Positions 1 through 50,894 of a stretch of DNA of 50,894 nucleotides are shown here, one piece after another. The notes beneath the pieces are model-generated. The model was not told the DNA's origin and searched no databases. It was given only the letters and a program-made list of their open reading frames with translations. Each line of letters starts with the position of its first letter. Position 1 is the stretch's first letter. The DNA is from an uncultured Clostridium sp. GTDB lineage: Bacteria; Bacillota; Clostridia; Lachnospirales; Lachnospiraceae. The stretch covers positions 1-50,894 of the forward strand of contig CAMWYM010000008.1 in NCBI GenBank assembly GCA_947178475.1. The letters are read 5' to 3'. Position numbers and translations under genes: made by a program.

Positions 1-3000
1 ATATATATGGGTTGAATGGCGGTATATATAAAGATATAGTTAATGTTAAAATAAATAATTGTATAAAAACCGGTAACTATAGCGGATATGTATATGGATT
101 GCAGAACGGTACATATGAAAAAGCTGCTGAGGTTGCAATTGCGGATATCAAGGGAAATACTACTATTTATGGTGAGTATTATGCAAAGGTGGCGGAGGAT
201 CTTACAGTGACTCTTTCCGCCAACAGGGGTGTTAATTCGTGTTATCTATTATATAGCGGCAGCTGTGGGGGTGATATCACAGCTAACGCATCGGATATGG
301 CGATTGCGTCATCTTTTTACGGTGCATATTCCAGTGTTGCATGCGGGGGCAATCTGGATATCACTCTTGATAACATAAAGTCAAGCTCATACTGGTACGG
401 TGTGACTAATTCTGTCAATTGTGGTAAAAAGATAACCCTTACGGCAAATGATTGTGCTTCAGTTAACAACACAAATATTGTTAACTATATTGAAGCTGCA
501 GAAGGTGTGCAGGTCGATTTAAATGATTGTCAATTTAATAATGTATATTCCCTGTATTTTACTCCGAAGGCAGACAGTTGTTTTAATATCAATGGCGGAG
601 TCTATAATATGAATGGGCAGCTGGTGAGTGCTACGGGAGTAAATCAGGCAAAGATTTTGGTGAATTTTAAAGGGGCTACGATTGGACAGGCATATACTAA
701 TACGCCGCTGATAAGCAACTATGTATCAGGGGATTGTGTTTTAGAGACATCTGTAGATAGTACCTGTGTTTTGCCAGACGGCTATGAGGTGGTTGCAAAT
801 ACGAATAATACATGTCCTGCAATGGCAAATGTAAAGGGTGACTATTATTTTTCAGGCACCTATCCGGTAACCGGGCAGATGTTACAGGGAGTAGACAAGG
901 TATTTTTTGACTATTACTCTGCAGATTTGCCTGGATTTACAGCGAAAAATATTTCTATCCGGAACAGTTCACTAGCTATTCCGGAAAACGAAAAGGTGGT
1001 GGCCGAGAATGGCTTTATTCTTTCAAGTGTTTCCTTAGTATTAGAAGGTACACTGGAAGGTGCTTGCAATAGCCAGACCTATGCAACCTTTTATATGAAT
1101 GGCGGCAGCATTACTAATAAAGAATTTGATGAGGCTGCCAACAAGTATTATCTGGTGACGTTGGAATATGATAAAAATGCAATGACGGTGAGTGATTCAT
1201 TGGCTTCCATAGCTTCACGTCCCGATTTACGATTTGCAGGAGAGGATTCTGTTCCGAGTATCAAATGTACCATGATGGAAGGCTTCCAGTTGGGAGCAGG
1301 CACATACCGGGCCGAGGGTGATGAGACTGCATCAAATATGAAATCAACTACCAGCGGTTCAACTACAACCTTCAGCTTTGATATGGTTGATAAGCCGGTT
1401 ACGGTAACGATAGAGAGTGCAGGCAATCAGATTCTGGTCGGAAAGACAGTAGCTGACCCGGTAGCAATCCTAAATAAGAAATATACGGCAGATGAGCCTT
1501 TATATGATTTTGACAGCTTATTGATTTATAATGATGGTTCGAAGGGAACCGTAAGCTATGCTTTAAAGGCAGGCGAGACTTTGCCATCAGGACTGTCTCT
1601 TGCTGAGGGCAGACTGATTGGTACGGCAACGGTGAAGAACGAAGCTGGTAAAAAGGTTTGCTTCGTAGTGACAGGTAAAAACGGAAGTACGGCAGAGGTA
1701 ATCCTGAACATTATTGTGTCGGATGACCCTGATGCGATACAGACCAGTCAGGATGGAAGAATTATTGTTGATGATACGGCAAAGACGATTAACTGTATGG
1801 GTTCATCAATAATTATCGATAGCTTATCGGAGGAGACTGCCATTTATCTGGATGATAACAGAGATGGTAAGAAGGATTATGAAGAGCCGGCAGTGAAGGG
1901 CAGCTATAATGACTATACGCTGTATGGCTTACATACATATGAGACAATGAAACCGATTCAGATTACAATGCAGGGCGGTACGCTGAAGAATCTGTATGCA
2001 GTCTATAATGGCAAGGTGACGGCAGCTGATTGTGACAGAGCGGTTTCCGTAATACTGAACGGGGGTACGGTGTCACAAAATATATATGGTGCGATGACCG
2101 GCACGGTGACAGAGGGTGTTTATGTGAAGAGGGCATCTGCAGCCTCAACATCCGGTATATACACTTATGATTCCGCATCCAAATGTGGATACGGCTTCTT
2201 AGACAATGCCAATGCGATAACGGTATCAGGTGATTATACAATTTTGGAAGATATGACGGTAGACAGCTTTACGATAGCACAGGGGAGCAGTGCCAGATAT
2301 AATTCTGTTACGGTTCCTAAGGGTGTCACTCTGACTGCACAAGCCATGAGAGTGAACAACTACAGTAATGTGTATAACAGGGGTACAGTAAATTGTACCG
2401 GTAATTATACAGTAAGTGGTGGATATATCTATCACTATGTGATAGATGATGGTAAGGTTTTGCCGGAGGATAATACATTTTCCTATCTGTACTACCCGAT
2501 TACGGTAAGCTATGACAGTGATAATCTGCCGAAGGGTGTGACAGCGCCTACAATCAGTGGGGCAAGAAAATATGAGGGTGTGCAGTATGGCAGTGTAAAT
2601 GCAGCCTCAAGCTTGAGCTGCCCTATAGTAAGTGGTTATGAGGTTTATTATACGGTGAATGGGGGAGAAGCAGTTTCGCTGGGAACCTATACCGGCACCG
2701 GAGCTTCTGGGATATCAAAATCCGTATATGGCGAGAGAAAGCAGACCGATATTCATGTCCTTTACGTCGCCAAAGAAATAGAGGCAGTTGTAAGATTTGG
2801 TGCGCCTACTGCTGAAATCGGAAAGGAGTATACAGAGGAGGAGCCGTTATATGACTATGCGACGGTAACATTGAACAATGATACAACCGGTAACTATGGA
2901 AATACACCGACATATGTGCTTCAGCACGGAAACAGCCTGCCGTCAGGTCTGTCCCTAAAGAATGGAAAGGTGGTAGGGACACCGACTGGAGAAAACGGTT

Positions 3001-6000
3001 CCAGTGTTCCGGTAACCGTGGTGATTACAGGTAAAAACGGCACTGCTGTAGAAGTTACACTCACCTATGAGGTTGCAGGTGACGTGGAAGAAGGTACAGA
3101 TATTAACGAGGTACTGTCGTATAATGGAAGTGTACTGGATTTAAATGGCACTTCTGTGGTTATGTATGCGGCATCGTCCAATTCGAACTATGTAAATATT
3201 TATCTTGATGAGAATCATGACGGTGTGGCAGATAATGCTCGTGCATTTACCTATAAGGGTTCAGAGAATCTGAATTTGACAAGTGCAACGGTATATGGAT
3301 ATCGGGATACAACAAAGGTCTTTGATGGGGATATTTCAATCTATGCATATGGAGGAAATATTGGTACGCTGTATGGGGCTTACGGTACAGGTGCTTCCCA
3401 AAATGCGGTTGTAAATGGTAAGGTTTCTCTGTATATGAGAGGGGCAGTGATTGGGCAGTGTCTGGCTGCAGGCTATTATGCTTCTGCGGATGAGCTGAAT
3501 CTGGATTGTACGGCAGGTACGTTTTATTATAAGGTATTTGGTGCCTATAATCCTGGCACGGTAAAAAATGTTCGCTTTGCTTTTACGAAAGATGCAATGT
3601 TTTATAACACCTCTAGTAATACTAGTTATTATATGGCTGTGACGGAGGGCGGCAAAGTTACCGGCAATGTATATGCCACGGTTGGTGGAACAACCAATTC
3701 CTTCTCAACATCAACCAGCAGTACCAATCGTGTAAAATTTTATGGTGTGTACAATACTGAGGTTGGCGGAGAGGTAGATTATATCGTTCAAGGCAACTGG
3801 TATACATATCAGTATAATAACCATTTCGCATATCAGGCAAAGATTACCGGGGACATGAATGTGGACTGGAGAAGCGGACGGGTAGCGGTAGCAAAAGGAA
3901 ATACACTGTATTCTACATTTGTAAATAACTGTACAATCAAGGATTTAAATATTAATGTGGCAGAGAATGCAGCATGGACAGGTTCAAGTGTGATGTATCC
4001 ATATTATGGAGGTACCATTCAGACAGTGTATATGAATGCGCCTAAATCTGGGACGAGTACGATAAGTTCTGCCTTGAAGCATCCATATTCCAACGTGATT
4101 ACATACCCACAGCAGGGTGGATATATGAATCTGCGGGGACAATTGTTTATCATGGGAGAGTATACGCTGGAGGAAGATTTTGCCGCATCTTCAGTAACTT
4201 TATATGCGAATACAAAGCTGAAGATTGCCAAGGGTGTAACCCTGACAGCAACAGGGCTCATCAATAGCGAAGGAGATATTGAGAACGCGGGTGTGCTGGA
4301 AGCAGGCGGCAATATGATTATGGCAGCAAATAAGACCCTTGTTAACACCGGTACGATGAATACAAAGGGACAATTCACATTAAATGCCGGCGCCACACTG
4401 GATAATCAGGGAAGTCTGATGAGTCAGGGACTTGTTTATAATAACGGAGAGACTACCAATAGTGGTGAATGGACTTCAAATGGAGCGGTGAGTCTTGCAT
4501 CCTCTAGTGCAAAAATCACCAATGAGAATGTATGGAATGCTGAGAATGGAGTATATTTGAATAATTCAGGTGCACAGCTGATTAATAAGGGTGAGTGGAC
4601 CACAAATAAGAGTGTACAGGTAACTCAGCAAGATGCTGAAATTGTGAATATCGGAAGCTGGAACATGAATTATGGTGTGTATGTTACATCTGGACGGTTG
4701 GAAAATAAGGGAACCTTTATTGGAAAGTATTGTGGTACCGGTTCATCAAATAGTGTATATTTATATTCCGGAACAGTTACAAATACCGGAAGCTGGTATG
4801 GAGATGCGTATATAAATATCAGAGGAATCTTTGATAATGCCGGGACATTGGAGGTGAACCCAAGACCGAGTGGTACATCATATAATATGTATATAAATCC
4901 ATCATCAGCCTTGATCAATCGTGAAAATGCAACTATTAAGCTTAATTCATATTTAAGTAGTGCAGGTAAGATTGTAAATTACGGTACCTTCAGGCAGACC
5001 TATGCAGGCAATGGATATAATTCTTTGGGTACAATTTACACAACAAAGAAGCTGGAGCTTGCAGAGGATATTTCTAAATATGGTGCGAGCTACAATTATT
5101 TCTACTATCCTGTAACAGTGGAGTATCCGGAGAAGGCAGTGTCGGGAGTATCCCTTTCAACAGTGTCTGGCAGTGGCGTTGAGGGTGACGAGAACCAATA
5201 TTTAAGAGCAGGTTATCCGTTTAATGTTACACTGGACGGATATAAAGAAGGCTATAATGAGGCAGATGTAAAGTCTGTTATCTATGGCACTGCCGAGGAG
5301 GAGGCAGTGGCTACCGGAACAGAGAATCAGTGGAAAGGAACAGCCCCGTATGAAAGCACTGTGGTTCAGGTGAATGTAGCAAAGAACGATGCTACACAGA
5401 TTGAGATTGCGCCGGCTGAGGTTACGGTTGATAAGCTTATAGTAAATCAGAGAAATAATTCTATATATGATTTGAAAAATCTGAAAATCACCGGAGACGA
5501 CGGAACGGAAGGTGCAGTGAATTATGCGGTGAGTGTTACAAAGCCGCTTCCAGAGGGACTCACCTTAAGCAACGGCGTGATTTCGGGTACACCGAAATAT
5601 GCAAGTGCAGAGCCATATACAGCAGAGATTATTGTGACAGGTAAAAATCTTACAAAAGCGACATTAAAGCTTACATTTGCAAAGATTGAGAAGGCTGTGC
5701 CGACCTTAAGTGTACCGACCGGCATATATGGATACACGAATTATACTTTGGCACAGGTAAGAGGCTACAGTCAGCCGTCTACAGGAACCTTTAGTTGGCC
5801 GGACAGCTCAGTGGATATTACGGAGAAGTGTCTGGCGGGTGAAAAGTTTGATTTGTATTTCACACCGAATGATACCGATAACTATGACTGGTCAAAAATC
5901 AGTGCTTCCACCGGTAAATGGAATGCAGAAGCAGGACGTGTAGAGTGTGAGGTAAGTATTCGCATGTATACGATAACACCAAGCTATACAATACCGACGA

Positions 6001-9000
6001 ATATCACAGCAGTCTACGGTCAGACCTTGGAGGAAGTAGAATTGCCGTCAGATGAGAACGGAAGCTTTGTTTGGACTTATCCGAGCACATCGGTGGGCAA
6101 TGTGGGAACCAGGAACTTCTATGCGAATTATGTGCCAAAGGATACCGGAAGATATACAACGATTACACGGATTTTAATCTCAGTGACGGTGCAGCCAAAG
6201 GAGCTGACAGCACCGATACCGAAGAATTTGGTAACCTTCAAGGGTAATACGATAGGACAGGTGGCACTGCCTAAGGTGGAAGCAGGAACCTATAAATGGA
6301 TTACTGCGGCATATGAAGAGGTAGAAGAAGGCAAATCCTACAAGGCGGTATTTATTCCGGATGATACGACAAATTATAAATGGACCATTGGTGACGGTGC
6401 AGCCTATAGCAATGCCTATGGCGGTTATGTCTTTGATGTAATCATTGAGGTGAAGTGGCATGAAGAAGGTAAGCATGAATATGAGACGAAGTATAATGAA
6501 GCCAGTCACTGGAAGGAGTGTATCTGCGGGGATATAATTGATAAGGAGGCACACACCTTAGACGACACGGAAAACAAGGGCGCAACCCATATTGCAGCAT
6601 GTACAGGTGAGGGTTGTGGGTACACGAAGGAGGAAGCTCACACATACACGAGAAATCAGGATGCAAATAACCATTGGTCGGAGTGCGAATGTGGTGATAT
6701 CATTGGCAAGACTGCACATGTATATACCAAGACGGTGTATAATGACACCAAGCATTGGAAAGAGTGTAGCTGTGGTATGAAGTGGAGTGAGACCACACAT
6801 ACCTTTAGCACGGCGAAATCGGATAGTACCTCCCACTGGAAGCAGTGTAGCTGTGGTGCGAAGACAGAAATTGCAAAGCATAGTTATACAGAATTATCCT
6901 ACGATGATGAGAATCATTGGTATGCATGTAGCTGTGGTGCAAAGAACAGTGTGGAAACACATGTATATGGTAGTTGGATTTGTGATAACACAGATAATGT
7001 ACATTATGCTGTCTGTGATTGTGGTTCCAAGAAGACAGCTGAGCACAGCTATGGAGAGTATACGTCTACGGGAGCCCAAGAGCATAAGAGGGTGTGTGAA
7101 GATTGTAGCAAAGAAATTGTTGCTAAGCATAGCTGGGATACAGGTGTGATTACGGTGACACCAACCCAGTTTAAGGAGGGTCTGAAGAAATACACCTGTA
7201 TAGCATGCGGCGAGACCAGAGAAGAGGTTTTGCCTAAGAATAAGCCACCGCATACTTTTGAAAAGAATCTGATGTCTTACGATGAGGATGTGCATTGGAT
7301 TGTCTGTGATGACGGCGATGAGTTTGAGATGGATGACACCAGAGAAGCGCATACATTTAGTGAGTGGAAGACAGATGATAAGGGTCATTATAGAGAATGT
7401 ATCTGCGGATATAAGATTCAGGAAGGAGAGCATATATGGCAATTAGTTGCCGGAGTAGAGTCTCATTGGTACGAGTGTAGCATTTGTGGAATGACAAAGT
7501 CTGAGGCTAAACACAGCTACAGTGTCAAGACGGATGAGGTAAATCACTGGAAGGGATGTGTCTGCGGCAAGCGTATCGACGTGGAACAGCATGCATATGT
7601 TTCATATAAATATAATGCATCAACTCACTGGGATGAATGCAGCTGTGGTAAGAGGGCGAATGTAACCTCCCATAGTTATGGCAAGTGGCGGCCGGATATA
7701 CAGTCAGGAAAGCATTTCCATATCTGTGTCTGTGGAAGCAGGGAGACGGTGGCTCACAGCGAAGAATATGTTTGGACATCCAGAAATGCAAATGAGCATA
7801 CCGGTGTCTGTGCGGATTGTGGAAGTGGTGCCGTAACAGAAACACATACATGGGATGCAGGTAGGGTAACTACGAGCCCAACCACTACTGCAGCAGGTGT
7901 GAAGACTTACACTTGTACCAAGTGCCGGGAAACAAAGACAGAATCCATAGCGAAGCTTCCAGAGGATCATAAACATGAGTTTGGTGAATGGACATCAAGT
8001 GATGCAGAGCATTGGCAGTTATGTACATGCGGTGATGAGCAGAAGAGAGCAAAGCATACATGGAATGCGGGAACTGTGACAAAGGAGCCGACAGAGGAAG
8101 AGGCAGGTATTAAGGTTTATAGATGTAAGGTTTGTGGTAAAGAGAGAAGCGAGGAACTTCCAAAGCTGACACATGAACACAGCTATAGTGAGAACTATAC
8201 ATATGATGAAACCTATCACTGGAGAGCGTGTGGGTGTGATGCAATCACAGGTAAGGCGGTTCACAGCTGGAATAAGGGTCAGGTAATCAAACCGGCTACT
8301 TTGGAGGCAACAGGTACCATGCAGTATACATGTACCGTCTGTGGAGCCGTTAAGCTGAGCATTTTGCCGAAGCTGGAGGAAACTCATATTCATACCTTTG
8401 GACCTTGGGTGATGACAGACGACTTAAGTCATACAAGAACCTGTAGCTGCGGTGCCAACGAGACGAAAACGCATAGCTTTGGCAGTTGGACAGCAGATGG
8501 TGTAAACCGTCATAAGAAGACATGTTCAGAATGTGACCATGTGATTTATGACAAGCACGCATGGGATGCAGGTAAAGTGACAACAGAGGCAACAGAGGAA
8601 AGTGCAGGCGAGATTACTTATACCTGTAAAATCTGTAAGACAACGAAGATAGAAACATTTACGATTGAGGATCACGTTCACAGCTACGGTGTATGTACAC
8701 CGGTGGATGATGAGACACATAAACAGAATTGTGAGGAGTGTGATGATGAATTTGTATCTGTCCATAGCTTTGATGAAGGCAGCATTACCAAAAAGCCGAC
8801 AGTGACAGCAGAGGGTGAAAAGACCTACACCTGTACGGAGTGTGGATACAAAAAGACAGAACCGGTTGAAAAACTTCCGGCAGACCATAAGCATACATAT
8901 GGTGAATGGGAGAAGCATGATAAGGATACACATAAGAAGGTATGTATTGACTGTGATGAAGTGATAACAGAGGCACATAGCTGGAATAGCGGTGTCATAA

Positions 9001-9911
9001 CGGTGGCTGCCAGCGAGACAGCAGAGGGTGTTAAGACCTATACATGCGATATTTGCGGTGAGACAAAAACTGAGGCGATTGCGAAACTGCCGCCGACGAC
9101 AGAGGAACCGACAACAGAAGCACCAACAACGGAAGAACCGGACGATCCAAAAGAGGGTGAGCCGGTAGGTACGGAGTTTACAGATGAAGGCAGCAATGCT
9201 AAGTTTACAGTAGTAAATCCGGCAGACATTGACCCTGAGGATACGGATAGCTCACCAGCTGTAGTATATACGGGTTCTACGAAGGCTTCTGCAAAGGAGA
9301 TTACGATTCCGGATACAATTACCGTAGGCGGTGTGGTTTACAGAGTGGTATCTATAGCAGACGGCGCATTTAAAAACAATAAGGTGCTCACGAAGGTTAC
9401 TATTGGAAATAATGTAAGGACGATTGGAAATAGTGCTTTTGAGAACTGTAAAGCATTAAATACAGTGACTTTCAAGACGATTTCTAAGGTTAAGACGATT
9501 GGAAAGAAAGCTTTTTATAAGTGTATAGCATTGAAGAAGATTACGATTCCAAAGTCAGTGGTAACTATTAAGGACAGTGCTTTTGACGGCTGTAAAAAGC
9601 TGGCTACTGTCACTTTCCAGTCAGGCTCTAAGCTAAAGAAGCTTGGCAAAAAGGTGTTTAACGGATGTGTAGTTTTAAAGAAAATTACGATTCCAAAGAT
9701 GGTGACGTCTATTGGTGCCAGTGCATTTAGTGGCTGTAAAAAGCTGGCTACCATTAAGATTCAGTCTACAAAGCTTAAAACTGTAGGCAAGAAGGCATTT
9801 AAGGGCATTAAGTCCAATGCCAAGATTAAGGTACCTTCAAAGCAGCTTAAGATATATAAGAAGCTGTTAAAGGGCAAGGGCCAGAGTAAAAAGGTTAAGA
9901 TTACAAAATAA
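1..9911 (+). CDS. Giant secreted repeat protein, C-terminal part (5' end outside window)
   Basis: The frame is open to the left edge, so the N-terminus and any signal peptide are missing; about 3,300 residues are visible. Counting from codon 12: residues 1-480 and 570-1800 hold beta-helix-like repeats rich in Gly, Asn and Tyr, with recurrent YGxYNG-type turns. Three putative Ig (He_PIG-like) domains lie near 480-570, 930-1020 and 1800-1890, each with an LPxGLxL motif and a TGKN strand. Three repeats ending in a PxDxxxY-type strand follow (about 1895-2145). Residues 2147-3027 hold more than twenty His/Cys modules of the form HWxxCxCG...H or CxxCG. A Thr/Glu/Pro linker leads to BspA-type leucine-rich repeats (about 3090-3299) with the IGxxAFxxCxxL pattern. 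The composition is that of a cell-surface or matrix protein. Ligand and anchoring are unknown. A terminator follows directly. Confidence 0.9.
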   Translation, partial: IYGLNGGIYKDIVNVKINNCIKTGNYSGYVYGLQNGTYEKAAEVAIADIKGNTTIYGEYYAKVAEDLTVTLSANRGVNSCYLLYSGSCGGDITANASDMAIASSFYGAYSSVACGGNLDITLDNIKSSSYWYGVTNSVNCGKKITLTANDCASVNNTNIVNYIEAAEGVQVDLNDCQFNNVYSLYFTPKADSCFNINGGVYNMNGQLVSATGVNQAKILVNFKGATIGQAYTNTPLISNYVSGDCVLETSVDSTCVLPDGYEVVANTNNTCPAMANVKGDYYFSGTYPVTGQMLQGVDKVFFDYYSADLPGFTAKNISIRNSSLAIPENEKVVAENGFILSSVSLVLEGTLEGACNSQTYATFYMNGGSITNKEFDEAANKYYLVTLEYDKNAMTVSDSLASIASRPDLRFAGEDSVPSIKCTMMEGFQLGAGTYRAEGDETASNMKSTTSGSTTTFSFDMVDKPVTVTIESAGNQILVGKTVADPVAILNKKYTADEPLYDFDSLLIYNDGSKGTVSYALKAGETLPSGLSLAEGRLIGTATVKNEAGKKVCFVVTGKNGSTAEVILNIIVSDDPDAIQTSQDGRIIVDDTAKTINCMGSSIIIDSLSEETAIYLDDNRDGKKDYEEPAVKGSYNDYTLYGLHTYETMKPIQITMQGGTLKNLYAVYNGKVTAADCDRAVSVILNGGTVSQNIYGAMTGTVTEGVYVKRASAASTSGIYTYDSASKCGYGFLDNANAITVSGDYTILEDMTVDSFTIAQGSSARYNSVTVPKGVTLTAQAMRVNNYSNVYNRGTVNCTGNYTVSGGYIYHYVIDDGKVLPEDNTFSYLYYPITVSYDSDNLPKGVTAPTISGARKYEGVQYGSVNAASSLSCPIVSGYEVYYTVNGGEAVSLGTYTGTGASGISKSVYGERKQTDIHVLYVAKEIEAVVRFGAPTAEIGKEYTEEEPLYDYATVTLNNDTTGNYGNTPTYVLQHGNSLPSGLSLKNGKVVGTPTGENGSSVPVTVVITGKNGTAVEVTLTYEVAGDVEEGTDINEVLSYNGSVLDLNGTSVVMYAASSNSNYVNIYLDENHDGVADNARAFTYKGSENLNLTSATVYGYRDTTKVFDGDISIYAYGGNIGTLYGAYGTGASQNAVVNGKVSLYMRGAVIGQCLAAGYYASADELNLDCTAGTFYYKVFGAYNPGTVKNVRFAFTKDAMFYNTSSNTSYYMAVTEGGKVTGNVYATVGGTTNSFSTSTSSTNRVKFYGVYNTEVGGEVDYIVQGNWYTYQYNNHFAYQAKITGDMNVDWRSGRVAVAKGNTLYSTFVNNCTIKDLNINVAENAAWTGSSVMYPYYGGTIQTVYMNAPKSGTSTISSALKHPYSNVITYPQQGGYMNLRGQLFIMGEYTLEEDFAASSVTLYANTKLKIAKGVTLTATGLINSEGDIENAGVLEAGGNMIMAANKTLVNTGTMNTKGQFTLNAGATLDNQGSLMSQGLVYNNGETTNSGEWTSNGAVSLASSSAKITNENVWNAENGVYLNNSGAQLINKGEWTTNKSVQVTQQDAEIVNIGSWNMNYGVYVTSGRLENKGTFIGKYCGTGSSNSVYLYSGTVTNTGSWYGDAYINIRGIFDNAGTLEVNPRPSGTSYNMYINPSSALINRENATIKLNSYLSSAGKIVNYGTFRQTYAGNGYNSLGTIYTTKKLELAEDISKYGASYNYFYYPVTVEYPEKAVSGVSLSTVSGSGVEGDENQYLRAGYPFNVTLDGYKEGYNEADVKSVIYGTAEEEAVATGTENQWKGTAPYESTVVQVNVAKNDATQIEIAPAEVTVDKLIVNQRNNSIYDLKNLKITGDDGTEGAVNYAVSVTKPLPEGLTLSNGVISGTPKYASAEPYTAEIIVTGKNLTKATLKLTFAKIEKAVPTLSVPTGIYGYTNYTLAQVRGYSQPSTGTFSWPDSSVDITEKCLAGEKFDLYFTPNDTDNYDWSKISASTGKWNAEAGRVECEVSIRMYTITPSYTIPTNITAVYGQTLEEVELPSDENGSFVWTYPSTSVGNVGTRNFYANYVPKDTGRYTTITRILISVTVQPKELTAPIPKNLVTFKGNTIGQVALPKVEAGTYKWITAAYEEVEEGKSYKAVFIPDDTTNYKWTIGDGAAYSNAYGGYVFDVIIEVKWHEEGKHEYETKYNEASHWKECICGDIIDKEAHTLDDTENKGATHIAACTGEGCGYTKEEAHTYTRNQDANNHWSECECGDIIGKTAHVYTKTVYNDTKHWKECSCGMKWSETTHTFSTAKSDSTSHWKQCSCGAKTEIAKHSYTELSYDDENHWYACSCGAKNSVETHVYGSWICDNTDNVHYAVCDCGSKKTAEHSYGEYTSTGAQEHKRVCEDCSKEIVAKHSWDTGVITVTPTQFKEGLKKYTCIACGETREEVLPKNKPPHTFEKNLMSYDEDVHWIVCDDGDEFEMDDTREAHTFSEWKTDDKGHYRECICGYKIQEGEHIWQLVAGVESHWYECSICGMTKSEAKHSYSVKTDEVNHWKGCVCGKRIDVEQHAYVSYKYNASTHWDECSCGKRANVTSHSYGKWRPDIQSGKHFHICVCGSRETVAHSEEYVWTSRNANEHTGVCADCGSGAVTETHTWDAGRVTTSPTTTAAGVKTYTCTKCRETKTESIAKLPEDHKHEFGEWTSSDAEHWQLCTCGDEQKRAKHTWNAGTVTKEPTEEEAGIKVYRCKVCGKERSEELPKLTHEHSYSENYTYDETYHWRACGCDAITGKAVHSWNKGQVIKPATLEATGTMQYTCTVCGAVKLSILPKLEETHIHTFGPWVMTDDLSHTRTCSCGANETKTHSFGSWTADGVNRHKKTCSECDHVIYDKHAWDAGKVTTEATEESAGEITYTCKICKTTKIETFTIEDHVHSYGVCTPVDDETHKQNCEECDDEFVSVHSFDEGSITKKPTVTAEGEKTYTCTECGYKKTEPVEKLPADHKHTYGEWEKHDKDTHKKVCIDCDEVITEAHSWNSGVITVAASETAEGVKTYTCDICGETKTEAIAKLPPTTEEPTTEAPTTEEPDDPKEGEPVGTEFTDEGSNAKFTVVNPADIDPEDTDSSPAVVYTGSTKASAKEITIPDTITVGGVVYRVVSIADGAFKNNKVLTKVTIGNNVRTIGNSAFENCKALNTVTFKTISKVKTIGKKAFYKCIALKKITIPKSVVTIKDSAFDGCKKLATVTFQSGSKLKKLGKKVFNGCVVLKKITIPKMVTSIGASAFSGCKKLATIKIQSTKLKTVGKKAFKGIKSNAKIKVPSKQLKIYKKLLKGKGQSKKVKITK

Positions 9912-9917
9912 TTTTTT

Positions 9918-9950
9918 CTGCCAGCAGGTAAATCCTGCTGGCAGTTTTTA
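9918..9950 (+). terminator. Rho-independent terminator
   Basis: A perfect 11-bp stem (CTGCCAGCAGG / CCTGCTGGCAG) with a 5-nt loop and five T, starting 7 nt after the giant gene's stop. Confidence 0.93.
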
Positions 9951-10008
9951 TGTTGTTAGTGAACTTTTCTCTTTTTTGTGAAACAATATAAGTGAAGGCT
10001 TGTGTTAG

Positions 10009-10037
10009 TGTAACAATTATTACAAAATCGTTATACT
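10009..10037 (+). promoter_or_regulatory. Possible promoter of the sigma-factor operon
   Basis: TATACT (10032-10037) lies 17 bp after a poor -35 (TGTAAC, 10009-10014). The weak -35 could mean an alternative sigma factor, possibly the ECF factor encoded next. This is inference from spacing only. Confidence 0.3.
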
Positions 10038-10072
10038 GAAGTTCTATTATGACGTCAAATATGGAGAAAAAC

Positions 10073-10591
10073 ATGCATTTAAACATTTTTGAAGAACTCA
10101 TAGAAAAACATGGAAAGGATATTTATTCCTTTTGCGTTTATCTTACAAGAAATAAAAATGATGCAGAGGATTTGTATCAGCAGACTTTTTTAACTGCTAT
10201 GGAAAAGGATGAGATGGATAAGGTAAGAAATCTCAAGTCGTATTTCATTGCTATAGCGGTCAATCTTTGGAATAATCAAAAGCGAAAATTTCTGTGGAGA
10301 AAGAAAAAGGCAGATATTGTTTATTTTCAGGATGATTATCTGGATCAGCTTGCGGATCATGCACAGACTGTGGAAGAGCAGGTATTACGGCAGGAAGAGA
10401 TTGAAACAGTAAGAAGGTGTGTAGTGGAGCTTCCAGATAAAATGCGAATTGTAATTATATTATATTACAAGGAAAATATGACAGTAGATGAAATTGCCGC
10501 CGTGTTAAAAATACCTTCTGGTACAGTGAAAAGCAGAATGCATCAGGCTAAAAATAAAATAAAAGAGAGGTTGATGAATGATGGAAGATAG
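10073..10591 (+). CDS. ECF-type RNA polymerase sigma factor
   Basis: A sigma-70 family protein of about 172 residues. Region 2 is at the N-terminus (the DAEDLYQQTFLTA segment and the following helix). Region 4 is at the C-terminus, with a helix-turn-helix around DEIAAVLKIPSGTVKSRM. Region 3 is absent, as in ECF factors. An upstream ATG at 10049 is in frame, but the one at 10073 has a GGAG six bases before it, so it is preferred. The 3' end overlaps the next gene by 14 bp, which implies translational coupling with a likely anti-sigma factor. Which genes it controls cannot be read from the sequence; autoregulation is usual in the family. Confidence 0.9.
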   Translation: MHLNIFEELIEKHGKDIYSFCVYLTRNKNDAEDLYQQTFLTAMEKDEMDKVRNLKSYFIAIAVNLWNNQKRKFLWRKKKADIVYFQDDYLDQLADHAQTVEEQVLRQEEIETVRRCVVELPDKMRIVIILYYKENMTVDEIAAVLKIPSGTVKSRMHQAKNKIKERLMNDGR

Positions 10592-11405
10592 GATTGATAT
10601 TTTGATTGAAAAGTCGCTACAATTCGATTTTGAACCTGATAAGGAAGTCAATGAAAGGATACTTGGAGGTGCAAATCACAGGAGAAAGAACGGAGTACTA
10701 TTCAGTTTCCCAAGAGTGGCTGTAGCAGCCATTGCAATCATCTGTATGGGCTCTGTAGGGGTATATGCTGCAACCAATATTATCAAGAAGGTGTTTATTA
10801 CGGATCATTCTATTTCAGTAGGAAATTCGGAATACGTGGATGATGCAGCAATCGCTTTGCAGGAGAAGGATGTCAAAACTGAGAATGTTGGGCATGAAGA
10901 AGGCGGTGAAAATGTAAAATGGATTTCTAAGGATGTGCAGGTTGTAAATGGTTATGCAACAAATACGTATTATGTATATAAGGATTATAAGACTGCATTA
11001 CAGGATGCCGAGCTTGATAATTGGTTTGGTACGTCTTATGAAAACACAGAAAATGTAATCTATGTTGTTACAGAAACAGAGGATACCGTAGATCGCTGTC
11101 TTAATGCAGACTTCTCATACGGCGAGGGAAGCTTTCATGTATGCGAAGAGATTATGACAGGAAATATAGCAGAAGATGTGGCGTGTAGTATCAAGCTTGA
11201 GAATACGAATAACAAGAGAGATTACACATCTGCATCCGGTCAGGTCTTTACCTTGGTAGATCAGATTACAGCTGATGGAGCGGAACAAAAAACAATGACT
11301 TTTGTTATGGTGGCATATGATGATTACTTTGGATATATAGCCTTTGAGAATCTGAAGGATGAGGAAATTCATAAAGTACTTGATACAGTGGAGATTCAGC
11401 ATTAG
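10578..11405 (+). CDS. Membrane-anchored protein, likely anti-sigma factor
   Basis: 275 residues. A short N-terminal cytoplasmic part (about 1-45) is followed by one transmembrane segment (about 48-66, VAVAAIAIICMGSVGVYAA) and an extracytoplasmic domain of about 200 residues. This topology, and the 14-bp overlap with the upstream sigma-factor gene, fit an anti-sigma factor that holds the ECF factor at the membrane. No classical zinc anti-sigma motif (HxxxCxxC) is present in the N-terminus, so the assignment rests on context and topology. The extracytoplasmic part has no recognised enzymatic motif and may sense an envelope signal. Confidence 0.65.
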   Translation: MMEDRIDILIEKSLQFDFEPDKEVNERILGGANHRRKNGVLFSFPRVAVAAIAIICMGSVGVYAATNIIKKVFITDHSISVGNSEYVDDAAIALQEKDVKTENVGHEEGGENVKWISKDVQVVNGYATNTYYVYKDYKTALQDAELDNWFGTSYENTENVIYVVTETEDTVDRCLNADFSYGEGSFHVCEEIMTGNIAEDVACSIKLENTNNKRDYTSASGQVFTLVDQITADGAEQKTMTFVMVAYDDYFGYIAFENLKDEEIHKVLDTVEIQH

Positions 11406-11440
11406 GCAAATTTGGTTACAGGTGAAAAAGGGGAGAGAGC

Positions 11441-12781
11441 ATGAACAAGAAAAAAGTACTGCTTGGATTATTCGTTATTTGTGTATTTATTTGTTTGCTG
11501 GGTATACTTTCGATAAAAAATTATATTGATAAAGTTCCTAAACTTACAGTGAAAGAGCTTGGAAGTGTAGAAGTGGGACAAACTCTTGAACTGTTGGATA
11601 TGGTTAATGTTGAATGTAAAGGAGATTATCAGCTTGCCTTGGCAATAGATTCAGAAATTGCTGATGCCAAGGTGAGCGAAGATAAGCAGTCGCTTTTTGT
11701 TGGAAGCAGTCCCGGAACAATCAGAGTAACAATTACTGGATATGGCGGGGGTGCAGAGCTTATTTCCGAAGAGACTGTCATTCGTGTAGGGAGAAAGACA
11801 GATTTGCTTTCAGAAGCCGGGTCCATTATTAATACGACAAGTTTTTCGTTATCAATTTATGATACATATAAGCTTCAGGATGATGAAAGCTCGGAGAATG
11901 AAAAGTACTTTGAACGGGAGAATCCTGCGACTGTCCTCTTTGTTTATGATTCAGTGGCAGGAAATGCAAGTTTGAAGGCGAATGTAGAGTTTTACAAATC
12001 GATGCTGGCAGAGTCCTATGAAATTTCAGATAGCGGAATAAAAGCTTTGGAATCTCCGATAACCAATCATGACAAGTGCTATTATCTGACATGGGAATAT
12101 GCAAAAGATAACCATAATTGTACTGCTGTTAGTTATATCATCTATGAAGAAGATACAATACTTATTTTGACAGAAACCAGCTATAACGTTGATGAGAAGT
12201 CTATGAAGGAAGAATTGCTTGAAATGGCACAGACTGTAAATTATACAGGTGATTATCATTTGCCGAAAGAGAGTGAATACCCATTTTCCATAGAAAATGA
12301 ATTTATCCGTGTAACGGTGAATGAAGGATACAATAGTCCACAGGCTGCTGAGGTAAGAACGGAGAGTCAGAATTCCTTTATTACTGATTCAGAGATGATA
12401 GTGGTTCGGTATGCAGCAGCAGACGATTATGATAAGGGTATGCTTTCGAAATTTATGGTAGAGTATTTAAACGATCAGGACACAGCGATTGGTGAACAGG
12501 CTGAGCATGCATATCAGAAATTGCAGATCGGTGATGTGTTTAAGGATTTATCGTATGAAGAAGTAAAGCTTGGAGAGGTCTGGATTGATCTGTCTGATGA
12601 ATCCCTTTCCGGTTTGACGGCATATAAGATTCATGAGTATAGTAAAGAGGCAGATTATAATACGGATAAATATTATGTTGAAATCCATAATCACAAATTC
12701 TGTATAGGTATCTCGTATCCTTTTGGTGATGAAGATACGATGGCTGAGCTGTACCAATTGTTTTATGATGTTGATTTCTGA
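11441..12781 (+). CDS. Exported or membrane-anchored protein of unknown function
   Basis: 446 residues with an N-terminal hydrophobic segment (about 4-24) after three lysines. There is no Cys at a cleavage site, so it is probably a signal anchor. Residues 35-115 look like a bacterial Ig-like domain (VGQTLEL, then the strand GTIRVTITGYGGG). The rest is acidic and resembles no family I recognise. A GGGGAG Shine-Dalgarno precedes the ATG. It lies 35 bp after the presumed anti-sigma gene in the same direction, with no terminator between, so it is probably the third gene of the sigma operon. Its product would then be an output or sensor of the same envelope pathway (inference). Confidence 0.7.
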   Translation: MNKKKVLLGLFVICVFICLLGILSIKNYIDKVPKLTVKELGSVEVGQTLELLDMVNVECKGDYQLALAIDSEIADAKVSEDKQSLFVGSSPGTIRVTITGYGGGAELISEETVIRVGRKTDLLSEAGSIINTTSFSLSIYDTYKLQDDESSENEKYFERENPATVLFVYDSVAGNASLKANVEFYKSMLAESYEISDSGIKALESPITNHDKCYYLTWEYAKDNHNCTAVSYIIYEEDTILILTETSYNVDEKSMKEELLEMAQTVNYTGDYHLPKESEYPFSIENEFIRVTVNEGYNSPQAAEVRTESQNSFITDSEMIVVRYAAADDYDKGMLSKFMVEYLNDQDTAIGEQAEHAYQKLQIGDVFKDLSYEEVKLGEVWIDLSDESLSGLTAYKIHEYSKEADYNTDKYYVEIHNHKFCIGISYPFGDEDTMAELYQLFYDVDF

Positions 12782-12915
12782 TATGGTGTTATGAAGGCAA
12801 ATTTTGTTTTGCTGGGTTGCAAATAGTTCAACCTTTGAAAACACTGGATTTCCGGCATATCTATCTCTTTTTTGTATCTTTTGCATATGGTATAAAGAAA
12901 CCTAAATTGTGTATG

Positions 12916-12959
12916 TATGCCGGAGGAAAACTCAATAGAGAGATACTCCGGCATATTTT
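12916..12959. terminator. Terminator between convergent genes
   Basis: A 10-bp perfect stem (TATGCCGGAG / CTCCGGCATA) with a 20-nt loop and a short T stretch, between genes that converge. It could serve both strands. Confidence 0.75.
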
Positions 12960-12989
12960 GCCATGCTTTGATAATTATGTTTATGTTTT

Positions 12990-14747
12990 TTATTTACTTA
13001 ATACAGTTCCATCTTCAAGTGTAATCGTATAACCATTGAAGTTTACTGTACCATTGTTGGTGAGACTTGTTATCGTGCAGTCACCAGTCAATGTCCATAC
13101 GCCATCACTTTCAATCGTGACAACGGCGTTATTTTCCACAGATGTGCCGCCTTGTGCATTTTGTGTGATGTTAATCGTTCCGTTAAAGCTGCTGTTTCCA
13201 GAAAGCGTCATATTAAGGGTGGAAATATCGTCAACAATAATATCGCCTTCTAAAATCTGTCCATCAGCGTTAAACTCAACCTGTGCGCCATTTTTTCCGG
13301 CAGTACCCCAGCCGCGGCGGGCACTGTTTCCGACTACCCGCAGCAGGTATCCAGTGTTGTCATGGTTCACAATCTCTACATCAGAGAGGTTGATAATGCA
13401 ATGTGTATTCGTCGTATAAATCATATCTCCGTTTTGAGAAACCAGTTTTCCGCCTGTCATAGAGAATTCAGATGTTCCGATATCGGCATCTCCGGACATT
13501 GACTGATAAATCATAACGTTATGTACGTTTTCGTCGGAACTGCTGCCTTGTGTATCGCTCATATTTCCAGTCACTGTGCAGTTTTCAAGAGCAATGGAAT
13601 TCTGTCCTTCAATAACAAGAGCCTCGGAATTATGCGCTGTCAAATCAGCATTTTTTACGGTGATTGCTGCGGTGGAATATATAGCGGGAGAATTGTAACC
13701 GTTGGTCGTATAGCTGCCGCTGTCCACATTCACTGTCCCTCCACCTCTGTCAGAACGAATCGCAGCTGCCGAACTGCCAGAGGTTTCAATTGTGAGATTT
13801 TTGGCGTTGGTCGTACCACCGCCTGTAGTTTGAATACCTCCGGAGTTATCCGCCATTGTAGTAATTTTAGAATTGGAAATATCCACCGTTGTACCGTTTC
13901 CGTAGCTGAATACACCGTTTCCGTTTTGCGCTGACGAAGTAATTTCAGCATCCTCAATTGTCACAGCAGCACCGTTTGTAGCAAGCAGGGCTGCATTCAT
14001 TCCATAGAAATCACCGTCTTCTGTGTTGGAGGAGCTTCCCGCCGATTTATCTACGGTAATTCCGCTGAGTGTTATCTTTGCTCCGTCTACACGTAAAGCG
14101 TTTTCATCATCTCCATTTGAAGTATACGATTGGTCCGAATATTTGCCTTCGGAATCAAGCGTATTTGCAGAAGTACCCTGCGTAACCTCATCGGACCCTC
14201 CGAAACCGCCCGGCTGTCCATTTTGCATACCACCGCCGGCAAGTTTTACGGTTACTGTTTTCGCCGTGTTATTCTCTCCGACTTCAACGGATAAAATGGA
14301 ACCAACAGTAATATTTTCGATGGTTCCGTTGTCTGTCATTTCCATGCCGGATTCTACCCGAATGATTGCTTCGTTAAAATCAAGTGTCACCGTTTCTTCG
14401 CCTGAGGTAAAGCCGCCCATAGCCATATTACCGTCTGGCATTTTGGGTGGTGTCTGCTGGTCGCCCTGTGGCTTTTTGTCCGGCGCTTCGTTGTTTTGCC
14501 CTGTTTCTCCGCCGGGAAGCTCGGGTGGAGCCTCGCCATTTTGCGGTCTGTTGCCGTCTGGCATTTCAGGCGAAGCTTCGCCGTTTTCTATTTCACCGAG
14601 CTGCAGCGTGATTTTGGTACCGTTAATATCGGTTACCTGACCGATGAGCGTTTGGCTGTTGTAATCATCAGTCTTTGAGCAGGCACACAGTCCGGCCAGC
14701 ATTGAGCAGGAAAGAAACATTGCAATGACTTTTTTATATCGTTTCAT
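12990..14747 (-). CDS. Lipoprotein with parallel beta-helix domain
   Basis: 585 residues. The start at 14747 is chosen because AGGAGG lies just upstream; the longer open frame (to 14900) has no ribosome site and runs through the promoter. The signal peptide ends in LAGLCACS, a lipobox with Cys at the processing site. Residues about 25-110 contain an OB-like strand (LIGQVTDINGTKITLQLG) and a linker rich in Pro, Glu and Gly with PxMPDG/PPELPGG repeats. The remaining 400 residues are short strands ending in Asn/Gly/Ser turns, typical of a right-handed parallel beta-helix such as carbohydrate-binding surface proteins of clostridia. No catalytic acids can be assigned. The promoter carries an unusual array of four direct repeats. 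Confidence 0.8.
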   Translation of the reverse strand: MKRYKKVIAMFLSCSMLAGLCACSKTDDYNSQTLIGQVTDINGTKITLQLGEIENGEASPEMPDGNRPQNGEAPPELPGGETGQNNEAPDKKPQGDQQTPPKMPDGNMAMGGFTSGEETVTLDFNEAIIRVESGMEMTDNGTIENITVGSILSVEVGENNTAKTVTVKLAGGGMQNGQPGGFGGSDEVTQGTSANTLDSEGKYSDQSYTSNGDDENALRVDGAKITLSGITVDKSAGSSSNTEDGDFYGMNAALLATNGAAVTIEDAEITSSAQNGNGVFSYGNGTTVDISNSKITTMADNSGGIQTTGGGTTNAKNLTIETSGSSAAAIRSDRGGGTVNVDSGSYTTNGYNSPAIYSTAAITVKNADLTAHNSEALVIEGQNSIALENCTVTGNMSDTQGSSSDENVHNVMIYQSMSGDADIGTSEFSMTGGKLVSQNGDMIYTTNTHCIINLSDVEIVNHDNTGYLLRVVGNSARRGWGTAGKNGAQVEFNADGQILEGDIIVDDISTLNMTLSGNSSFNGTINITQNAQGGTSVENNAVVTIESDGVWTLTGDCTITSLTNNGTVNFNGYTITLEDGTVLSK

Positions 14748-14775
14748 AAAAAACCTCCTGTATTTTGATACTGTC

Positions 14776-14830
14776 ATTATACAGGAGAAAGCTTGAAGAA
14801 AGCTTGAAGAAAGCTTGAAAAAAGCTTGAA
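14776..14830 (-). promoter_or_regulatory. Promoter with four 11-bp direct repeats
   Basis: On the minus strand a perfect TATAAT (14776-14781) lies 29 bp from the lipoprotein start codon. Upstream, TTCAAGCTTTC-like units recur with AAGCTT at 14789, 14800, 14811 and 14822, an exact 11-bp period. The -35 position falls inside the array and has no consensus (AGCTTT). Tandem repeats at one helical turn in place of a -35 box are the usual layout for activation by an OmpR/PhoB-type response regulator; no such regulator is encoded in the window. Confidence 0.7.
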
Positions 14831-14848
14831 AAATAATTGAAAACAGAT

Positions 14849-14864
14849 AAAGGAAATTTCCTTT
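14849..14864. repeat. Perfect 16-bp palindrome
   Basis: AAAGGAAATTTCCTTT lies just upstream of the direct-repeat array. It could be an operator or a chance AT-rich palindrome. Confidence 0.4.
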
Positions 14865-14914
14865 TTTTGGAGTAGTGGACGAATGAATTTTTGATGGCAC
14901 TGTGTAGATGTTTA

Positions 14915-14923
14915 TGATATAAT
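14915..14923 (+). promoter_or_regulatory. Extended -10 promoter for the secreted LRR/Fn3 protein
   Basis: TGATATAAT is a perfect extended -10. The surrounding 14-mer TTATGATATAATGT recurs upstream of the metallopeptidase at 48207-48220. No good -35 is present at 17 bp. The transcript would carry the whole terminal-inverted-repeat element in its 5' leader. Confidence 0.55.
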
Positions 14924-14995
14924 GTCACCAACCGAAGCAAAGCAGAGGTTGATGACCTGCGCGAGCATCAGCGAGCTTCATTGAGATATTAGGTG

Positions 14996-15216
14996 ATTGC
15001 GAAACTCTGTATTTTCAAAACCTAGTTGTGCAATATAGACAATATCATAAGCAAGGTTTTTTCGAGTTTAGCACCGTTGCGAGCGACAAGCAGCGCAATG
15101 CCTGGATACTTAGCGAGGCTTTGCCGAGCTTAGTAGGAAGGTATGCCTTGTGCTCGTGCCTGCGTTGATTTGTCTATATTGTACAACGGATGTTGGCGAA
15201 AACAGAGTTTCGCAAT
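14996..15216 (+). mobile_element. Non-coding element with terminal inverted repeats, copy 1 (MITE-like)
   Basis: The left end (ATTGCGAAACTCTGT) and right end (ACAGAGTTTCGCAAT) are exact complements. The inner ends GTTGTGCAATATAGACAA and TTGTCTATATTGTACAAC match too, giving imperfect inverted repeats of about 50 bp around a GC-richer core. Copy 2 near 29.9 kb shares both ends and the core TAGCACCG[TC]TGCGAGCGAC in inverted orientation. There is no convincing open reading frame. No clear target-site duplication is seen, although ATTAGG/CCTAAT extends the repeats outward. The element ends 33 bp before the next start codon. Confidence 0.8.
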
Positions 15217-15248
15217 AGCCTAATTAAAATATAAAAGGGAGGAAAAGG

Positions 15249-17618
15249 ATGATGAAAAACGTCAAAAGGTTAGTAATATCATTTGTTATAGGTTGTTTTC
15301 TTTTGTTGCCAGCATTTCCAACAGGTATAGTGGAAGCTGCGAGTATTGTACCAACGGCTTCGGACAATCTCAGTGTCAAATTAAGAAGTTCATCGGAGCT
15401 GGTAGCCTTGGACACCGGTTATATGAGAGTATTTTATGATGGGGAAAAAATCGGTATAGAGTATTATGACAATGACTTCAATATACAAAGTAAAAAATCC
15501 CTTAATATGGAATTGAGCTATTGGGGAGGTTTTTATGCTGGTTCAGATGCATACTATTTAGTTGAAGGACAGGCGAACGAGGATGAAAGTGATACGGCTG
15601 AGGTTGTTCGGGTGCTCAAGTATGATACCAACTGGAATAAAATAGGGACAGCAGTCATTACAGGTAATCCGAAGCTTTTCGGTGGTGAGGTACGTTATCC
15701 CTTTGATTATGGCTGTGTGGAGATGACGGAGTACAATGGTACTCTTTATATCGTTACGGGTCATGAGGGATATGTTGATCCTGAATATAATCAGGGACAT
15801 CAGGGCTTTTTAATGATCGCAGTGGACGAAGCATCTATGAAGGGGAACATAGTAGCCTGTGATTTGTGGCATTCTTTTGCTCAGTATATAGCCTGTAAAG
15901 ATTCGGATTTGTATGTATTAGAGCAAAGTGAAGGGTCAAGGTATACAAAGCTTTCAAAATATGATGCAGAGAATCTAAAAGAGACATCGCTGCCTGTTCT
16001 TGAGTATGGAGGTTCTCGTACCTCGGCAAGGGCTATTGCCTGTTATGCAAGTGTAGACGGTATAGCTATATCATCCGATAATGTACTTTGCCTTGGTACA
16101 TCTATAGATCAGTCACAATATGAAAGTGTTTCATCGGATACGGCGCATAATATCTATCTTACGGTGACTCCAATGGCAAATTTTTCTGAAAATGCCACAA
16201 CGGTAAAATGGCTCACGGATTATAGTGGAGGCGGAAAAAGTTTTTTGGGAACCAAAATTATCAAGATAAATGATAACCGATTCATGGTCTCATGGGAAGA
16301 ATCAGGAACAAGCCAGGATGCTGCTACAGATGATGTTTTGTCAACAAGTATTCTCCACTATGTATTTTTGGATGGATCCGGAAATGTAATCGGCAAAGAA
16401 TTTACAGTGGCAGCGCCGATATCTGACTGCCAGCCGGTTGTAAAAGGCTCAAAAATCGTATACTATGCATCAAATGCCAATATGGTAAATTTCTATTCCA
16501 TAGATGCTCAGACCGGGGAGTTTAGCAAAAAGGTATATCGTGTTGCAGGAGAGAATGCTACATGGAATTTCGATAACAGTATACTTACTATATCCGGAAC
16601 GGGTGCAATGACCATTGATACAAAAGCACACTACAGATATCCAGTGTCATCCACTGCCGGGAGCTTTTCTTATTCTTCAGGTGATAATGCATGGAAGTCA
16701 ATCAGGGAAAATGTGAAGAAGATTGTGATTGATGAAGGAATAACGGATATACCGGAACTTGCATTTGCATATTTTGATAATCTCGAGGAGGTAGAAATAA
16801 AACCAGGCTTAAAAAGTATCGGAAAGGAAGCATTTTACAGCTGTAATTCCTTATCCAAAATCACAATACCAGCCAGTGTGACAAGCATAGGAGAGGATTT
16901 TTTGTGGACAGGATATTATTGGACATCTGACGAGAGCCATGTGGTAAGGGCAAAGATTTATGCACCACAGAATTCCTATGCGGCTGAATATGCCAAGCAA
17001 AATGGAATTAGTGTTAGTACTGATTCAGATACCGGCAAAGACACCGATACTGGCAAAGACACTGATATAGATAAAGACAAAGGTGAAGATACAGGTGATA
17101 CGATAAACATTTTAAAAGCAAAGATAAGTGGAATAAAGAAAAGCTATGTTTATAATGGCAAAAAACAAACCCCAAAAGTGACGGTACAGTTTGACGGCAT
17201 AACATTGAAAAAAGACACAGATTACACGGTATCTTATTCAAATAATATAAATACAGGCAAGGCAACAATAGAAATAAAAGGTATCAATAATTATAGTGGA
17301 ACTATTAAAAAGACCTTTGAAATTGTTCCGAAAAAAGCGGTGATATTGAAACTGAAATCACCTAAGTCAAAGACAATCAAGGTAAGCTGGAAAAAGGATT
17401 CTCAGGCGGATGGATACCAGATTCAGTATGCTGAAAATTCAAAGTTTACAACTGGCAAAAAAAGTGTGACCATTACCAAGAGATTAACGGGTTCAAAAGC
17501 GATTTCCCATCTTAGGAAAGGCAGGAAATACTATGTCCGTATTCGTGCATATAAGAAAATAGATGGTAAAAAATGTTATGGTTCATGGAGCAAAACAAAA
17601 AAGGTGAAGAGTAAATAA
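15249..17618 (+). CDS. Secreted protein with BspA-type LRR and fibronectin type III domains
   Basis: 789 residues. It has an N-terminal signal peptide (about 1-31, hydrophobic core VISFVIGCFLLLPAF, cleavage near VEAAS). Residues 60-430 resemble a propeller-like extracellular domain with repeated aromatic strands; no catalytic motif was found. A short BspA-type leucine-rich stretch follows (about 495-560, with SIGKEAFYSCNSLSKITIP). Then come an Asp/Thr/Lys linker, an MBG-like strand domain (about 620-690, with YNGKKQTPKVTV) and a C-terminal Fn3 domain (about 695-785, with YYVRIRAYK). GGGAGG precedes the ATG. The C-terminal Fn3 is closely similar to that of the protein at 44025. It is probably a surface adhesin or glycan-binding protein. 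Confidence 0.8.
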   Translation: MMKNVKRLVISFVIGCFLLLPAFPTGIVEAASIVPTASDNLSVKLRSSSELVALDTGYMRVFYDGEKIGIEYYDNDFNIQSKKSLNMELSYWGGFYAGSDAYYLVEGQANEDESDTAEVVRVLKYDTNWNKIGTAVITGNPKLFGGEVRYPFDYGCVEMTEYNGTLYIVTGHEGYVDPEYNQGHQGFLMIAVDEASMKGNIVACDLWHSFAQYIACKDSDLYVLEQSEGSRYTKLSKYDAENLKETSLPVLEYGGSRTSARAIACYASVDGIAISSDNVLCLGTSIDQSQYESVSSDTAHNIYLTVTPMANFSENATTVKWLTDYSGGGKSFLGTKIIKINDNRFMVSWEESGTSQDAATDDVLSTSILHYVFLDGSGNVIGKEFTVAAPISDCQPVVKGSKIVYYASNANMVNFYSIDAQTGEFSKKVYRVAGENATWNFDNSILTISGTGAMTIDTKAHYRYPVSSTAGSFSYSSGDNAWKSIRENVKKIVIDEGITDIPELAFAYFDNLEEVEIKPGLKSIGKEAFYSCNSLSKITIPASVTSIGEDFLWTGYYWTSDESHVVRAKIYAPQNSYAAEYAKQNGISVSTDSDTGKDTDTGKDTDIDKDKGEDTGDTINILKAKISGIKKSYVYNGKKQTPKVTVQFDGITLKKDTDYTVSYSNNINTGKATIEIKGINNYSGTIKKTFEIVPKKAVILKLKSPKSKTIKVSWKKDSQADGYQIQYAENSKFTTGKKSVTITKRLTGSKAISHLRKGRKYYVRIRAYKKIDGKKCYGSWSKTKKVKSK

Positions 17619-17673
17619 GTATGAAATGGCTGGGTATAGGAGAAAACTATAGCCAGCCATTTGCATTTCATAC
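17619..17673 (+). terminator. Hairpin after the LRR/Fn3 gene with two alternative pairings
   Basis: GTATGAAATG can pair with CATTTCATAC (10 bp), or AAATGGCTGG with CCAGCCATTT (10 bp). The two forms compete for the same AAATG. No T-tract follows, so an intrinsic terminator is uncertain. Confidence 0.45.
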
Positions 17674-17699
17674 TGGACAACTAGGAAATGTAATGGTAA

Positions 17700-17726
17700 T
17701 ATAATCCTTGTAAACAGATAGGAATT
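17700..17726 (+). promoter_or_regulatory. -10 box and candidate sulfur-regulator site upstream of metY
   Basis: TATAAT at 17700-17705 is followed by CCTTGTAAACAG and ATAGGAATT (17718-17726). The ATAGGAATT part resembles one half of the CymR-type operator known from Firmicute cysteine regulation. A related ATTGGAAT occurs at the metN promoter. No CymR gene is in the window. Confidence 0.4.
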
Positions 17727-17770
17727 AAATGAAATGGAGTTGATGAATGTGCGAGTAAGAAAATTAAAAA

Positions 17771-17876
17771 ACCGCATAGTGATATATAATTCGATGTGCG
17801 GTCGGTGAGAAGAGAAGACCGGAACGATATGATTTGATAAGAAAATGATAAAAGATTAAAAAAGCGGAAAATCCGC
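17771..17876 (+). other. Untranslated leader of metY with three small hairpins
   Basis: Three stems are visible: ACCGCA/TGCGGT (17771-17802), CGGT/ACCG (17803-17821) and GCGGA/TCCGC (17864-17876). The last ends 4 nt before the Shine-Dalgarno AGAGG and could affect translation. No S-box (SAM-I) core or T-box motif was found. Confidence 0.35.
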
Positions 17877-17892
17877 GGAAAGAGGTAGAATT

Positions 17893-19200
17893 ATGGCAAA
17901 GAAAACAAGAGCAGAGAGAGCATTAAAATTTGAAACATTGCAGTTACATGTAGGACAGGAACAGCCGGATCCGGTTACAGATGCGAGGGCAGTTCCGATT
18001 TACCAGACATCATCTTATGTATTTAAAAATAGTGAGCATGCAGCAGCCAGATTTAATTTGAGTGATGCAGGTAACATTTACGGACGGCTGACAAATCCTA
18101 CAGAAGATGTATTTGAGCAAAGGATTGCAGCATTAGAGGGTGGTGTTGCAGCTTTAGCTGTTGCTTCCGGTGCGGCAGCGATTACTTATACATTTGAGAA
18201 TCTGGCACAAAACGGTGACCATATTGTATCGGCTAAGAATATTTATGGTGGTACATATAACCTGCTGGCACATACACTGCCTGCGTATGGGATAACGACA
18301 ACCTTTGTGGACCCATTTAATTATGAAGAGGTTGAGAATGCGGTAAAAGACAATACAAAAGCAATCTTTATTGAAACCTTGGGCAATCCGAATTCTGATG
18401 TTGTTGATATTGAGAAAATTGCAAGCATTGCCCATGCACATAAGATTCCACTAGTCATTGACAATACCTTTGCGACACCTTATCTGGTGCGTCCGATTGA
18501 GTATGGTGCGGATATTGTTGTACATTCTGCAACCAAATTTATTGGCGGACACGGAACGACAATCGGTGGTGTGATCGTTGATAGTGGTAAATTTGACTGG
18601 GAGGCAAGCGGCAAGTTTCCGTCTCTTACAGAGCCAAATCCAAGCTATCATGGTGTCAGCTTTACAAAAGCAGTTGGGGCAGCAGCATTTGTGACGAAAA
18701 TTCGTGCAATTCTGCTCCGGGATACTGGTGCAACGCTTTCACCGTTCCATGCTTTTTTCTTCCTGCAGGGACTGGAAACATTATCATTGCGTGTAGAAAG
18801 ACATGTGGAAAATGCATTAAAGGTAGTGGAATATCTGAATAACCATCCACAGGTAGAAGCCGTACACCATCCATCCGTAACAGAAGATGAGGAACAGAAG
18901 GCTCTTTATAAGAAATATTTCCCTAATGGCGGGGGTTCTATCTTCACCTTTGAGATTAAGGGCGATGCCAAGAAGGCAAAGGATTTCATCGATAATCTTG
19001 AATTATTTTCACTGCTTGCAAATGTAGCAGATGTAAAATCCTTAGTGATTCATCCGGCATCTACGACACATTCCCAGTTAAATGATGAGGAACTGGCAGA
19101 TCAGGGAATAAAGCCAAATACGGTCCGGTTATCTATCGGTACAGAGAATATTGCAGATATTATAGAGGATCTGGACGAGGCATTTAAAGCAGTAGAATAG
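17893..19200 (+). CDS. metY: O-acetylhomoserine sulfhydrylase (homocysteine synthase)
   Basis: 435 residues, full length for the Cys/Met metabolism PLP-enzyme family. The enzyme makes homocysteine from O-acetylhomoserine and sulfide in the cytosol. Family marks are the N-terminal ETLQLHVGQ and PIYQTSSYVF segments, YGRLTNPT (phosphate binding), the ASGAAAITY loop, DNTFATPYL, and the PLP lysine K215 in HSATKFIGGHGT. The SxHG segment after it and the C-terminal HPASTTHSQL are typical of MetY rather than cystathionine gamma-synthase. AGAGG precedes the ATG by 7 nt. A strong terminator follows. The methionine transporter 2 kb downstream supports a role in methionine supply. Confidence 0.95.
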   Translation: MAKKTRAERALKFETLQLHVGQEQPDPVTDARAVPIYQTSSYVFKNSEHAAARFNLSDAGNIYGRLTNPTEDVFEQRIAALEGGVAALAVASGAAAITYTFENLAQNGDHIVSAKNIYGGTYNLLAHTLPAYGITTTFVDPFNYEEVENAVKDNTKAIFIETLGNPNSDVVDIEKIASIAHAHKIPLVIDNTFATPYLVRPIEYGADIVVHSATKFIGGHGTTIGGVIVDSGKFDWEASGKFPSLTEPNPSYHGVSFTKAVGAAAFVTKIRAILLRDTGATLSPFHAFFFLQGLETLSLRVERHVENALKVVEYLNNHPQVEAVHHPSVTEDEEQKALYKKYFPNGGGSIFTFEIKGDAKKAKDFIDNLELFSLLANVADVKSLVIHPASTTHSQLNDEELADQGIKPNTVRLSIGTENIADIIEDLDEAFKAVE

Positions 19201-19225
19201 ATGACTGCGCGTTTATAAAGAGGGG

Positions 19226-19284
19226 AAATGCACAAATTTACAGCGGTACTTTGCAGACCGGGTAAATTTGTGCATTTTCTTTTT
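19226..19284 (+). terminator. Rho-independent terminator of metY
   Basis: A perfect 16-bp stem (AAATGCACAAATTTAC / GTAAATTTGTGCATTT) with a 20-nt loop, then TCTTTTT. Confidence 0.9.
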
Positions 19285-19359
19285 GTATTGAACGTGTTTG
19301 TAAATGAAAATGAATTGCAACCGGACTCAATTTATTGTATGATTATTTCTGTGAAATTG

Positions 19360-19409
19360 TTGATTTTGTACAACGAACGTTTTGAAAAACAGAGTTTTGC
19401 AATCGTCTA
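19360..19409 (+). mobile_element. Solo end of the terminal-inverted-repeat element
   Basis: The 50 bp align with the right end of copy 1. They share TTGATTT, TGTACAACG, GAAAAACAGAGTTT and GCAAT, with the segment GTCTATAT missing. No core or left end is present. The GCAAT end lies about 35 bp before the LUD-protein start codon. Confidence 0.65.
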
Positions 19410-19437
19410 TTGATTAAAAAGAATGGAGGAGAAAGAT

Positions 19438-20070
19438 ATGCCCAAGAAAACATTTTATGAGAATCAGGCAAATTCTATTATTGCCAAATTGAAGGCAAGG
19501 AAAATGGACGGATATTACTGTGCGGATAAAGCATCAGCAAGAGCCAAAGTCTTGGAATTGATTGGTACAGATAAAAAGGTGGTAACATATGGTGGTTCCA
19601 TGTCTTTAGGAGAAGCGGGAATTTATGAGGCTGTTGAGGCAGCGGGACATGATTTGCTGCGCCGCGAGCAATATGAAACACCGGAGGAGAAAGCAGAATG
19701 CTATGCAAAGCAGGTAATGTCGGATGTTTATCTGATGAGCACGAATGCCATTACGTTAGACGGGGAACTGGTTAACATCGATGGTGCAGGTAACCGGGTA
19801 GCCTGTTTGATTTTTGGTCCGAAGCAAGTTATTATTTTAGCAGGAATGAACAAGGTTGTTACGAATGTGGAGGAGGGAATTAAGAGAACCCGCAATTTTG
19901 CCGCTCCCCCGAATACCGTACGCCTTGGCTGTAATACACCGTGTGCAAAGACCGGACAATGCGGCGACTGCCTGAATGATACAATCTGTTGCCAGACGGT
20001 GATTACAAGGGCTTCCAGAATACCAGGCAGAATCAAAGTGATTCTGGTAGGAGAGGAATTGGGATATTAA
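19438..20070 (+). CDS. LUD-domain (lactate-utilisation-like) protein
   Basis: 210 residues. The LUD/YkgG-like fold is indicated by VTYGGSMSLGEAGIYEA near residue 45, STNAITLDGELVNIDGAGNRVA near 105 and the C-terminal RIKVILVGEELGY. A Cys-rich stretch, CNTPCAKTGQCGDCLNDTICC (about residues 164-184), is usual in clostridial members and might bind a metal or FeS centre. The ATG at 19438 is chosen because GGAGGAG lies just before it; the in-frame ATG at 19423 overlaps that site. Stand-alone LUD proteins without LutA/LutB have no agreed function, and none can be inferred here from neighbours. Confidence 0.85.
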   Translation: MPKKTFYENQANSIIAKLKARKMDGYYCADKASARAKVLELIGTDKKVVTYGGSMSLGEAGIYEAVEAAGHDLLRREQYETPEEKAECYAKQVMSDVYLMSTNAITLDGELVNIDGAGNRVACLIFGPKQVIILAGMNKVVTNVEEGIKRTRNFAAPPNTVRLGCNTPCAKTGQCGDCLNDTICCQTVITRASRIPGRIKVILVGEELGY

Positions 20071-20104
20071 AAGAGTATGTATAAATTTCCAAAATCTGCC
20101 CATA

Positions 20105-20132
20105 TTGATAAGAGATATCTTTTTACTATACT
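20105..20132 (+). promoter_or_regulatory. Promoter of the prenyl transferase-like gene
   Basis: TTGATA (20105-20110), 16-bp spacer, TATACT (20127-20132), about 70 bp before the start codon. Confidence 0.6.
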
Positions 20133-20202
20133 TACAATCAGATTTAACATTTGATTATTGTGGCAATTTATTCAGACGTATTCAAAATAACAGGAGGATT
20201 GT

Positions 20203-20817
20203 ATGAAGCGTATTCCGAAACATATCGGTATCATTCCAGATGGCAACAGACGCTGGGCAGATGGAAATGGATTAAAAAAGGAAGAGGGCTATTCATATGG
20301 GTTAGAACCGGGATTAAGGCTGCTTCGGGCGGCACAAAATCATGGTATACAGGAATTGACCTACTATGGATTTACAGTAGATAACTGTAAACGACCCAAA
20401 GAGCAGGTTGCTGCATTTTCAAGGGCCTGCATTAAGGCTGTTAAAATGCTTGAACAGGAAAAAGCAGAATTGTATGTAATTGGTAATACGAAATCTCCAT
20501 GTTTTCCCGCTGAATTGCTTCCATATGCAGAACGTCGGCATCAGTCTGTTAGCAGCAATGGAACATTGAGAGTAAATTTTTTAGTGAATTATGGATGGGA
20601 ATGGGATATGAAAAACGGCTGGGCGTCCAGTGAGATACCGAGAATTGACATGGTAATCCGCTGGGGAGGGATGTGCCGTTTGTCTGGCTTTCTGCCTATT
20701 CAGACCGTTTATTCTGATTTTTATATTGTAAAGGAATTATGGCCGGATTTTCAGGAAAAACAATTCACAGATGCATTAGAATGGTATCAGGAACAGGATA
20801 TCACTTTAGGGGGATAG
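20203..20817 (+). CDS. Divergent cis-prenyl transferase (UppS family)
   Basis: 204 residues, shorter than the usual 230-260 of undecaprenyl diphosphate synthases. The N-terminal HIGIIPDGNRRWA contains the catalytic Asp (D13). LTYYGFTVDNCKRP matches the substrate-binding segment (usually LYAFSTENWKRP) and VIRWGGMCRLSGFLPIQTVYSDFY matches the C-terminal motif (usually IRTGGExRLSNF). The conserved Glu of that motif, a magnesium ligand, is Met here, and the ENW and SNF residues are altered. A good ribosome site (AGGAGG) precedes the ATG. It is monocistronic, with promoter and terminator. It may be a second prenyl transferase with another chain length, or a subunit or inactive paralogue. The housekeeping UppS is expected elsewhere. 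Confidence 0.8.
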   Translation: MKRIPKHIGIIPDGNRRWADGNGLKKEEGYSYGLEPGLRLLRAAQNHGIQELTYYGFTVDNCKRPKEQVAAFSRACIKAVKMLEQEKAELYVIGNTKSPCFPAELLPYAERRHQSVSSNGTLRVNFLVNYGWEWDMKNGWASSEIPRIDMVIRWGGMCRLSGFLPIQTVYSDFYIVKELWPDFQEKQFTDALEWYQEQDITLGG

Positions 20818-20842
20818 AAGTATCTGCTCGTATTATGGTGAG

Positions 20843-20885
20843 AACAGGAGGAGATTTCTCAAATAGGGAACTCTCCTCCTGTTTG
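20843..20885 (+). terminator. Hairpin terminator after the prenyl transferase-like gene
   Basis: A 12-bp perfect stem (AACAGGAGGAGA / TCTCCTCCTGTT) followed by a weak T stretch. Confidence 0.65.
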
Positions 20886-20971
20886 ATTGTCGGAGTATCA
20901 TTCTGCAAAGAATGCCATTATTAGATATAGCTTTATCCTATGGTTAGATATATTATTTATATATTTTACAT

Positions 20972-20998
20972 ATTCCTATTGGAATGGTATGCTATAAA
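20972..20998 (+). promoter_or_regulatory. metNIQ promoter with palindromic operator
   Basis: TGCTATAAA (20990-20998) is an extended -10. The inverted repeat ATTCC-TATT-GGAAT (20972-20985) lies just upstream, where the -35/spacer should be, as expected of a repressor site. It shares ATWGGAAT with the metY promoter. No riboswitch was seen in the 46-nt leader. Confidence 0.5.
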
Positions 20999-21044
20999 CC
21001 GTTAAGAGATAAGGTGAAAGCAATACTGGAGGAAAGGAGTAGTC

Positions 21045-22082
21045 ATGTCGGAGATTGTAATAGAAAATCTGTCAAAGAACTTTGTGGTGAAGGACGGAAC
21101 GGTTGAAGCCTTGAAAAATGTCAATATATCTATTGATAAAGGTGATATATACGGTATTATCGGAATGTCTGGCGCAGGTAAAAGTACACTGGTTCGATGT
21201 ATGAACTTCTTGGAGCAGCCGACTGAGGGTAAGGTCTTAATTGAGGGAAGATCCTTAGGAGATTATTCCAAGAAGGAATTACAAAAACAGAGGGAAAGCA
21301 TTGCAATGATATTTCAACATTTCAATCTGCTGATGCAGAAATCTGTTTTGGAGAATGTATGCTTTCCGCTATATATCAAGAAAATGAAGAAGAGGGATGC
21401 AAGGAAAAAGGCCTTAGAGCTCTTAGAGATTGTAGGACTTGTGGATAAGAAAAATGCATTTCCAGCCCAGTTATCCGGAGGACAAAAACAGAGGGTGGCT
21501 ATTGCAAGAGCGCTTGCCAGTGACCCGAAGATCTTACTCTGTGATGAGGCGACCAGTGCATTAGACCCCCAGACTACATCTTCTATTTTGGAGCTTCTTA
21601 AAAATATTAATGAACGGTTTGGCATCACTATTGTCATCATTACGCATCAAATGTCGGTGGTGAGGGAAATATGTTCCCATGTGGCGATTATGAAAGAGGG
21701 AGAGGTGGTGGAAACCGGATTGGTAACAGAGGTGTTCAGTCATCCAAAATCAAAGGTTGCAAGAGAGTTAATCGTGAGGGATACCGATGTACAGACTGAT
21801 GAAAAACTGCTTGCAACAGAGGATAGGATTAAGCACGGAGAGCGTATCCGGATTACCTTTTCGGAAAATTCTGCATTTGAACCGGTTATTGCGAATCTGG
21901 TTTTAACCTTTGAAGAGCCGGTCAACATATTGAAGGCTTCTACCAAAAATGTGGGTGGAGTTGCCAAGGGAGATATGATATTGGAATTTAAGAAGGATAG
22001 TACGAAAAAAGAAGAGATGAAAGCGTACCTGAAAGAGCATGGAATTGAAATAGAGGAGGCGATGGATTATGTGGACGCCTGA
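21045..22082 (+). CDS. metN: Methionine ABC transporter, ATP-binding protein
   Basis: 345 residues. It powers D/L-methionine import. Walker A is GMSGAGKST (about 40-48), the ABC signature is LSGGQKQRVAIARAL (about 143), and Walker B is ILLCDEATSALD (about 166). The switch His lies in IITHQMSVV. Residues about 265-345 form the C-terminal NIL (ACT-like) domain, which in this family binds methionine and feedback-inhibits transport. GGAGGAAAGG precedes the ATG. The gene overlaps metI by 14 bp, and metQ follows, giving the complete MetNIQ operon. Confidence 0.95.
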   Translation: MSEIVIENLSKNFVVKDGTVEALKNVNISIDKGDIYGIIGMSGAGKSTLVRCMNFLEQPTEGKVLIEGRSLGDYSKKELQKQRESIAMIFQHFNLLMQKSVLENVCFPLYIKKMKKRDARKKALELLEIVGLVDKKNAFPAQLSGGQKQRVAIARALASDPKILLCDEATSALDPQTTSSILELLKNINERFGITIVIITHQMSVVREICSHVAIMKEGEVVETGLVTEVFSHPKSKVARELIVRDTDVQTDEKLLATEDRIKHGERIRITFSENSAFEPVIANLVLTFEEPVNILKASTKNVGGVAKGDMILEFKKDSTKKEEMKAYLKEHGIEIEEAMDYVDA

Positions 22083-22728
22083 GGTAACACAGATGATAGT
22101 GAAGGGAATAGGCGAAACCTTATATATGACGCTTTTATCTACGATATTTGGGTATTTGTTTGGTCTTCCCATGGGTGTTTTATTAGCGGTATCTGATAAA
22201 GAGGGACTTTCACCGAATCCGGTTTTATATAAGATAATGGATGTAGTTGCAAATATTGTGAGAAGCATTCCATTTTTGATACTGCTGATTTTATTGATAC
22301 CATTTACCAGAGCACTTGTGGGCAAGAGTACCGGTTCTACGGCAACGATTGTTCCGCTGGTTGTGGCGGCAGTCCCGTTTATTGCGAGAATGGTAGAATC
22401 GTCTCTTAAAGAGGTAGATGCAGGCGTGGTTGAGGCGGCACGTTCTATGGGAGCCGGAAATGGCAGAATTATTATCAAGGTGCTGTTAGTGGAGGCAAGG
22501 ACGTCGCTTATTACAGGAGCTACCATTGCAATAGGAACGATTTTGGGATATTCAGCTATGGCGGGAACAGTTGGCGGCGGCGGACTTGGTGATATTGCCG
22601 TGAGATATGGATATTACAGGTGGCAGACCGGAATTATGATTACGACAGTTGTTTTACTGATTGTGCTGGTTCAGATTTTCCAGTCTGTGGGCATGTTTAT
22701 AGCGGCAAAGCTGGATAAAAGAAAATAA
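22069..22728 (+). CDS. metI: Methionine ABC transporter, permease
   Basis: 219 residues, five to six transmembrane segments. It carries the binding-protein-dependent transport signature around EAARSMGAGNGRIIIKVLLVEAR (about 124-146), the EAA loop that docks on MetN. The start lies inside the metN 3' end with GGAGG about 10 nt before it. Length and topology match MetI. It forms the membrane channel of the transporter. Confidence 0.95.
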   Translation: MWTPEVTQMIVKGIGETLYMTLLSTIFGYLFGLPMGVLLAVSDKEGLSPNPVLYKIMDVVANIVRSIPFLILLILLIPFTRALVGKSTGSTATIVPLVVAAVPFIARMVESSLKEVDAGVVEAARSMGAGNGRIIIKVLLVEARTSLITGATIAIGTILGYSAMAGTVGGGGLGDIAVRYGYYRWQTGIMITTVVLLIVLVQIFQSVGMFIAAKLDKRK

Positions 22729-22750
22729 AAAAATAGAGAGGAAAAGAATT

Positions 22751-23647
22751 ATGAAAAAGAAATTATTATCATTATTAGTAGTAGGAATTTTAGTAACAGG
22801 AGCTTTAACAGGATGCGGTGGAGGCACCAAAGAAACCGAAAAGGGGGAAACGACCACAGCGGCAGCCTCAGAGAATGCAGATGAGCAGGCATCCCCAAAC
22901 GAAGATACAGAGAAGGAAGTAATTAAGGTTGCGGCATCACCTACACCGCATGCAGAGATTTTAGCGAAGGCAAAGGAGATCCTGGCAGAGCAGGGATATG
23001 ATTTACAGGTGACAGAGTTTGAGGATTATGTCCAGCCGAATGAGGTGGTGGAAAGCGGAGAATATGACGCAAATTATTTCCAGCACATACCGTATCTTGA
23101 CAGCTTTAATGAAGAAAAAGGAACACATATTGTAAATGCCGGTGGAATTCATTATGAACCCTTTGGTATTTATCCGGGTACAAAGAGCAGCTTGGATGAT
23201 ATCGCAGATGGAGATACCATTGCAGTGCCAAATGATACAACGAATGAAGCTAGGGCATTGCTGTTATTGCAGGATAACGGTATCATTACATTAAAAGAAG
23301 GCGCCGGCCTGGAAGCAACAGTGAATGATATAGCCGAAAATCCGCATAATGTTGAGATTGTAGAGTTAGAAGCTGCACAGGTGGCAAGAGTGGTAGAAGA
23401 GAATGCGTTTGTTGTCTTAAATGGTAACTATGCATTAGGGGCTGGTTTTTCTGTTGCAAAGGATGCGCTTGCCTATGAAAAGTCAGATTCTGAGGCGGCT
23501 AAAACATATGTGAATCTTATTGGTGTAAAAGAAGGAAATGAAAATAATGCGGCGATCAAGGCGCTGGTTGATGTATTGAAATCAGAAGAGATTAAGACTT
23601 ATATTAATGATACCTATGATGGAGCGGTTATTCCTTTTGAGGAGTAG
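22751..23647 (+). CDS. metQ: Methionine-binding lipoprotein
   Basis: 298 residues, NlpA/MetQ family. The signal peptide ends in the lipobox LTGC, so the protein is lipid-anchored outside the membrane. A Thr/Glu/Ala-rich tether (about 25-55) precedes the binding domain, which starts at IKVAASPTPHAEIL. Typical family strands are VQPNEVVESGEYDANYFQHIPYL, GGIHYEPFGIYP and IAVPNDTTNEARAL. It delivers methionine to MetI. It is the last gene of the operon and is followed by a terminator. Confidence 0.95.
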   Translation: MKKKLLSLLVVGILVTGALTGCGGGTKETEKGETTTAAASENADEQASPNEDTEKEVIKVAASPTPHAEILAKAKEILAEQGYDLQVTEFEDYVQPNEVVESGEYDANYFQHIPYLDSFNEEKGTHIVNAGGIHYEPFGIYPGTKSSLDDIADGDTIAVPNDTTNEARALLLLQDNGIITLKEGAGLEATVNDIAENPHNVEIVELEAAQVARVVEENAFVVLNGNYALGAGFSVAKDALAYEKSDSEAAKTYVNLIGVKEGNENNAAIKALVDVLKSEEIKTYINDTYDGAVIPFEE

Positions 23648-23736
23648 GAGAATTGGTTGTGATGGACTGCGTTATATAGCAGGTGTTACATAGCTGCTGC
23701 ATTAATCATGGCTAAACAATTATATACGGTGACATT

Positions 23737-23782
23737 AAAGGTCGGAAGCTTCTTAATTTAAAAAGAAACTTCCGACCTTTTG
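23737..23782 (+). terminator. Rho-independent terminator of metNIQ
   Basis: A 12-bp stem (AAAGGTCGGAAG / CTTCCGACCTTT) with an AT-rich loop that can extend the pairing, then a short T run. Confidence 0.85.
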
Positions 23783-23830
23783 ATTGAATAGGATGATATT
23801 GGTAAATATCATTTAAAGGATGATAGTTTT

Positions 23831-24031
23831 TCAATCTCCGCCGGGACCGTCTCGGCGCTCCCGTTTATCGTCCTCTACCACATACTTTGAATTGGCACTG
23901 TCCTGGTCAGAATTGGTCTCAGATACAGAGGAGGCAGAGTTTTTTCGGCAGCCACCGCCTGTGCAATGGCAATCCTTTTTACTATTTGTAAAGCTGTCCT
24001 TTTTTCTTGTATAAAAGTTTGATTTGCGCAT
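23831..24031 (-). CDS. Small Cys-rich acidic-tail protein, unknown
   Basis: 66 residues if the ATG at 24031 is used; an AAAGGA lies about 12 nt upstream on the minus strand. An in-frame ATG at 24070 would add 13 residues but has no clear ribosome site. The N-terminal third is basic, then CHCTGGGC gives three close Cys, followed by a Ser/Asp/Glu-rich region ending in RDGPGGD. There is no signal peptide or TM segment. It stands alone between a terminator and the tRNA gene. The CxC...C cluster could bind metal. A peptide precursor is possible but no modifying enzyme is adjacent. I do not recognise a family. Confidence 0.45.
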   Translation of the reverse strand: MRKSNFYTRKKDSFTNSKKDCHCTGGGCRKNSASSVSETNSDQDSANSKYVVEDDKRERRDGPGGD

Positions 24032-24134
24032 ACTCACATATTTCCTTTCTGTTTTTGATAGTATGTGCATTGTGCAGGAAGCTTATACAAGGATATTAAC
24101 ATATATAGGGTTATGAAAGTTCACTTAAAAAAGA

Positions 24135-24163
24135 TTGACTTTACCTCAGTATTGTGATAGACT
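24135..24163 (+). promoter_or_regulatory. Promoter of the tRNA gene
   Basis: TTGACT (24135-24140), 17-bp spacer, TAGACT (24158-24163), about 50 bp before the tRNA. Between promoter and tRNA lies the hairpin GGTCAAA...TTTGACC (24176-24198). Confidence 0.55.
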
Positions 24164-24214
24164 ATTTTTCGTTGAGGTCAAAGAGTAGCTTTTGACCCCA
24201 ATCTAATTATATAT

Positions 24215-24288
24215 GTGTGTGTAGCTCAGCTGGATAGAGCACTTGGCTACGGACCAAGGTGTCGGGGGTTCGAATCCTCTCACGCACG
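24215..24288 (+). tRNA. tRNA-Arg (anticodon ACG)
   Basis: The cloverleaf can be drawn by hand. The acceptor stem GTGTGTG/CACGCAC has one U-G pair. The D arm is GCTC...GAGC. The anticodon stem CTTGG/CCAAG holds loop CTACGGA with anticodon ACG. The T arm has loop TTCGAAT on a stem with two G-U pairs. CCA is not encoded. A terminator follows 13 nt later. Confidence 0.95.
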
Positions 24289-24300
24289 TACATGAGAGAG

Positions 24301-24340
24301 TCGCAGAAATCTGAAAATTAGATTTCTGCGATTTCTTTTT
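24301..24340 (+). terminator. Terminator of the tRNA gene
   Basis: An 11-bp perfect stem (CGCAGAAATCT / AGATTTCTGCG) with a 7-nt loop, followed by ATTTCTTTTT. Confidence 0.9.
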
Positions 24341-24347
24341 GTATAAG

Positions 24348-24385
24348 TAAAAAAATGCAGATATCCGGGTTACGGACATCTGCAT
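24348..24385 (-). terminator. Terminator of the SPFH gene
   Basis: On the minus strand, ATGCAGATGTCCG pairs with CGGATATCTGCAT (one mismatch) and seven T follow. It lies just after the SPFH-gene stop codon. Confidence 0.85.
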
Positions 24386-24396
24386 TATAGTGTAGA

Positions 24397-25767
24397 TTAT
24401 TGTACATCGTTTTCGTCGAATACATCACCGCATTCAGGACAGAATTTTGGTGGATTATGTGGGTCTTCCGGTGTCCAGCCGCATTTATCGCACTTATAAA
24501 GCGGAGCATCGGCAGGTTTTTTGGCACCACATTCCTGACAGAATTTACCCTGATTCACGGCTCCACAGGAGCAGGTCCAACCGACCTCGGCAGATGGCTT
24601 TGGTTTGCCACATTCCATGCAGAATTTACTGGTATTGCCAGAGTGTCCACAGGAGCAGGTCCATGTATTGCCTGCCGCTGCTCCCTCTTGCTGACTGCTT
24701 GGTGCAGGGGCTGGTGCAGCAGGAGTGGGGTTGACTGGTGGTGTATTGTTCTGCTGTTGTCCCATTGCGAATAGAGAGTTTGCATCCATGCCGCCGGCCA
24801 TATTTGCCATATTCATACCGGCAAATGCCATCATAGGTCCTGTAGAAGTGTTTGAGGCAGCAGCTTTCATTGCCTCGGCTTGTGCACCAACCAAGGTAGC
24901 AGCAGCCATGTTTGGATTGCGGAGAACAGCAGATTTCTGTAAATCCTTAATCATCTGTTCGTCATCTTCAGAAGCCTTAATGGTGTTGACACCAAAGGAT
25001 ACAATTCGGATTCCTCTGAGCTCGCCCCATTTTTCAGATAATACTTTATTGAGGGCATCGGCAACCTCCATTGTATGTGCAGGAACTGCGCTATAACGGA
25101 TTCCCATAGCTGAAATCTCAGCAAATGCTGGTTGAAGCGCAGTCATTAACTCGGATTTTAACTGACTGTCAATCTTATCTCTGGTATACTCATCAGTGAC
25201 ATTGCCACATACATTGGTATAAAAAAGAATCGGGTCAAAAATTTGATATGAATATTCACCGTTACAACGGACAGAAATATCCACATCTAAACCAATATTG
25301 TTGTCTACTACACGGAATGGAACCGGATTGGCAGTGCCATATCGGTTGCCCATGATTTCCTTCGTGTTAAAGAAATATATCCTCTGGTCCTTGCCGGTGT
25401 CACCGCCAAAGGTAAAACGCCTGCCGATGGTAGCGAAGGTTTTACCGATATTCTCGCCTAAGTCACCGCTGAGTAAGCTTGGTTCAGAGGAGGTATCGTA
25501 TAAAAATTCTCCTGCCTCGGCACAGAACTCTACGACCTTACCCTGGTCGACAATAATCATACATTGACCTTCGTTTACAGCAACAACAGACCCGTTGGTG
25601 ATAATATTATCATTTCCTTTGTTGCTGGTACCGAATTTGCTGTTGTTACGTCGTTGCCCCTTTACTACCAGTACATCGGTTTCTAGTGCATCACAGTAGA
25701 AATATTCCTTCCACTGGTCAGCGGCAATCCCGCGGATTGCACCTGAAATTGCTTTGATTAATCCCAT
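24397..25767 (-). CDS. SPFH-domain protein with three C-terminal zinc ribbons
   Basis: 456 residues. Residues about 20-290 match the SPFH/Band-7 family of YdjI/'virion core protein-like' proteins (WKEYFYCDAL and GQCMIIVDQGKVVEF strands, then VNTIKASEDDEQMI). An Ala/Met-rich hinge with AGMNMANMAGG and a Pro/Ala linker follow. The C-terminus holds three zinc ribbons: CSCG...CMECG, CSCG...CQECG and CDKCG...CPECG. There is no TM segment, so membrane association would be peripheral. In Bacillus a homologue works with a membrane-stress protein, but no such partner is adjacent here. AGAAGGAGA precedes the ATG. Confidence 0.85.
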   Translation of the reverse strand: MGLIKAISGAIRGIAADQWKEYFYCDALETDVLVVKGQRRNNSKFGTSNKGNDNIITNGSVVAVNEGQCMIIVDQGKVVEFCAEAGEFLYDTSSEPSLLSGDLGENIGKTFATIGRRFTFGGDTGKDQRIYFFNTKEIMGNRYGTANPVPFRVVDNNIGLDVDISVRCNGEYSYQIFDPILFYTNVCGNVTDEYTRDKIDSQLKSELMTALQPAFAEISAMGIRYSAVPAHTMEVADALNKVLSEKWGELRGIRIVSFGVNTIKASEDDEQMIKDLQKSAVLRNPNMAAATLVGAQAEAMKAAASNTSTGPMMAFAGMNMANMAGGMDANSLFAMGQQQNNTPPVNPTPAAPAPAPSSQQEGAAAGNTWTCSCGHSGNTSKFCMECGKPKPSAEVGWTCSCGAVNQGKFCQECGAKKPADAPLYKCDKCGWTPEDPHNPPKFCPECGDVFDENDVQ

Positions 25768-26193
25768 ACTATTCTCCTTCTTGATATAAAAATTAGTTCG
25801 TTACTGTGTGCTGCAATGCTTTTCTAAAAATGATTAAAAAGTATAGTCTCCTATTTTCTATGTATATGAATGGAGAGATATAATATTGCAGATATCATAA
25901 TTATACCTTTTTGGTCGAAAAAAGTCTATCATTATTATGTCGCAACATGAAGTTGCAATATATGTAAGTTTTGGTAGTCAAAAGGGAGAAGATTTAATAG
26001 ATTATATATATTTTTGTGGAGCGGTATGCAACCAGATTTGGCAAGCGGATTTTAGCAAAAAGCTCGAATAAGTGAGAGGTGAAGTTTCACTTGAATTTCA
26101 AACGCTGGGAATAATATTTGTAGTATGGATACGATAAAAATAGGGAATTTTGCAAACGCCTAGACATTTAAAGAGCTAGAGAGGAGAATGCTG
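25768..26193. other. Intergenic region between divergent genes
   Basis: About 425 AT-rich bases between the SPFH gene (-) and the sulfotransferase-like gene (+). No open frame with a ribosome site was found. Small inverted repeats are GCAAC-ATGAA-GTTGC (25943-25957) and AAGTGA...TCACTT near 26071-26093. Promoters for both genes must be here, but no strong pair of boxes is obvious. Confidence 0.5.
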
Positions 26194-27309
26194 ATGAAGA
26201 CGATTTACCTGCATATCGGAATACCAAAAACAGGAACTACCTCCATACAGAATTTCTGTAGTGAGAATCAGGCAGTATTGAATCGGTATGGATATAATTA
26301 TCCGGAATTTACCTATCGCTATCCCAGTGCAAATCGGCTGAGAAATGCACATTTTCTATTTGGCTGTGTACGCAATGAAGTTGGTGAAAGAGATTATCAG
26401 CGCGAGGAGCAAATCTTTTATGAGGGTTTTGAACAAATTGATAGGGTCTTTGAAGCATATGACAGTGTCATTCTTTCGGATGAGGGGTTATGGAATTGTG
26501 CCTTCAGGGGGACAGACAATGTGTGGGAACGGATAAAACAGGAGTTGGATAAAAGGGAAATTGGAATTAAGGTAGTTGTATATCTCCGTCGGCAGGATGA
26601 TTTTCTTTACTCGTGGTGGAACCAGCGGGTGAAGGAGGGATTAAAGGGTGAATCTCAGTTGACGTGGGAACAGATGGCAGACGAGCTTCCGATAATCCAG
26701 CTGGATTATTATGATATGTTAGAAAGGATAGCCGTTTATGTGGGCAAAAGCAATATTGTGGTGAGAAGATTTGATACAAGTCGATTTGTAGGAGGAAATC
26801 TGTACACCGATTTTATAGATGCAATAGGATTAACTTATTCAGGGGAATATCATGTTAAAAAAGAGCAAAGAAATATAAGCCTTACCCAGAATAGTAACGA
26901 GATAAAGAGGATTTTAAATAAGCTGCCGCAGTTGGATACAGATAACAATGCACTGTTTAAACAGATACTGACGGAACAGTCTCTGTATCACGATGACAGC
27001 AAAGGATATAGCATGTTTTCCGAAACAGAGAAAATGGATTTTTTGGAAAGGTATCGGGAGGGGAATATCCGGATAGCAAAGGAGTATCTGGGAGAAGAGG
27101 AGCTATTTTATTGTGACAAGGAAGAAAGGCAGAAATGGGATCCGGAGAATGAATATATGCTGGAGGATGTGATACTTTTTGTCGGAAGTCTTGCAATGCA
27201 TATAGAGAGAGAGTTGAAGGAGCAGAAGCGGCAGATTAACGGAATACGGAATGTGCTGAAGCACCCGTTTACGTCAATTGGCAGAAAAATAAAGATGTTT
27301 GGACGATAG
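26194..27309 (+). CDS. Sulfotransferase-like P-loop protein
   Basis: 371 residues. The N-terminal YLHIGIPKTGTTSIQNF is the 5'-phosphosulfate-binding loop of PAPS-dependent sulfotransferases. VVVYLRRQDDFLYSWWNQ (about residues 127-144) matches the second (3'-phosphate) motif, where Arg and a following Ser/Asp contact PAPS. The C-terminal quarter (about 290-371) is charged and basic. The ATG at 26194 is chosen because GAGGAG lies 7 nt before it; the ATG at 26188 is too close. Such proteins often modify exported glycans or are glycosylation-locus passengers; no glycan genes are adjacent, so the acceptor is unknown. Confidence 0.75.
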   Translation: MKTIYLHIGIPKTGTTSIQNFCSENQAVLNRYGYNYPEFTYRYPSANRLRNAHFLFGCVRNEVGERDYQREEQIFYEGFEQIDRVFEAYDSVILSDEGLWNCAFRGTDNVWERIKQELDKREIGIKVVVYLRRQDDFLYSWWNQRVKEGLKGESQLTWEQMADELPIIQLDYYDMLERIAVYVGKSNIVVRRFDTSRFVGGNLYTDFIDAIGLTYSGEYHVKKEQRNISLTQNSNEIKRILNKLPQLDTDNNALFKQILTEQSLYHDDSKGYSMFSETEKMDFLERYREGNIRIAKEYLGEEELFYCDKEERQKWDPENEYMLEDVILFVGSLAMHIERELKEQKRQINGIRNVLKHPFTSIGRKIKMFGR

Positions 27310-27331
27310 GGGTCTGTTCGTACGGGAATGA

Positions 27332-27371
27332 TTAAACTGCATTCCAAGATAGAGCTCCGGAATGCAGTTAA
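27332..27371 (+). terminator. Hairpin after the sulfotransferase-like gene
   Basis: AACTGCATTCC / GGAATGCAGTT gives an 11-bp stem with a 13-nt loop. A T-tract is lacking, so termination is uncertain. Confidence 0.5.
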
Positions 27372-27399
27372 CAAGCTTGATTGAGGAAAGATTTTATTA

Positions 27400-27428
27400 T
27401 GGACAGTAGTAGTGCCAAATGATATAAT
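27400..27428 (+). promoter_or_regulatory. Promoter of bcp
   Basis: TGGACA (27400-27405), 17-bp spacer, TGATATAAT with TATAAT at 27423-27428: a near-consensus sigma-A promoter with extended -10, about 130 bp before the start codon. Confidence 0.75.
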
Positions 27429-27559
27429 GTCAATGAAAAATGGTATAATTTCACAGGTTTCAAATAGCATCTGGCATTGTATGCTATGGTGCATGATATC
27501 ATGAAGCCGCCGAACAAAAGGTGAGGGGCAATTCATTATTATGCTAGGAGGAGACAGGA

Positions 27560-28027
27560 ATGTTAGAAGCAGGAGTAAAAGCACCGGATTTTAAATTACA
27601 GGATAAGGATGAAAAAGAAGTATCTCTTTCTGATTTTGCAGGGAAAAAAGTGGTGGTGTATTTTTATCCGAAGGACAATACTCCGGGATGTACCAGGCAG
27701 GCATGTGCATTTGCCAGTGCATATGAGCAGTTTAGAGCGATAGATACCGTGGTAATAGGAATCAGCAAAGACAGTATAGCTTCCCACCAGCGGTTTGTGG
27801 AAAAGTTTAATCTGCCATTTATATTATTGTCAGATCCGGAACGGAAGGCAATTGAGGCATATGATGTATGGCAGGAAAAGAAAAATTACGGAAAAGTGAG
27901 CATGGGGGTAGTTCGTACCACCTATATTATTGATGAAAAGGGAATGATTGAAAAGGTGATGAGGAAAGTGAAGCCGGATACAAATGCTGCTGAGATTTTG
28001 GAGTATTTGCAGGAAGAAAAAATGTGA
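27560..28027 (+). CDS. bcp: Thioredoxin-dependent thiol peroxidase (Bcp/PrxQ)
   Basis: 155 residues, the family's usual length. It reduces peroxides in the cytosol using thioredoxin. The peroxidatic Cys is C44 in PKDNTPGCTRQAC and the resolving Cys is C49 (C-x4-C, the Bcp/PrxQ type). Thr41, Pro42 and the Arg in LSDPERKAI complete the active-site pattern. AGGAGGAGA precedes the ATG. It has its own strong promoter. The MATE gene starts 41 bp downstream with no terminator, so they may be co-transcribed. Confidence 0.95.
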   Translation: MLEAGVKAPDFKLQDKDEKEVSLSDFAGKKVVVYFYPKDNTPGCTRQACAFASAYEQFRAIDTVVIGISKDSIASHQRFVEKFNLPFILLSDPERKAIEAYDVWQEKKNYGKVSMGVVRTTYIIDEKGMIEKVMRKVKPDTNAAEILEYLQEEKM

Positions 28028-28068
28028 TTTATATCTAATCAATATTAGCGGCAAAGGAAGTGTAACAA

Positions 28069-29406
28069 ATGACAAAAAGTATGACAGAAGGCAGACCGCT
28101 TACTCTTATCCTGCAATTTGCCCTTCCATTATTGGCAGGCAACCTGTTACAGCAAACCTATAATATCATTGATGCTGCTATTGTAGGGCAGATTCTGGGC
28201 ACAGATGCACTGGCAAGCGTTGGAGCATCCAGCAGTGTCCAGTTTTTAGTACTGGGCTTTTGTATTGGTATTTGTTGTGGCTTTGGGATTCCCATCGCCA
28301 AAAGCTTTGGTGCTGGACAACAGGAAGAAATGCGTGATTTGATTTTTCATGCCATGGTTTTGACAGGAGTGTTTGCTATCATATTGACGGCAGTGTGTGC
28401 CTTGCTTTGTCCGCAAATCCTTCATTTACTGTCTACACCGGAGAATATTTTTAAGGGAGCGTATCAGTATCTGCTGGTTATTTTTCTGGGAATTCCTTTT
28501 ACTCTTTTATATAATCTTCTATCCAGTATTTTAAGGGCAGTTGGTGACAGTAAAACACCATTTATGTTTCTTGCTTTTTCTACTGTGTTAAATATTATAT
28601 TGGATTTATTCTGTATCATAGTGCTTAGATGGGGATGTGCAGGAGCTGCAATCGCAACGATTACAGCACAGGCGGTAAGTGGCATTTTGTGCTTCATATA
28701 TATAAGAAAACGAATTCCAGCTCTTTCTCTGTCAAAACAGAATTACCGAATAAAAGAAGCCGGGATTAAAGTCATGCTGCTCATGGGAGTTCCTATGGGA
28801 TTACAGTATTCCATTACGGCAGTCGGAAGTATGGTTATGCAGTCGGCAAATAATGGGCTGGGAAGTGTTTATGTCTCCGGTTTTACTGCAGGTATGCGGA
28901 TAAAGCAGTTTTTGATGTGTCCCTTTGATGCCATTGCCACTGCGGTTTCCGTCTTTTGTGGACAGAATCTCGGTGCCGGAAAAGTAGATCGGATTAAAAA
29001 GGGAATCCGGGAAGGAATCTGCGCAGGTGTGCTTTATGGGTTATTTGCTGGAATTATTATGATTTTTGCTGGCAGAACCTTATCTATGTTATTTGTAAAT
29101 AAAAGTGCTGTAGAAGTTTTAGATGCTTCCGCAAAGTATCTGCGGTGTATGGGATTCTTTTTCTGGAGTCTTGGAATTTTAAATGTATGCCGGATGACTA
29201 CCCAGGGGCTTGGATATTCTGGAAGAGCAGTATTTTCCGGTATGACAGAAATGATAGCAAGAATACTGGTAAGTGTATTTTTTGTACCGCTGTACGGCTT
29301 TACAGCAATCTGCTTTGCAGATCAGTCAGCATGGCTTTCCGGCTGCTTTTATATTATACCGGTATGCTTTTGCAGTGTTAGAAGGATATCCTTAAAACAG
29401 AAGTGA
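28069..29406 (+). CDS. MATE family efflux transporter
   Basis: 445 residues with about twelve transmembrane segments. The two halves each begin with the family motif: PLLAGNLLQQTYNIIDAAIVGQILG (about 19-43) and LLMGVPMGLQYSITAVGSMVMQ (about 236-257). It is a cation-coupled multidrug or metabolite exporter of the inner membrane; substrates cannot be predicted. Only a short gap separates it from bcp, which suggests a joint role in stress defence (inference). Confidence 0.92.
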   Translation: MTKSMTEGRPLTLILQFALPLLAGNLLQQTYNIIDAAIVGQILGTDALASVGASSSVQFLVLGFCIGICCGFGIPIAKSFGAGQQEEMRDLIFHAMVLTGVFAIILTAVCALLCPQILHLLSTPENIFKGAYQYLLVIFLGIPFTLLYNLLSSILRAVGDSKTPFMFLAFSTVLNIILDLFCIIVLRWGCAGAAIATITAQAVSGILCFIYIRKRIPALSLSKQNYRIKEAGIKVMLLMGVPMGLQYSITAVGSMVMQSANNGLGSVYVSGFTAGMRIKQFLMCPFDAIATAVSVFCGQNLGAGKVDRIKKGIREGICAGVLYGLFAGIIMIFAGRTLSMLFVNKSAVEVLDASAKYLRCMGFFFWSLGILNVCRMTTQGLGYSGRAVFSGMTEMIARILVSVFFVPLYGFTAICFADQSAWLSGCFYIIPVCFCSVRRISLKQK

Positions 29407-29493
29407 ACCTTTTCCCAGGCTGCAACAATATAATAGTAGGACGTATAGGAAAGGTCTGCAAATATTGAATAGCATGAAAAGGAGGATAAGGAT

Positions 29494-29853
29494 ATGGGAT
29501 GTTTAGGTAATATACTTTGGATTATTTTTGGAGGAGCTGAGGGTGCATTGGCATGGTTTTTATATGGCTGCCTGTGGTCTATTACGATTGTGGGAATTCC
29601 AATCGGAAGGCAGTGTTTCAAATATGCAGGACTGACACTATTTCCCTTTGGAAAGGATGTAGATTATGGTGGAGGCAGTATGTCGTTGATTGCAAATGTA
29701 ATCTGGATGATCGTGACGGGAATCCCGATGGCGGCTGCGCATTTTTTGACAGGCTGTGCATTGTGTATCACAATAATTGGAGTACCGTTTGGCTTGCAGC
29801 ATTTTAAGCTGGCAAAGCTTGCGCTGATGCCGTTTGGAACAAAGGTACACTAG
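29494..29853 (+). CDS. yccF: YccF family inner-membrane protein
   Basis: 119 residues made of two similar halves, each with a TM segment followed by the sequence SITIVGIPIGRQCFK or CITIIGVPFGLQHFK and then a PFG motif. This internal duplication is the hallmark of the YccF (DUF307) family, whose function is unknown. AGGAGG precedes the ATG. Eight bases after its stop codon begins copy 2 of the terminal-inverted-repeat element. Confidence 0.88.
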   Translation: MGCLGNILWIIFGGAEGALAWFLYGCLWSITIVGIPIGRQCFKYAGLTLFPFGKDVDYGGGSMSLIANVIWMIVTGIPMAAAHFLTGCALCITIIGVPFGLQHFKLAKLALMPFGTKVH

Positions 29854-29860
29854 GTGTGGA

Positions 29861-30049
29861 TTTGGTGTCTTCGCAGACGCCCGTTGTACAATATAGACAA
29901 ATCAACGCAGGCACGCTTGCGCTGCTTGTCGCTCGCAGCGGTGCTAAGCTCGAAAAAACCTCGCCAAGCACCGGCGGCTCCAAAGCGTCGTGCTTATGAT
30001 ATTGTCTATATTGCACAACTAGGTTTTGGAAATCGTGAGTTTTGCGCAT
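29861..30049 (-). mobile_element. Non-coding element with terminal inverted repeats, copy 2
   Basis: Read on the minus strand it aligns with copy 1. Both begin with CAAAACCTAGTTGTGCAATA followed by TAGACAATATCATAAGCA. They share the core TTTTTTCGAG[CT]TTAGCACCG[CT]TGCGAGCGAC and end with TGCGTTGATTTGTCTATATT then GTACAACGG. The middle differs by insertions, and the outermost ends are more diverged than in copy 1. It sits between yccF and the oxidoreductase gene, ending about 31 bp before the latter's start codon. Confidence 0.8.
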
Positions 30050-30079
30050 CTCAAAATAGTATAAAAATGGAGGATTACT

Positions 30080-31093
30080 ATGAAGTTTGCAATTCTGGCA
30101 CCGGGAAAAATCGCCCAAAGCATGGCTAAGGCAGCAGTGGGAATACAGCAGATGAGTGGAGATATTACAAAAATATCGGATTCCAAAGAGAACAAGAGTA
30201 TAGGCGGAACACAAATGGAGCTCTATGCAGTTGCATCCAGAAGCCTTGACCGTGCAGAGGAGTTTGCTGCGCAGTGGGGATTTGAAAAGGCTTACGGATC
30301 CTATGAAGAAATGTTGGAGGATGAAGCGATAGAGCTTGTATATGTTGCTTCTCCCCATTCTCATCACTATCAGCATGCAAAGATGTGCTTAGAGCACGGC
30401 AAAAATGTTCTGGTGGAGAAGGCATTTACAGTAAATGCGAAGCAGGCAGAGGAGTTGATAAATCTTGCAAGAGAAGGGAAGCTTTTACTGGCAGAGGCAA
30501 TCTGGACAAGGTATATGCCTAGCCGGAGCATGATTGATGATATAGTAGCCAGCGGAATCATTGGAGAACCGGTTTCCCTGACTGCAAATCTTGGTTACGC
30601 AATGAAGTATAAGGAACGTCTGAGAAATCCGGAACTGGCAGGCGGTGCACTGCTGGATGTAGGTGTATATCCGATTAATTTTGCCATGATGGTATTTCAT
30701 AAGGAAATAGAGAAAATAGACACTTCGGTGGTGATGTCCCCGGAAGGAGTGGACTGGATAAACAGCGTAACCCTGACCTTTGAAGATGGAAAAATGGCGG
30801 TGCTTCACAGCAGTATGCTGACACCAACGGATCGTTTAGGTGTCATTTATGGCGAGAAGGGATATATTGAAGTACAAAATATCAATAACTGTGAGGAAAT
30901 CCGGGTGTTTGACACAGAGCATCAGATCATTGCATGTCATAAGGTGCCGGATCAGATTAACGGATATGAATATGAAGTCATCTCTTGCATGAAGGCAATG
31001 GAGGAAGGGAAAGTGGAATGTGAAGAGATGCCCCATAGTGAAACATTGCGGGTGATGAGACTGCTGGATGCAATCAGGGAAAAATGGGGATAG
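30080..31093 (+). CDS. Gfo/Idh/MocA family oxidoreductase
   Basis: 337 residues. The N-terminal Rossmann strand FAILAPGKIAQSMAKA carries a shortened GxGxIA-like dinucleotide loop, and an insert of about 20 residues (22-45) precedes the second strand, LYAVASRSLDRAEEFA. VYVASPHSHHYQHAKMCLEHGKNVLVEKAF contains the catalytic EK(P/A) motif. The C-terminal domain has GGALLDVGVYPINFAMMVF, typical of the family. It is a NAD(P)-dependent sugar or cyclitol dehydrogenase; substrate unknown. GGAGG precedes the ATG. A GNAT gene follows after 4 bp, so these form one operon with rlmD. Confidence 0.9.
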   Translation: MKFAILAPGKIAQSMAKAAVGIQQMSGDITKISDSKENKSIGGTQMELYAVASRSLDRAEEFAAQWGFEKAYGSYEEMLEDEAIELVYVASPHSHHYQHAKMCLEHGKNVLVEKAFTVNAKQAEELINLAREGKLLLAEAIWTRYMPSRSMIDDIVASGIIGEPVSLTANLGYAMKYKERLRNPELAGGALLDVGVYPINFAMMVFHKEIEKIDTSVVMSPEGVDWINSVTLTFEDGKMAVLHSSMLTPTDRLGVIYGEKGYIEVQNINNCEEIRVFDTEHQIIACHKVPDQINGYEYEVISCMKAMEEGKVECEEMPHSETLRVMRLLDAIREKWG

Positions 31094-31097
31094 AAAT

Positions 31098-31547
31098 ATG
31101 ATTAGAAATATGAAGCCGGCAGATATTCCGGCAGTTATGGAAATTTGGCTGAATACAAATATCAAAGCACATGTTTTTATAGCTTCTGATTACTGGAGAA
31201 AAAATTATGGTCTGACAAAGGCTATGATGTCTGATGCGGATATATATGTTTACGAGAGGGAAGGAAGTATTTATGGATTCGTTGGTCTGATGAAGGATTA
31301 TATAGCAGGAATATTTGTAGACGAAGCGTATCAAGGTTCAGGTATCGGAAAGTCCCTGCTTGATTATGTGAAGCAGCAAAAGGATGAGCTGGTCCTTCAT
31401 GTATATGAGAAAAATAAAGGTGCAGTAAGGTTTTATCTTCGGGAAGGCTTTGTCAAGGAAGAGGCAGGAGTGGAGGAAGAGAATCAGGAAACAGAGTACA
31501 GGATGCGGTGGAAAAAAGATGAGCTTAGAGAAAAATCAGGAATTTGA
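31098..31547 (+). CDS. GNAT family N-acetyltransferase
   Basis: 149 residues from the ATG at 31098, which follows the previous stop by 4 bp. IRNMKPADIPAVMEIWLNTN is the family N-terminus. AGIFVDEAYQGSGIGKSLLDYVK contains the acetyl-CoA loop (QGSGIG), and VYEKNKGAVRFYLREGF is motif B. The acceptor is unknown. Its 3' end overlaps the rlmD start by 29 bp, pointing to coupled translation. Confidence 0.9.
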   Translation: MIRNMKPADIPAVMEIWLNTNIKAHVFIASDYWRKNYGLTKAMMSDADIYVYEREGSIYGFVGLMKDYIAGIFVDEAYQGSGIGKSLLDYVKQQKDELVLHVYEKNKGAVRFYLREGFVKEEAGVEEENQETEYRMRWKKDELREKSGI

Positions 31548-33033
31548 ACTTACAATAGAGGACATGGGAAACGAGGGGGAAGGCATTGGACACCTTGATG
31601 GGATGGCTGTTTTTGTGAAGGATACCGTTCCTGGTGATGTGGTGAGGATTAAGATTATTAAGGTAAAGAAGAATTATGCTTATGGCAGGCTGATACAGGT
31701 GATTTGTCCCTCCGATTACCGGGTAGAGCCGATTTGTCCGCATGCCCGAAGGTGTGGGGGCTGTACCATTATGCATGTAAGCTATGAAAAGCAGCTTGCA
31801 TGGAAGCAGGATAAGGTAAAGAACTGTCTGCAAAGGATAGGCGGTATTGCGGATATAGAAGAGAAAATGGAGCCGATTATCGGAATGGAATATGGCGGAA
31901 GTGCAGGGGCAGATATCTCAAAGGGAAATAAGGATGTTAAGGATTTTCCAGCAATCCGGTATCGAAATAAAGCACAGTTTCCGGTACGGCGGGATAAAGC
32001 AGGAAAACTGGCAATCGGATTTTATGCGGGAAGAACCCATTCGGTTATTGATACAGATATTTGTTATCTGCAGGATGAAGTAAATGATGAAATTATAAGA
32101 AGGCTTCGCTGTTTTATGGAAAAATATCAGGTGGAAGCTTATGATGAGGAGCGCCATACCGGGCTGGTGAGGCATATTTTAACCCGTGTGGGAAGAAGGA
32201 CCGGAGAGGTTATGATTTGTCTTATCCTTAATGGAGATAAGTTAGAGGGAAAAGGCGAAAAAAAATATTATGAGAGCAGGAAAGCTCATGTAAAGCAGGG
32301 GAAGGTTATGCCAAAGGAAGCTCTTCGGAATGTGGAGAAGGAATTTGTGGAAGAAATGATGGATATTCCCGGAATTACAAGTATTTCCCTTAATGTGAAT
32401 AAGGAAAAGACAAACCGGATTCTAGGAGCGCATTGCCGTACAATCTGGGGACGCGATTATATTACCGATTATATCGGAAATGTGCAATATCAGATTAGCC
32501 CTTTGTCTTTTTATCAGGTGAATCCGAAGCAGACGGAAAAGCTTTACAGGAAGGCACTGGAATATGCGGATTTAAATGGAGAGGAAACCGTATGGGATCT
32601 CTATTGTGGAATCGGAACGATCTCACTGTTTCTGGCTCAGAAGGCGAAAAAGGTTCGTGGTGTGGAAATTGTACCGGAAGCAATCGAGGATGCCAGGAGA
32701 AATGCCAAGATAAACGGTATTCAAAATGTAGAATTCTTTGTGGGGAAGGCCGAAGAGGTTTTGCCGGAGCAGTATGAAAAAACGGGGGAGCGGGCAGATG
32801 TGATTGTGGTAGATCCACCTAGAAAGGGCTGTGATATAGTTGCCATTGAAACGATGATAAAAATGGCACCGAAGCGGATTATTTATGTGAGCTGTGACCC
32901 CGCAACGCTGGCGAGGGATGTGAAGATGCTGGTGGCAGCGGGATATGAGTTGAAGAAGGTTTGTGCAGTTGACCAGTTTGGACATGGGGGTCATGTAGAG
33001 ACAGTAGTAATGCTTTCCTACAAAATCAGATAG
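31519..33033 (+). CDS. rlmD: 23S rRNA (uracil-C5)-methyltransferase, RlmD/RumA type
   Basis: 504 residues from the ATG at 31519 (GGTGGA upstream). An N-terminal TRAM domain (about 3-62) is followed by iron-sulfur Cys C73, C79 and C82 (CPHARRCGGC) and probably one more near 185. The AdoMet domain has VWDLYCGIGTISLFLA. The DPPRKGC motif and the nucleophile in YVSCDPATLARD are present. The protein ends at HVETVVMLSYKIR. In many Lachnospiraceae relatives I recall a further ~100 residues; here that extension exists downstream but is out of frame by one base and carries a stop. The enzyme is probably still active because the catalytic core is whole. Confidence 0.9.
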   Translation: MSLEKNQEFELTIEDMGNEGEGIGHLDGMAVFVKDTVPGDVVRIKIIKVKKNYAYGRLIQVICPSDYRVEPICPHARRCGGCTIMHVSYEKQLAWKQDKVKNCLQRIGGIADIEEKMEPIIGMEYGGSAGADISKGNKDVKDFPAIRYRNKAQFPVRRDKAGKLAIGFYAGRTHSVIDTDICYLQDEVNDEIIRRLRCFMEKYQVEAYDEERHTGLVRHILTRVGRRTGEVMICLILNGDKLEGKGEKKYYESRKAHVKQGKVMPKEALRNVEKEFVEEMMDIPGITSISLNVNKEKTNRILGAHCRTIWGRDYITDYIGNVQYQISPLSFYQVNPKQTEKLYRKALEYADLNGEETVWDLYCGIGTISLFLAQKAKKVRGVEIVPEAIEDARRNAKINGIQNVEFFVGKAEEVLPEQYEKTGERADVIVVDPPRKGCDIVAIETMIKMAPKRIIYVSCDPATLARDVKMLVAAGYELKKVCAVDQFGHGGHVETVVMLSYKIR

Positions 33034-33340
33034 CCTAATCAACGTAAAAGTGGAGTTTGGCGAGGGTGAGGGCAAAGTGCCTTTGGATGCAATTGCAGAA
33101 CGAGCGAAACAGTATCAGTTGAAACCGAAAATTACATATAAAATGATACAAGAATAAGTGGAAAGAAACTATGGATTTAAGGTACATGCAGCGTACATTG
33201 CAGAAGTAAAACGGTCTTTGGGGTTGGCAATGTATGATGCACCTAATGCAGTGGAAGAATTGAAACAACCGAGAAAACATCCGCCGAAAGATAAAGTCGA
33301 GGCGATAAAAGATGCACTCAAATATTTTGAGGTAATTTGA
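33034..33340 (+). pseudogene. Broken C-terminal extension of RlmD
   Basis: After the rlmD stop, the +1 frame reads SDSLINVKVEFGEGEGKV and continues to a TAA at 33155-33157, then from GTG 33158 to KVEAIKDALKYFEVI at 33340. Removing one A from the run near 33024 and turning TAA into a Tyr codon would give one continuous extension of rlmD of about 110 residues. Two separate lesions argue against programmed frameshifting. The motif set VKVEFGEGEGKVPLD, KVHAAYIAEVKRSLGL and ELKQPRKHP is one I recall from C-termini of this enzyme family in gut clostridia; this is memory, not a search. Confidence 0.75.
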
Positions 33341-33465
33341 TGGAAGAAAGTATATTTCAAATTGCAGAACAGATAAATCAACTGCATAAGATAGCATAAT
33401 CTACTAATTAAGGAAGTAGTGGATATGATGTTAAGGAAGTTCATGATATGATTACAGGAGGAGCA

Positions 33466-34323
33466 ATGGGAAAAATAATTAAGGAAACTATTCATGCGAA
33501 AGGTATTGACATTGGCATATATACAACAAATTTTGAAAGTGAATTTATTTCTTTGACGGATATTGCGAAATATCGAAATGAAGATGATCCAAGGTTTGTA
33601 ATTCAGAATTGGATGCGTAATAGAAATACTATCGAATTTTTGAGTGTGTGGGAAGAATTGCATAATCCAGATTTTAACCGTGTGCAATTCGAGGCGGTTA
33701 AAAATGAAGCTGGGTTAAATCGTTTTGTAATGACACCAACGAAATGGATTACACAGATGAATGCTATTGGCATTGTTTCAAAATCAGGACGTTATGGTGG
33801 AACATATGCTCATAGTGATATTGCGATGTCTTTTGCAACTTGGATTTCTCCAGAATTCCAGTTATATATTATGAAGGATTACAGGCGATTAAAGACGGAT
33901 GAGAATAGTCGATTATCTTTGAGCTGGAATTTGAATAGAGAAATTTCTAAGTTAAATTATAGGATACATACGGACGCAATTAAGGAAAATTTAATTCCGC
34001 CAGAATTGACATCAGTTCAGATTGCTTACACATACGCAAATGAAGCAGATATGTTAAATGTTGTTTTGTTTGGAAAGACAGCGAAGCAGTGGAAAGATGA
34101 GAATCCAACTGAAAAAGGCAATATGCGAGATGTAGCAACATTAAATCAGTTGTTAGTACTTGCAAATTTGGAAAGTTATAATGCAGTTCTGATTAAACAA
34201 GGGAAGAATCAAAAAGAACGAATGGAATTACTTCGGCAGTTGGCGGTACAGCAGTTACAGACATTGGAGGAAGTAAGCCTAAATAATTTGCCGAAATTCG
34301 AAAATGATATACAGAGGCTTTAG
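33466..34323 (+). CDS. KilA-N domain protein
   Basis: 285 residues. The N-terminal half (ISLTDIAKYRNEDDP, VIQNWMRNRNTIEFL, then GIVSKSGRYGGTYAHSDIAMSFATWISPEFQLYIMKDYRRL) is a KilA-N DNA-binding domain, common in phages and genomic islands. The C-terminal half is helical and resembles the usual companion region (INYRIHTDAIKENLIPPELT-like). GGAGGAG lies just before the chosen ATG; an in-frame ATG at 33448 with AAGGAAG upstream is the alternative. It is the first gene of an AT-rich accessory block. It could regulate the block or sense phage infection; I infer no more. Confidence 0.85.
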   Translation: MGKIIKETIHAKGIDIGIYTTNFESEFISLTDIAKYRNEDDPRFVIQNWMRNRNTIEFLSVWEELHNPDFNRVQFEAVKNEAGLNRFVMTPTKWITQMNAIGIVSKSGRYGGTYAHSDIAMSFATWISPEFQLYIMKDYRRLKTDENSRLSLSWNLNREISKLNYRIHTDAIKENLIPPELTSVQIAYTYANEADMLNVVLFGKTAKQWKDENPTEKGNMRDVATLNQLLVLANLESYNAVLIKQGKNQKERMELLRQLAVQQLQTLEEVSLNNLPKFENDIQRL

Positions 34324-34374
34324 ACGATATAAATAGGATAAAATTGTAATATAGAATGAAATACGAGGTAGATT

Positions 34375-34917
34375 ATGAAATATGAACTTTTCTTTTTGAA
34401 CAATATACATGATTCTATGGAGATGGTAAATGTGGAGTTAGATCCATTTCTGGATTTATACAGCGAAGGGTGCTTTGATGATTTAAGCCTTAAACATATA
34501 ATATTGAATTTGGCAAATTGTTTAGAATTGCTTATTAAATATAGATTGGAACAGGAGCATTGGACACTTATTTTTTTTGATACGAATAAGGCTAAATATT
34601 CAAATTATTTGGACGGGGATTTTGTGAGCGTGGATATTAAATCAGGAACTTACAGATTAAAAAATATATGTGATGTTAAGTGTTCATTTGTTGCATGCAC
34701 ACAAATTTATCAATATAGAAATCGTCTAATGCATTATACATTAAACAGTACATTTGAGCAGATAATCAAAGATGTAGTTGAAGCGATGGGCGAAGTAGCA
34801 GAGTTTGTTGAAATTGAAATTATGCAGTATTTGCCTGAGAAGGCTCAAGAAGATTTTAAAAATTCAATAGATAATTATAGAAAATATGCAAAAGTTCTAA
34901 AAGAATTAAAAATGTAA
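34375..34917 (+). CDS. Candidate HEPN-domain RNase, unknown family
   Basis: 180 residues, mostly helical by composition, no signal or TM segment. The stretch IYQYRNRLMHYTLN contains R115-N-R-L-M-H120, an RX4H motif with the polar residue after Arg that marks HEPN ribonucleases. An upstream helix LKHIILNLANCLELLIKYRLE (about 39-59) fits the first long HEPN helix. GAGG stands 7 nt before the ATG. It lies 51 bp after the KilA-N gene and 360 bp before a RloC-like ATPase, all in one direction. It may be a toxin or an abortive-infection effector; the domain call rests on the motif and context only. Confidence 0.55.
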   Translation: MKYELFFLNNIHDSMEMVNVELDPFLDLYSEGCFDDLSLKHIILNLANCLELLIKYRLEQEHWTLIFFDTNKAKYSNYLDGDFVSVDIKSGTYRLKNICDVKCSFVACTQIYQYRNRLMHYTLNSTFEQIIKDVVEAMGEVAEFVEIEIMQYLPEKAQEDFKNSIDNYRKYAKVLKELKM

Positions 34918-34933
34918 GACGGTTTCTTAAATT

Positions 34934-35262
34934 TTGTGGGAAAAAGGGAATACCGTTGAGACGGTAGTGATTTTGTCTAAACTCAAAACTAAACGACATG
35001 TCGACATTGAAATACATACTGATGAATTGGATTTGACTTCAGCAGAGAGTAAAGCCACTTATGCAGAACTCAAACAATATGTGCTTGATAAATATGGTTT
35101 GAAAGTATCCAGTTTGAACATTGCCAGATTAAAGCAAAGTGTGGTATTATCGAGCGTGAGAATTATAATAAGGCAAAGAACGAAAATGTTAAGCAGTCAA
35201 ACTGCACAGAGGAAAAAGAAAATGCAATAAAAGACGCGTTTAAACATTTTCAAATGATTTAA
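34934..35262 (+). pseudogene. Second broken RlmD-type C-terminal fragment
   Basis: It starts as GNTVETVVILSK, like the end of the RlmD core (HVETVVMLS), and continues HVDIEIHTDELDLTSAESKAT and LKVSSLNIARLK. Near 35133 one base is missing: the next frame then reads CGIIERENYNKAKNENVK and ends IKDAFKHFQMI, stop at 35260-35262. It differs in sequence from the first remnant but has the same layout. No methyltransferase core precedes it. It looks like the scar of a recombination at an rlmD 3' end. Confidence 0.7.
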
Positions 35263-35275
35263 ATGGGAGGATAAG

Positions 35276-37648
35276 ATGTTAAAAAAGATAAAGTTTAAAG
35301 GAGGCTTTTTTAATGAAGAAAAAGAGCTGAAATTATTTATGAATGAAGATAGAATATCACTTCTTTACGGAAAAAATGGTTCTGGAAAGAGCACAATTTC
35401 TAATGCTGTGCGTAAGGCAAAAGGAGACGTAGTTGATGATATAGTCCAAGCTACATTACTTGATAAAGAAGATATGGCTTTTGTGGATACTCAGTGTATT
35501 CATGTGTTTAATGAAGATTATGTGAGTTCACGTGTTAAAATACGAGATGATGGGCTAAAGGCAATTATTCTTTTGGGTGAGCTAGGTAATCTTGAAGATA
35601 AAATATTGGATTTGGAACTTAGAATTGAAGCTGAATCTAACAGAAATATGGAGCTTAAAACAGCTGCTGGCGAATATAAAGACAAAGATAATATAAAGTC
35701 TCCAAGCAACTGTAAAATTCGGATTAACCTTGGATTGTCTGGAAATGGGCATTGGGCTGAACGAGAAAAGATTATTAATAATGGTAAACGCAATGCTAGC
35801 GTTACGGATAAAGTAATTGATTCTATTATTGCGTTGCAACCTGCTGAAACATTGGCGGATTTAAGAAAACGTTATGAGGAGAATCTTCAACTGTTAAGTC
35901 AGGTAATAGCTAATGAAGCGGTTCAGATTAGAAGTACTGTGAAACTGAATGTCCCATATAATGAAAAGGTATTACAAAATCTTCTTTCACAGAAAGTTGA
36001 AAGACCTACGTTGTCAGATCGTGAGCAATATCTTCTTCAGCTTATTGATGACGGGAAATTAGATCAAATTAATGAAATGAAGTCAGTATTTTCAAAAGAA
36101 AAAACAAAGAAATGTCCTTTTTGCTTTCAGGAAATCTCGGATCAAGGTAAACGAGATTTGATTGGAAGTATAGAGAAAGTATTATCGAAAGAAGTTGATA
36201 TTCACGAGAAAAACCTCAAAAAATGCATCATACAGGAATTGAACGTTGATTTTTCTGGCATGGATGTCTTAAATTCACCTAATTATATGAAATGTAAAGA
36301 TGTAGTGGAAGAAATTAATAAGGAGATATTTAAGATACGAGAAATTATTCTTAAAAAGATTAACCATCCATATACACCTATTACTGATTTTGAGAGCTAC
36401 CTGATTGATAAACTTGAACAATATGAGTTGCTTAGGACTAAGCTGCAGCAGGAAATAGAAACTTACAACAATGCAGTTAAAAAAATTGAAACGCTTAAAA
36501 GAAATCTCACAACTGATAATGCAGCCATTGCACATTATGAGGTTTCTAGAGATATTAAGTTATGGAAGCAAGCCTTGGTGGATCAGAAGAAAGCTGATGA
36601 AGCATTAAAAGAATCTGACGAGAAAATCAAAAATCTCAATGATGAGCTGAATGTTTTAAAATCTCGAAAGAAAAATATAAAAATAGCAGTCAGCTTGATT
36701 AATAAGAGTCTCAGATATGTGTTCTTTTCAAAGAATAGATTAGAAATCAAAGTTGAGAATGATAAATATGTATTGTATTCCCACGGAAAAACAGTAAAGC
36801 CTAACAATGTGTCTGTTGGTGAAAGAAATATTATTGCTTTATGCTACTTTTTTACAGAACTGATTATGAATCAGGAGGCGAAAGACGGGTATTCAAAAAA
36901 ACTAATCCTTGTTATTGATGATCCCGTATCAAGTTTTGATTTTGAAAACAAAGTGGGAATTATGTCACTGCTGAAAGCTAAGGTAGCCGATATTATTAAA
37001 ACCAATCCAGAAAGCCAAATTCTAGTGATGACACATGATATTCAGTGTTTATATGATCTTCAAAAAATTGGAGAGGAGGTTTGTAACGAATATAAGAGAG
37101 AAAGCAACGGACAAAAGAAAGTTACATATGCTTGTTGTGAATTGAAAAACAAAGAGATTATCCCATTCAGTTATACAAAACGAAACGAATATTCTGAGAT
37201 TTTGAAGACGGTATATGATTATGCTTGTGGTAAGAATGAGAATGACGCTCTGCTTGTTGGGAACTCAATGCGACGAGTGATGGAGGCATTCTCAACATTT
37301 GTGTATAAAAAAGGAATAGCAGAGATTTCCTGTGATGATACGATTTTACAACAGATTGGAGATAAAGATTACATTGATTATTTCAAGAATCTAATGTACA
37401 GGCTTGTGCTTAATGGTGATAGTCACATGCTAGAGAGAACAAATAGTCTGGATGACATGGATTATTTGTATTTTTTAAGTGATGAAGAGCGACAAAGAAC
37501 TGCACAGGAAGTTATTTGTTTCATTTATTTATTAAATGAGAGACATGTTTTGGCACATTTGGAAGGAAAGCAAAACATTGAAACCAACATTCAAAAGTGG
37601 TGCGCAGACATAAAAAGCTTTTGTGTAGGTGATGAAGTAACGGTGTGA
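35276..37648 (+). CDS. RloC/PrrC-like AAA ATPase, candidate anticodon nuclease
   Basis: 790 residues. Walker A is YGKNGSGKST (31-40). The ABC-type signature is SVGERNIIAL (about 512), Walker B LILVIDDPVSSFD (about 544) and the switch His VMTHD (about 586). Long coiled coils flank CPFC (280-283), which resembles a Rad50/RloC zinc hook. The C-terminus has R666-x3-E670 and a His at 717 (LVLNGDSH), the order R-x3-E...H of the PrrC/RloC tRNA-nuclease centre, although the E-to-His distance (47) is longer than PrrC's. Length fits RloC. GGGAGG precedes the ATG. It probably cleaves tRNA or another RNA during phage infection. A DNA-repair-type SMC ATPase is the alternative. Confidence 0.7.
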   Translation: MLKKIKFKGGFFNEEKELKLFMNEDRISLLYGKNGSGKSTISNAVRKAKGDVVDDIVQATLLDKEDMAFVDTQCIHVFNEDYVSSRVKIRDDGLKAIILLGELGNLEDKILDLELRIEAESNRNMELKTAAGEYKDKDNIKSPSNCKIRINLGLSGNGHWAEREKIINNGKRNASVTDKVIDSIIALQPAETLADLRKRYEENLQLLSQVIANEAVQIRSTVKLNVPYNEKVLQNLLSQKVERPTLSDREQYLLQLIDDGKLDQINEMKSVFSKEKTKKCPFCFQEISDQGKRDLIGSIEKVLSKEVDIHEKNLKKCIIQELNVDFSGMDVLNSPNYMKCKDVVEEINKEIFKIREIILKKINHPYTPITDFESYLIDKLEQYELLRTKLQQEIETYNNAVKKIETLKRNLTTDNAAIAHYEVSRDIKLWKQALVDQKKADEALKESDEKIKNLNDELNVLKSRKKNIKIAVSLINKSLRYVFFSKNRLEIKVENDKYVLYSHGKTVKPNNVSVGERNIIALCYFFTELIMNQEAKDGYSKKLILVIDDPVSSFDFENKVGIMSLLKAKVADIIKTNPESQILVMTHDIQCLYDLQKIGEEVCNEYKRESNGQKKVTYACCELKNKEIIPFSYTKRNEYSEILKTVYDYACGKNENDALLVGNSMRRVMEAFSTFVYKKGIAEISCDDTILQQIGDKDYIDYFKNLMYRLVLNGDSHMLERTNSLDDMDYLYFLSDEERQRTAQEVICFIYLLNERHVLAHLEGKQNIETNIQKWCADIKSFCVGDEVTV

Positions 37649-37760
37649 TTATGATTGTATTATATTCAATATGAACTAAGGATGTAGCCAATACTTAACC
37701 ATAGACAGGTGTTAAGACAAAACAAATTATTATCTGGGTCAGTAGCTGAAGTCCATTGAA

Positions 37761-37941
37761 TTCTAACATTTTACTATTGAACACGATATGGAAATAGGTT
37801 TGGACAAAAATAAGCAAGGTGAGAGCGTATGCCTGCTACATTGGAGGGATTCTCATGTACCTCCTAATACAGTTACAGTATATGCTGACAGTCAGGTGGG
37901 ATATGATTTTGAGCATAGTGGGGAAAAGGAGCGTGTTTGAA
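37761..37941 (+). pseudogene. Open fragment of unknown origin upstream of the macrodomain gene
   Basis: An uninterrupted frame of about 60 codons (with an internal ATG near 37788 but no ribosome site) reads like protein: GESVCLLHWRDSHVPPNTVTV, then YADSQVGYDFEHSGEKERV, stop at 37939-37941. It overlaps the start of the macrodomain gene by one base. I do not recognise the family. It may be the tail of a lost island gene. Confidence 0.3.
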
Positions 37942-38781
37942 ATGGATGCAATGGGAAAAACAGATATTCTGTTGGAGAAATTAAAAGAGGCTTCAGTGGA
38001 ATACAAGGGGATTGAAACGAGTGGATACAGTTTGGAGGAAAAGAAAAATGCAATTCGTTCACTGATGAATATCCGTATGCCGGGGGAACTGCCCGATGGA
38101 TTGCTGGACTTGCAGGATGATTACTTGCAAGAAGAATTGAAAGCAAAAGGTATTGTAACTTTGGCAGATATTCCAACAATAGAGGAACAGTTTAACAGTA
38201 AATCCTCCCATGCCGGAAAAATATCGCTCTGGCAGGGGGACATTACAAGCTTGAAGGTCGGTGCTATTGTAAATGCTGCCAATTCACAGATGCTGGGATG
38301 CTTTGTACCCTGTCACAGGTGTATTGACAATGCGATTCACAGTGCGGCGGGGATGCAGCTTCGGGAAGAGTGCAGTCACATCATGAAACGAAGACGGCTG
38401 AAATATGGCAGAAGCTATGAAGAGCCGACAGGCACAGCCACTTTGACGAAGGGCTATAATCTACCCTGTGATTATGTGATTCACACCGTGGGACCGATTG
38501 TGTACCATAGCTTGAATGATATGCTTTGTCAGGATTTGCAAAACTGCTATGAAAATGTTTTAAAATGCTGTGTGGAGCATAACATCAAATCCGTTGCGTT
38601 CTGTTGCATTTCAACAGGGGAATTTCATTTTCCGAATGATAAGGCGGCGAATATTGCAGTGAACACGGTGACAGGTTTTTTGACGGGTCATGATAATGCC
38701 TTTGAACGGATTATTTTCAATGTTTTTACTGATAAAGATCGAATAATTTACGAAGAAGTTTTAGGGGCGATTTATAACTAA
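37942..38781 (+). CDS. Zinc-containing macrodomain protein-ADP-ribose hydrolase
   Basis: 279 residues from the ATG at 37942 (AAGGAG ten bases before it); a longer open frame to 37819 lacks a site. ISLWQGDITSLKVGAIVNAANSQMLGC is the macrodomain ADP-ribose-binding start. CFVPCHRCIDNAIH carries the Cys/His zinc ligands of the SirTM-linked Zn-macrodomain class, which removes ADP-ribose from modified proteins. DYVIHTVGPIV and AFCCISTGEFHFPNDKAA complete the fold. Family members usually stand beside a class M sirtuin and a lipoyl carrier; neither is here. The next gene, 22 bp on, is an aldo/keto reductase, so the pair is likely co-transcribed. Confidence 0.88.
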   Translation: MDAMGKTDILLEKLKEASVEYKGIETSGYSLEEKKNAIRSLMNIRMPGELPDGLLDLQDDYLQEELKAKGIVTLADIPTIEEQFNSKSSHAGKISLWQGDITSLKVGAIVNAANSQMLGCFVPCHRCIDNAIHSAAGMQLREECSHIMKRRRLKYGRSYEEPTGTATLTKGYNLPCDYVIHTVGPIVYHSLNDMLCQDLQNCYENVLKCCVEHNIKSVAFCCISTGEFHFPNDKAANIAVNTVTGFLTGHDNAFERIIFNVFTDKDRIIYEEVLGAIYN

Positions 38782-38803
38782 ATCTTCCCGTTAGGAGAGA
38801 AAA

Positions 38804-39901
38804 ATGATGGAGTATAGAGTAAATCAACGAACAGGAGATAAAATCAGTACAATCGGACTGGGTACCAGCTATATCGCTGAATCAAGCGAAAAAAAGGCAG
38901 TAGAGGCACTGATCTATGCTTATGAGCATGGCATCAATTATGCTGATCTTGCGACAGCCGGGGCAAAGACGTTTTCTTATTATGCAACGGCATTGGGCAG
39001 TGTCCGGAAGGAAATGCACTATCAGGTACATTTTGGAGCAAATTACGAAACCGGGGAATATGGTTGGACGACAAAGTTGGAGACGGTAAAGCGGCAGATT
39101 GACTGGCAGTTATCCACGCTGAAAACAGATTATATTGATTATGGATTTATCCATTGTCTGGATGAGGACAGCGATTGGAAAGCTTATCAGAAGAATGGAG
39201 TGCTGCAGTATTTACTGGATATGAAAAAGCAGGGAGTTGTGCAGCATATTGGCTTTTCTACGCATACCCCGTCGCTGGCACATCAGGTGCTGGATACCGG
39301 ATTGGTGGATCAGCTTATGTTTTCGATTAATCCGGGCTATGATTACCAGCATGGAGCCTATGCTAATGGAAGTGCTGATGAGAGAATGGCATTGTACCGG
39401 CGCTGCGAGATGGAGAGTGTGGGGATATCTGTCATGAAACCCTTTTCTGCAGGTCAGCTTTTGAATGAAAAGACTTCTCCCTTTGGCAGAGCGCTATCGC
39501 AGTATCAGTGTATTCAGTATGCACTGGATAAGCCGGGAGTTTTAACGGTATTGCCGGGGATTCGTGATGTGGAGGATGTAAAGCATCTGCTTGGCTTTTT
39601 TGATGCGACAGAGGAAGAACGGGATTATTCTGCAATTGGTTCCTATATGCCTGCGGATGCAGCAGGGATTTGTGTGTATTGTAATCATTGTCAACCCTGT
39701 CCAGTTGGTTTAAATGTGGGACTGATGAACAAATACTACGACCTTGCAAAGACTGGCGATACGATGGCAGCAGAGCACTATCAGAATATGGAACTTCATG
39801 CAGATTCATGTATTCAATGTGGGCATTGTGAATCCCGCTGCCCTTTTCATGTAAAGCAGATGGCAAGGATGGAGGAAATCAATTCCTTTTTTAACAAATA
39901 G
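38804..39901 (+). CDS. Aldo/keto reductase with C-terminal iron-sulfur domain
   Basis: 365 residues. The TIM-barrel part (about 1-275) starts KISTIGLGTSYI and has the family strand DYIDYGFIHCLDE and QHIGFSTHTPS. The C-terminal domain binds two 4Fe-4S clusters by CVYCNHCQPCP and CIQCGHCESRCPF, as in COG1453-type ferredoxin-fused reductases common in anaerobes. The substrate is unknown. The first ATG (38804) and the second (38807) are equally placed behind AGGAGAG. It follows the macrodomain gene and is the last gene before a convergent two-component operon. Confidence 0.9.
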   Translation: MMEYRVNQRTGDKISTIGLGTSYIAESSEKKAVEALIYAYEHGINYADLATAGAKTFSYYATALGSVRKEMHYQVHFGANYETGEYGWTTKLETVKRQIDWQLSTLKTDYIDYGFIHCLDEDSDWKAYQKNGVLQYLLDMKKQGVVQHIGFSTHTPSLAHQVLDTGLVDQLMFSINPGYDYQHGAYANGSADERMALYRRCEMESVGISVMKPFSAGQLLNEKTSPFGRALSQYQCIQYALDKPGVLTVLPGIRDVEDVKHLLGFFDATEEERDYSAIGSYMPADAAGICVYCNHCQPCPVGLNVGLMNKYYDLAKTGDTMAAEHYQNMELHADSCIQCGHCESRCPFHVKQMARMEEINSFFNK

Positions 39902-39920
39902 GAAGGTTTTTTGGTTGCAA

Positions 39921-39954
39921 TTTACCATTCGCACCATATATTTGCAACTCGCAC
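39921..39954. promoter_or_regulatory. LytTR-type direct repeat
   Basis: TTTACCATTCGCAC (39921-39934) and TTTGCAACTCGCAC (39941-39954) match at 11 of 14 positions with a 20-bp period. Direct repeats at about two helical turns are the binding layout of LytTR regulators such as AgrA. The site lies in the 104-bp gap between the convergent reductase and response-regulator genes, so its target is unclear. Confidence 0.5.
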
Positions 39955-40005
39955 AATTTTCAAATTAAAGAGGCAGCACTGTTTTACTAAGCTTGTTATT
40001 GCGGC

Positions 40006-40716
40006 TTACCCAAACATATAGTTAAAGTAGATTTCCTTAAAGGCTGTATAGTTGCTTCGGGATATCGGTATGACTGCGCTATGACTGGTGGTAATCTCTG
40101 TCTTTGAGAACTGCTCTATATTTCTTAAATTCACAATATAGCTGCGGTGGCAGCGGCAGAACCCATTTTCTGGCGAAAACACTTCCTCGCATTTTGAAAA
40201 CAGTTCACGGATTACGGTTGTCCTGCCGTTAGTCCAATGCACAAGAACCTGTTTGTTTTGTGCCTCAAGATAATCAACGTCAGTGAGGATAATCCTGCAA
40301 AAGCCGCTAGTAGTTCGTGCAGTAAAAGTGGTTTGAGCCAGAGTAAAGGATTTCAGAAAATCATCGAGAGTGTGGAAAAGCTTTACATGGTCAACAGGCT
40401 TTATGAGATAATTAAGGGCTTTTACCTCATAGGAATCGATAGCGAATTCTTTAGAGGAGGTAAGAAAAACAATCGGGACAGTTTGATTTATATTTCGAAG
40501 CTCTCTGGCAGTATCCATTCCGCTTAATAGCGGCATAATCATATCTAAAATAATTAAATCCATACATTCATCCTGATGAGCGGCAATTAGGTCATCCCCA
40601 TTGGTGAATCGGTGGAGCGTAAGGCTAATCTCATGCTTTTTTGCCCACTGCTCTAGCAGAGGGCAGAGTGCATCGATAAATTGTATTTCATCATCACAAA
40701 TGGCTATTTTCATCAT
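40006..40716 (-). CDS. LytTR family response regulator (AgrA-like)
   Basis: 236 residues. The receiver domain (1-120) has the acidic pair IAICDDE, the phospho-acceptor Asp in DLIILDMIMP and the Lys in YLIKPVD. The LytTR DNA-binding domain (about 130-236) has the strand VDYLEAQNKQVLVHW and GFCRCHRSYIVNLRNI. It is transcribed from the same promoter as the upstream sensor kinase, 7 bp apart. No agrB/agrD peptide genes are adjacent, so the signal comes from elsewhere. A LytTR-type repeat sits about 50 bp beyond its stop codon. Confidence 0.93.
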   Translation of the reverse strand: MMKIAICDDEIQFIDALCPLLEQWAKKHEISLTLHRFTNGDDLIAAHQDECMDLIILDMIMPLLSGMDTARELRNINQTVPIVFLTSSKEFAIDSYEVKALNYLIKPVDHVKLFHTLDDFLKSFTLAQTTFTARTTSGFCRIILTDVDYLEAQNKQVLVHWTNGRTTVIRELFSKCEEVFSPENGFCRCHRSYIVNLRNIEQFSKTEITTSHSAVIPISRSNYTAFKEIYFNYMFG

Positions 40717-40723
40717 GTCACCT

Positions 40724-41992
40724 CTAAATAATAATTCTTAAAATGAAGGAGTTATCGCAAACAGAAAAGTGGCATTGTCCGTTTAATTGTTCTACATAGT
40801 ATACGATGCTTTTTACACCGATACCGTGTCCTTTTTTGCCGGAGGTTGGAATGCCGTCAACAAATTTGGGAATCTGCAGAATTGGATTTTCAATTTGGAG
40901 CAGAAGGTGGTTTTCCTTTTCGGAAATGGTAAGGCTGGCCCATTTTTTCTCCGAAGCGATTTCCTCTAATGCGTGCATGGAATTTTCCAAAGCGTTGGAT
41001 AAAATTGTACAAATCGCAGTATCCGGGCAGGAAAAGGTTTCTCTTACAGAAATATTGCAGTTGAGCGTAATTTCCCTGTCAGCAAAACGTGCATGGTAAA
41101 TAGAGATTACGGAATTGATCATTTCATTTTGGCAGTAGGCTGTAATCATGGTATCGTCATAGAGATTGTCGATTTCTCCGATATAGTCGATTGCCTTTTT
41201 GGTGTTTTCGTTTTGCAGCTGTGTCAGGATGATATTTAAATGGTGGCGCATATCATGTCTTAATATGGAAAGCTTTTGCTTGCTGCGTTTTACCTGGTCA
41301 ATCTCCTTTTCGATGGAGAGAAGCTGCATTTTCATTAAATCACTGTACTGCTCGATTTCCTGCTTTTTTTCGTATTCCCGAAAGTAAACAAATAAAAAGG
41401 CAAGGTAGGAGATGCAAAAGGAGAAGCCCATAAATTCAACCACCGTTTTGTTGCCGGAATAGAGCAGGTCGGAAAGCTTGGTGAAGGAATAGTCGTAAAT
41501 ATAATATACCGTAGGCAGAAAACCGATAATATAAAGCTCTCGTGTATCCCTTGTAAAAATGGTTTCCGTTGTGCGGCATGCCAATTTGCACAGTAGAAAG
41601 AAGGAAATGAGTGTAGTCAGGATTCGTGAAACATAATAGCACCACTCTGAGTCAGTAATCGCCAATGCCAATAATCCGATCCAGTTGCTGAACTGGCAGC
41701 ACAGATAGGCGGAAAACACGGAGATACAGGAGGAAATAACCGGATATTTATAATACAGGATTAAAAATAAAATCAGCGGAAGGTGTATAGTGACTGCATA
41801 GAGCTGGTCGGCAACAGTCGTGCCCAAGACTAAAACATTGATAATATATAACATTCCCTCAAAGGAAAATAGCGCAAACAACGTAAGGACATTTTTAAAG
41901 TTTTGTTTTACTCCGAGAAAGAAAGCAGAGATATAGATACCGAACAGCATAGTGGTTAAATGATGTATGAACGATAGAATCTGTATAAGCAT
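40724..41992 (-). CDS. GHKL sensor histidine kinase (AgrC-like)
   Basis: 422 residues. About six transmembrane segments fill residues 1-215, followed by a coiled linker. The phospho-acceptor His lies in LRHDMRHHL (about 245). The N-box is LSNALENSMHALEE, and the G-box GKKGHGIGVKSIVYYV lies near the C-terminus. This is the AgrC/peptide-sensing kinase type. It is the first gene of the operon and is preceded by a structured leader RNA. Seven bases separate it from the response-regulator gene. Confidence 0.93.
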   Translation of the reverse strand: MLIQILSFIHHLTTMLFGIYISAFFLGVKQNFKNVLTLFALFSFEGMLYIINVLVLGTTVADQLYAVTIHLPLILFLILYYKYPVISSCISVFSAYLCCQFSNWIGLLALAITDSEWCYYVSRILTTLISFFLLCKLACRTTETIFTRDTRELYIIGFLPTVYYIYDYSFTKLSDLLYSGNKTVVEFMGFSFCISYLAFLFVYFREYEKKQEIEQYSDLMKMQLLSIEKEIDQVKRSKQKLSILRHDMRHHLNIILTQLQNENTKKAIDYIGEIDNLYDDTMITAYCQNEMINSVISIYHARFADREITLNCNISVRETFSCPDTAICTILSNALENSMHALEEIASEKKWASLTISEKENHLLLQIENPILQIPKFVDGIPTSGKKGHGIGVKSIVYYVEQLNGQCHFSVCDNSFILRIII

Positions 41993-42043
41993 CAGTTGTG
42001 TATCCTCCCTTCTGTTTTGCGTTTTGTAAGTAGCTATACATAG

Positions 42044-42133
42044 AAAAAACCACCCTGATACTTTGAACAGTAAAGGGGGGCTTCGCTATTCCTATAATCG
42101 GTCAACCCTTTGTGGGTGGTTGTTCTTTTTCTG
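42044..42133 (-). ncRNA. Structured leader or small RNA upstream of the AgrC-like kinase
   Basis: The minus-strand RNA would start just after the promoter at 42139. It folds with an outer stem AACCACCC/GGGTGGTT, an inner stem AAAGGG/CCCTTT and a small TACT/AGTA hairpin, and ends in six T. It therefore looks like a compact RNA ending in an intrinsic terminator about 50 nt before the kinase start. It may be an attenuator of the operon or an independent small RNA. On the plus strand the same stem is also followed by TTCTTTTT. Confidence 0.5.
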
Positions 42134-42138
42134 ACTGG

Positions 42139-42167
42139 ATTATAGCATGATGGGTACAATTATTCAA
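42139..42167 (-). promoter_or_regulatory. Promoter of the AgrCA-like operon or its leader RNA
   Basis: On the minus strand: TTGAAT (42162-42167), exactly 17 bp, TATAAT (42139-42144). Confidence 0.75.
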
Positions 42168-42223
42168 GCAAAAGTTTAGTAGTGCTGATATTTATCATGC
42201 GTAAAAACAATTTTAAGTGGTAA

Positions 42224-42253
42224 TTGTATAGTGAGATACGTTCATGTTATAAT
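42224..42253 (+). promoter_or_regulatory. Promoter of the S41 protease gene
   Basis: TTGTAT (42224-42229), 18-bp spacer, TATAAT (42248-42253), 56 bp before the start codon. Confidence 0.6.
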
Positions 42254-42308
42254 GAAAAGAGAGGGAAGGCTATAGTAAACCACAAAATAGATAAGGAGAA
42301 CCCACAAA

Positions 42309-43799
42309 ATGAAAACCAAGAAAGTATTATGCATTACCATACATATTATCTTAGGACTATTAGCGATCGCTATTGTTCCTGCAAGTGTATTTCTTATGCA
42401 GATTCCAAACTATATGACGATATTGCTGTGCGCAGGCTTTTTCCTATCCTTTATTTTTTGCTTAAAAATAGCAGTAAAGAAGCGTGGTGGGAGAATTGTT
42501 CTGGCAATATCAAGCCTGTTTGTAATTGTGGTTTCGGTATTGGGTAATTACTGTAATCCGTACTGGAACAGCATTTATTTTAAAGGAAATGTTTCCTATT
42601 ATTCGCAGACGGCAGATACTGTGCTGACTATGGAGGAAGCAAAGGAAGATTTGGAATATGCAATGTATTATCTTGACAAGTTGCACCCTGCATTTTACGG
42701 AAATGTGCCGTCGGAGGTACAGGAACGTTATGACATGGTACGGGCAAAGCTGAATGAGACGGACCGTATAACTGTCTGTGAACTATGCCAGGATATAGAA
42801 TATATATTTTCGGTGTTAAGGGATGGACATTCTTATGTGAAGCTTAATGTGGAAGAACCGCATTATATGAAGGATATACATCATTTCAGAGAAGAAAATT
42901 GTGTATTGACGGCAATAAATGGAATAGACCTGGAGGCTTTGCTCAAACAGACACAGGATGCCTACAGCTATGAGGTGGAAAGCTGGCAGATAAGAAGATT
43001 AAAGGATGACCTTTCAACCATGGAGGGATTGCAGTATATTGGTTTCTCTGTTGATGAAGGTATCGTTTATACCTATGAGTCGGAGAATGGAGAAAGGGAA
43101 GACTATACATATTATGCGGAGGATTTTCTGCTATATGATGAGTATATGGAGTATAACCGGATTGAAGAAACACAGGAAGATGACGAACCATTTGTATATT
43201 ATGAAATTGATGAGGAAAAGAGTGTGGCAATTCTCACCTTAAATTCCTGTAAGTATAATGATGAGTACAAGGCTTGCTTAAAGGAAATGTTTACCGAGAT
43301 GAAGGAAAAGCAGATTGGCAACGTTGCAGTTGATTTGCGTGCAAATGGCGGTGGTAATTCACTCGTGGCGGATGAGTTTATCCGCTATCTGGATGTAGAT
43401 ACATGGAATTCAGGAGAATATGAGTGGAGATTTGGGTGGTTCAGGATTCCTTTTAAAAATACTATAGTTGAAAATGACAGATATAATGACCTGACCTTTG
43501 ATGGCGAGGTTTATATTTTGACCTCTGCGAATTCTTTTAGCTCTGCCATGTTATTTCCGCAGTATGTGAAGGATAATAACATGGGTACATTAATTGGTGA
43601 AGCACCTGGCAATACGCCCAATGGCTATGGTGATGTTGCCGGGTTCAAACTGCCAAATTCGCAGCTATTCATGCAGATTTCAACGAAGGAATTTTTCCGT
43701 GTTGACCGGAACAATCCAAGCAACCTTGTGGAGCCGGATATCCCATGTGAAAGTGACGATGCAATGGAGGTGTTATATGAAACGATAGCAGGTCGTTGA
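42309..43799 (+). CDS. Membrane-anchored S41 family peptidase
   Basis: 496 residues. Three hydrophobic segments lie in residues 6-85, so the catalytic part is probably outside the membrane. An N-terminal helical region (LTMEEAKEDLEYAMYYLDKLHPAFYG) is typical of S41 proteases lacking an obvious PDZ domain. Catalytic strands are NVAVDLRANGGGNS and VYILTSANSFSSAM; Ser411 is the likely nucleophile. GEAPGNTPNGYGDV follows, and the C-terminus VEPDIPC is family-typical. AAGGAG is 8 nt before the ATG. It is divergent from the AgrCA-like operon and could be its target, but no LytTR box is seen at its promoter. Confidence 0.85.
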   Translation: MKTKKVLCITIHIILGLLAIAIVPASVFLMQIPNYMTILLCAGFFLSFIFCLKIAVKKRGGRIVLAISSLFVIVVSVLGNYCNPYWNSIYFKGNVSYYSQTADTVLTMEEAKEDLEYAMYYLDKLHPAFYGNVPSEVQERYDMVRAKLNETDRITVCELCQDIEYIFSVLRDGHSYVKLNVEEPHYMKDIHHFREENCVLTAINGIDLEALLKQTQDAYSYEVESWQIRRLKDDLSTMEGLQYIGFSVDEGIVYTYESENGEREDYTYYAEDFLLYDEYMEYNRIEETQEDDEPFVYYEIDEEKSVAILTLNSCKYNDEYKACLKEMFTEMKEKQIGNVAVDLRANGGGNSLVADEFIRYLDVDTWNSGEYEWRFGWFRIPFKNTIVENDRYNDLTFDGEVYILTSANSFSSAMLFPQYVKDNNMGTLIGEAPGNTPNGYGDVAGFKLPNSQLFMQISTKEFFRVDRNNPSNLVEPDIPCESDDAMEVLYETIAGR

Positions 43800-44024
43800 A
43801 GTCTGGAAATTTTATCACATGGAAGAAAATTTTGAATTTTATAAAAAATAAATGACAGCGACTGATACTGTTCGTCGGAAAATTTCTAGTCTTTATCGGA
43901 AAAAAAGAAAAATATATAAAAGATATGATATGCTAATTTCGTAAGTCTTTAAGCATGTTCAGGAACGAGGAGGATGGCATACAGTCCGGAGAGGGATTAA
44001 CAACAAAGATAAAGGAGGATTTAT

Positions 44025-45107
44025 ATGAAGAAGAGATTATTAATGATGGCAATCATGATAGTAGCTGTTATAGGATTTGCCGGGATTAAGGTGTGTGCAG
44101 CAGAGGAAAAACTGACAACGGGGGAGATTAACTCAGCTAGAAATGTAGATATGGGCAAGAACTATACAGTGACATGGAAATATGATGTTTCGAATGTAAA
44201 CAAAATTTCTCTTGCTCAAAAAGGACTATTAACAATAACTGCATCAAAGGTAACTCATAATACACTTGGTATGCTTGAGATGAATGTGGCAGTATATGAT
44301 GCAACTGGAAAGATTGTCTGGGAATGTCGGGATGAAGGGGGGAATACCAATCCGTCCTTTTATGTCGGTCTGAATGCCGGTACTTATTATGTGTGGATAG
44401 AGCCATCCTATGTAAGTTATGCAGAGGGAACGACTACAACCTATTCTTTTGGATTTACAGCAAACCAGTATGTTGAAGCAGAGAACAACAATACGAAGGA
44501 AACGGCAACTCCGATTGAAACGGATGTTACATATACGGGATATCTTGGTTCTGGATTTTCTGTAACGGACTCATATGATGATGGGTATGATGTGTACAAG
44601 GTCAAACTTGTGAAAGGTAAAAAATATCGGTTGGTTGCAACGGGAGTGAAGGGAATTTGTAACTGGGGTACAAAATCGACAGCGGTAGACGATATATTTA
44701 AGACAAACGATGAAGGAAAGGATTATGTCGCATCTTATACGGGAGACCACTACATTTGTGTCTGGAATTATCACAACGAGCAGTACAAATATACAATACA
44801 AATGCGTACGGTGAGTAATTATCCTTCAAAAACAAGCATTACATCACTTAGCGGAGGAAAGAAGTCTTTTGTTGTGAATTGGAAAAAAGTTAAGTGCTCG
44901 GGATATGAGATTCAATACGCTGACAACAAAAAGATGGAAAAGGCAGTAACAAAGACGATAAAGAAATCAGGAACGGTGAAATATCAGATTAAAAAATTAA
45001 AGGCAAAGAAAAAATATTATGTCAGAGTTAGAGCCTATAACACTGTAAAAGGAAAGAAATACTGGTCAGACTGGTCTAAGATTAAGAGTGTAAAGACAAA
45101 GAAATAA
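44025..45107 (+). CDS. Secreted protein with PPC-like and fibronectin III domains
   Basis: 360 residues. The signal peptide (about 1-25) ends at KVCAAEE. Two beta-sandwich units resembling bacterial pre-peptidase C-terminal domains follow: residues 35-150, with GLNAGTYYVWIEPSY, and 155-265, with VYKVKLVKGKKYRLVATG. A C-terminal Fn3 domain (about 275-360) with GYEIQYADNKKMEKA and KYYVRVRAYNTVKGKKYWSDWS is like that of the protein at 15249. AAAGGAGG precedes the ATG. It is likely a surface-exposed binding protein. A terminator follows. Confidence 0.8.
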   Translation: MKKRLLMMAIMIVAVIGFAGIKVCAAEEKLTTGEINSARNVDMGKNYTVTWKYDVSNVNKISLAQKGLLTITASKVTHNTLGMLEMNVAVYDATGKIVWECRDEGGNTNPSFYVGLNAGTYYVWIEPSYVSYAEGTTTTYSFGFTANQYVEAENNNTKETATPIETDVTYTGYLGSGFSVTDSYDDGYDVYKVKLVKGKKYRLVATGVKGICNWGTKSTAVDDIFKTNDEGKDYVASYTGDHYICVWNYHNEQYKYTIQMRTVSNYPSKTSITSLSGGKKSFVVNWKKVKCSGYEIQYADNKKMEKAVTKTIKKSGTVKYQIKKLKAKKKYYVRVRAYNTVKGKKYWSDWSKIKSVKTKK

Positions 45108-45163
45108 TATCTACTCATTTTACGGAGAAAACCGGATTGAGAAATTCACAATAGATGAATAGG

Positions 45164-45219
45164 AGAGGCTGCCGCATTAGGACACCCGGTTGTGGGGGTT
45201 GAAGCGGCACCTCTTTTTG
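45164..45219 (+). terminator. Terminator after the Fn3 protein gene
   Basis: AGAGG-C-TGCCGC pairs with GCGGCACCTCT (one bulged C), then TTTTT. Its 3' half is repeated at 47398-47416. Confidence 0.8.
45199..45217 (+). repeat. 19-bp direct repeat, copy 1
   Basis: TTGAAGCGGCACCTCTTTT, identical to 47398-47416; the pair flanks the second two-component operon. Confidence 0.85.
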
Positions 45220-45319
45220 TTTTCTTGGGATAAATTTGGGGAAAGCTATAGAAAAAGAGGAATATATTTGTTAATATTATGCAGTAAGCATTTGGTTACA
45301 AAACTTGGGAGTTGGAAGG

Positions 45320-46066
45320 ATGATACAGGAAGCTTTGTCACAGCAATTTACAATCTATATATGTGAGGATATCAGGGAACACAGTGAAAAAATGTTAGAT
45401 ATATGCTCGCTGTTAGAGAAAGAATATTCTTTGAATATAACGGTTTTTCAGTCTGCAAAGGAGCTGTTACAGTGTCTTTATAAGCTGCAGCAGGAAAATG
45501 CAGAGTTTCCGGATTTGATTTTATTGGATATTGAGCTGCCTGAGATGGATGGCATCACGCTGGGCAAACAGATTCGGGAAATGAATGCGGATGTGTTTCT
45601 GGTTTTTATTACCTCTTATATTGAGTATGCAGTGAAGGGCTATGAGGCTGATGCCTTCCGGTATTTGTTAAAACCATTATCAGAGGAAGTAATGCGTAAT
45701 TTACTGATGGATATACAAAAGGAGTACTCAAAAAAGAAGAAAATACCGGTTAAAACCATAGACGGGGAAATACTGCTGCCATTGCAGGAGCTGGTATATA
45801 TCAGTGCGGAGGATAAATGTACGGTATTGTATACGAACTCACAGCATTATATCAGTGATTACAGCCTGAAAAGGTATGAGGAGCAGTTGAGGGAATATGG
45901 ATTTTTTCGTATCCACCGAAAATATCTGGTAAATCTGTATTATCATAAGGGAATGCAGACCGGAAAAATTATTCTGTCACCGGGATACAGTCTGCCAATT
46001 ACTAAGAAACGTATGCCGGAGTACAGGCGGCAATTATTTCATTTTCTGGGAGAGAATTTAATATGA
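45320..46066 (+). CDS. LytTR family response regulator
   Basis: 248 residues from the ATG at 45320; a TTG at 45305 in frame is less likely. The receiver domain has the acidic pair YICEDIRE, the phospho-acceptor Asp in DLILLDIELPEMDGI and the Lys in YLLKPLS. The LytTR domain (about 140-248) has LVYISAEDKCTVLYT and FFRIHRKYLVNLYY. The stop codon overlaps the ATG of the kinase gene by 4 bp. It is distinct in sequence from the first regulator, so the two pairs probably answer different signals. Confidence 0.93.
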   Translation: MIQEALSQQFTIYICEDIREHSEKMLDICSLLEKEYSLNITVFQSAKELLQCLYKLQQENAEFPDLILLDIELPEMDGITLGKQIREMNADVFLVFITSYIEYAVKGYEADAFRYLLKPLSEEVMRNLLMDIQKEYSKKKKIPVKTIDGEILLPLQELVYISAEDKCTVLYTNSQHYISDYSLKRYEEQLREYGFFRIHRKYLVNLYYHKGMQTGKIILSPGYSLPITKKRMPEYRRQLFHFLGENLI

Positions 46067-47358
46067 TGGATATTGTGCTGGAGCTTATATCGCTTCTTAT
46101 GAATATGTTTGCGATGCTGGATATGTGGTTGATTTTAAGCCTCTTGTTTGGCTGTGATATGAGGGTGACGCCGCGTAATTTAGCCATAGCGTCAGGAATA
46201 TTTCTTTTTGTAGATGGGATAAGCCTTTACATTTTTGACGAGAATGCGGTAATCGTTACGTCGATTATTTTTGCATATAATGTACTAGTAACCTTGATTT
46301 TAACGAATAAAAACCGTATAAAAGCACTGTTGCTGGAAATCCCTGCACTGCTTGTATTTATACAATTTTCAACGTTCTTTGATCTGGTTGAAAGGATAAC
46401 CGGTCTTAGTAAATATCATATTGGAGCAGAAGAGTTTACGCCGTTGAGTTTAATATCGGATGCAGTACTGTTTGTCTTTTTGATTCTGCTTGGCAGAACA
46501 AAGGTGGCAAAGGCCAAATCCATACAATTGACGATTGGAGAAGGTGTGGTACTTACTATCTTCTGTTTTTTCAGCCCGCTTATTGTAGGTGGGTTTGAGT
46601 GGTTTGAGGGTACGGAACATGCTGTGGTTTATAAGCTGACATGGATTTGCTTTATGATTATATTGAACGTGGCGGTGGTTTATGCCATTGTACACAGGAA
46701 GATGGCGGCATATTACCGGCAACTTTCGGAGAATTATAAGAAGGAATTTGAGGCGGAATACTCTTTTTTCAGGGATTATAAGGAGCAGCAGGAGGATACG
46801 GTTAAGTTCCGCCACGATTGGAAAAATCATATGCTTTTATTGCAGGAGATGCTGGAAAAGGGAGAGTATGGAAAGGCGGAGAGCTATTTTAAGGATCTGA
46901 CAGCAGACTCGTCAAAATCGGTTTATAAGATAGCTACCGGAAATGAACTGGTGGATATGATTTTAAGCACCAAGATGGCGGCATTGGAGGAGCATGAGAT
47001 TACCCTGCAATGCAAGGGTGTATTATCGGAATTTAATTTTATGAATTATGTAGATGGCTGTATTCTCCTCTCTAATCTGATTGATAATGCGGTTGAGGCA
47101 AATGTAAAGGTAAAGGGACCGCACTATATCCTGCTGACGGCAAAGAAAGCAGAGGGGATGTTCTATCTGGAAATAAGAAATCCAATGGAAGGAAGCTTGC
47201 AGCAGGAGAATGGGCGGATTCTGACGACGAAAACAGCGAAAGAAAGTCATGGCATCGGACTGCAGAATGTATATGATATCATTGAAAAATATAACGGAGA
47301 ATATCATATTATGACGCAAGAACAGGAGTATGCGATTCAGATGGTTTTTACTGTATAA
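46063..47358 (+). CDS. GHKL sensor histidine kinase
   Basis: 431 residues. About six transmembrane segments lie in residues 1-215. The linker is coiled (YKKEFEAEYSFFRDYKEQQ), and the His box is KFRHDWKNHMLLL (about 247). The N-box is LSNLIDNAVEANVK and the G-box SHGIGLQNVYDIIEKY. It overlaps the regulator gene by 4 bp, so the pair is translationally coupled. No peptide-pheromone gene is adjacent. A terminator follows 4 nt after the stop. Confidence 0.93.
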   Translation: MMDIVLELISLLMNMFAMLDMWLILSLLFGCDMRVTPRNLAIASGIFLFVDGISLYIFDENAVIVTSIIFAYNVLVTLILTNKNRIKALLLEIPALLVFIQFSTFFDLVERITGLSKYHIGAEEFTPLSLISDAVLFVFLILLGRTKVAKAKSIQLTIGEGVVLTIFCFFSPLIVGGFEWFEGTEHAVVYKLTWICFMIILNVAVVYAIVHRKMAAYYRQLSENYKKEFEAEYSFFRDYKEQQEDTVKFRHDWKNHMLLLQEMLEKGEYGKAESYFKDLTADSSKSVYKIATGNELVDMILSTKMAALEEHEITLQCKGVLSEFNFMNYVDGCILLSNLIDNAVEANVKVKGPHYILLTAKKAEGMFYLEIRNPMEGSLQQENGRILTTKTAKESHGIGLQNVYDIIEKYNGEYHIMTQEQEYAIQMVFTV

Positions 47359-47362
47359 TCTT

Positions 47363-47399
47363 TCCCACGGGCGGATTTCATATCTGTCCGTGGGATTTT
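47363..47399 (+). terminator. Terminator of the second two-component operon
   Basis: An 8-bp perfect stem (TCCCACGG / CCGTGGGA) extended by GCGGAT/ATCTGT, then TTTT. Confidence 0.75.
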
Positions 47400-47416
47400 G
47401 AAGCGGCACCTCTTTT
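47398..47416 (+). repeat. 19-bp direct repeat, copy 2
   Basis: Identical to 45199-45217, but here without the matching 5' terminator arm. It runs into the stop codon of the minus-strand gene. Confidence 0.85.
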
Positions 47417-48038
47417 ATTTGTTCAGCTTTTCATATTCCTCTTCTGTATATAATTCAAATGGTGGCTTTTTGGATACGGGCATCCTGAGACGCGGTTCTT
47501 CAGTTGTATCACATATATCTGTTAAGCCATCATCGGCTGATGTATCATCTGGTTTATCCAGTACAAAGTCATAGTCATCGATTACTGTTCCAACGACTGC
47601 CCGCTGTGTATTGGAACCGCTCTGCTCCAGAGAGCGCTGTCTTATATAAATCAATAGACACACAATGCAGATAATGACCATATATAAATCATTGCTGTCC
47701 ATAATCGTATTTCGGAAAGCGATGTCATCCGGCGTGATATAAAATTCAATTGTATCTCCTGTTGTTTCCCAAAAATTTGCGCGCAGACCATCTACGGTTT
47801 TGGGTTCGCCATTTTTCATATACTGAACGGTTAAATACTTTATTCGGCGCCGGTGACTGTGTCTCCGTCTCCGGGAGCTATAAGAATGAGACGTTTTGGT
47901 ATATTTTGCAGTTACCACACCGGTCACTTTGGTATAATTTGATTTGTTTTTTTCAAAAAAAGCTATGTTACCAATTTTGAGCAGTACCATGATAATGAGT
48001 GCTGCTATTAAAAAGGGAATGGAATAACGCTGCCGCAT
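47415..48038 (-). CDS. Two-TM protein resembling DUF3592 family
   Basis: 207 residues from the ATG at 48038, preceded on the minus strand by GGAGG. TM segments lie near residues 7-22 and 120-138. Between them is an extracytoplasmic beta domain with the DUF3592-like strands VTGVVTAKYTKTS, LTVQYMKNGEPKTVDG and TTGDTIEFYITPDD, interrupted by the very basic SRRRRHSHRRR. The C-terminal tail of about 65 residues is acidic and cytosolic. Function unknown. It converges with the second two-component operon. Confidence 0.75.
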   Translation of the reverse strand: MRQRYSIPFLIAALIIMVLLKIGNIAFFEKNKSNYTKVTGVVTAKYTKTSHSYSSRRRRHSHRRRIKYLTVQYMKNGEPKTVDGLRANFWETTGDTIEFYITPDDIAFRNTIMDSNDLYMVIICIVCLLIYIRQRSLEQSGSNTQRAVVGTVIDDYDFVLDKPDDTSADDGLTDICDTTEEPRLRMPVSKKPPFELYTEEEYEKLNK

Positions 48039-48209
48039 CGTGATAATCCTCCATCGATTCTGTTTTTTGAATACATACAAATGTGATAAGTTCTATTTTT
48101 GTATTATAGCATAGTGGATAATCGTATACCATATTAAAAAGCGCACGAAAAGGGTATTAAAAAATCCGATTAAAAATTTTAAAAAAGATAGTGTTTTACC
48201 TTTTGCTTA

Positions 48210-48218
48210 TGATATAAT
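48210..48218 (+). promoter_or_regulatory. Extended -10 promoter of the metallopeptidase gene
   Basis: TGATATAAT within TTATGATATAATGT, the same 14-mer as upstream of the LRR/Fn3 gene at 15249. A small inverted repeat AATTTTC-TTC-GAAAATT (48247-48263) lies in the leader. Confidence 0.55.
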
Positions 48219-48297
48219 GTACACAAATTCACTTGCTTTCAAGGGTGAATTTTCTTCGAAAATTGGTGACATATAATAAAGTACAGGAGGGCATCAG

Positions 48298-50826
48298 ATG
48301 AGAAAAGTAAGAATAGCAGTAGCAGCAATTGTGATAATGTGTGTGCTGATATTTCCTTCGGATATTTCTTTGGCTGCCAGTTGTGGCGAGACAGTAAGCA
48401 AGGATACAGAGGCGGTTCTGCAAGCAGTTGATTATGAGAACAACGATCAGATAGCCGCATTGCTGGCGCCCTCACGGTATTTTTCCTATGAGGTGACGAA
48501 TAAAAAGCTGGAAATCGCAAAACGGGACGGAAGAAATTTTACAGAGATTAGCGATGATGAGGCCAAGGCAGAGCTAAACAGGGAGAATATGCGGGTTATG
48601 TCCTTTGAAGAGTCCTTTGAAGAGATGCAGGGACAAATTGGGACGATTATTCAGAAGGTAATCGATAACACCGCTGGTGCCGAGGATAAGGGGGCAGAGT
48701 ATTATACTGAAAGAATAGTGCAAAACAAGGAACAACTGCTGCTTGGTCTTGCATATATTGACAGACTGTATGACTTCAATATGGGAGAGAAAAATATCCG
48801 GGATGTCCTTCTCTATGAGCCGGGGACATACGGAACCCAGATAGATGTTGTAGACTGGCTAATCGAAATTGGGGGCGCGGGCGGAGATGTATTAAAGATA
48901 TCCAATAGTACAAATGTGTTTGGATACGGCAAATTATTCTGGGATGTCACGGGCTACAGCGCCACAAATCTGGGGGCTTTTTTGGAGATAAACAGGAAAA
49001 AGTGGATTCCGGATACGTCAATGGATGAGTGGTTTTTAAATGAGAGCCGTGCATTTATAGTGGAAAAACCCTCTTTCTGGAATTCTTCAGGGAATACCGG
49101 TTTATATAGCAGGCTGTATGAGGATTCGGCCTTACAGTCTCATATTCTTCCACTGCTTACCGTATCGGAGGACAGCATTTATGTGATTGCCACTGCCGCC
49201 ACCATTACATATGGTATTGTGGACTGTTATGTGGACCGGGAATTAAAGGATACTGCTCCGGAACTTTATGAGGAAAAGCGGGAGCAGTTCCGGCAGGATT
49301 TAGAGCATATTGCCGGGCAGCAGAGGGAGTTTCTTGATTTGTGGTATCGGATAGCTGACCCCGAAGTGCGAGGACAGCTTTCTTCTAACCGTATTGTGAA
49401 AGACAGTCTGCGGATTTATGCAAATCCGACAGTCAATGCACAGACAGAGTGGTCTGTCAAATTTGGCAGGGATGCCGCAAAAGGGGTCAGGGAATTTTTT
49501 GCACCCCTGAATTTATATGTTTCTTACATGATGGCAGACGGTATGGCAGATGGCGATGGCGTGCGTTATTATCTGTCCAAAGCTTTGACGGAGCGGGGAC
49601 TTGCGACGTATGCCCATGAACTGACCCATCTTCTGGTTTCCAAGGTGATGCTGAATGGGTATGCAGCAAGAGATGGAATGCAGGCAGAAGTATATACAAG
49701 AGGAATGTTTGAGCCGTATGAGTCAAATGATCCTCCGGCATTTAATCTGAATCTGATCTATGACCGACTGACCTACAATGAGAGGTTGCATAATGCAGTC
49801 CCCGGTCGGTTTCAGGATGAAACGGATATGCAGGATTATATGAGCGGGCTTTTGGATGTTGTGTATACACTGGATTATGCGGAAGCAGAGGTTATGCTTT
49901 CAAAGACACCGGAAGAGAAAAAGAAGTGGTTTCATAAGCTGGAGCAAATTGAAGATACAAAGACGAGAACCAATCAGGGAGAGGATGGCTCAAAACATTA
50001 TCTGGATTCCGTAAGAGAATTGACACTGGATGAGGCGGAAGAGTTGAATACCATAGAGGATTTGATTCGTAATAGTATTATTGTATCCCGCTATGAGGTG
50101 AATGGGTTGAAGACAACAGGGACTATGGAGAGCAACGGTTATTATGTTGTGCCACTGTTCAGTGCGAACTATGCTGGAGTGCAGAATGACAGAGGTGTCA
50201 GCGGTGATGTCATGATACGCCGTCAGGCATTTGAACTGCTTTCCGAATACGGATATGATGATGGCATGGTGCCCTATATATCGAATCAGTATAAAGAGGC
50301 TGCCAAAGCAGACCAGACCATATTATCAGATACTTATATACTGAAGAAAATATTCGGCAAAACATATAACACAATGGCAGATTTCAAAAATGCTATGTTC
50401 CAGAGAAGGATTGACAAGGTCGAAGAATTAAAGCCGGTTACCATTTCCTGGGAGAATCAGGCTGTTACAATCAACAGCTTTCAGACATTGCAGCAGCTGA
50501 TGACAGAGGCTGTGGAAAGCGATTTAATAAATGTAAATGTGACACCAGATGGATTTAATAATATCCGTGCACAGAAGACTCAGGTAGAACGCCTGAAAGC
50601 GGAGATATTCAGGGCATATTTATTTCAGACGAAGGATTTTCAGGAATCTATCTATGCTAATGGTCAGGAATCCGAGGATCCGACGGAGGAATCAACCGAG
50701 GACTCAACGGCGAAGCAAACCGACGCTGCGACAGAGAAGCCGACGGACAACCCGACGGAGAAGCCAACCGAAACTTCAACGGAGAAGCCGACTGAAAACC
50801 CGACGGAGAAGCCAACCGATGCTTAG
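48298..50826 (+). CDS. Secreted HExxH zinc metallopeptidase (ZmpA/B/C-like), tail cut by TAG codons
   Basis: 842 residues. The signal peptide (about 1-27) ends at SLAAS. The active site H440-E-L-T-H444 is followed 20 residues later by E464 (MQAE), the HExxH...E pattern of the M26/Zmp type. A long N-terminal helical domain (about 30-400) precedes it. The C-terminus (about 800-842) is a Thr/Pro/Glu/Lys repeat of the form PTEKPTE, as before a wall anchor. It stops at TAG 50824-50826, but the same frame continues with one Lys codon, a second TAG and then more of the same composition to the window edge. AGGAGG precedes the ATG. It probably acts on host or bacterial surface glycoproteins (inference). 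Confidence 0.8.
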   Translation: MRKVRIAVAAIVIMCVLIFPSDISLAASCGETVSKDTEAVLQAVDYENNDQIAALLAPSRYFSYEVTNKKLEIAKRDGRNFTEISDDEAKAELNRENMRVMSFEESFEEMQGQIGTIIQKVIDNTAGAEDKGAEYYTERIVQNKEQLLLGLAYIDRLYDFNMGEKNIRDVLLYEPGTYGTQIDVVDWLIEIGGAGGDVLKISNSTNVFGYGKLFWDVTGYSATNLGAFLEINRKKWIPDTSMDEWFLNESRAFIVEKPSFWNSSGNTGLYSRLYEDSALQSHILPLLTVSEDSIYVIATAATITYGIVDCYVDRELKDTAPELYEEKREQFRQDLEHIAGQQREFLDLWYRIADPEVRGQLSSNRIVKDSLRIYANPTVNAQTEWSVKFGRDAAKGVREFFAPLNLYVSYMMADGMADGDGVRYYLSKALTERGLATYAHELTHLLVSKVMLNGYAARDGMQAEVYTRGMFEPYESNDPPAFNLNLIYDRLTYNERLHNAVPGRFQDETDMQDYMSGLLDVVYTLDYAEAEVMLSKTPEEKKKWFHKLEQIEDTKTRTNQGEDGSKHYLDSVRELTLDEAEELNTIEDLIRNSIIVSRYEVNGLKTTGTMESNGYYVVPLFSANYAGVQNDRGVSGDVMIRRQAFELLSEYGYDDGMVPYISNQYKEAAKADQTILSDTYILKKIFGKTYNTMADFKNAMFQRRIDKVEELKPVTISWENQAVTINSFQTLQQLMTEAVESDLINVNVTPDGFNNIRAQKTQVERLKAEIFRAYLFQTKDFQESIYANGQESEDPTEESTEDSTAKQTDAATEKPTDNPTEKPTETSTEKPTENPTEKPTDA

Positions 50827-50894
50827 AAGTAGAACCAGACTCAATACCCGACAGAGAAGCAAACAGAAGAATCAAAGGATAAGCAGCCCGATAA
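50827..50894 (+). pseudogene. In-frame continuation of the metallopeptidase tail
   Basis: After the first TAG come Lys, a second TAG, then NQTQYPTEKQTEESKDKQPD to the window end without a stop. This matches the repeat before it, so the original protein was longer and probably carried an anchor beyond the edge. Confidence 0.6.

Follow-up and report, generated by a model that had tools for sequence, protein, structure and literature searches.

In the current study, we characterized an island inserted at the 3′ end of rlmD in a 50,894-nt contig of an uncultured Clostridium sp. of the Lachnospiraceae (hereafter, the window). The island consists of two tandem insertions, both at the rlmD 3′ end and both lacking a serine recombinase (LSR) gene. 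It is very probable that these insertions at the rlmD core are LSR-less cassettes that were served by a recombinase in trans and that carry defence-type cargo. The boundaries of the units, their half-sites, the displaced native end of rlmD and further, independent copies at different rlmD genes were all observed directly (Table 1). The island reaches 37817, beyond the end at 37648 given in the first-pass annotation, and its G+C content is 31–35% relative to 41–44% beside it (1-kb windows). All island genes share one orientation with rlmD, from which they could conceivably be read; between 31000 and 39000, promoter-like sites numbered 38 vs. 28.1 expected (SD 5.3) and terminator-like sites 4 vs. 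3.1. An assembly artefact was ruled out by identical joins in independent genomes, including G085, which is assembled as a single contig.

Table 1. Features of the rlmD island, with coordinates in the window.
Feature	Position	Strand	Remarks
rlmD (host gene)	31519..33033	+	Methyltransferase core intact; VETVVMLSYKIR and stop follow the att core
Left att core, GTAGAGACAGT	32995..33005	+	Inside rlmD, encodes VETV; from sequence and core alignment
Cassette 1	32995..34954	+	1960 bp core to core by the sequence (1962 bp by a second count); tail A remnant, truncated ORF92, KilA-N, HEPN, right half-site
Tail A remnant	33006..33340	+	Portable C-terminal domain (~115 aa) of RlmD/LSR; out of frame with rlmD
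Truncated ORF92	33340..33399	+	Start codon and tail stop overlap (TGATG)
KilA-N domain protein, 291 aa	33448..34323	+	PF04383, PADLOC
HEPN-type predicted RNase, 180 aa	34375..34917	+	PADLOC DUF3644, E = 8.1e-16
Cassette 1 right att half-site (22 bp), TTTGTGGGAAAAAGGGAATACC	34933..34954	+	Profile and pattern searches
Inverted repeat, 6-bp arms, TACCGTTGAGACGGTA	34951..34966	.	Spans the second att core
Cassette 2	34955..37817	+	2863 bp core to core; tail B remnant, RloC-type ATPase, right half-site
Tail B remnant, VETVV core	34955..35262	+	One frameshift near 35145
RloC-type ATPase, predicted anticodon nuclease, 790 aa	35276..37648	+	AAA_13, PF13166, E = 4.7e-57
Cassette 2 right att half-site	37799..37817	+	Window TTTGGACAAAAATAAGCAA; G085 TTTGGACAAAAATGAGCAA
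Displaced native rlmD 3′ end (GESVCLLHWRD...)	37818..37940	+	About 4.8 kb from its gene

The host gene was identified as rlmD by TIGR00479 (E = 1.9e-137), and its reading frame now stops at 33033. The att core in the rlmD 3′ end is GTnGAGACGGT, with cores at 32995, 34955, and 37818, and at this short shared sequence the inserted DNA separates the body of rlmD from the native 3′ end. When the displaced end was compared with the unoccupied rlmD end of the congener G221, 28 of 34 bases were identical, the runner-up in the 12.5-kb G221 locus reaching 19 of 34. Because the native end sits at 37818, the tail fragments were ruled out as leftovers of the host's own rlmD, and the extension that the first-pass annotation had assigned to rlmD instead arrived with the element. 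Two other parts of that annotation held: its second fragment does align with RlmD C-termini, as seen in the protein search with tail B, and its view that DNA integrated more than once at the 3′ end of rlmD, where the integrase is now missing, is supported.

The two tails are homologous (30% identity, E = 5.6e-5). At a threshold of E = 1e-5, tail A matched 70 and tail B 84 of 200 genomes of the family, counts that overlap since the two queries cross-match. These matches, many of them in-frame C-termini of RlmD or of LSR, exceed chance. Purifying selection acts on the exchanged tail, a conserved domain that is mostly in frame. Against solved structures, its profile gave seven weak matches, the best (E = 0.013) to a ribosomal protein. 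In the window, tail A contains one in-frame TAA, and ORF92 is truncated relative to the intact form of about 90 aa found in relatives.

These features can be explained by LSRs that recombine at the GTnGAGACGGT core and thereby swap the C-terminal tails of RlmD and recombinase, as published for streptococcal rumA. In an autonomous element, the LSR gene crosses the att core into a tail of ~100 aa; integration then joins rlmD to the element's tail and leaves the old rlmD end behind the element's right half-site. One stretch of the rlmD1 array in G047 starts with tail A, ends in an LSR with the cassette-1 half-site and is followed by a plain rlmD end; to judge from its sequence, it is the autonomous counterpart of cassette 1. 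Both units of the window retain attL and attR and are devoid of integration and transfer genes, as in a cis-mobilizable element (CIME). Since they keep both ends without a recombinase gene, we regard them as cassette-like, non-autonomous elements, with the LSR presumably supplied in trans. No LSR lies between the cores of the window, and none was matched inside the 18 loci with both ends placed. The host genome yielded a single recombinase-domain match (PF07508), distant (27%) and at a contig edge, and a second LSR query, run without a positive control on an assembly that is 90% complete, gave no match. Most likely, cassette 2 was the first to enter and cassette 1 inserted afterwards where rlmD meets tail B; the opposite order is less probable. 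Neither excision nor a circular form was observed and, given the decay of the tails and of ORF92, these particular copies may be fixed.

The right half-site is the feature by which such units can be recognized. Its pattern occurred at 26 places in 1.54 Mb of loci vs. 0 in a Markov control of equal length, and in 13 of 397 family genomes vs. 0 for the reversed pattern; by two LSR queries, 8 of these 13 arms are LSR-less. For a pattern-free test, nine orphan tails located 3′ of KilA-N without an LSR were placed by protein match only. Eight of them have 16–22 of the 22 half-site bases before the core and the outlier, L100, has 3; among 20,000 random 22-mers, 78 reached 12 bases and the maximum was 15. 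Aligned to L089 in 40-base blocks, the window is 97–100% identical at 34782–34901 and 90% at 34902, falls to 80% in the core-containing block (34942) and to 45–62% at 34980–35094, and is 70–75% thereafter. After loci repeating the same contigs were dropped, and with the arm-bearing KilA-N locus L230 left out, the cassette-1 half-site was counted at 33 places, 5 of which end LSR genes and 28 of which do not. For the cassette-2 half-site, the likeness is only to the flank of an L035 orphan tail, which is LSR-like by eye and gave no LSR match.

The sharing of the cassette-1 half-site with LSR gene 3′ ends raises an alternative. It is possible, if somewhat improbable, that the units are dead relics, i.e., ordinary CIMEs derived from autonomous ICEs or IMEs at rlmD that lost their recombinase, with the half-site as the leftover LSR 3′ end. 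Read by eye from the DNA, the window half-site does encode LWEKGNT before VETV, in frame as at the ends of LSR genes, and in G085 the ~55 bp preceding the cassette-2 half-site look like an LSR C-terminus (also by eye only). Moreover, the window copies of the tails and of ORF92 show decay, and accretion of CIMEs is published (excerpts of PMC5704250). Conversely, conservation among the copies ends upstream of −25, more like a binding site than a gene truncated at random, both in a column profile that is partly circular (copies were picked by similarity within −22 to +10) and by eye at eight pattern-free loci. The compact layout also recurs in many loci with differing effectors, and KilA-N at 96–97% identity occurs with a (broken) HEPN gene, with DUF4357 or with no effector.

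Second copies of both units indicate how the cargo is organized. Cassette 1 has further copies in G085, L089, and L167. In G085, which belongs to another genus, cassette 1 is located at rlmD2 (KilA-N, 81% identity with one stop; HEPN, 74%) and cassette 2 at rlmD1 (ATPase, 93%), about 1.8 Mb apart. Keeping KilA-N/HEPN and RloC at different rlmD paralogues marks them as two independent units, which became stacked in the window. This bears on the first-pass proposal of a single undescribed anti-phage system made up of the genes for KilA-N, HEPN, and RloC, which is now highly improbable. The three genes do adjoin on one strand in the window and are all present in G085, yet in the window an att half-site plus a tail lie between the HEPN and RloC genes, and of 200 family genomes just 3 were matched by the ATPase query at E = 1e-60. 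The separate G085 loci refute the trio as a conserved cassette. What did recur was the KilA-N/HEPN pair, which is intact in L167, interrupted by a stop within KilA-N in G085, and present with a broken or partial HEPN gene in L089 and L128.

The KilA-N protein matched PF04383 (E = 1.9e-19; 69.9 bits vs. a gathering score of 23.8) and PADLOC PDC-S22 (E = 3.9e-132), and a solved-structure search with it at E = 0.1 gave no match. Its neighbour is a predicted RNase with the HEPN superfamily pattern, R-x4-6-H with a polar residue after R (RNRLMH, 115–120) together with E-x3-[KR] (ELLIK, 51–55), the R, H, E, and K being unchanged across three aligned sequences, window included. A Pfam search of this gene found no family better than E = 0.15; 200 family genomes gave three matches, one partial, and a phage collection gave none at E = 1e-5. 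The slot beside KilA-N is mostly taken by a gene other than HEPN (GIY-YIG/DUF4357, AbiN-like, DUF4062, and others) or is empty, and the slot genes of L070, L119, L136, and L214 matched nothing in Pfam or PADLOC at the thresholds used. Most of these loci were gathered with a KilA-N query, and the left end was unplaced in 8 of 26. We envisage KilA-N as a DNA-binding regulator or sensor and HEPN as the RNase effector.

A near-constant KilA-N beside variable effectors is also what would be expected if KilA-N and ORF92 were a mobility module, involved in LSR directionality or regulation, with only the last-slot gene as cargo, and we find the case for this almost evenly balanced. In 8 of 80 loci, KilA-N is followed immediately by an LSR, with a gap of 18–47 bp in the five loci whose LSR frame was listed, and a RhuM-like gene occupies its place in L074. 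Set against this, 19 of the 20 family loci that encode KilA-N relatives at 48–75% identity show no link to rlmD (1.5-kb flanks), and PADLOC counts the family as a defence candidate. Among the 26 plasmid records that KilA-N matched, 25 were below 60% identity.

The ATPase of cassette 2 has Walker A at residue 32, SVGE at 513, and Walker B at 544. In extracts of the original description, RloC is an ABC ATPase with a CXXC hook and an R-X3-E-X36-52-(S)H triad (Davidov and Kaufmann, 2008; PMC2610378). Correspondingly, CPFC at 280, placed between the two ATPase halves as expected of the zinc hook, is the sole CXXC of the window protein, and its C-terminus contains R666-X3-E670-X46-H717 with Ser before His. 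When the last 190 residues were shuffled 5000 times, this Ser-preceded pattern arose 37 times; it is also present in relatives of 93 and 37% identity. A solved-structure search with the ATPase at E = 1e-3 gave no match. By this likeness it would be a DNA-damage-responsive anticodon nuclease, and KilA-N/HEPN and RloC would both halt translation in infected cells. Of the earlier suggestion that the island genes sense nucleic acids and cleave RNA, the part that stands is that the HEPN and RloC families are RNA-cleaving.

Alternatively, the cargo could be addiction modules, similar to toxin-antitoxin pairs, that retain the element rather than counter phages. HEPN domains are a widespread toxin superfamily (sections of PMC3710099), and KilA-N could partner each effector. 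We consider this unlikely: RloC, AbiN-like and, in part, Upx-like cargo belong to defence families, and for RloC a built-in zinc-hook switch has been proposed, although it may also have a silencing partner (PMC2610378, in extracts).

Several implications follow. Orphan RlmD tails and the 22-bp half-site provide exact ends for small defence-type islands in the Lachnospiraceae and relatives, so that a puzzling decayed gene end becomes a readable marker of inserted cassettes. New effectors could be sought in the slot next to KilA-N, and KilA-N itself, whose family is scored as a candidate for defence, may partly be a mobility gene. The idea that defence genes of gut bacteria spread as non-autonomous cassettes with borrowed recombinases becomes testable. 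More speculatively, and with considerable doubt, the cassettes could constitute an integron-like family of gut Firmicutes without a local integrase. Its circularisable units would be stacked at rlmD in trans by LSRs of ICEs or phages, each with one att site, an RlmD tail, KilA-N as shared sensor/regulator and one exchangeable anti-phage effector, and would be read from the rlmD promoter.

Integron cassettes are small, stackable units of one or two genes with one recombination site, served by an upstream promoter. They use a tyrosine recombinase and a local integrase platform, whereas the recombinase here is a serine recombinase without a local platform and mobility is inferred. SCC-type elements use Ccr serine recombinases at the end of an rRNA methyltransferase gene (rlmH), and recombinase-less examples are known. 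The likeness lies in the recombinase and the kind of gene end; the gene and att site differ, SCC elements are larger, and the LSR of rlmD elements matches CcrB models below the cut-off.

Among the matches listed in open-licence literature, no paper dealt with rlmD defence cassettes or the KilA-N/HEPN unit, which is weak evidence of absence because only open-licence papers were covered. Among the nearest described systems are streptococcal ICEs and IMEs, whose serine integrase inserts in rumA with exchange of rumA and integrase 3′ parts (Ambroset et al., 2016; PMC4701971, in excerpt). According to the portions available of this paper and PMC5704250, these share with our elements the host gene family, the kind of recombinase, the att site in the integrase gene and the 3′ exchange. 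Relative to them, the window units are only 2–3 kb and lack an integrase, and the tail here is mostly in-frame and under purifying selection, whereas the rumA paper, in those portions, reports an altered reading frame. Prophages of Erysipelothrix integrated beside rlmD (PMC12785378, in part) likewise use it as a serine-recombinase attachment gene, but are full prophages rather than small integrase-less units. In the text seen of PMC12904643, a different serine-recombinase IME is described and the term rlmD is absent. CIMEs, as presented in excerpts of PMC5704250, resemble the window units in having attL and attR without an integrase and in stacking at one site. Unlike them, our units recur as a family in which one half-site is conserved, the KilA-N gene is almost constant and the defence-like gene is exchangeable; the family occupies two rlmD paralogues as well as the 3′ ends of LSR genes. 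We regard it as a family of compact defence-type cassettes among the integrase-less elements that accrete at rlmD.

The island 3′ of rlmD in the window consists of integrase-less elements that accreted at this gene, with a recurring compact design in which defence-like genes occupy an exchangeable slot. All items listed by the first-pass annotation are present: rlmD (NCBIfam rumA/RlmD profile, E = 1.9e-137; gene end at 33033), an extension directly 3′ of it in a different frame with one TAA inside (tail A), and then, in order, a KilA-N gene, a HEPN-type gene, a second RlmD-type tail (tail B), and an AAA_13 ATPase gene. The two tails are homologous (30% identity, E = 5.6e-5), and the G+C content of this AT-rich island is 31–35% per 1-kb window vs. 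41–44% in adjoining windows. The first-pass annotation had further suggested that the KilA-N, HEPN and AAA genes may form a single multi-gene anti-phage locus, which was not borne out. In G085, a genome of another genus, cassette 1 (KilA-N and HEPN) lies at rlmD2 and cassette 2 (the ATPase) at rlmD1, a different paralogue, whereas the two are stacked at a single rlmD in the window genome; one conserved three-gene locus is therefore rejected. In G085, the KilA-N gene contains a stop and the cassette-1 right half-site is present with an indel.

Features of the rlmD island in the window
Feature	Positions	Remark
Cassette 1, window copy	32995-34954	
Tail B (second RlmD-type fragment)	34955-35262	broken by frameshift
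Cassette 2, right end	37799-37817	

Matches to tails A and B (E = 1e-5) occurred in 70/200 and 84/200 family genomes, respectively, with queries that cross-match each other. Many are in-frame RlmD C-termini in open frames of roughly 480–750 aa; others are orphan frames of ~100–130 aa whose N-terminal VETVV is RlmD sequence and which, in loci that reveal their position, lie 3′ of an RlmD or a large serine recombinase (LSR) already bearing its own tail. Tail A is also the C-terminus of a 663–666-aa LSR in three loci, and alignment of the joins revealed a single core, GTnGAGACGGT, which recurs with some variants in rlmD and LSR genes as well as 5′ of orphan tails. A low dN/dS (0.04–0.29 in the 10 pairs out of 15 for which dS was computable, most near saturation; first eight codons removed) suggests that tail A is maintained as a protein domain. 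No Pfam or NCBIfam family matches it; PHROG 27283, of unknown function, does. Eleven phage records match the tail; in Streptococcus suis phage YS162 (OP662530.1), a uracil methyltransferase-type gene ends in the tail domain.

Four of the 19 genus rlmD loci inspected (17 plus L088 and the window, some reaching contig edges) carry tail A or B, and empty-site rlmD ends include VETVALLSRPATE* (G202) and VETVVLMSRKDK* (G218), the asterisk marking the stop. At E = 1e-60 the ATPase was found in 3 of 200 family genomes, namely the window, G085 (93%) and G179 (37%); the G085 copy sits after a decayed tail B, at an rlmD gene that shares 52% identity with the window rlmD. The right end of cassette 2 common to both is TTTGGACAAAAATrAGCAA, followed by the core. 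Window sequence from 37818 shares 28 of 34 bases with the unoccupied rlmD end of a congener (G221), against 19 at the runner-up among 24934 places in that locus; it is the native end of the window rlmD, displaced by ~4.8 kb. A macro-domain gene (PF01661; 37942-38781) starts right where the displaced end stops; a longer GTG start at 37819, within the displaced end, is probably spurious. The cassette-2 half-site may belong to an LSR.

The right end of cassette 1, immediately 5′ of the core, is a conserved half-site, TTTGTGGGAAnnnGGTAATACC, which first emerged from alignments built without using it. As a 33-base pattern with a tolerance of 7 mismatches, it was found at 26 places in the collected loci (1.54 Mb) and at none in a Markov control of the same size; a 32-position version containing 3 N, with a tolerance of 3 mismatches, occurred in 13/397 family genomes and the reversed pattern in 0/397. 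The column profile of 33 dereplicated copies, including family-genome loci, is high within the pattern, partly by construction; differences cluster at −12 to −10, and conservation stops upstream of −25 (mostly 0.1–0.7 bit). A pattern-free test, in which orphan tails 3′ of KilA-N were located by protein match alone, makes up for this partial circularity. Eight of nine orphan tails without an LSR matched the half-site at 16–22 of its 22 positions ahead of the core (the ninth, L100, had 3), and two tails following an LSR had 8 and 11; among 20000 random 22-mers, 78 reached 12 bases and the maximum was 15. Counted from a central GA dinucleotide, the half-site measures 25 bp with its variable part at positions 13–15, which would fit the layout of an A118-family integrase, for which passages of PMC3783163 give a 25-bp half-site with the zinc-domain motif over positions 16–24.

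Five of the 33 copies (four when using a single LSR query) are LSR gene 3′ ends, and 28 are not. The rlmD1 array of G047 includes a stretch that opens with tail A, immediately 3′ of a different LSR, and closes with an LSR carrying the cassette-1 half-site, then a plain rlmD end; it is an autonomous counterpart of cassette 1. Two recombinase-bearing stretches are stacked at one rlmD in L074 (G047; 1-19501) and L220, in the order RlmD, tail B, ..., LSR, tail A, ..., second LSR, plain rlmD end. Among 26 loci surveyed for units (27 rows, one contig appearing twice), both ends were placed in 18, none of which had an LSR match inside the unit, and the left end was not placed in 8. Units span 1.5–6.9 kb, usually in the order tail A, ORF92 (a small gene overlapping the stop of tail A), KilA-N, one more gene and half-site. 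ORFs of ≥85 aa, one or two per locus, occupy the slot in 19/28 loci and fall into 14 protein clusters (two each from L121 and L133, the L133 unit being unclear); the 9/28 loci without such an ORF include L118, with a large gene beyond the examined stretch, and L089, with a broken HEPN gene. The genes filling the slot include HEPN (in the window and L167), GIY-YIG/DUF4357 (PDC-S14) and DUF4062; there is also a match to AbiN (E = 2.4e-12), one to part of Upx (E = 1.4e-25, the best stretch covering ~215 of 1218 residues) and a weak SIR2-like pair (PDC-S21, E = 1.5e-7), and several slot genes had no match in family and defence profile searches. By a rough rule, the half-site is followed by non-tail sequence such as plain rlmD ends in 20 cases (including L221, counted as plain, which resembles a decayed tail B), by tail B type in 11 and by decayed tail A type in 2; A-type units thus lie mostly on empty or B-type sites. 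In L085, L095 and L119, KilA-N units lie at an LSR gene 3′ end, another element's att site, rather than at rlmD.

In 40-base blocks, window cassette 1 and L089 (a Lachnospiraceae MAG) are 85–100% identical across KilA-N and the shared HEPN parts, with 90% at 34902, 80% in the core-containing block, 45–62% past the core at 34980–35094 and 70–75% further on; rlmD 5′ of the core has 52–87% DNA identity. In the L089 copy, ~310 bp of HEPN have been lost along with part of tail A; the window copy has lost most of ORF92. In Holdemanella porci (L167), a plain rlmD end comes after a cassette-1 unit whose HEPN is intact.

Orphan tails in L072, L076 and L077 are preceded by a half-site of a second family (GTACTG..AAATATT..TTTTGTGKGGATATGTTTTRATTTG), with a DUF1016/YhcG nuclease gene (PDC-S02) nearby in L072 and L076 (L076:11256-12281, L072:12285-13301), and further cassette families may therefore use the rlmD core. 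A third conserved sequence (AAAAAATGTGTTCCGAT...) precedes the core in L015, L020 (whose start differs), L048 and L057, downstream of a distant recombinase match (24–25% to LSR) in all of these except L015.

The ATPase has Walker A, one CXXC, an ABC signature, Walker B and R-X3-E-X46-H with Ser before His, a set that passages of Davidov and Kaufmann (PMC2610378) give as RloC features; the Ser-preceded pattern is also found in both relatives, and in 37/5000 shuffles of the last 190 residues. The HEPN protein carries R-N-x3-H and E-x3-K motifs, as described for its superfamily in part of PMC3710099. The KilA-N protein matches PF04383 and PHROG 2657 (transcriptional regulator), and its link to rlmD att sites in close relatives is strong. 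Among family loci read with 1.5-kb flanks, it lies at such a site in 8/10 at an identity of at least 78% and in 1/20 below; among the best 80 genome loci, rlmD linkage was seen in 22/26 (at least 90%), 22/36 (78–89%) and 3/18 (65–77%). Since KilA-N lies directly 5′ of an LSR in 8 of these 80, it may have a role in mobility. The place held elsewhere by KilA-N, immediately 5′ of an LSR or an orphan tail, is occupied in L074:7353-8372 and L070:724-1734 by a gene that by eye is of RhuM type.

These loci display exact unit ends, shared half-sites, independent second copies and a displaced native rlmD end. The cassettes may have been inserted by an LSR acting in trans; in the window's own genome, one LSR query gave no match in a search run without a positive control, and one distant recombinase-domain match lies at a contig edge. 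Cassette 2 probably arrived first, given that cassette 1 separates it from rlmD and that A-type units occur on B-type ends. The cassette genes would be expressed from rlmD and could provide defence through RNA cleavage. The rlmD hotspot and tail swap are already known: serine integrases insert ICEs at streptococcal rumA with reciprocal exchange of rumA and integrase 3′ parts (Ambroset et al., PMC4701971), and prophages of Erysipelothrix also use rlmD as an integration site (PMC12785378). Accretion at rlmD is of a known kind; what is new is the compact recurring layout with its changeable defence-like slot.
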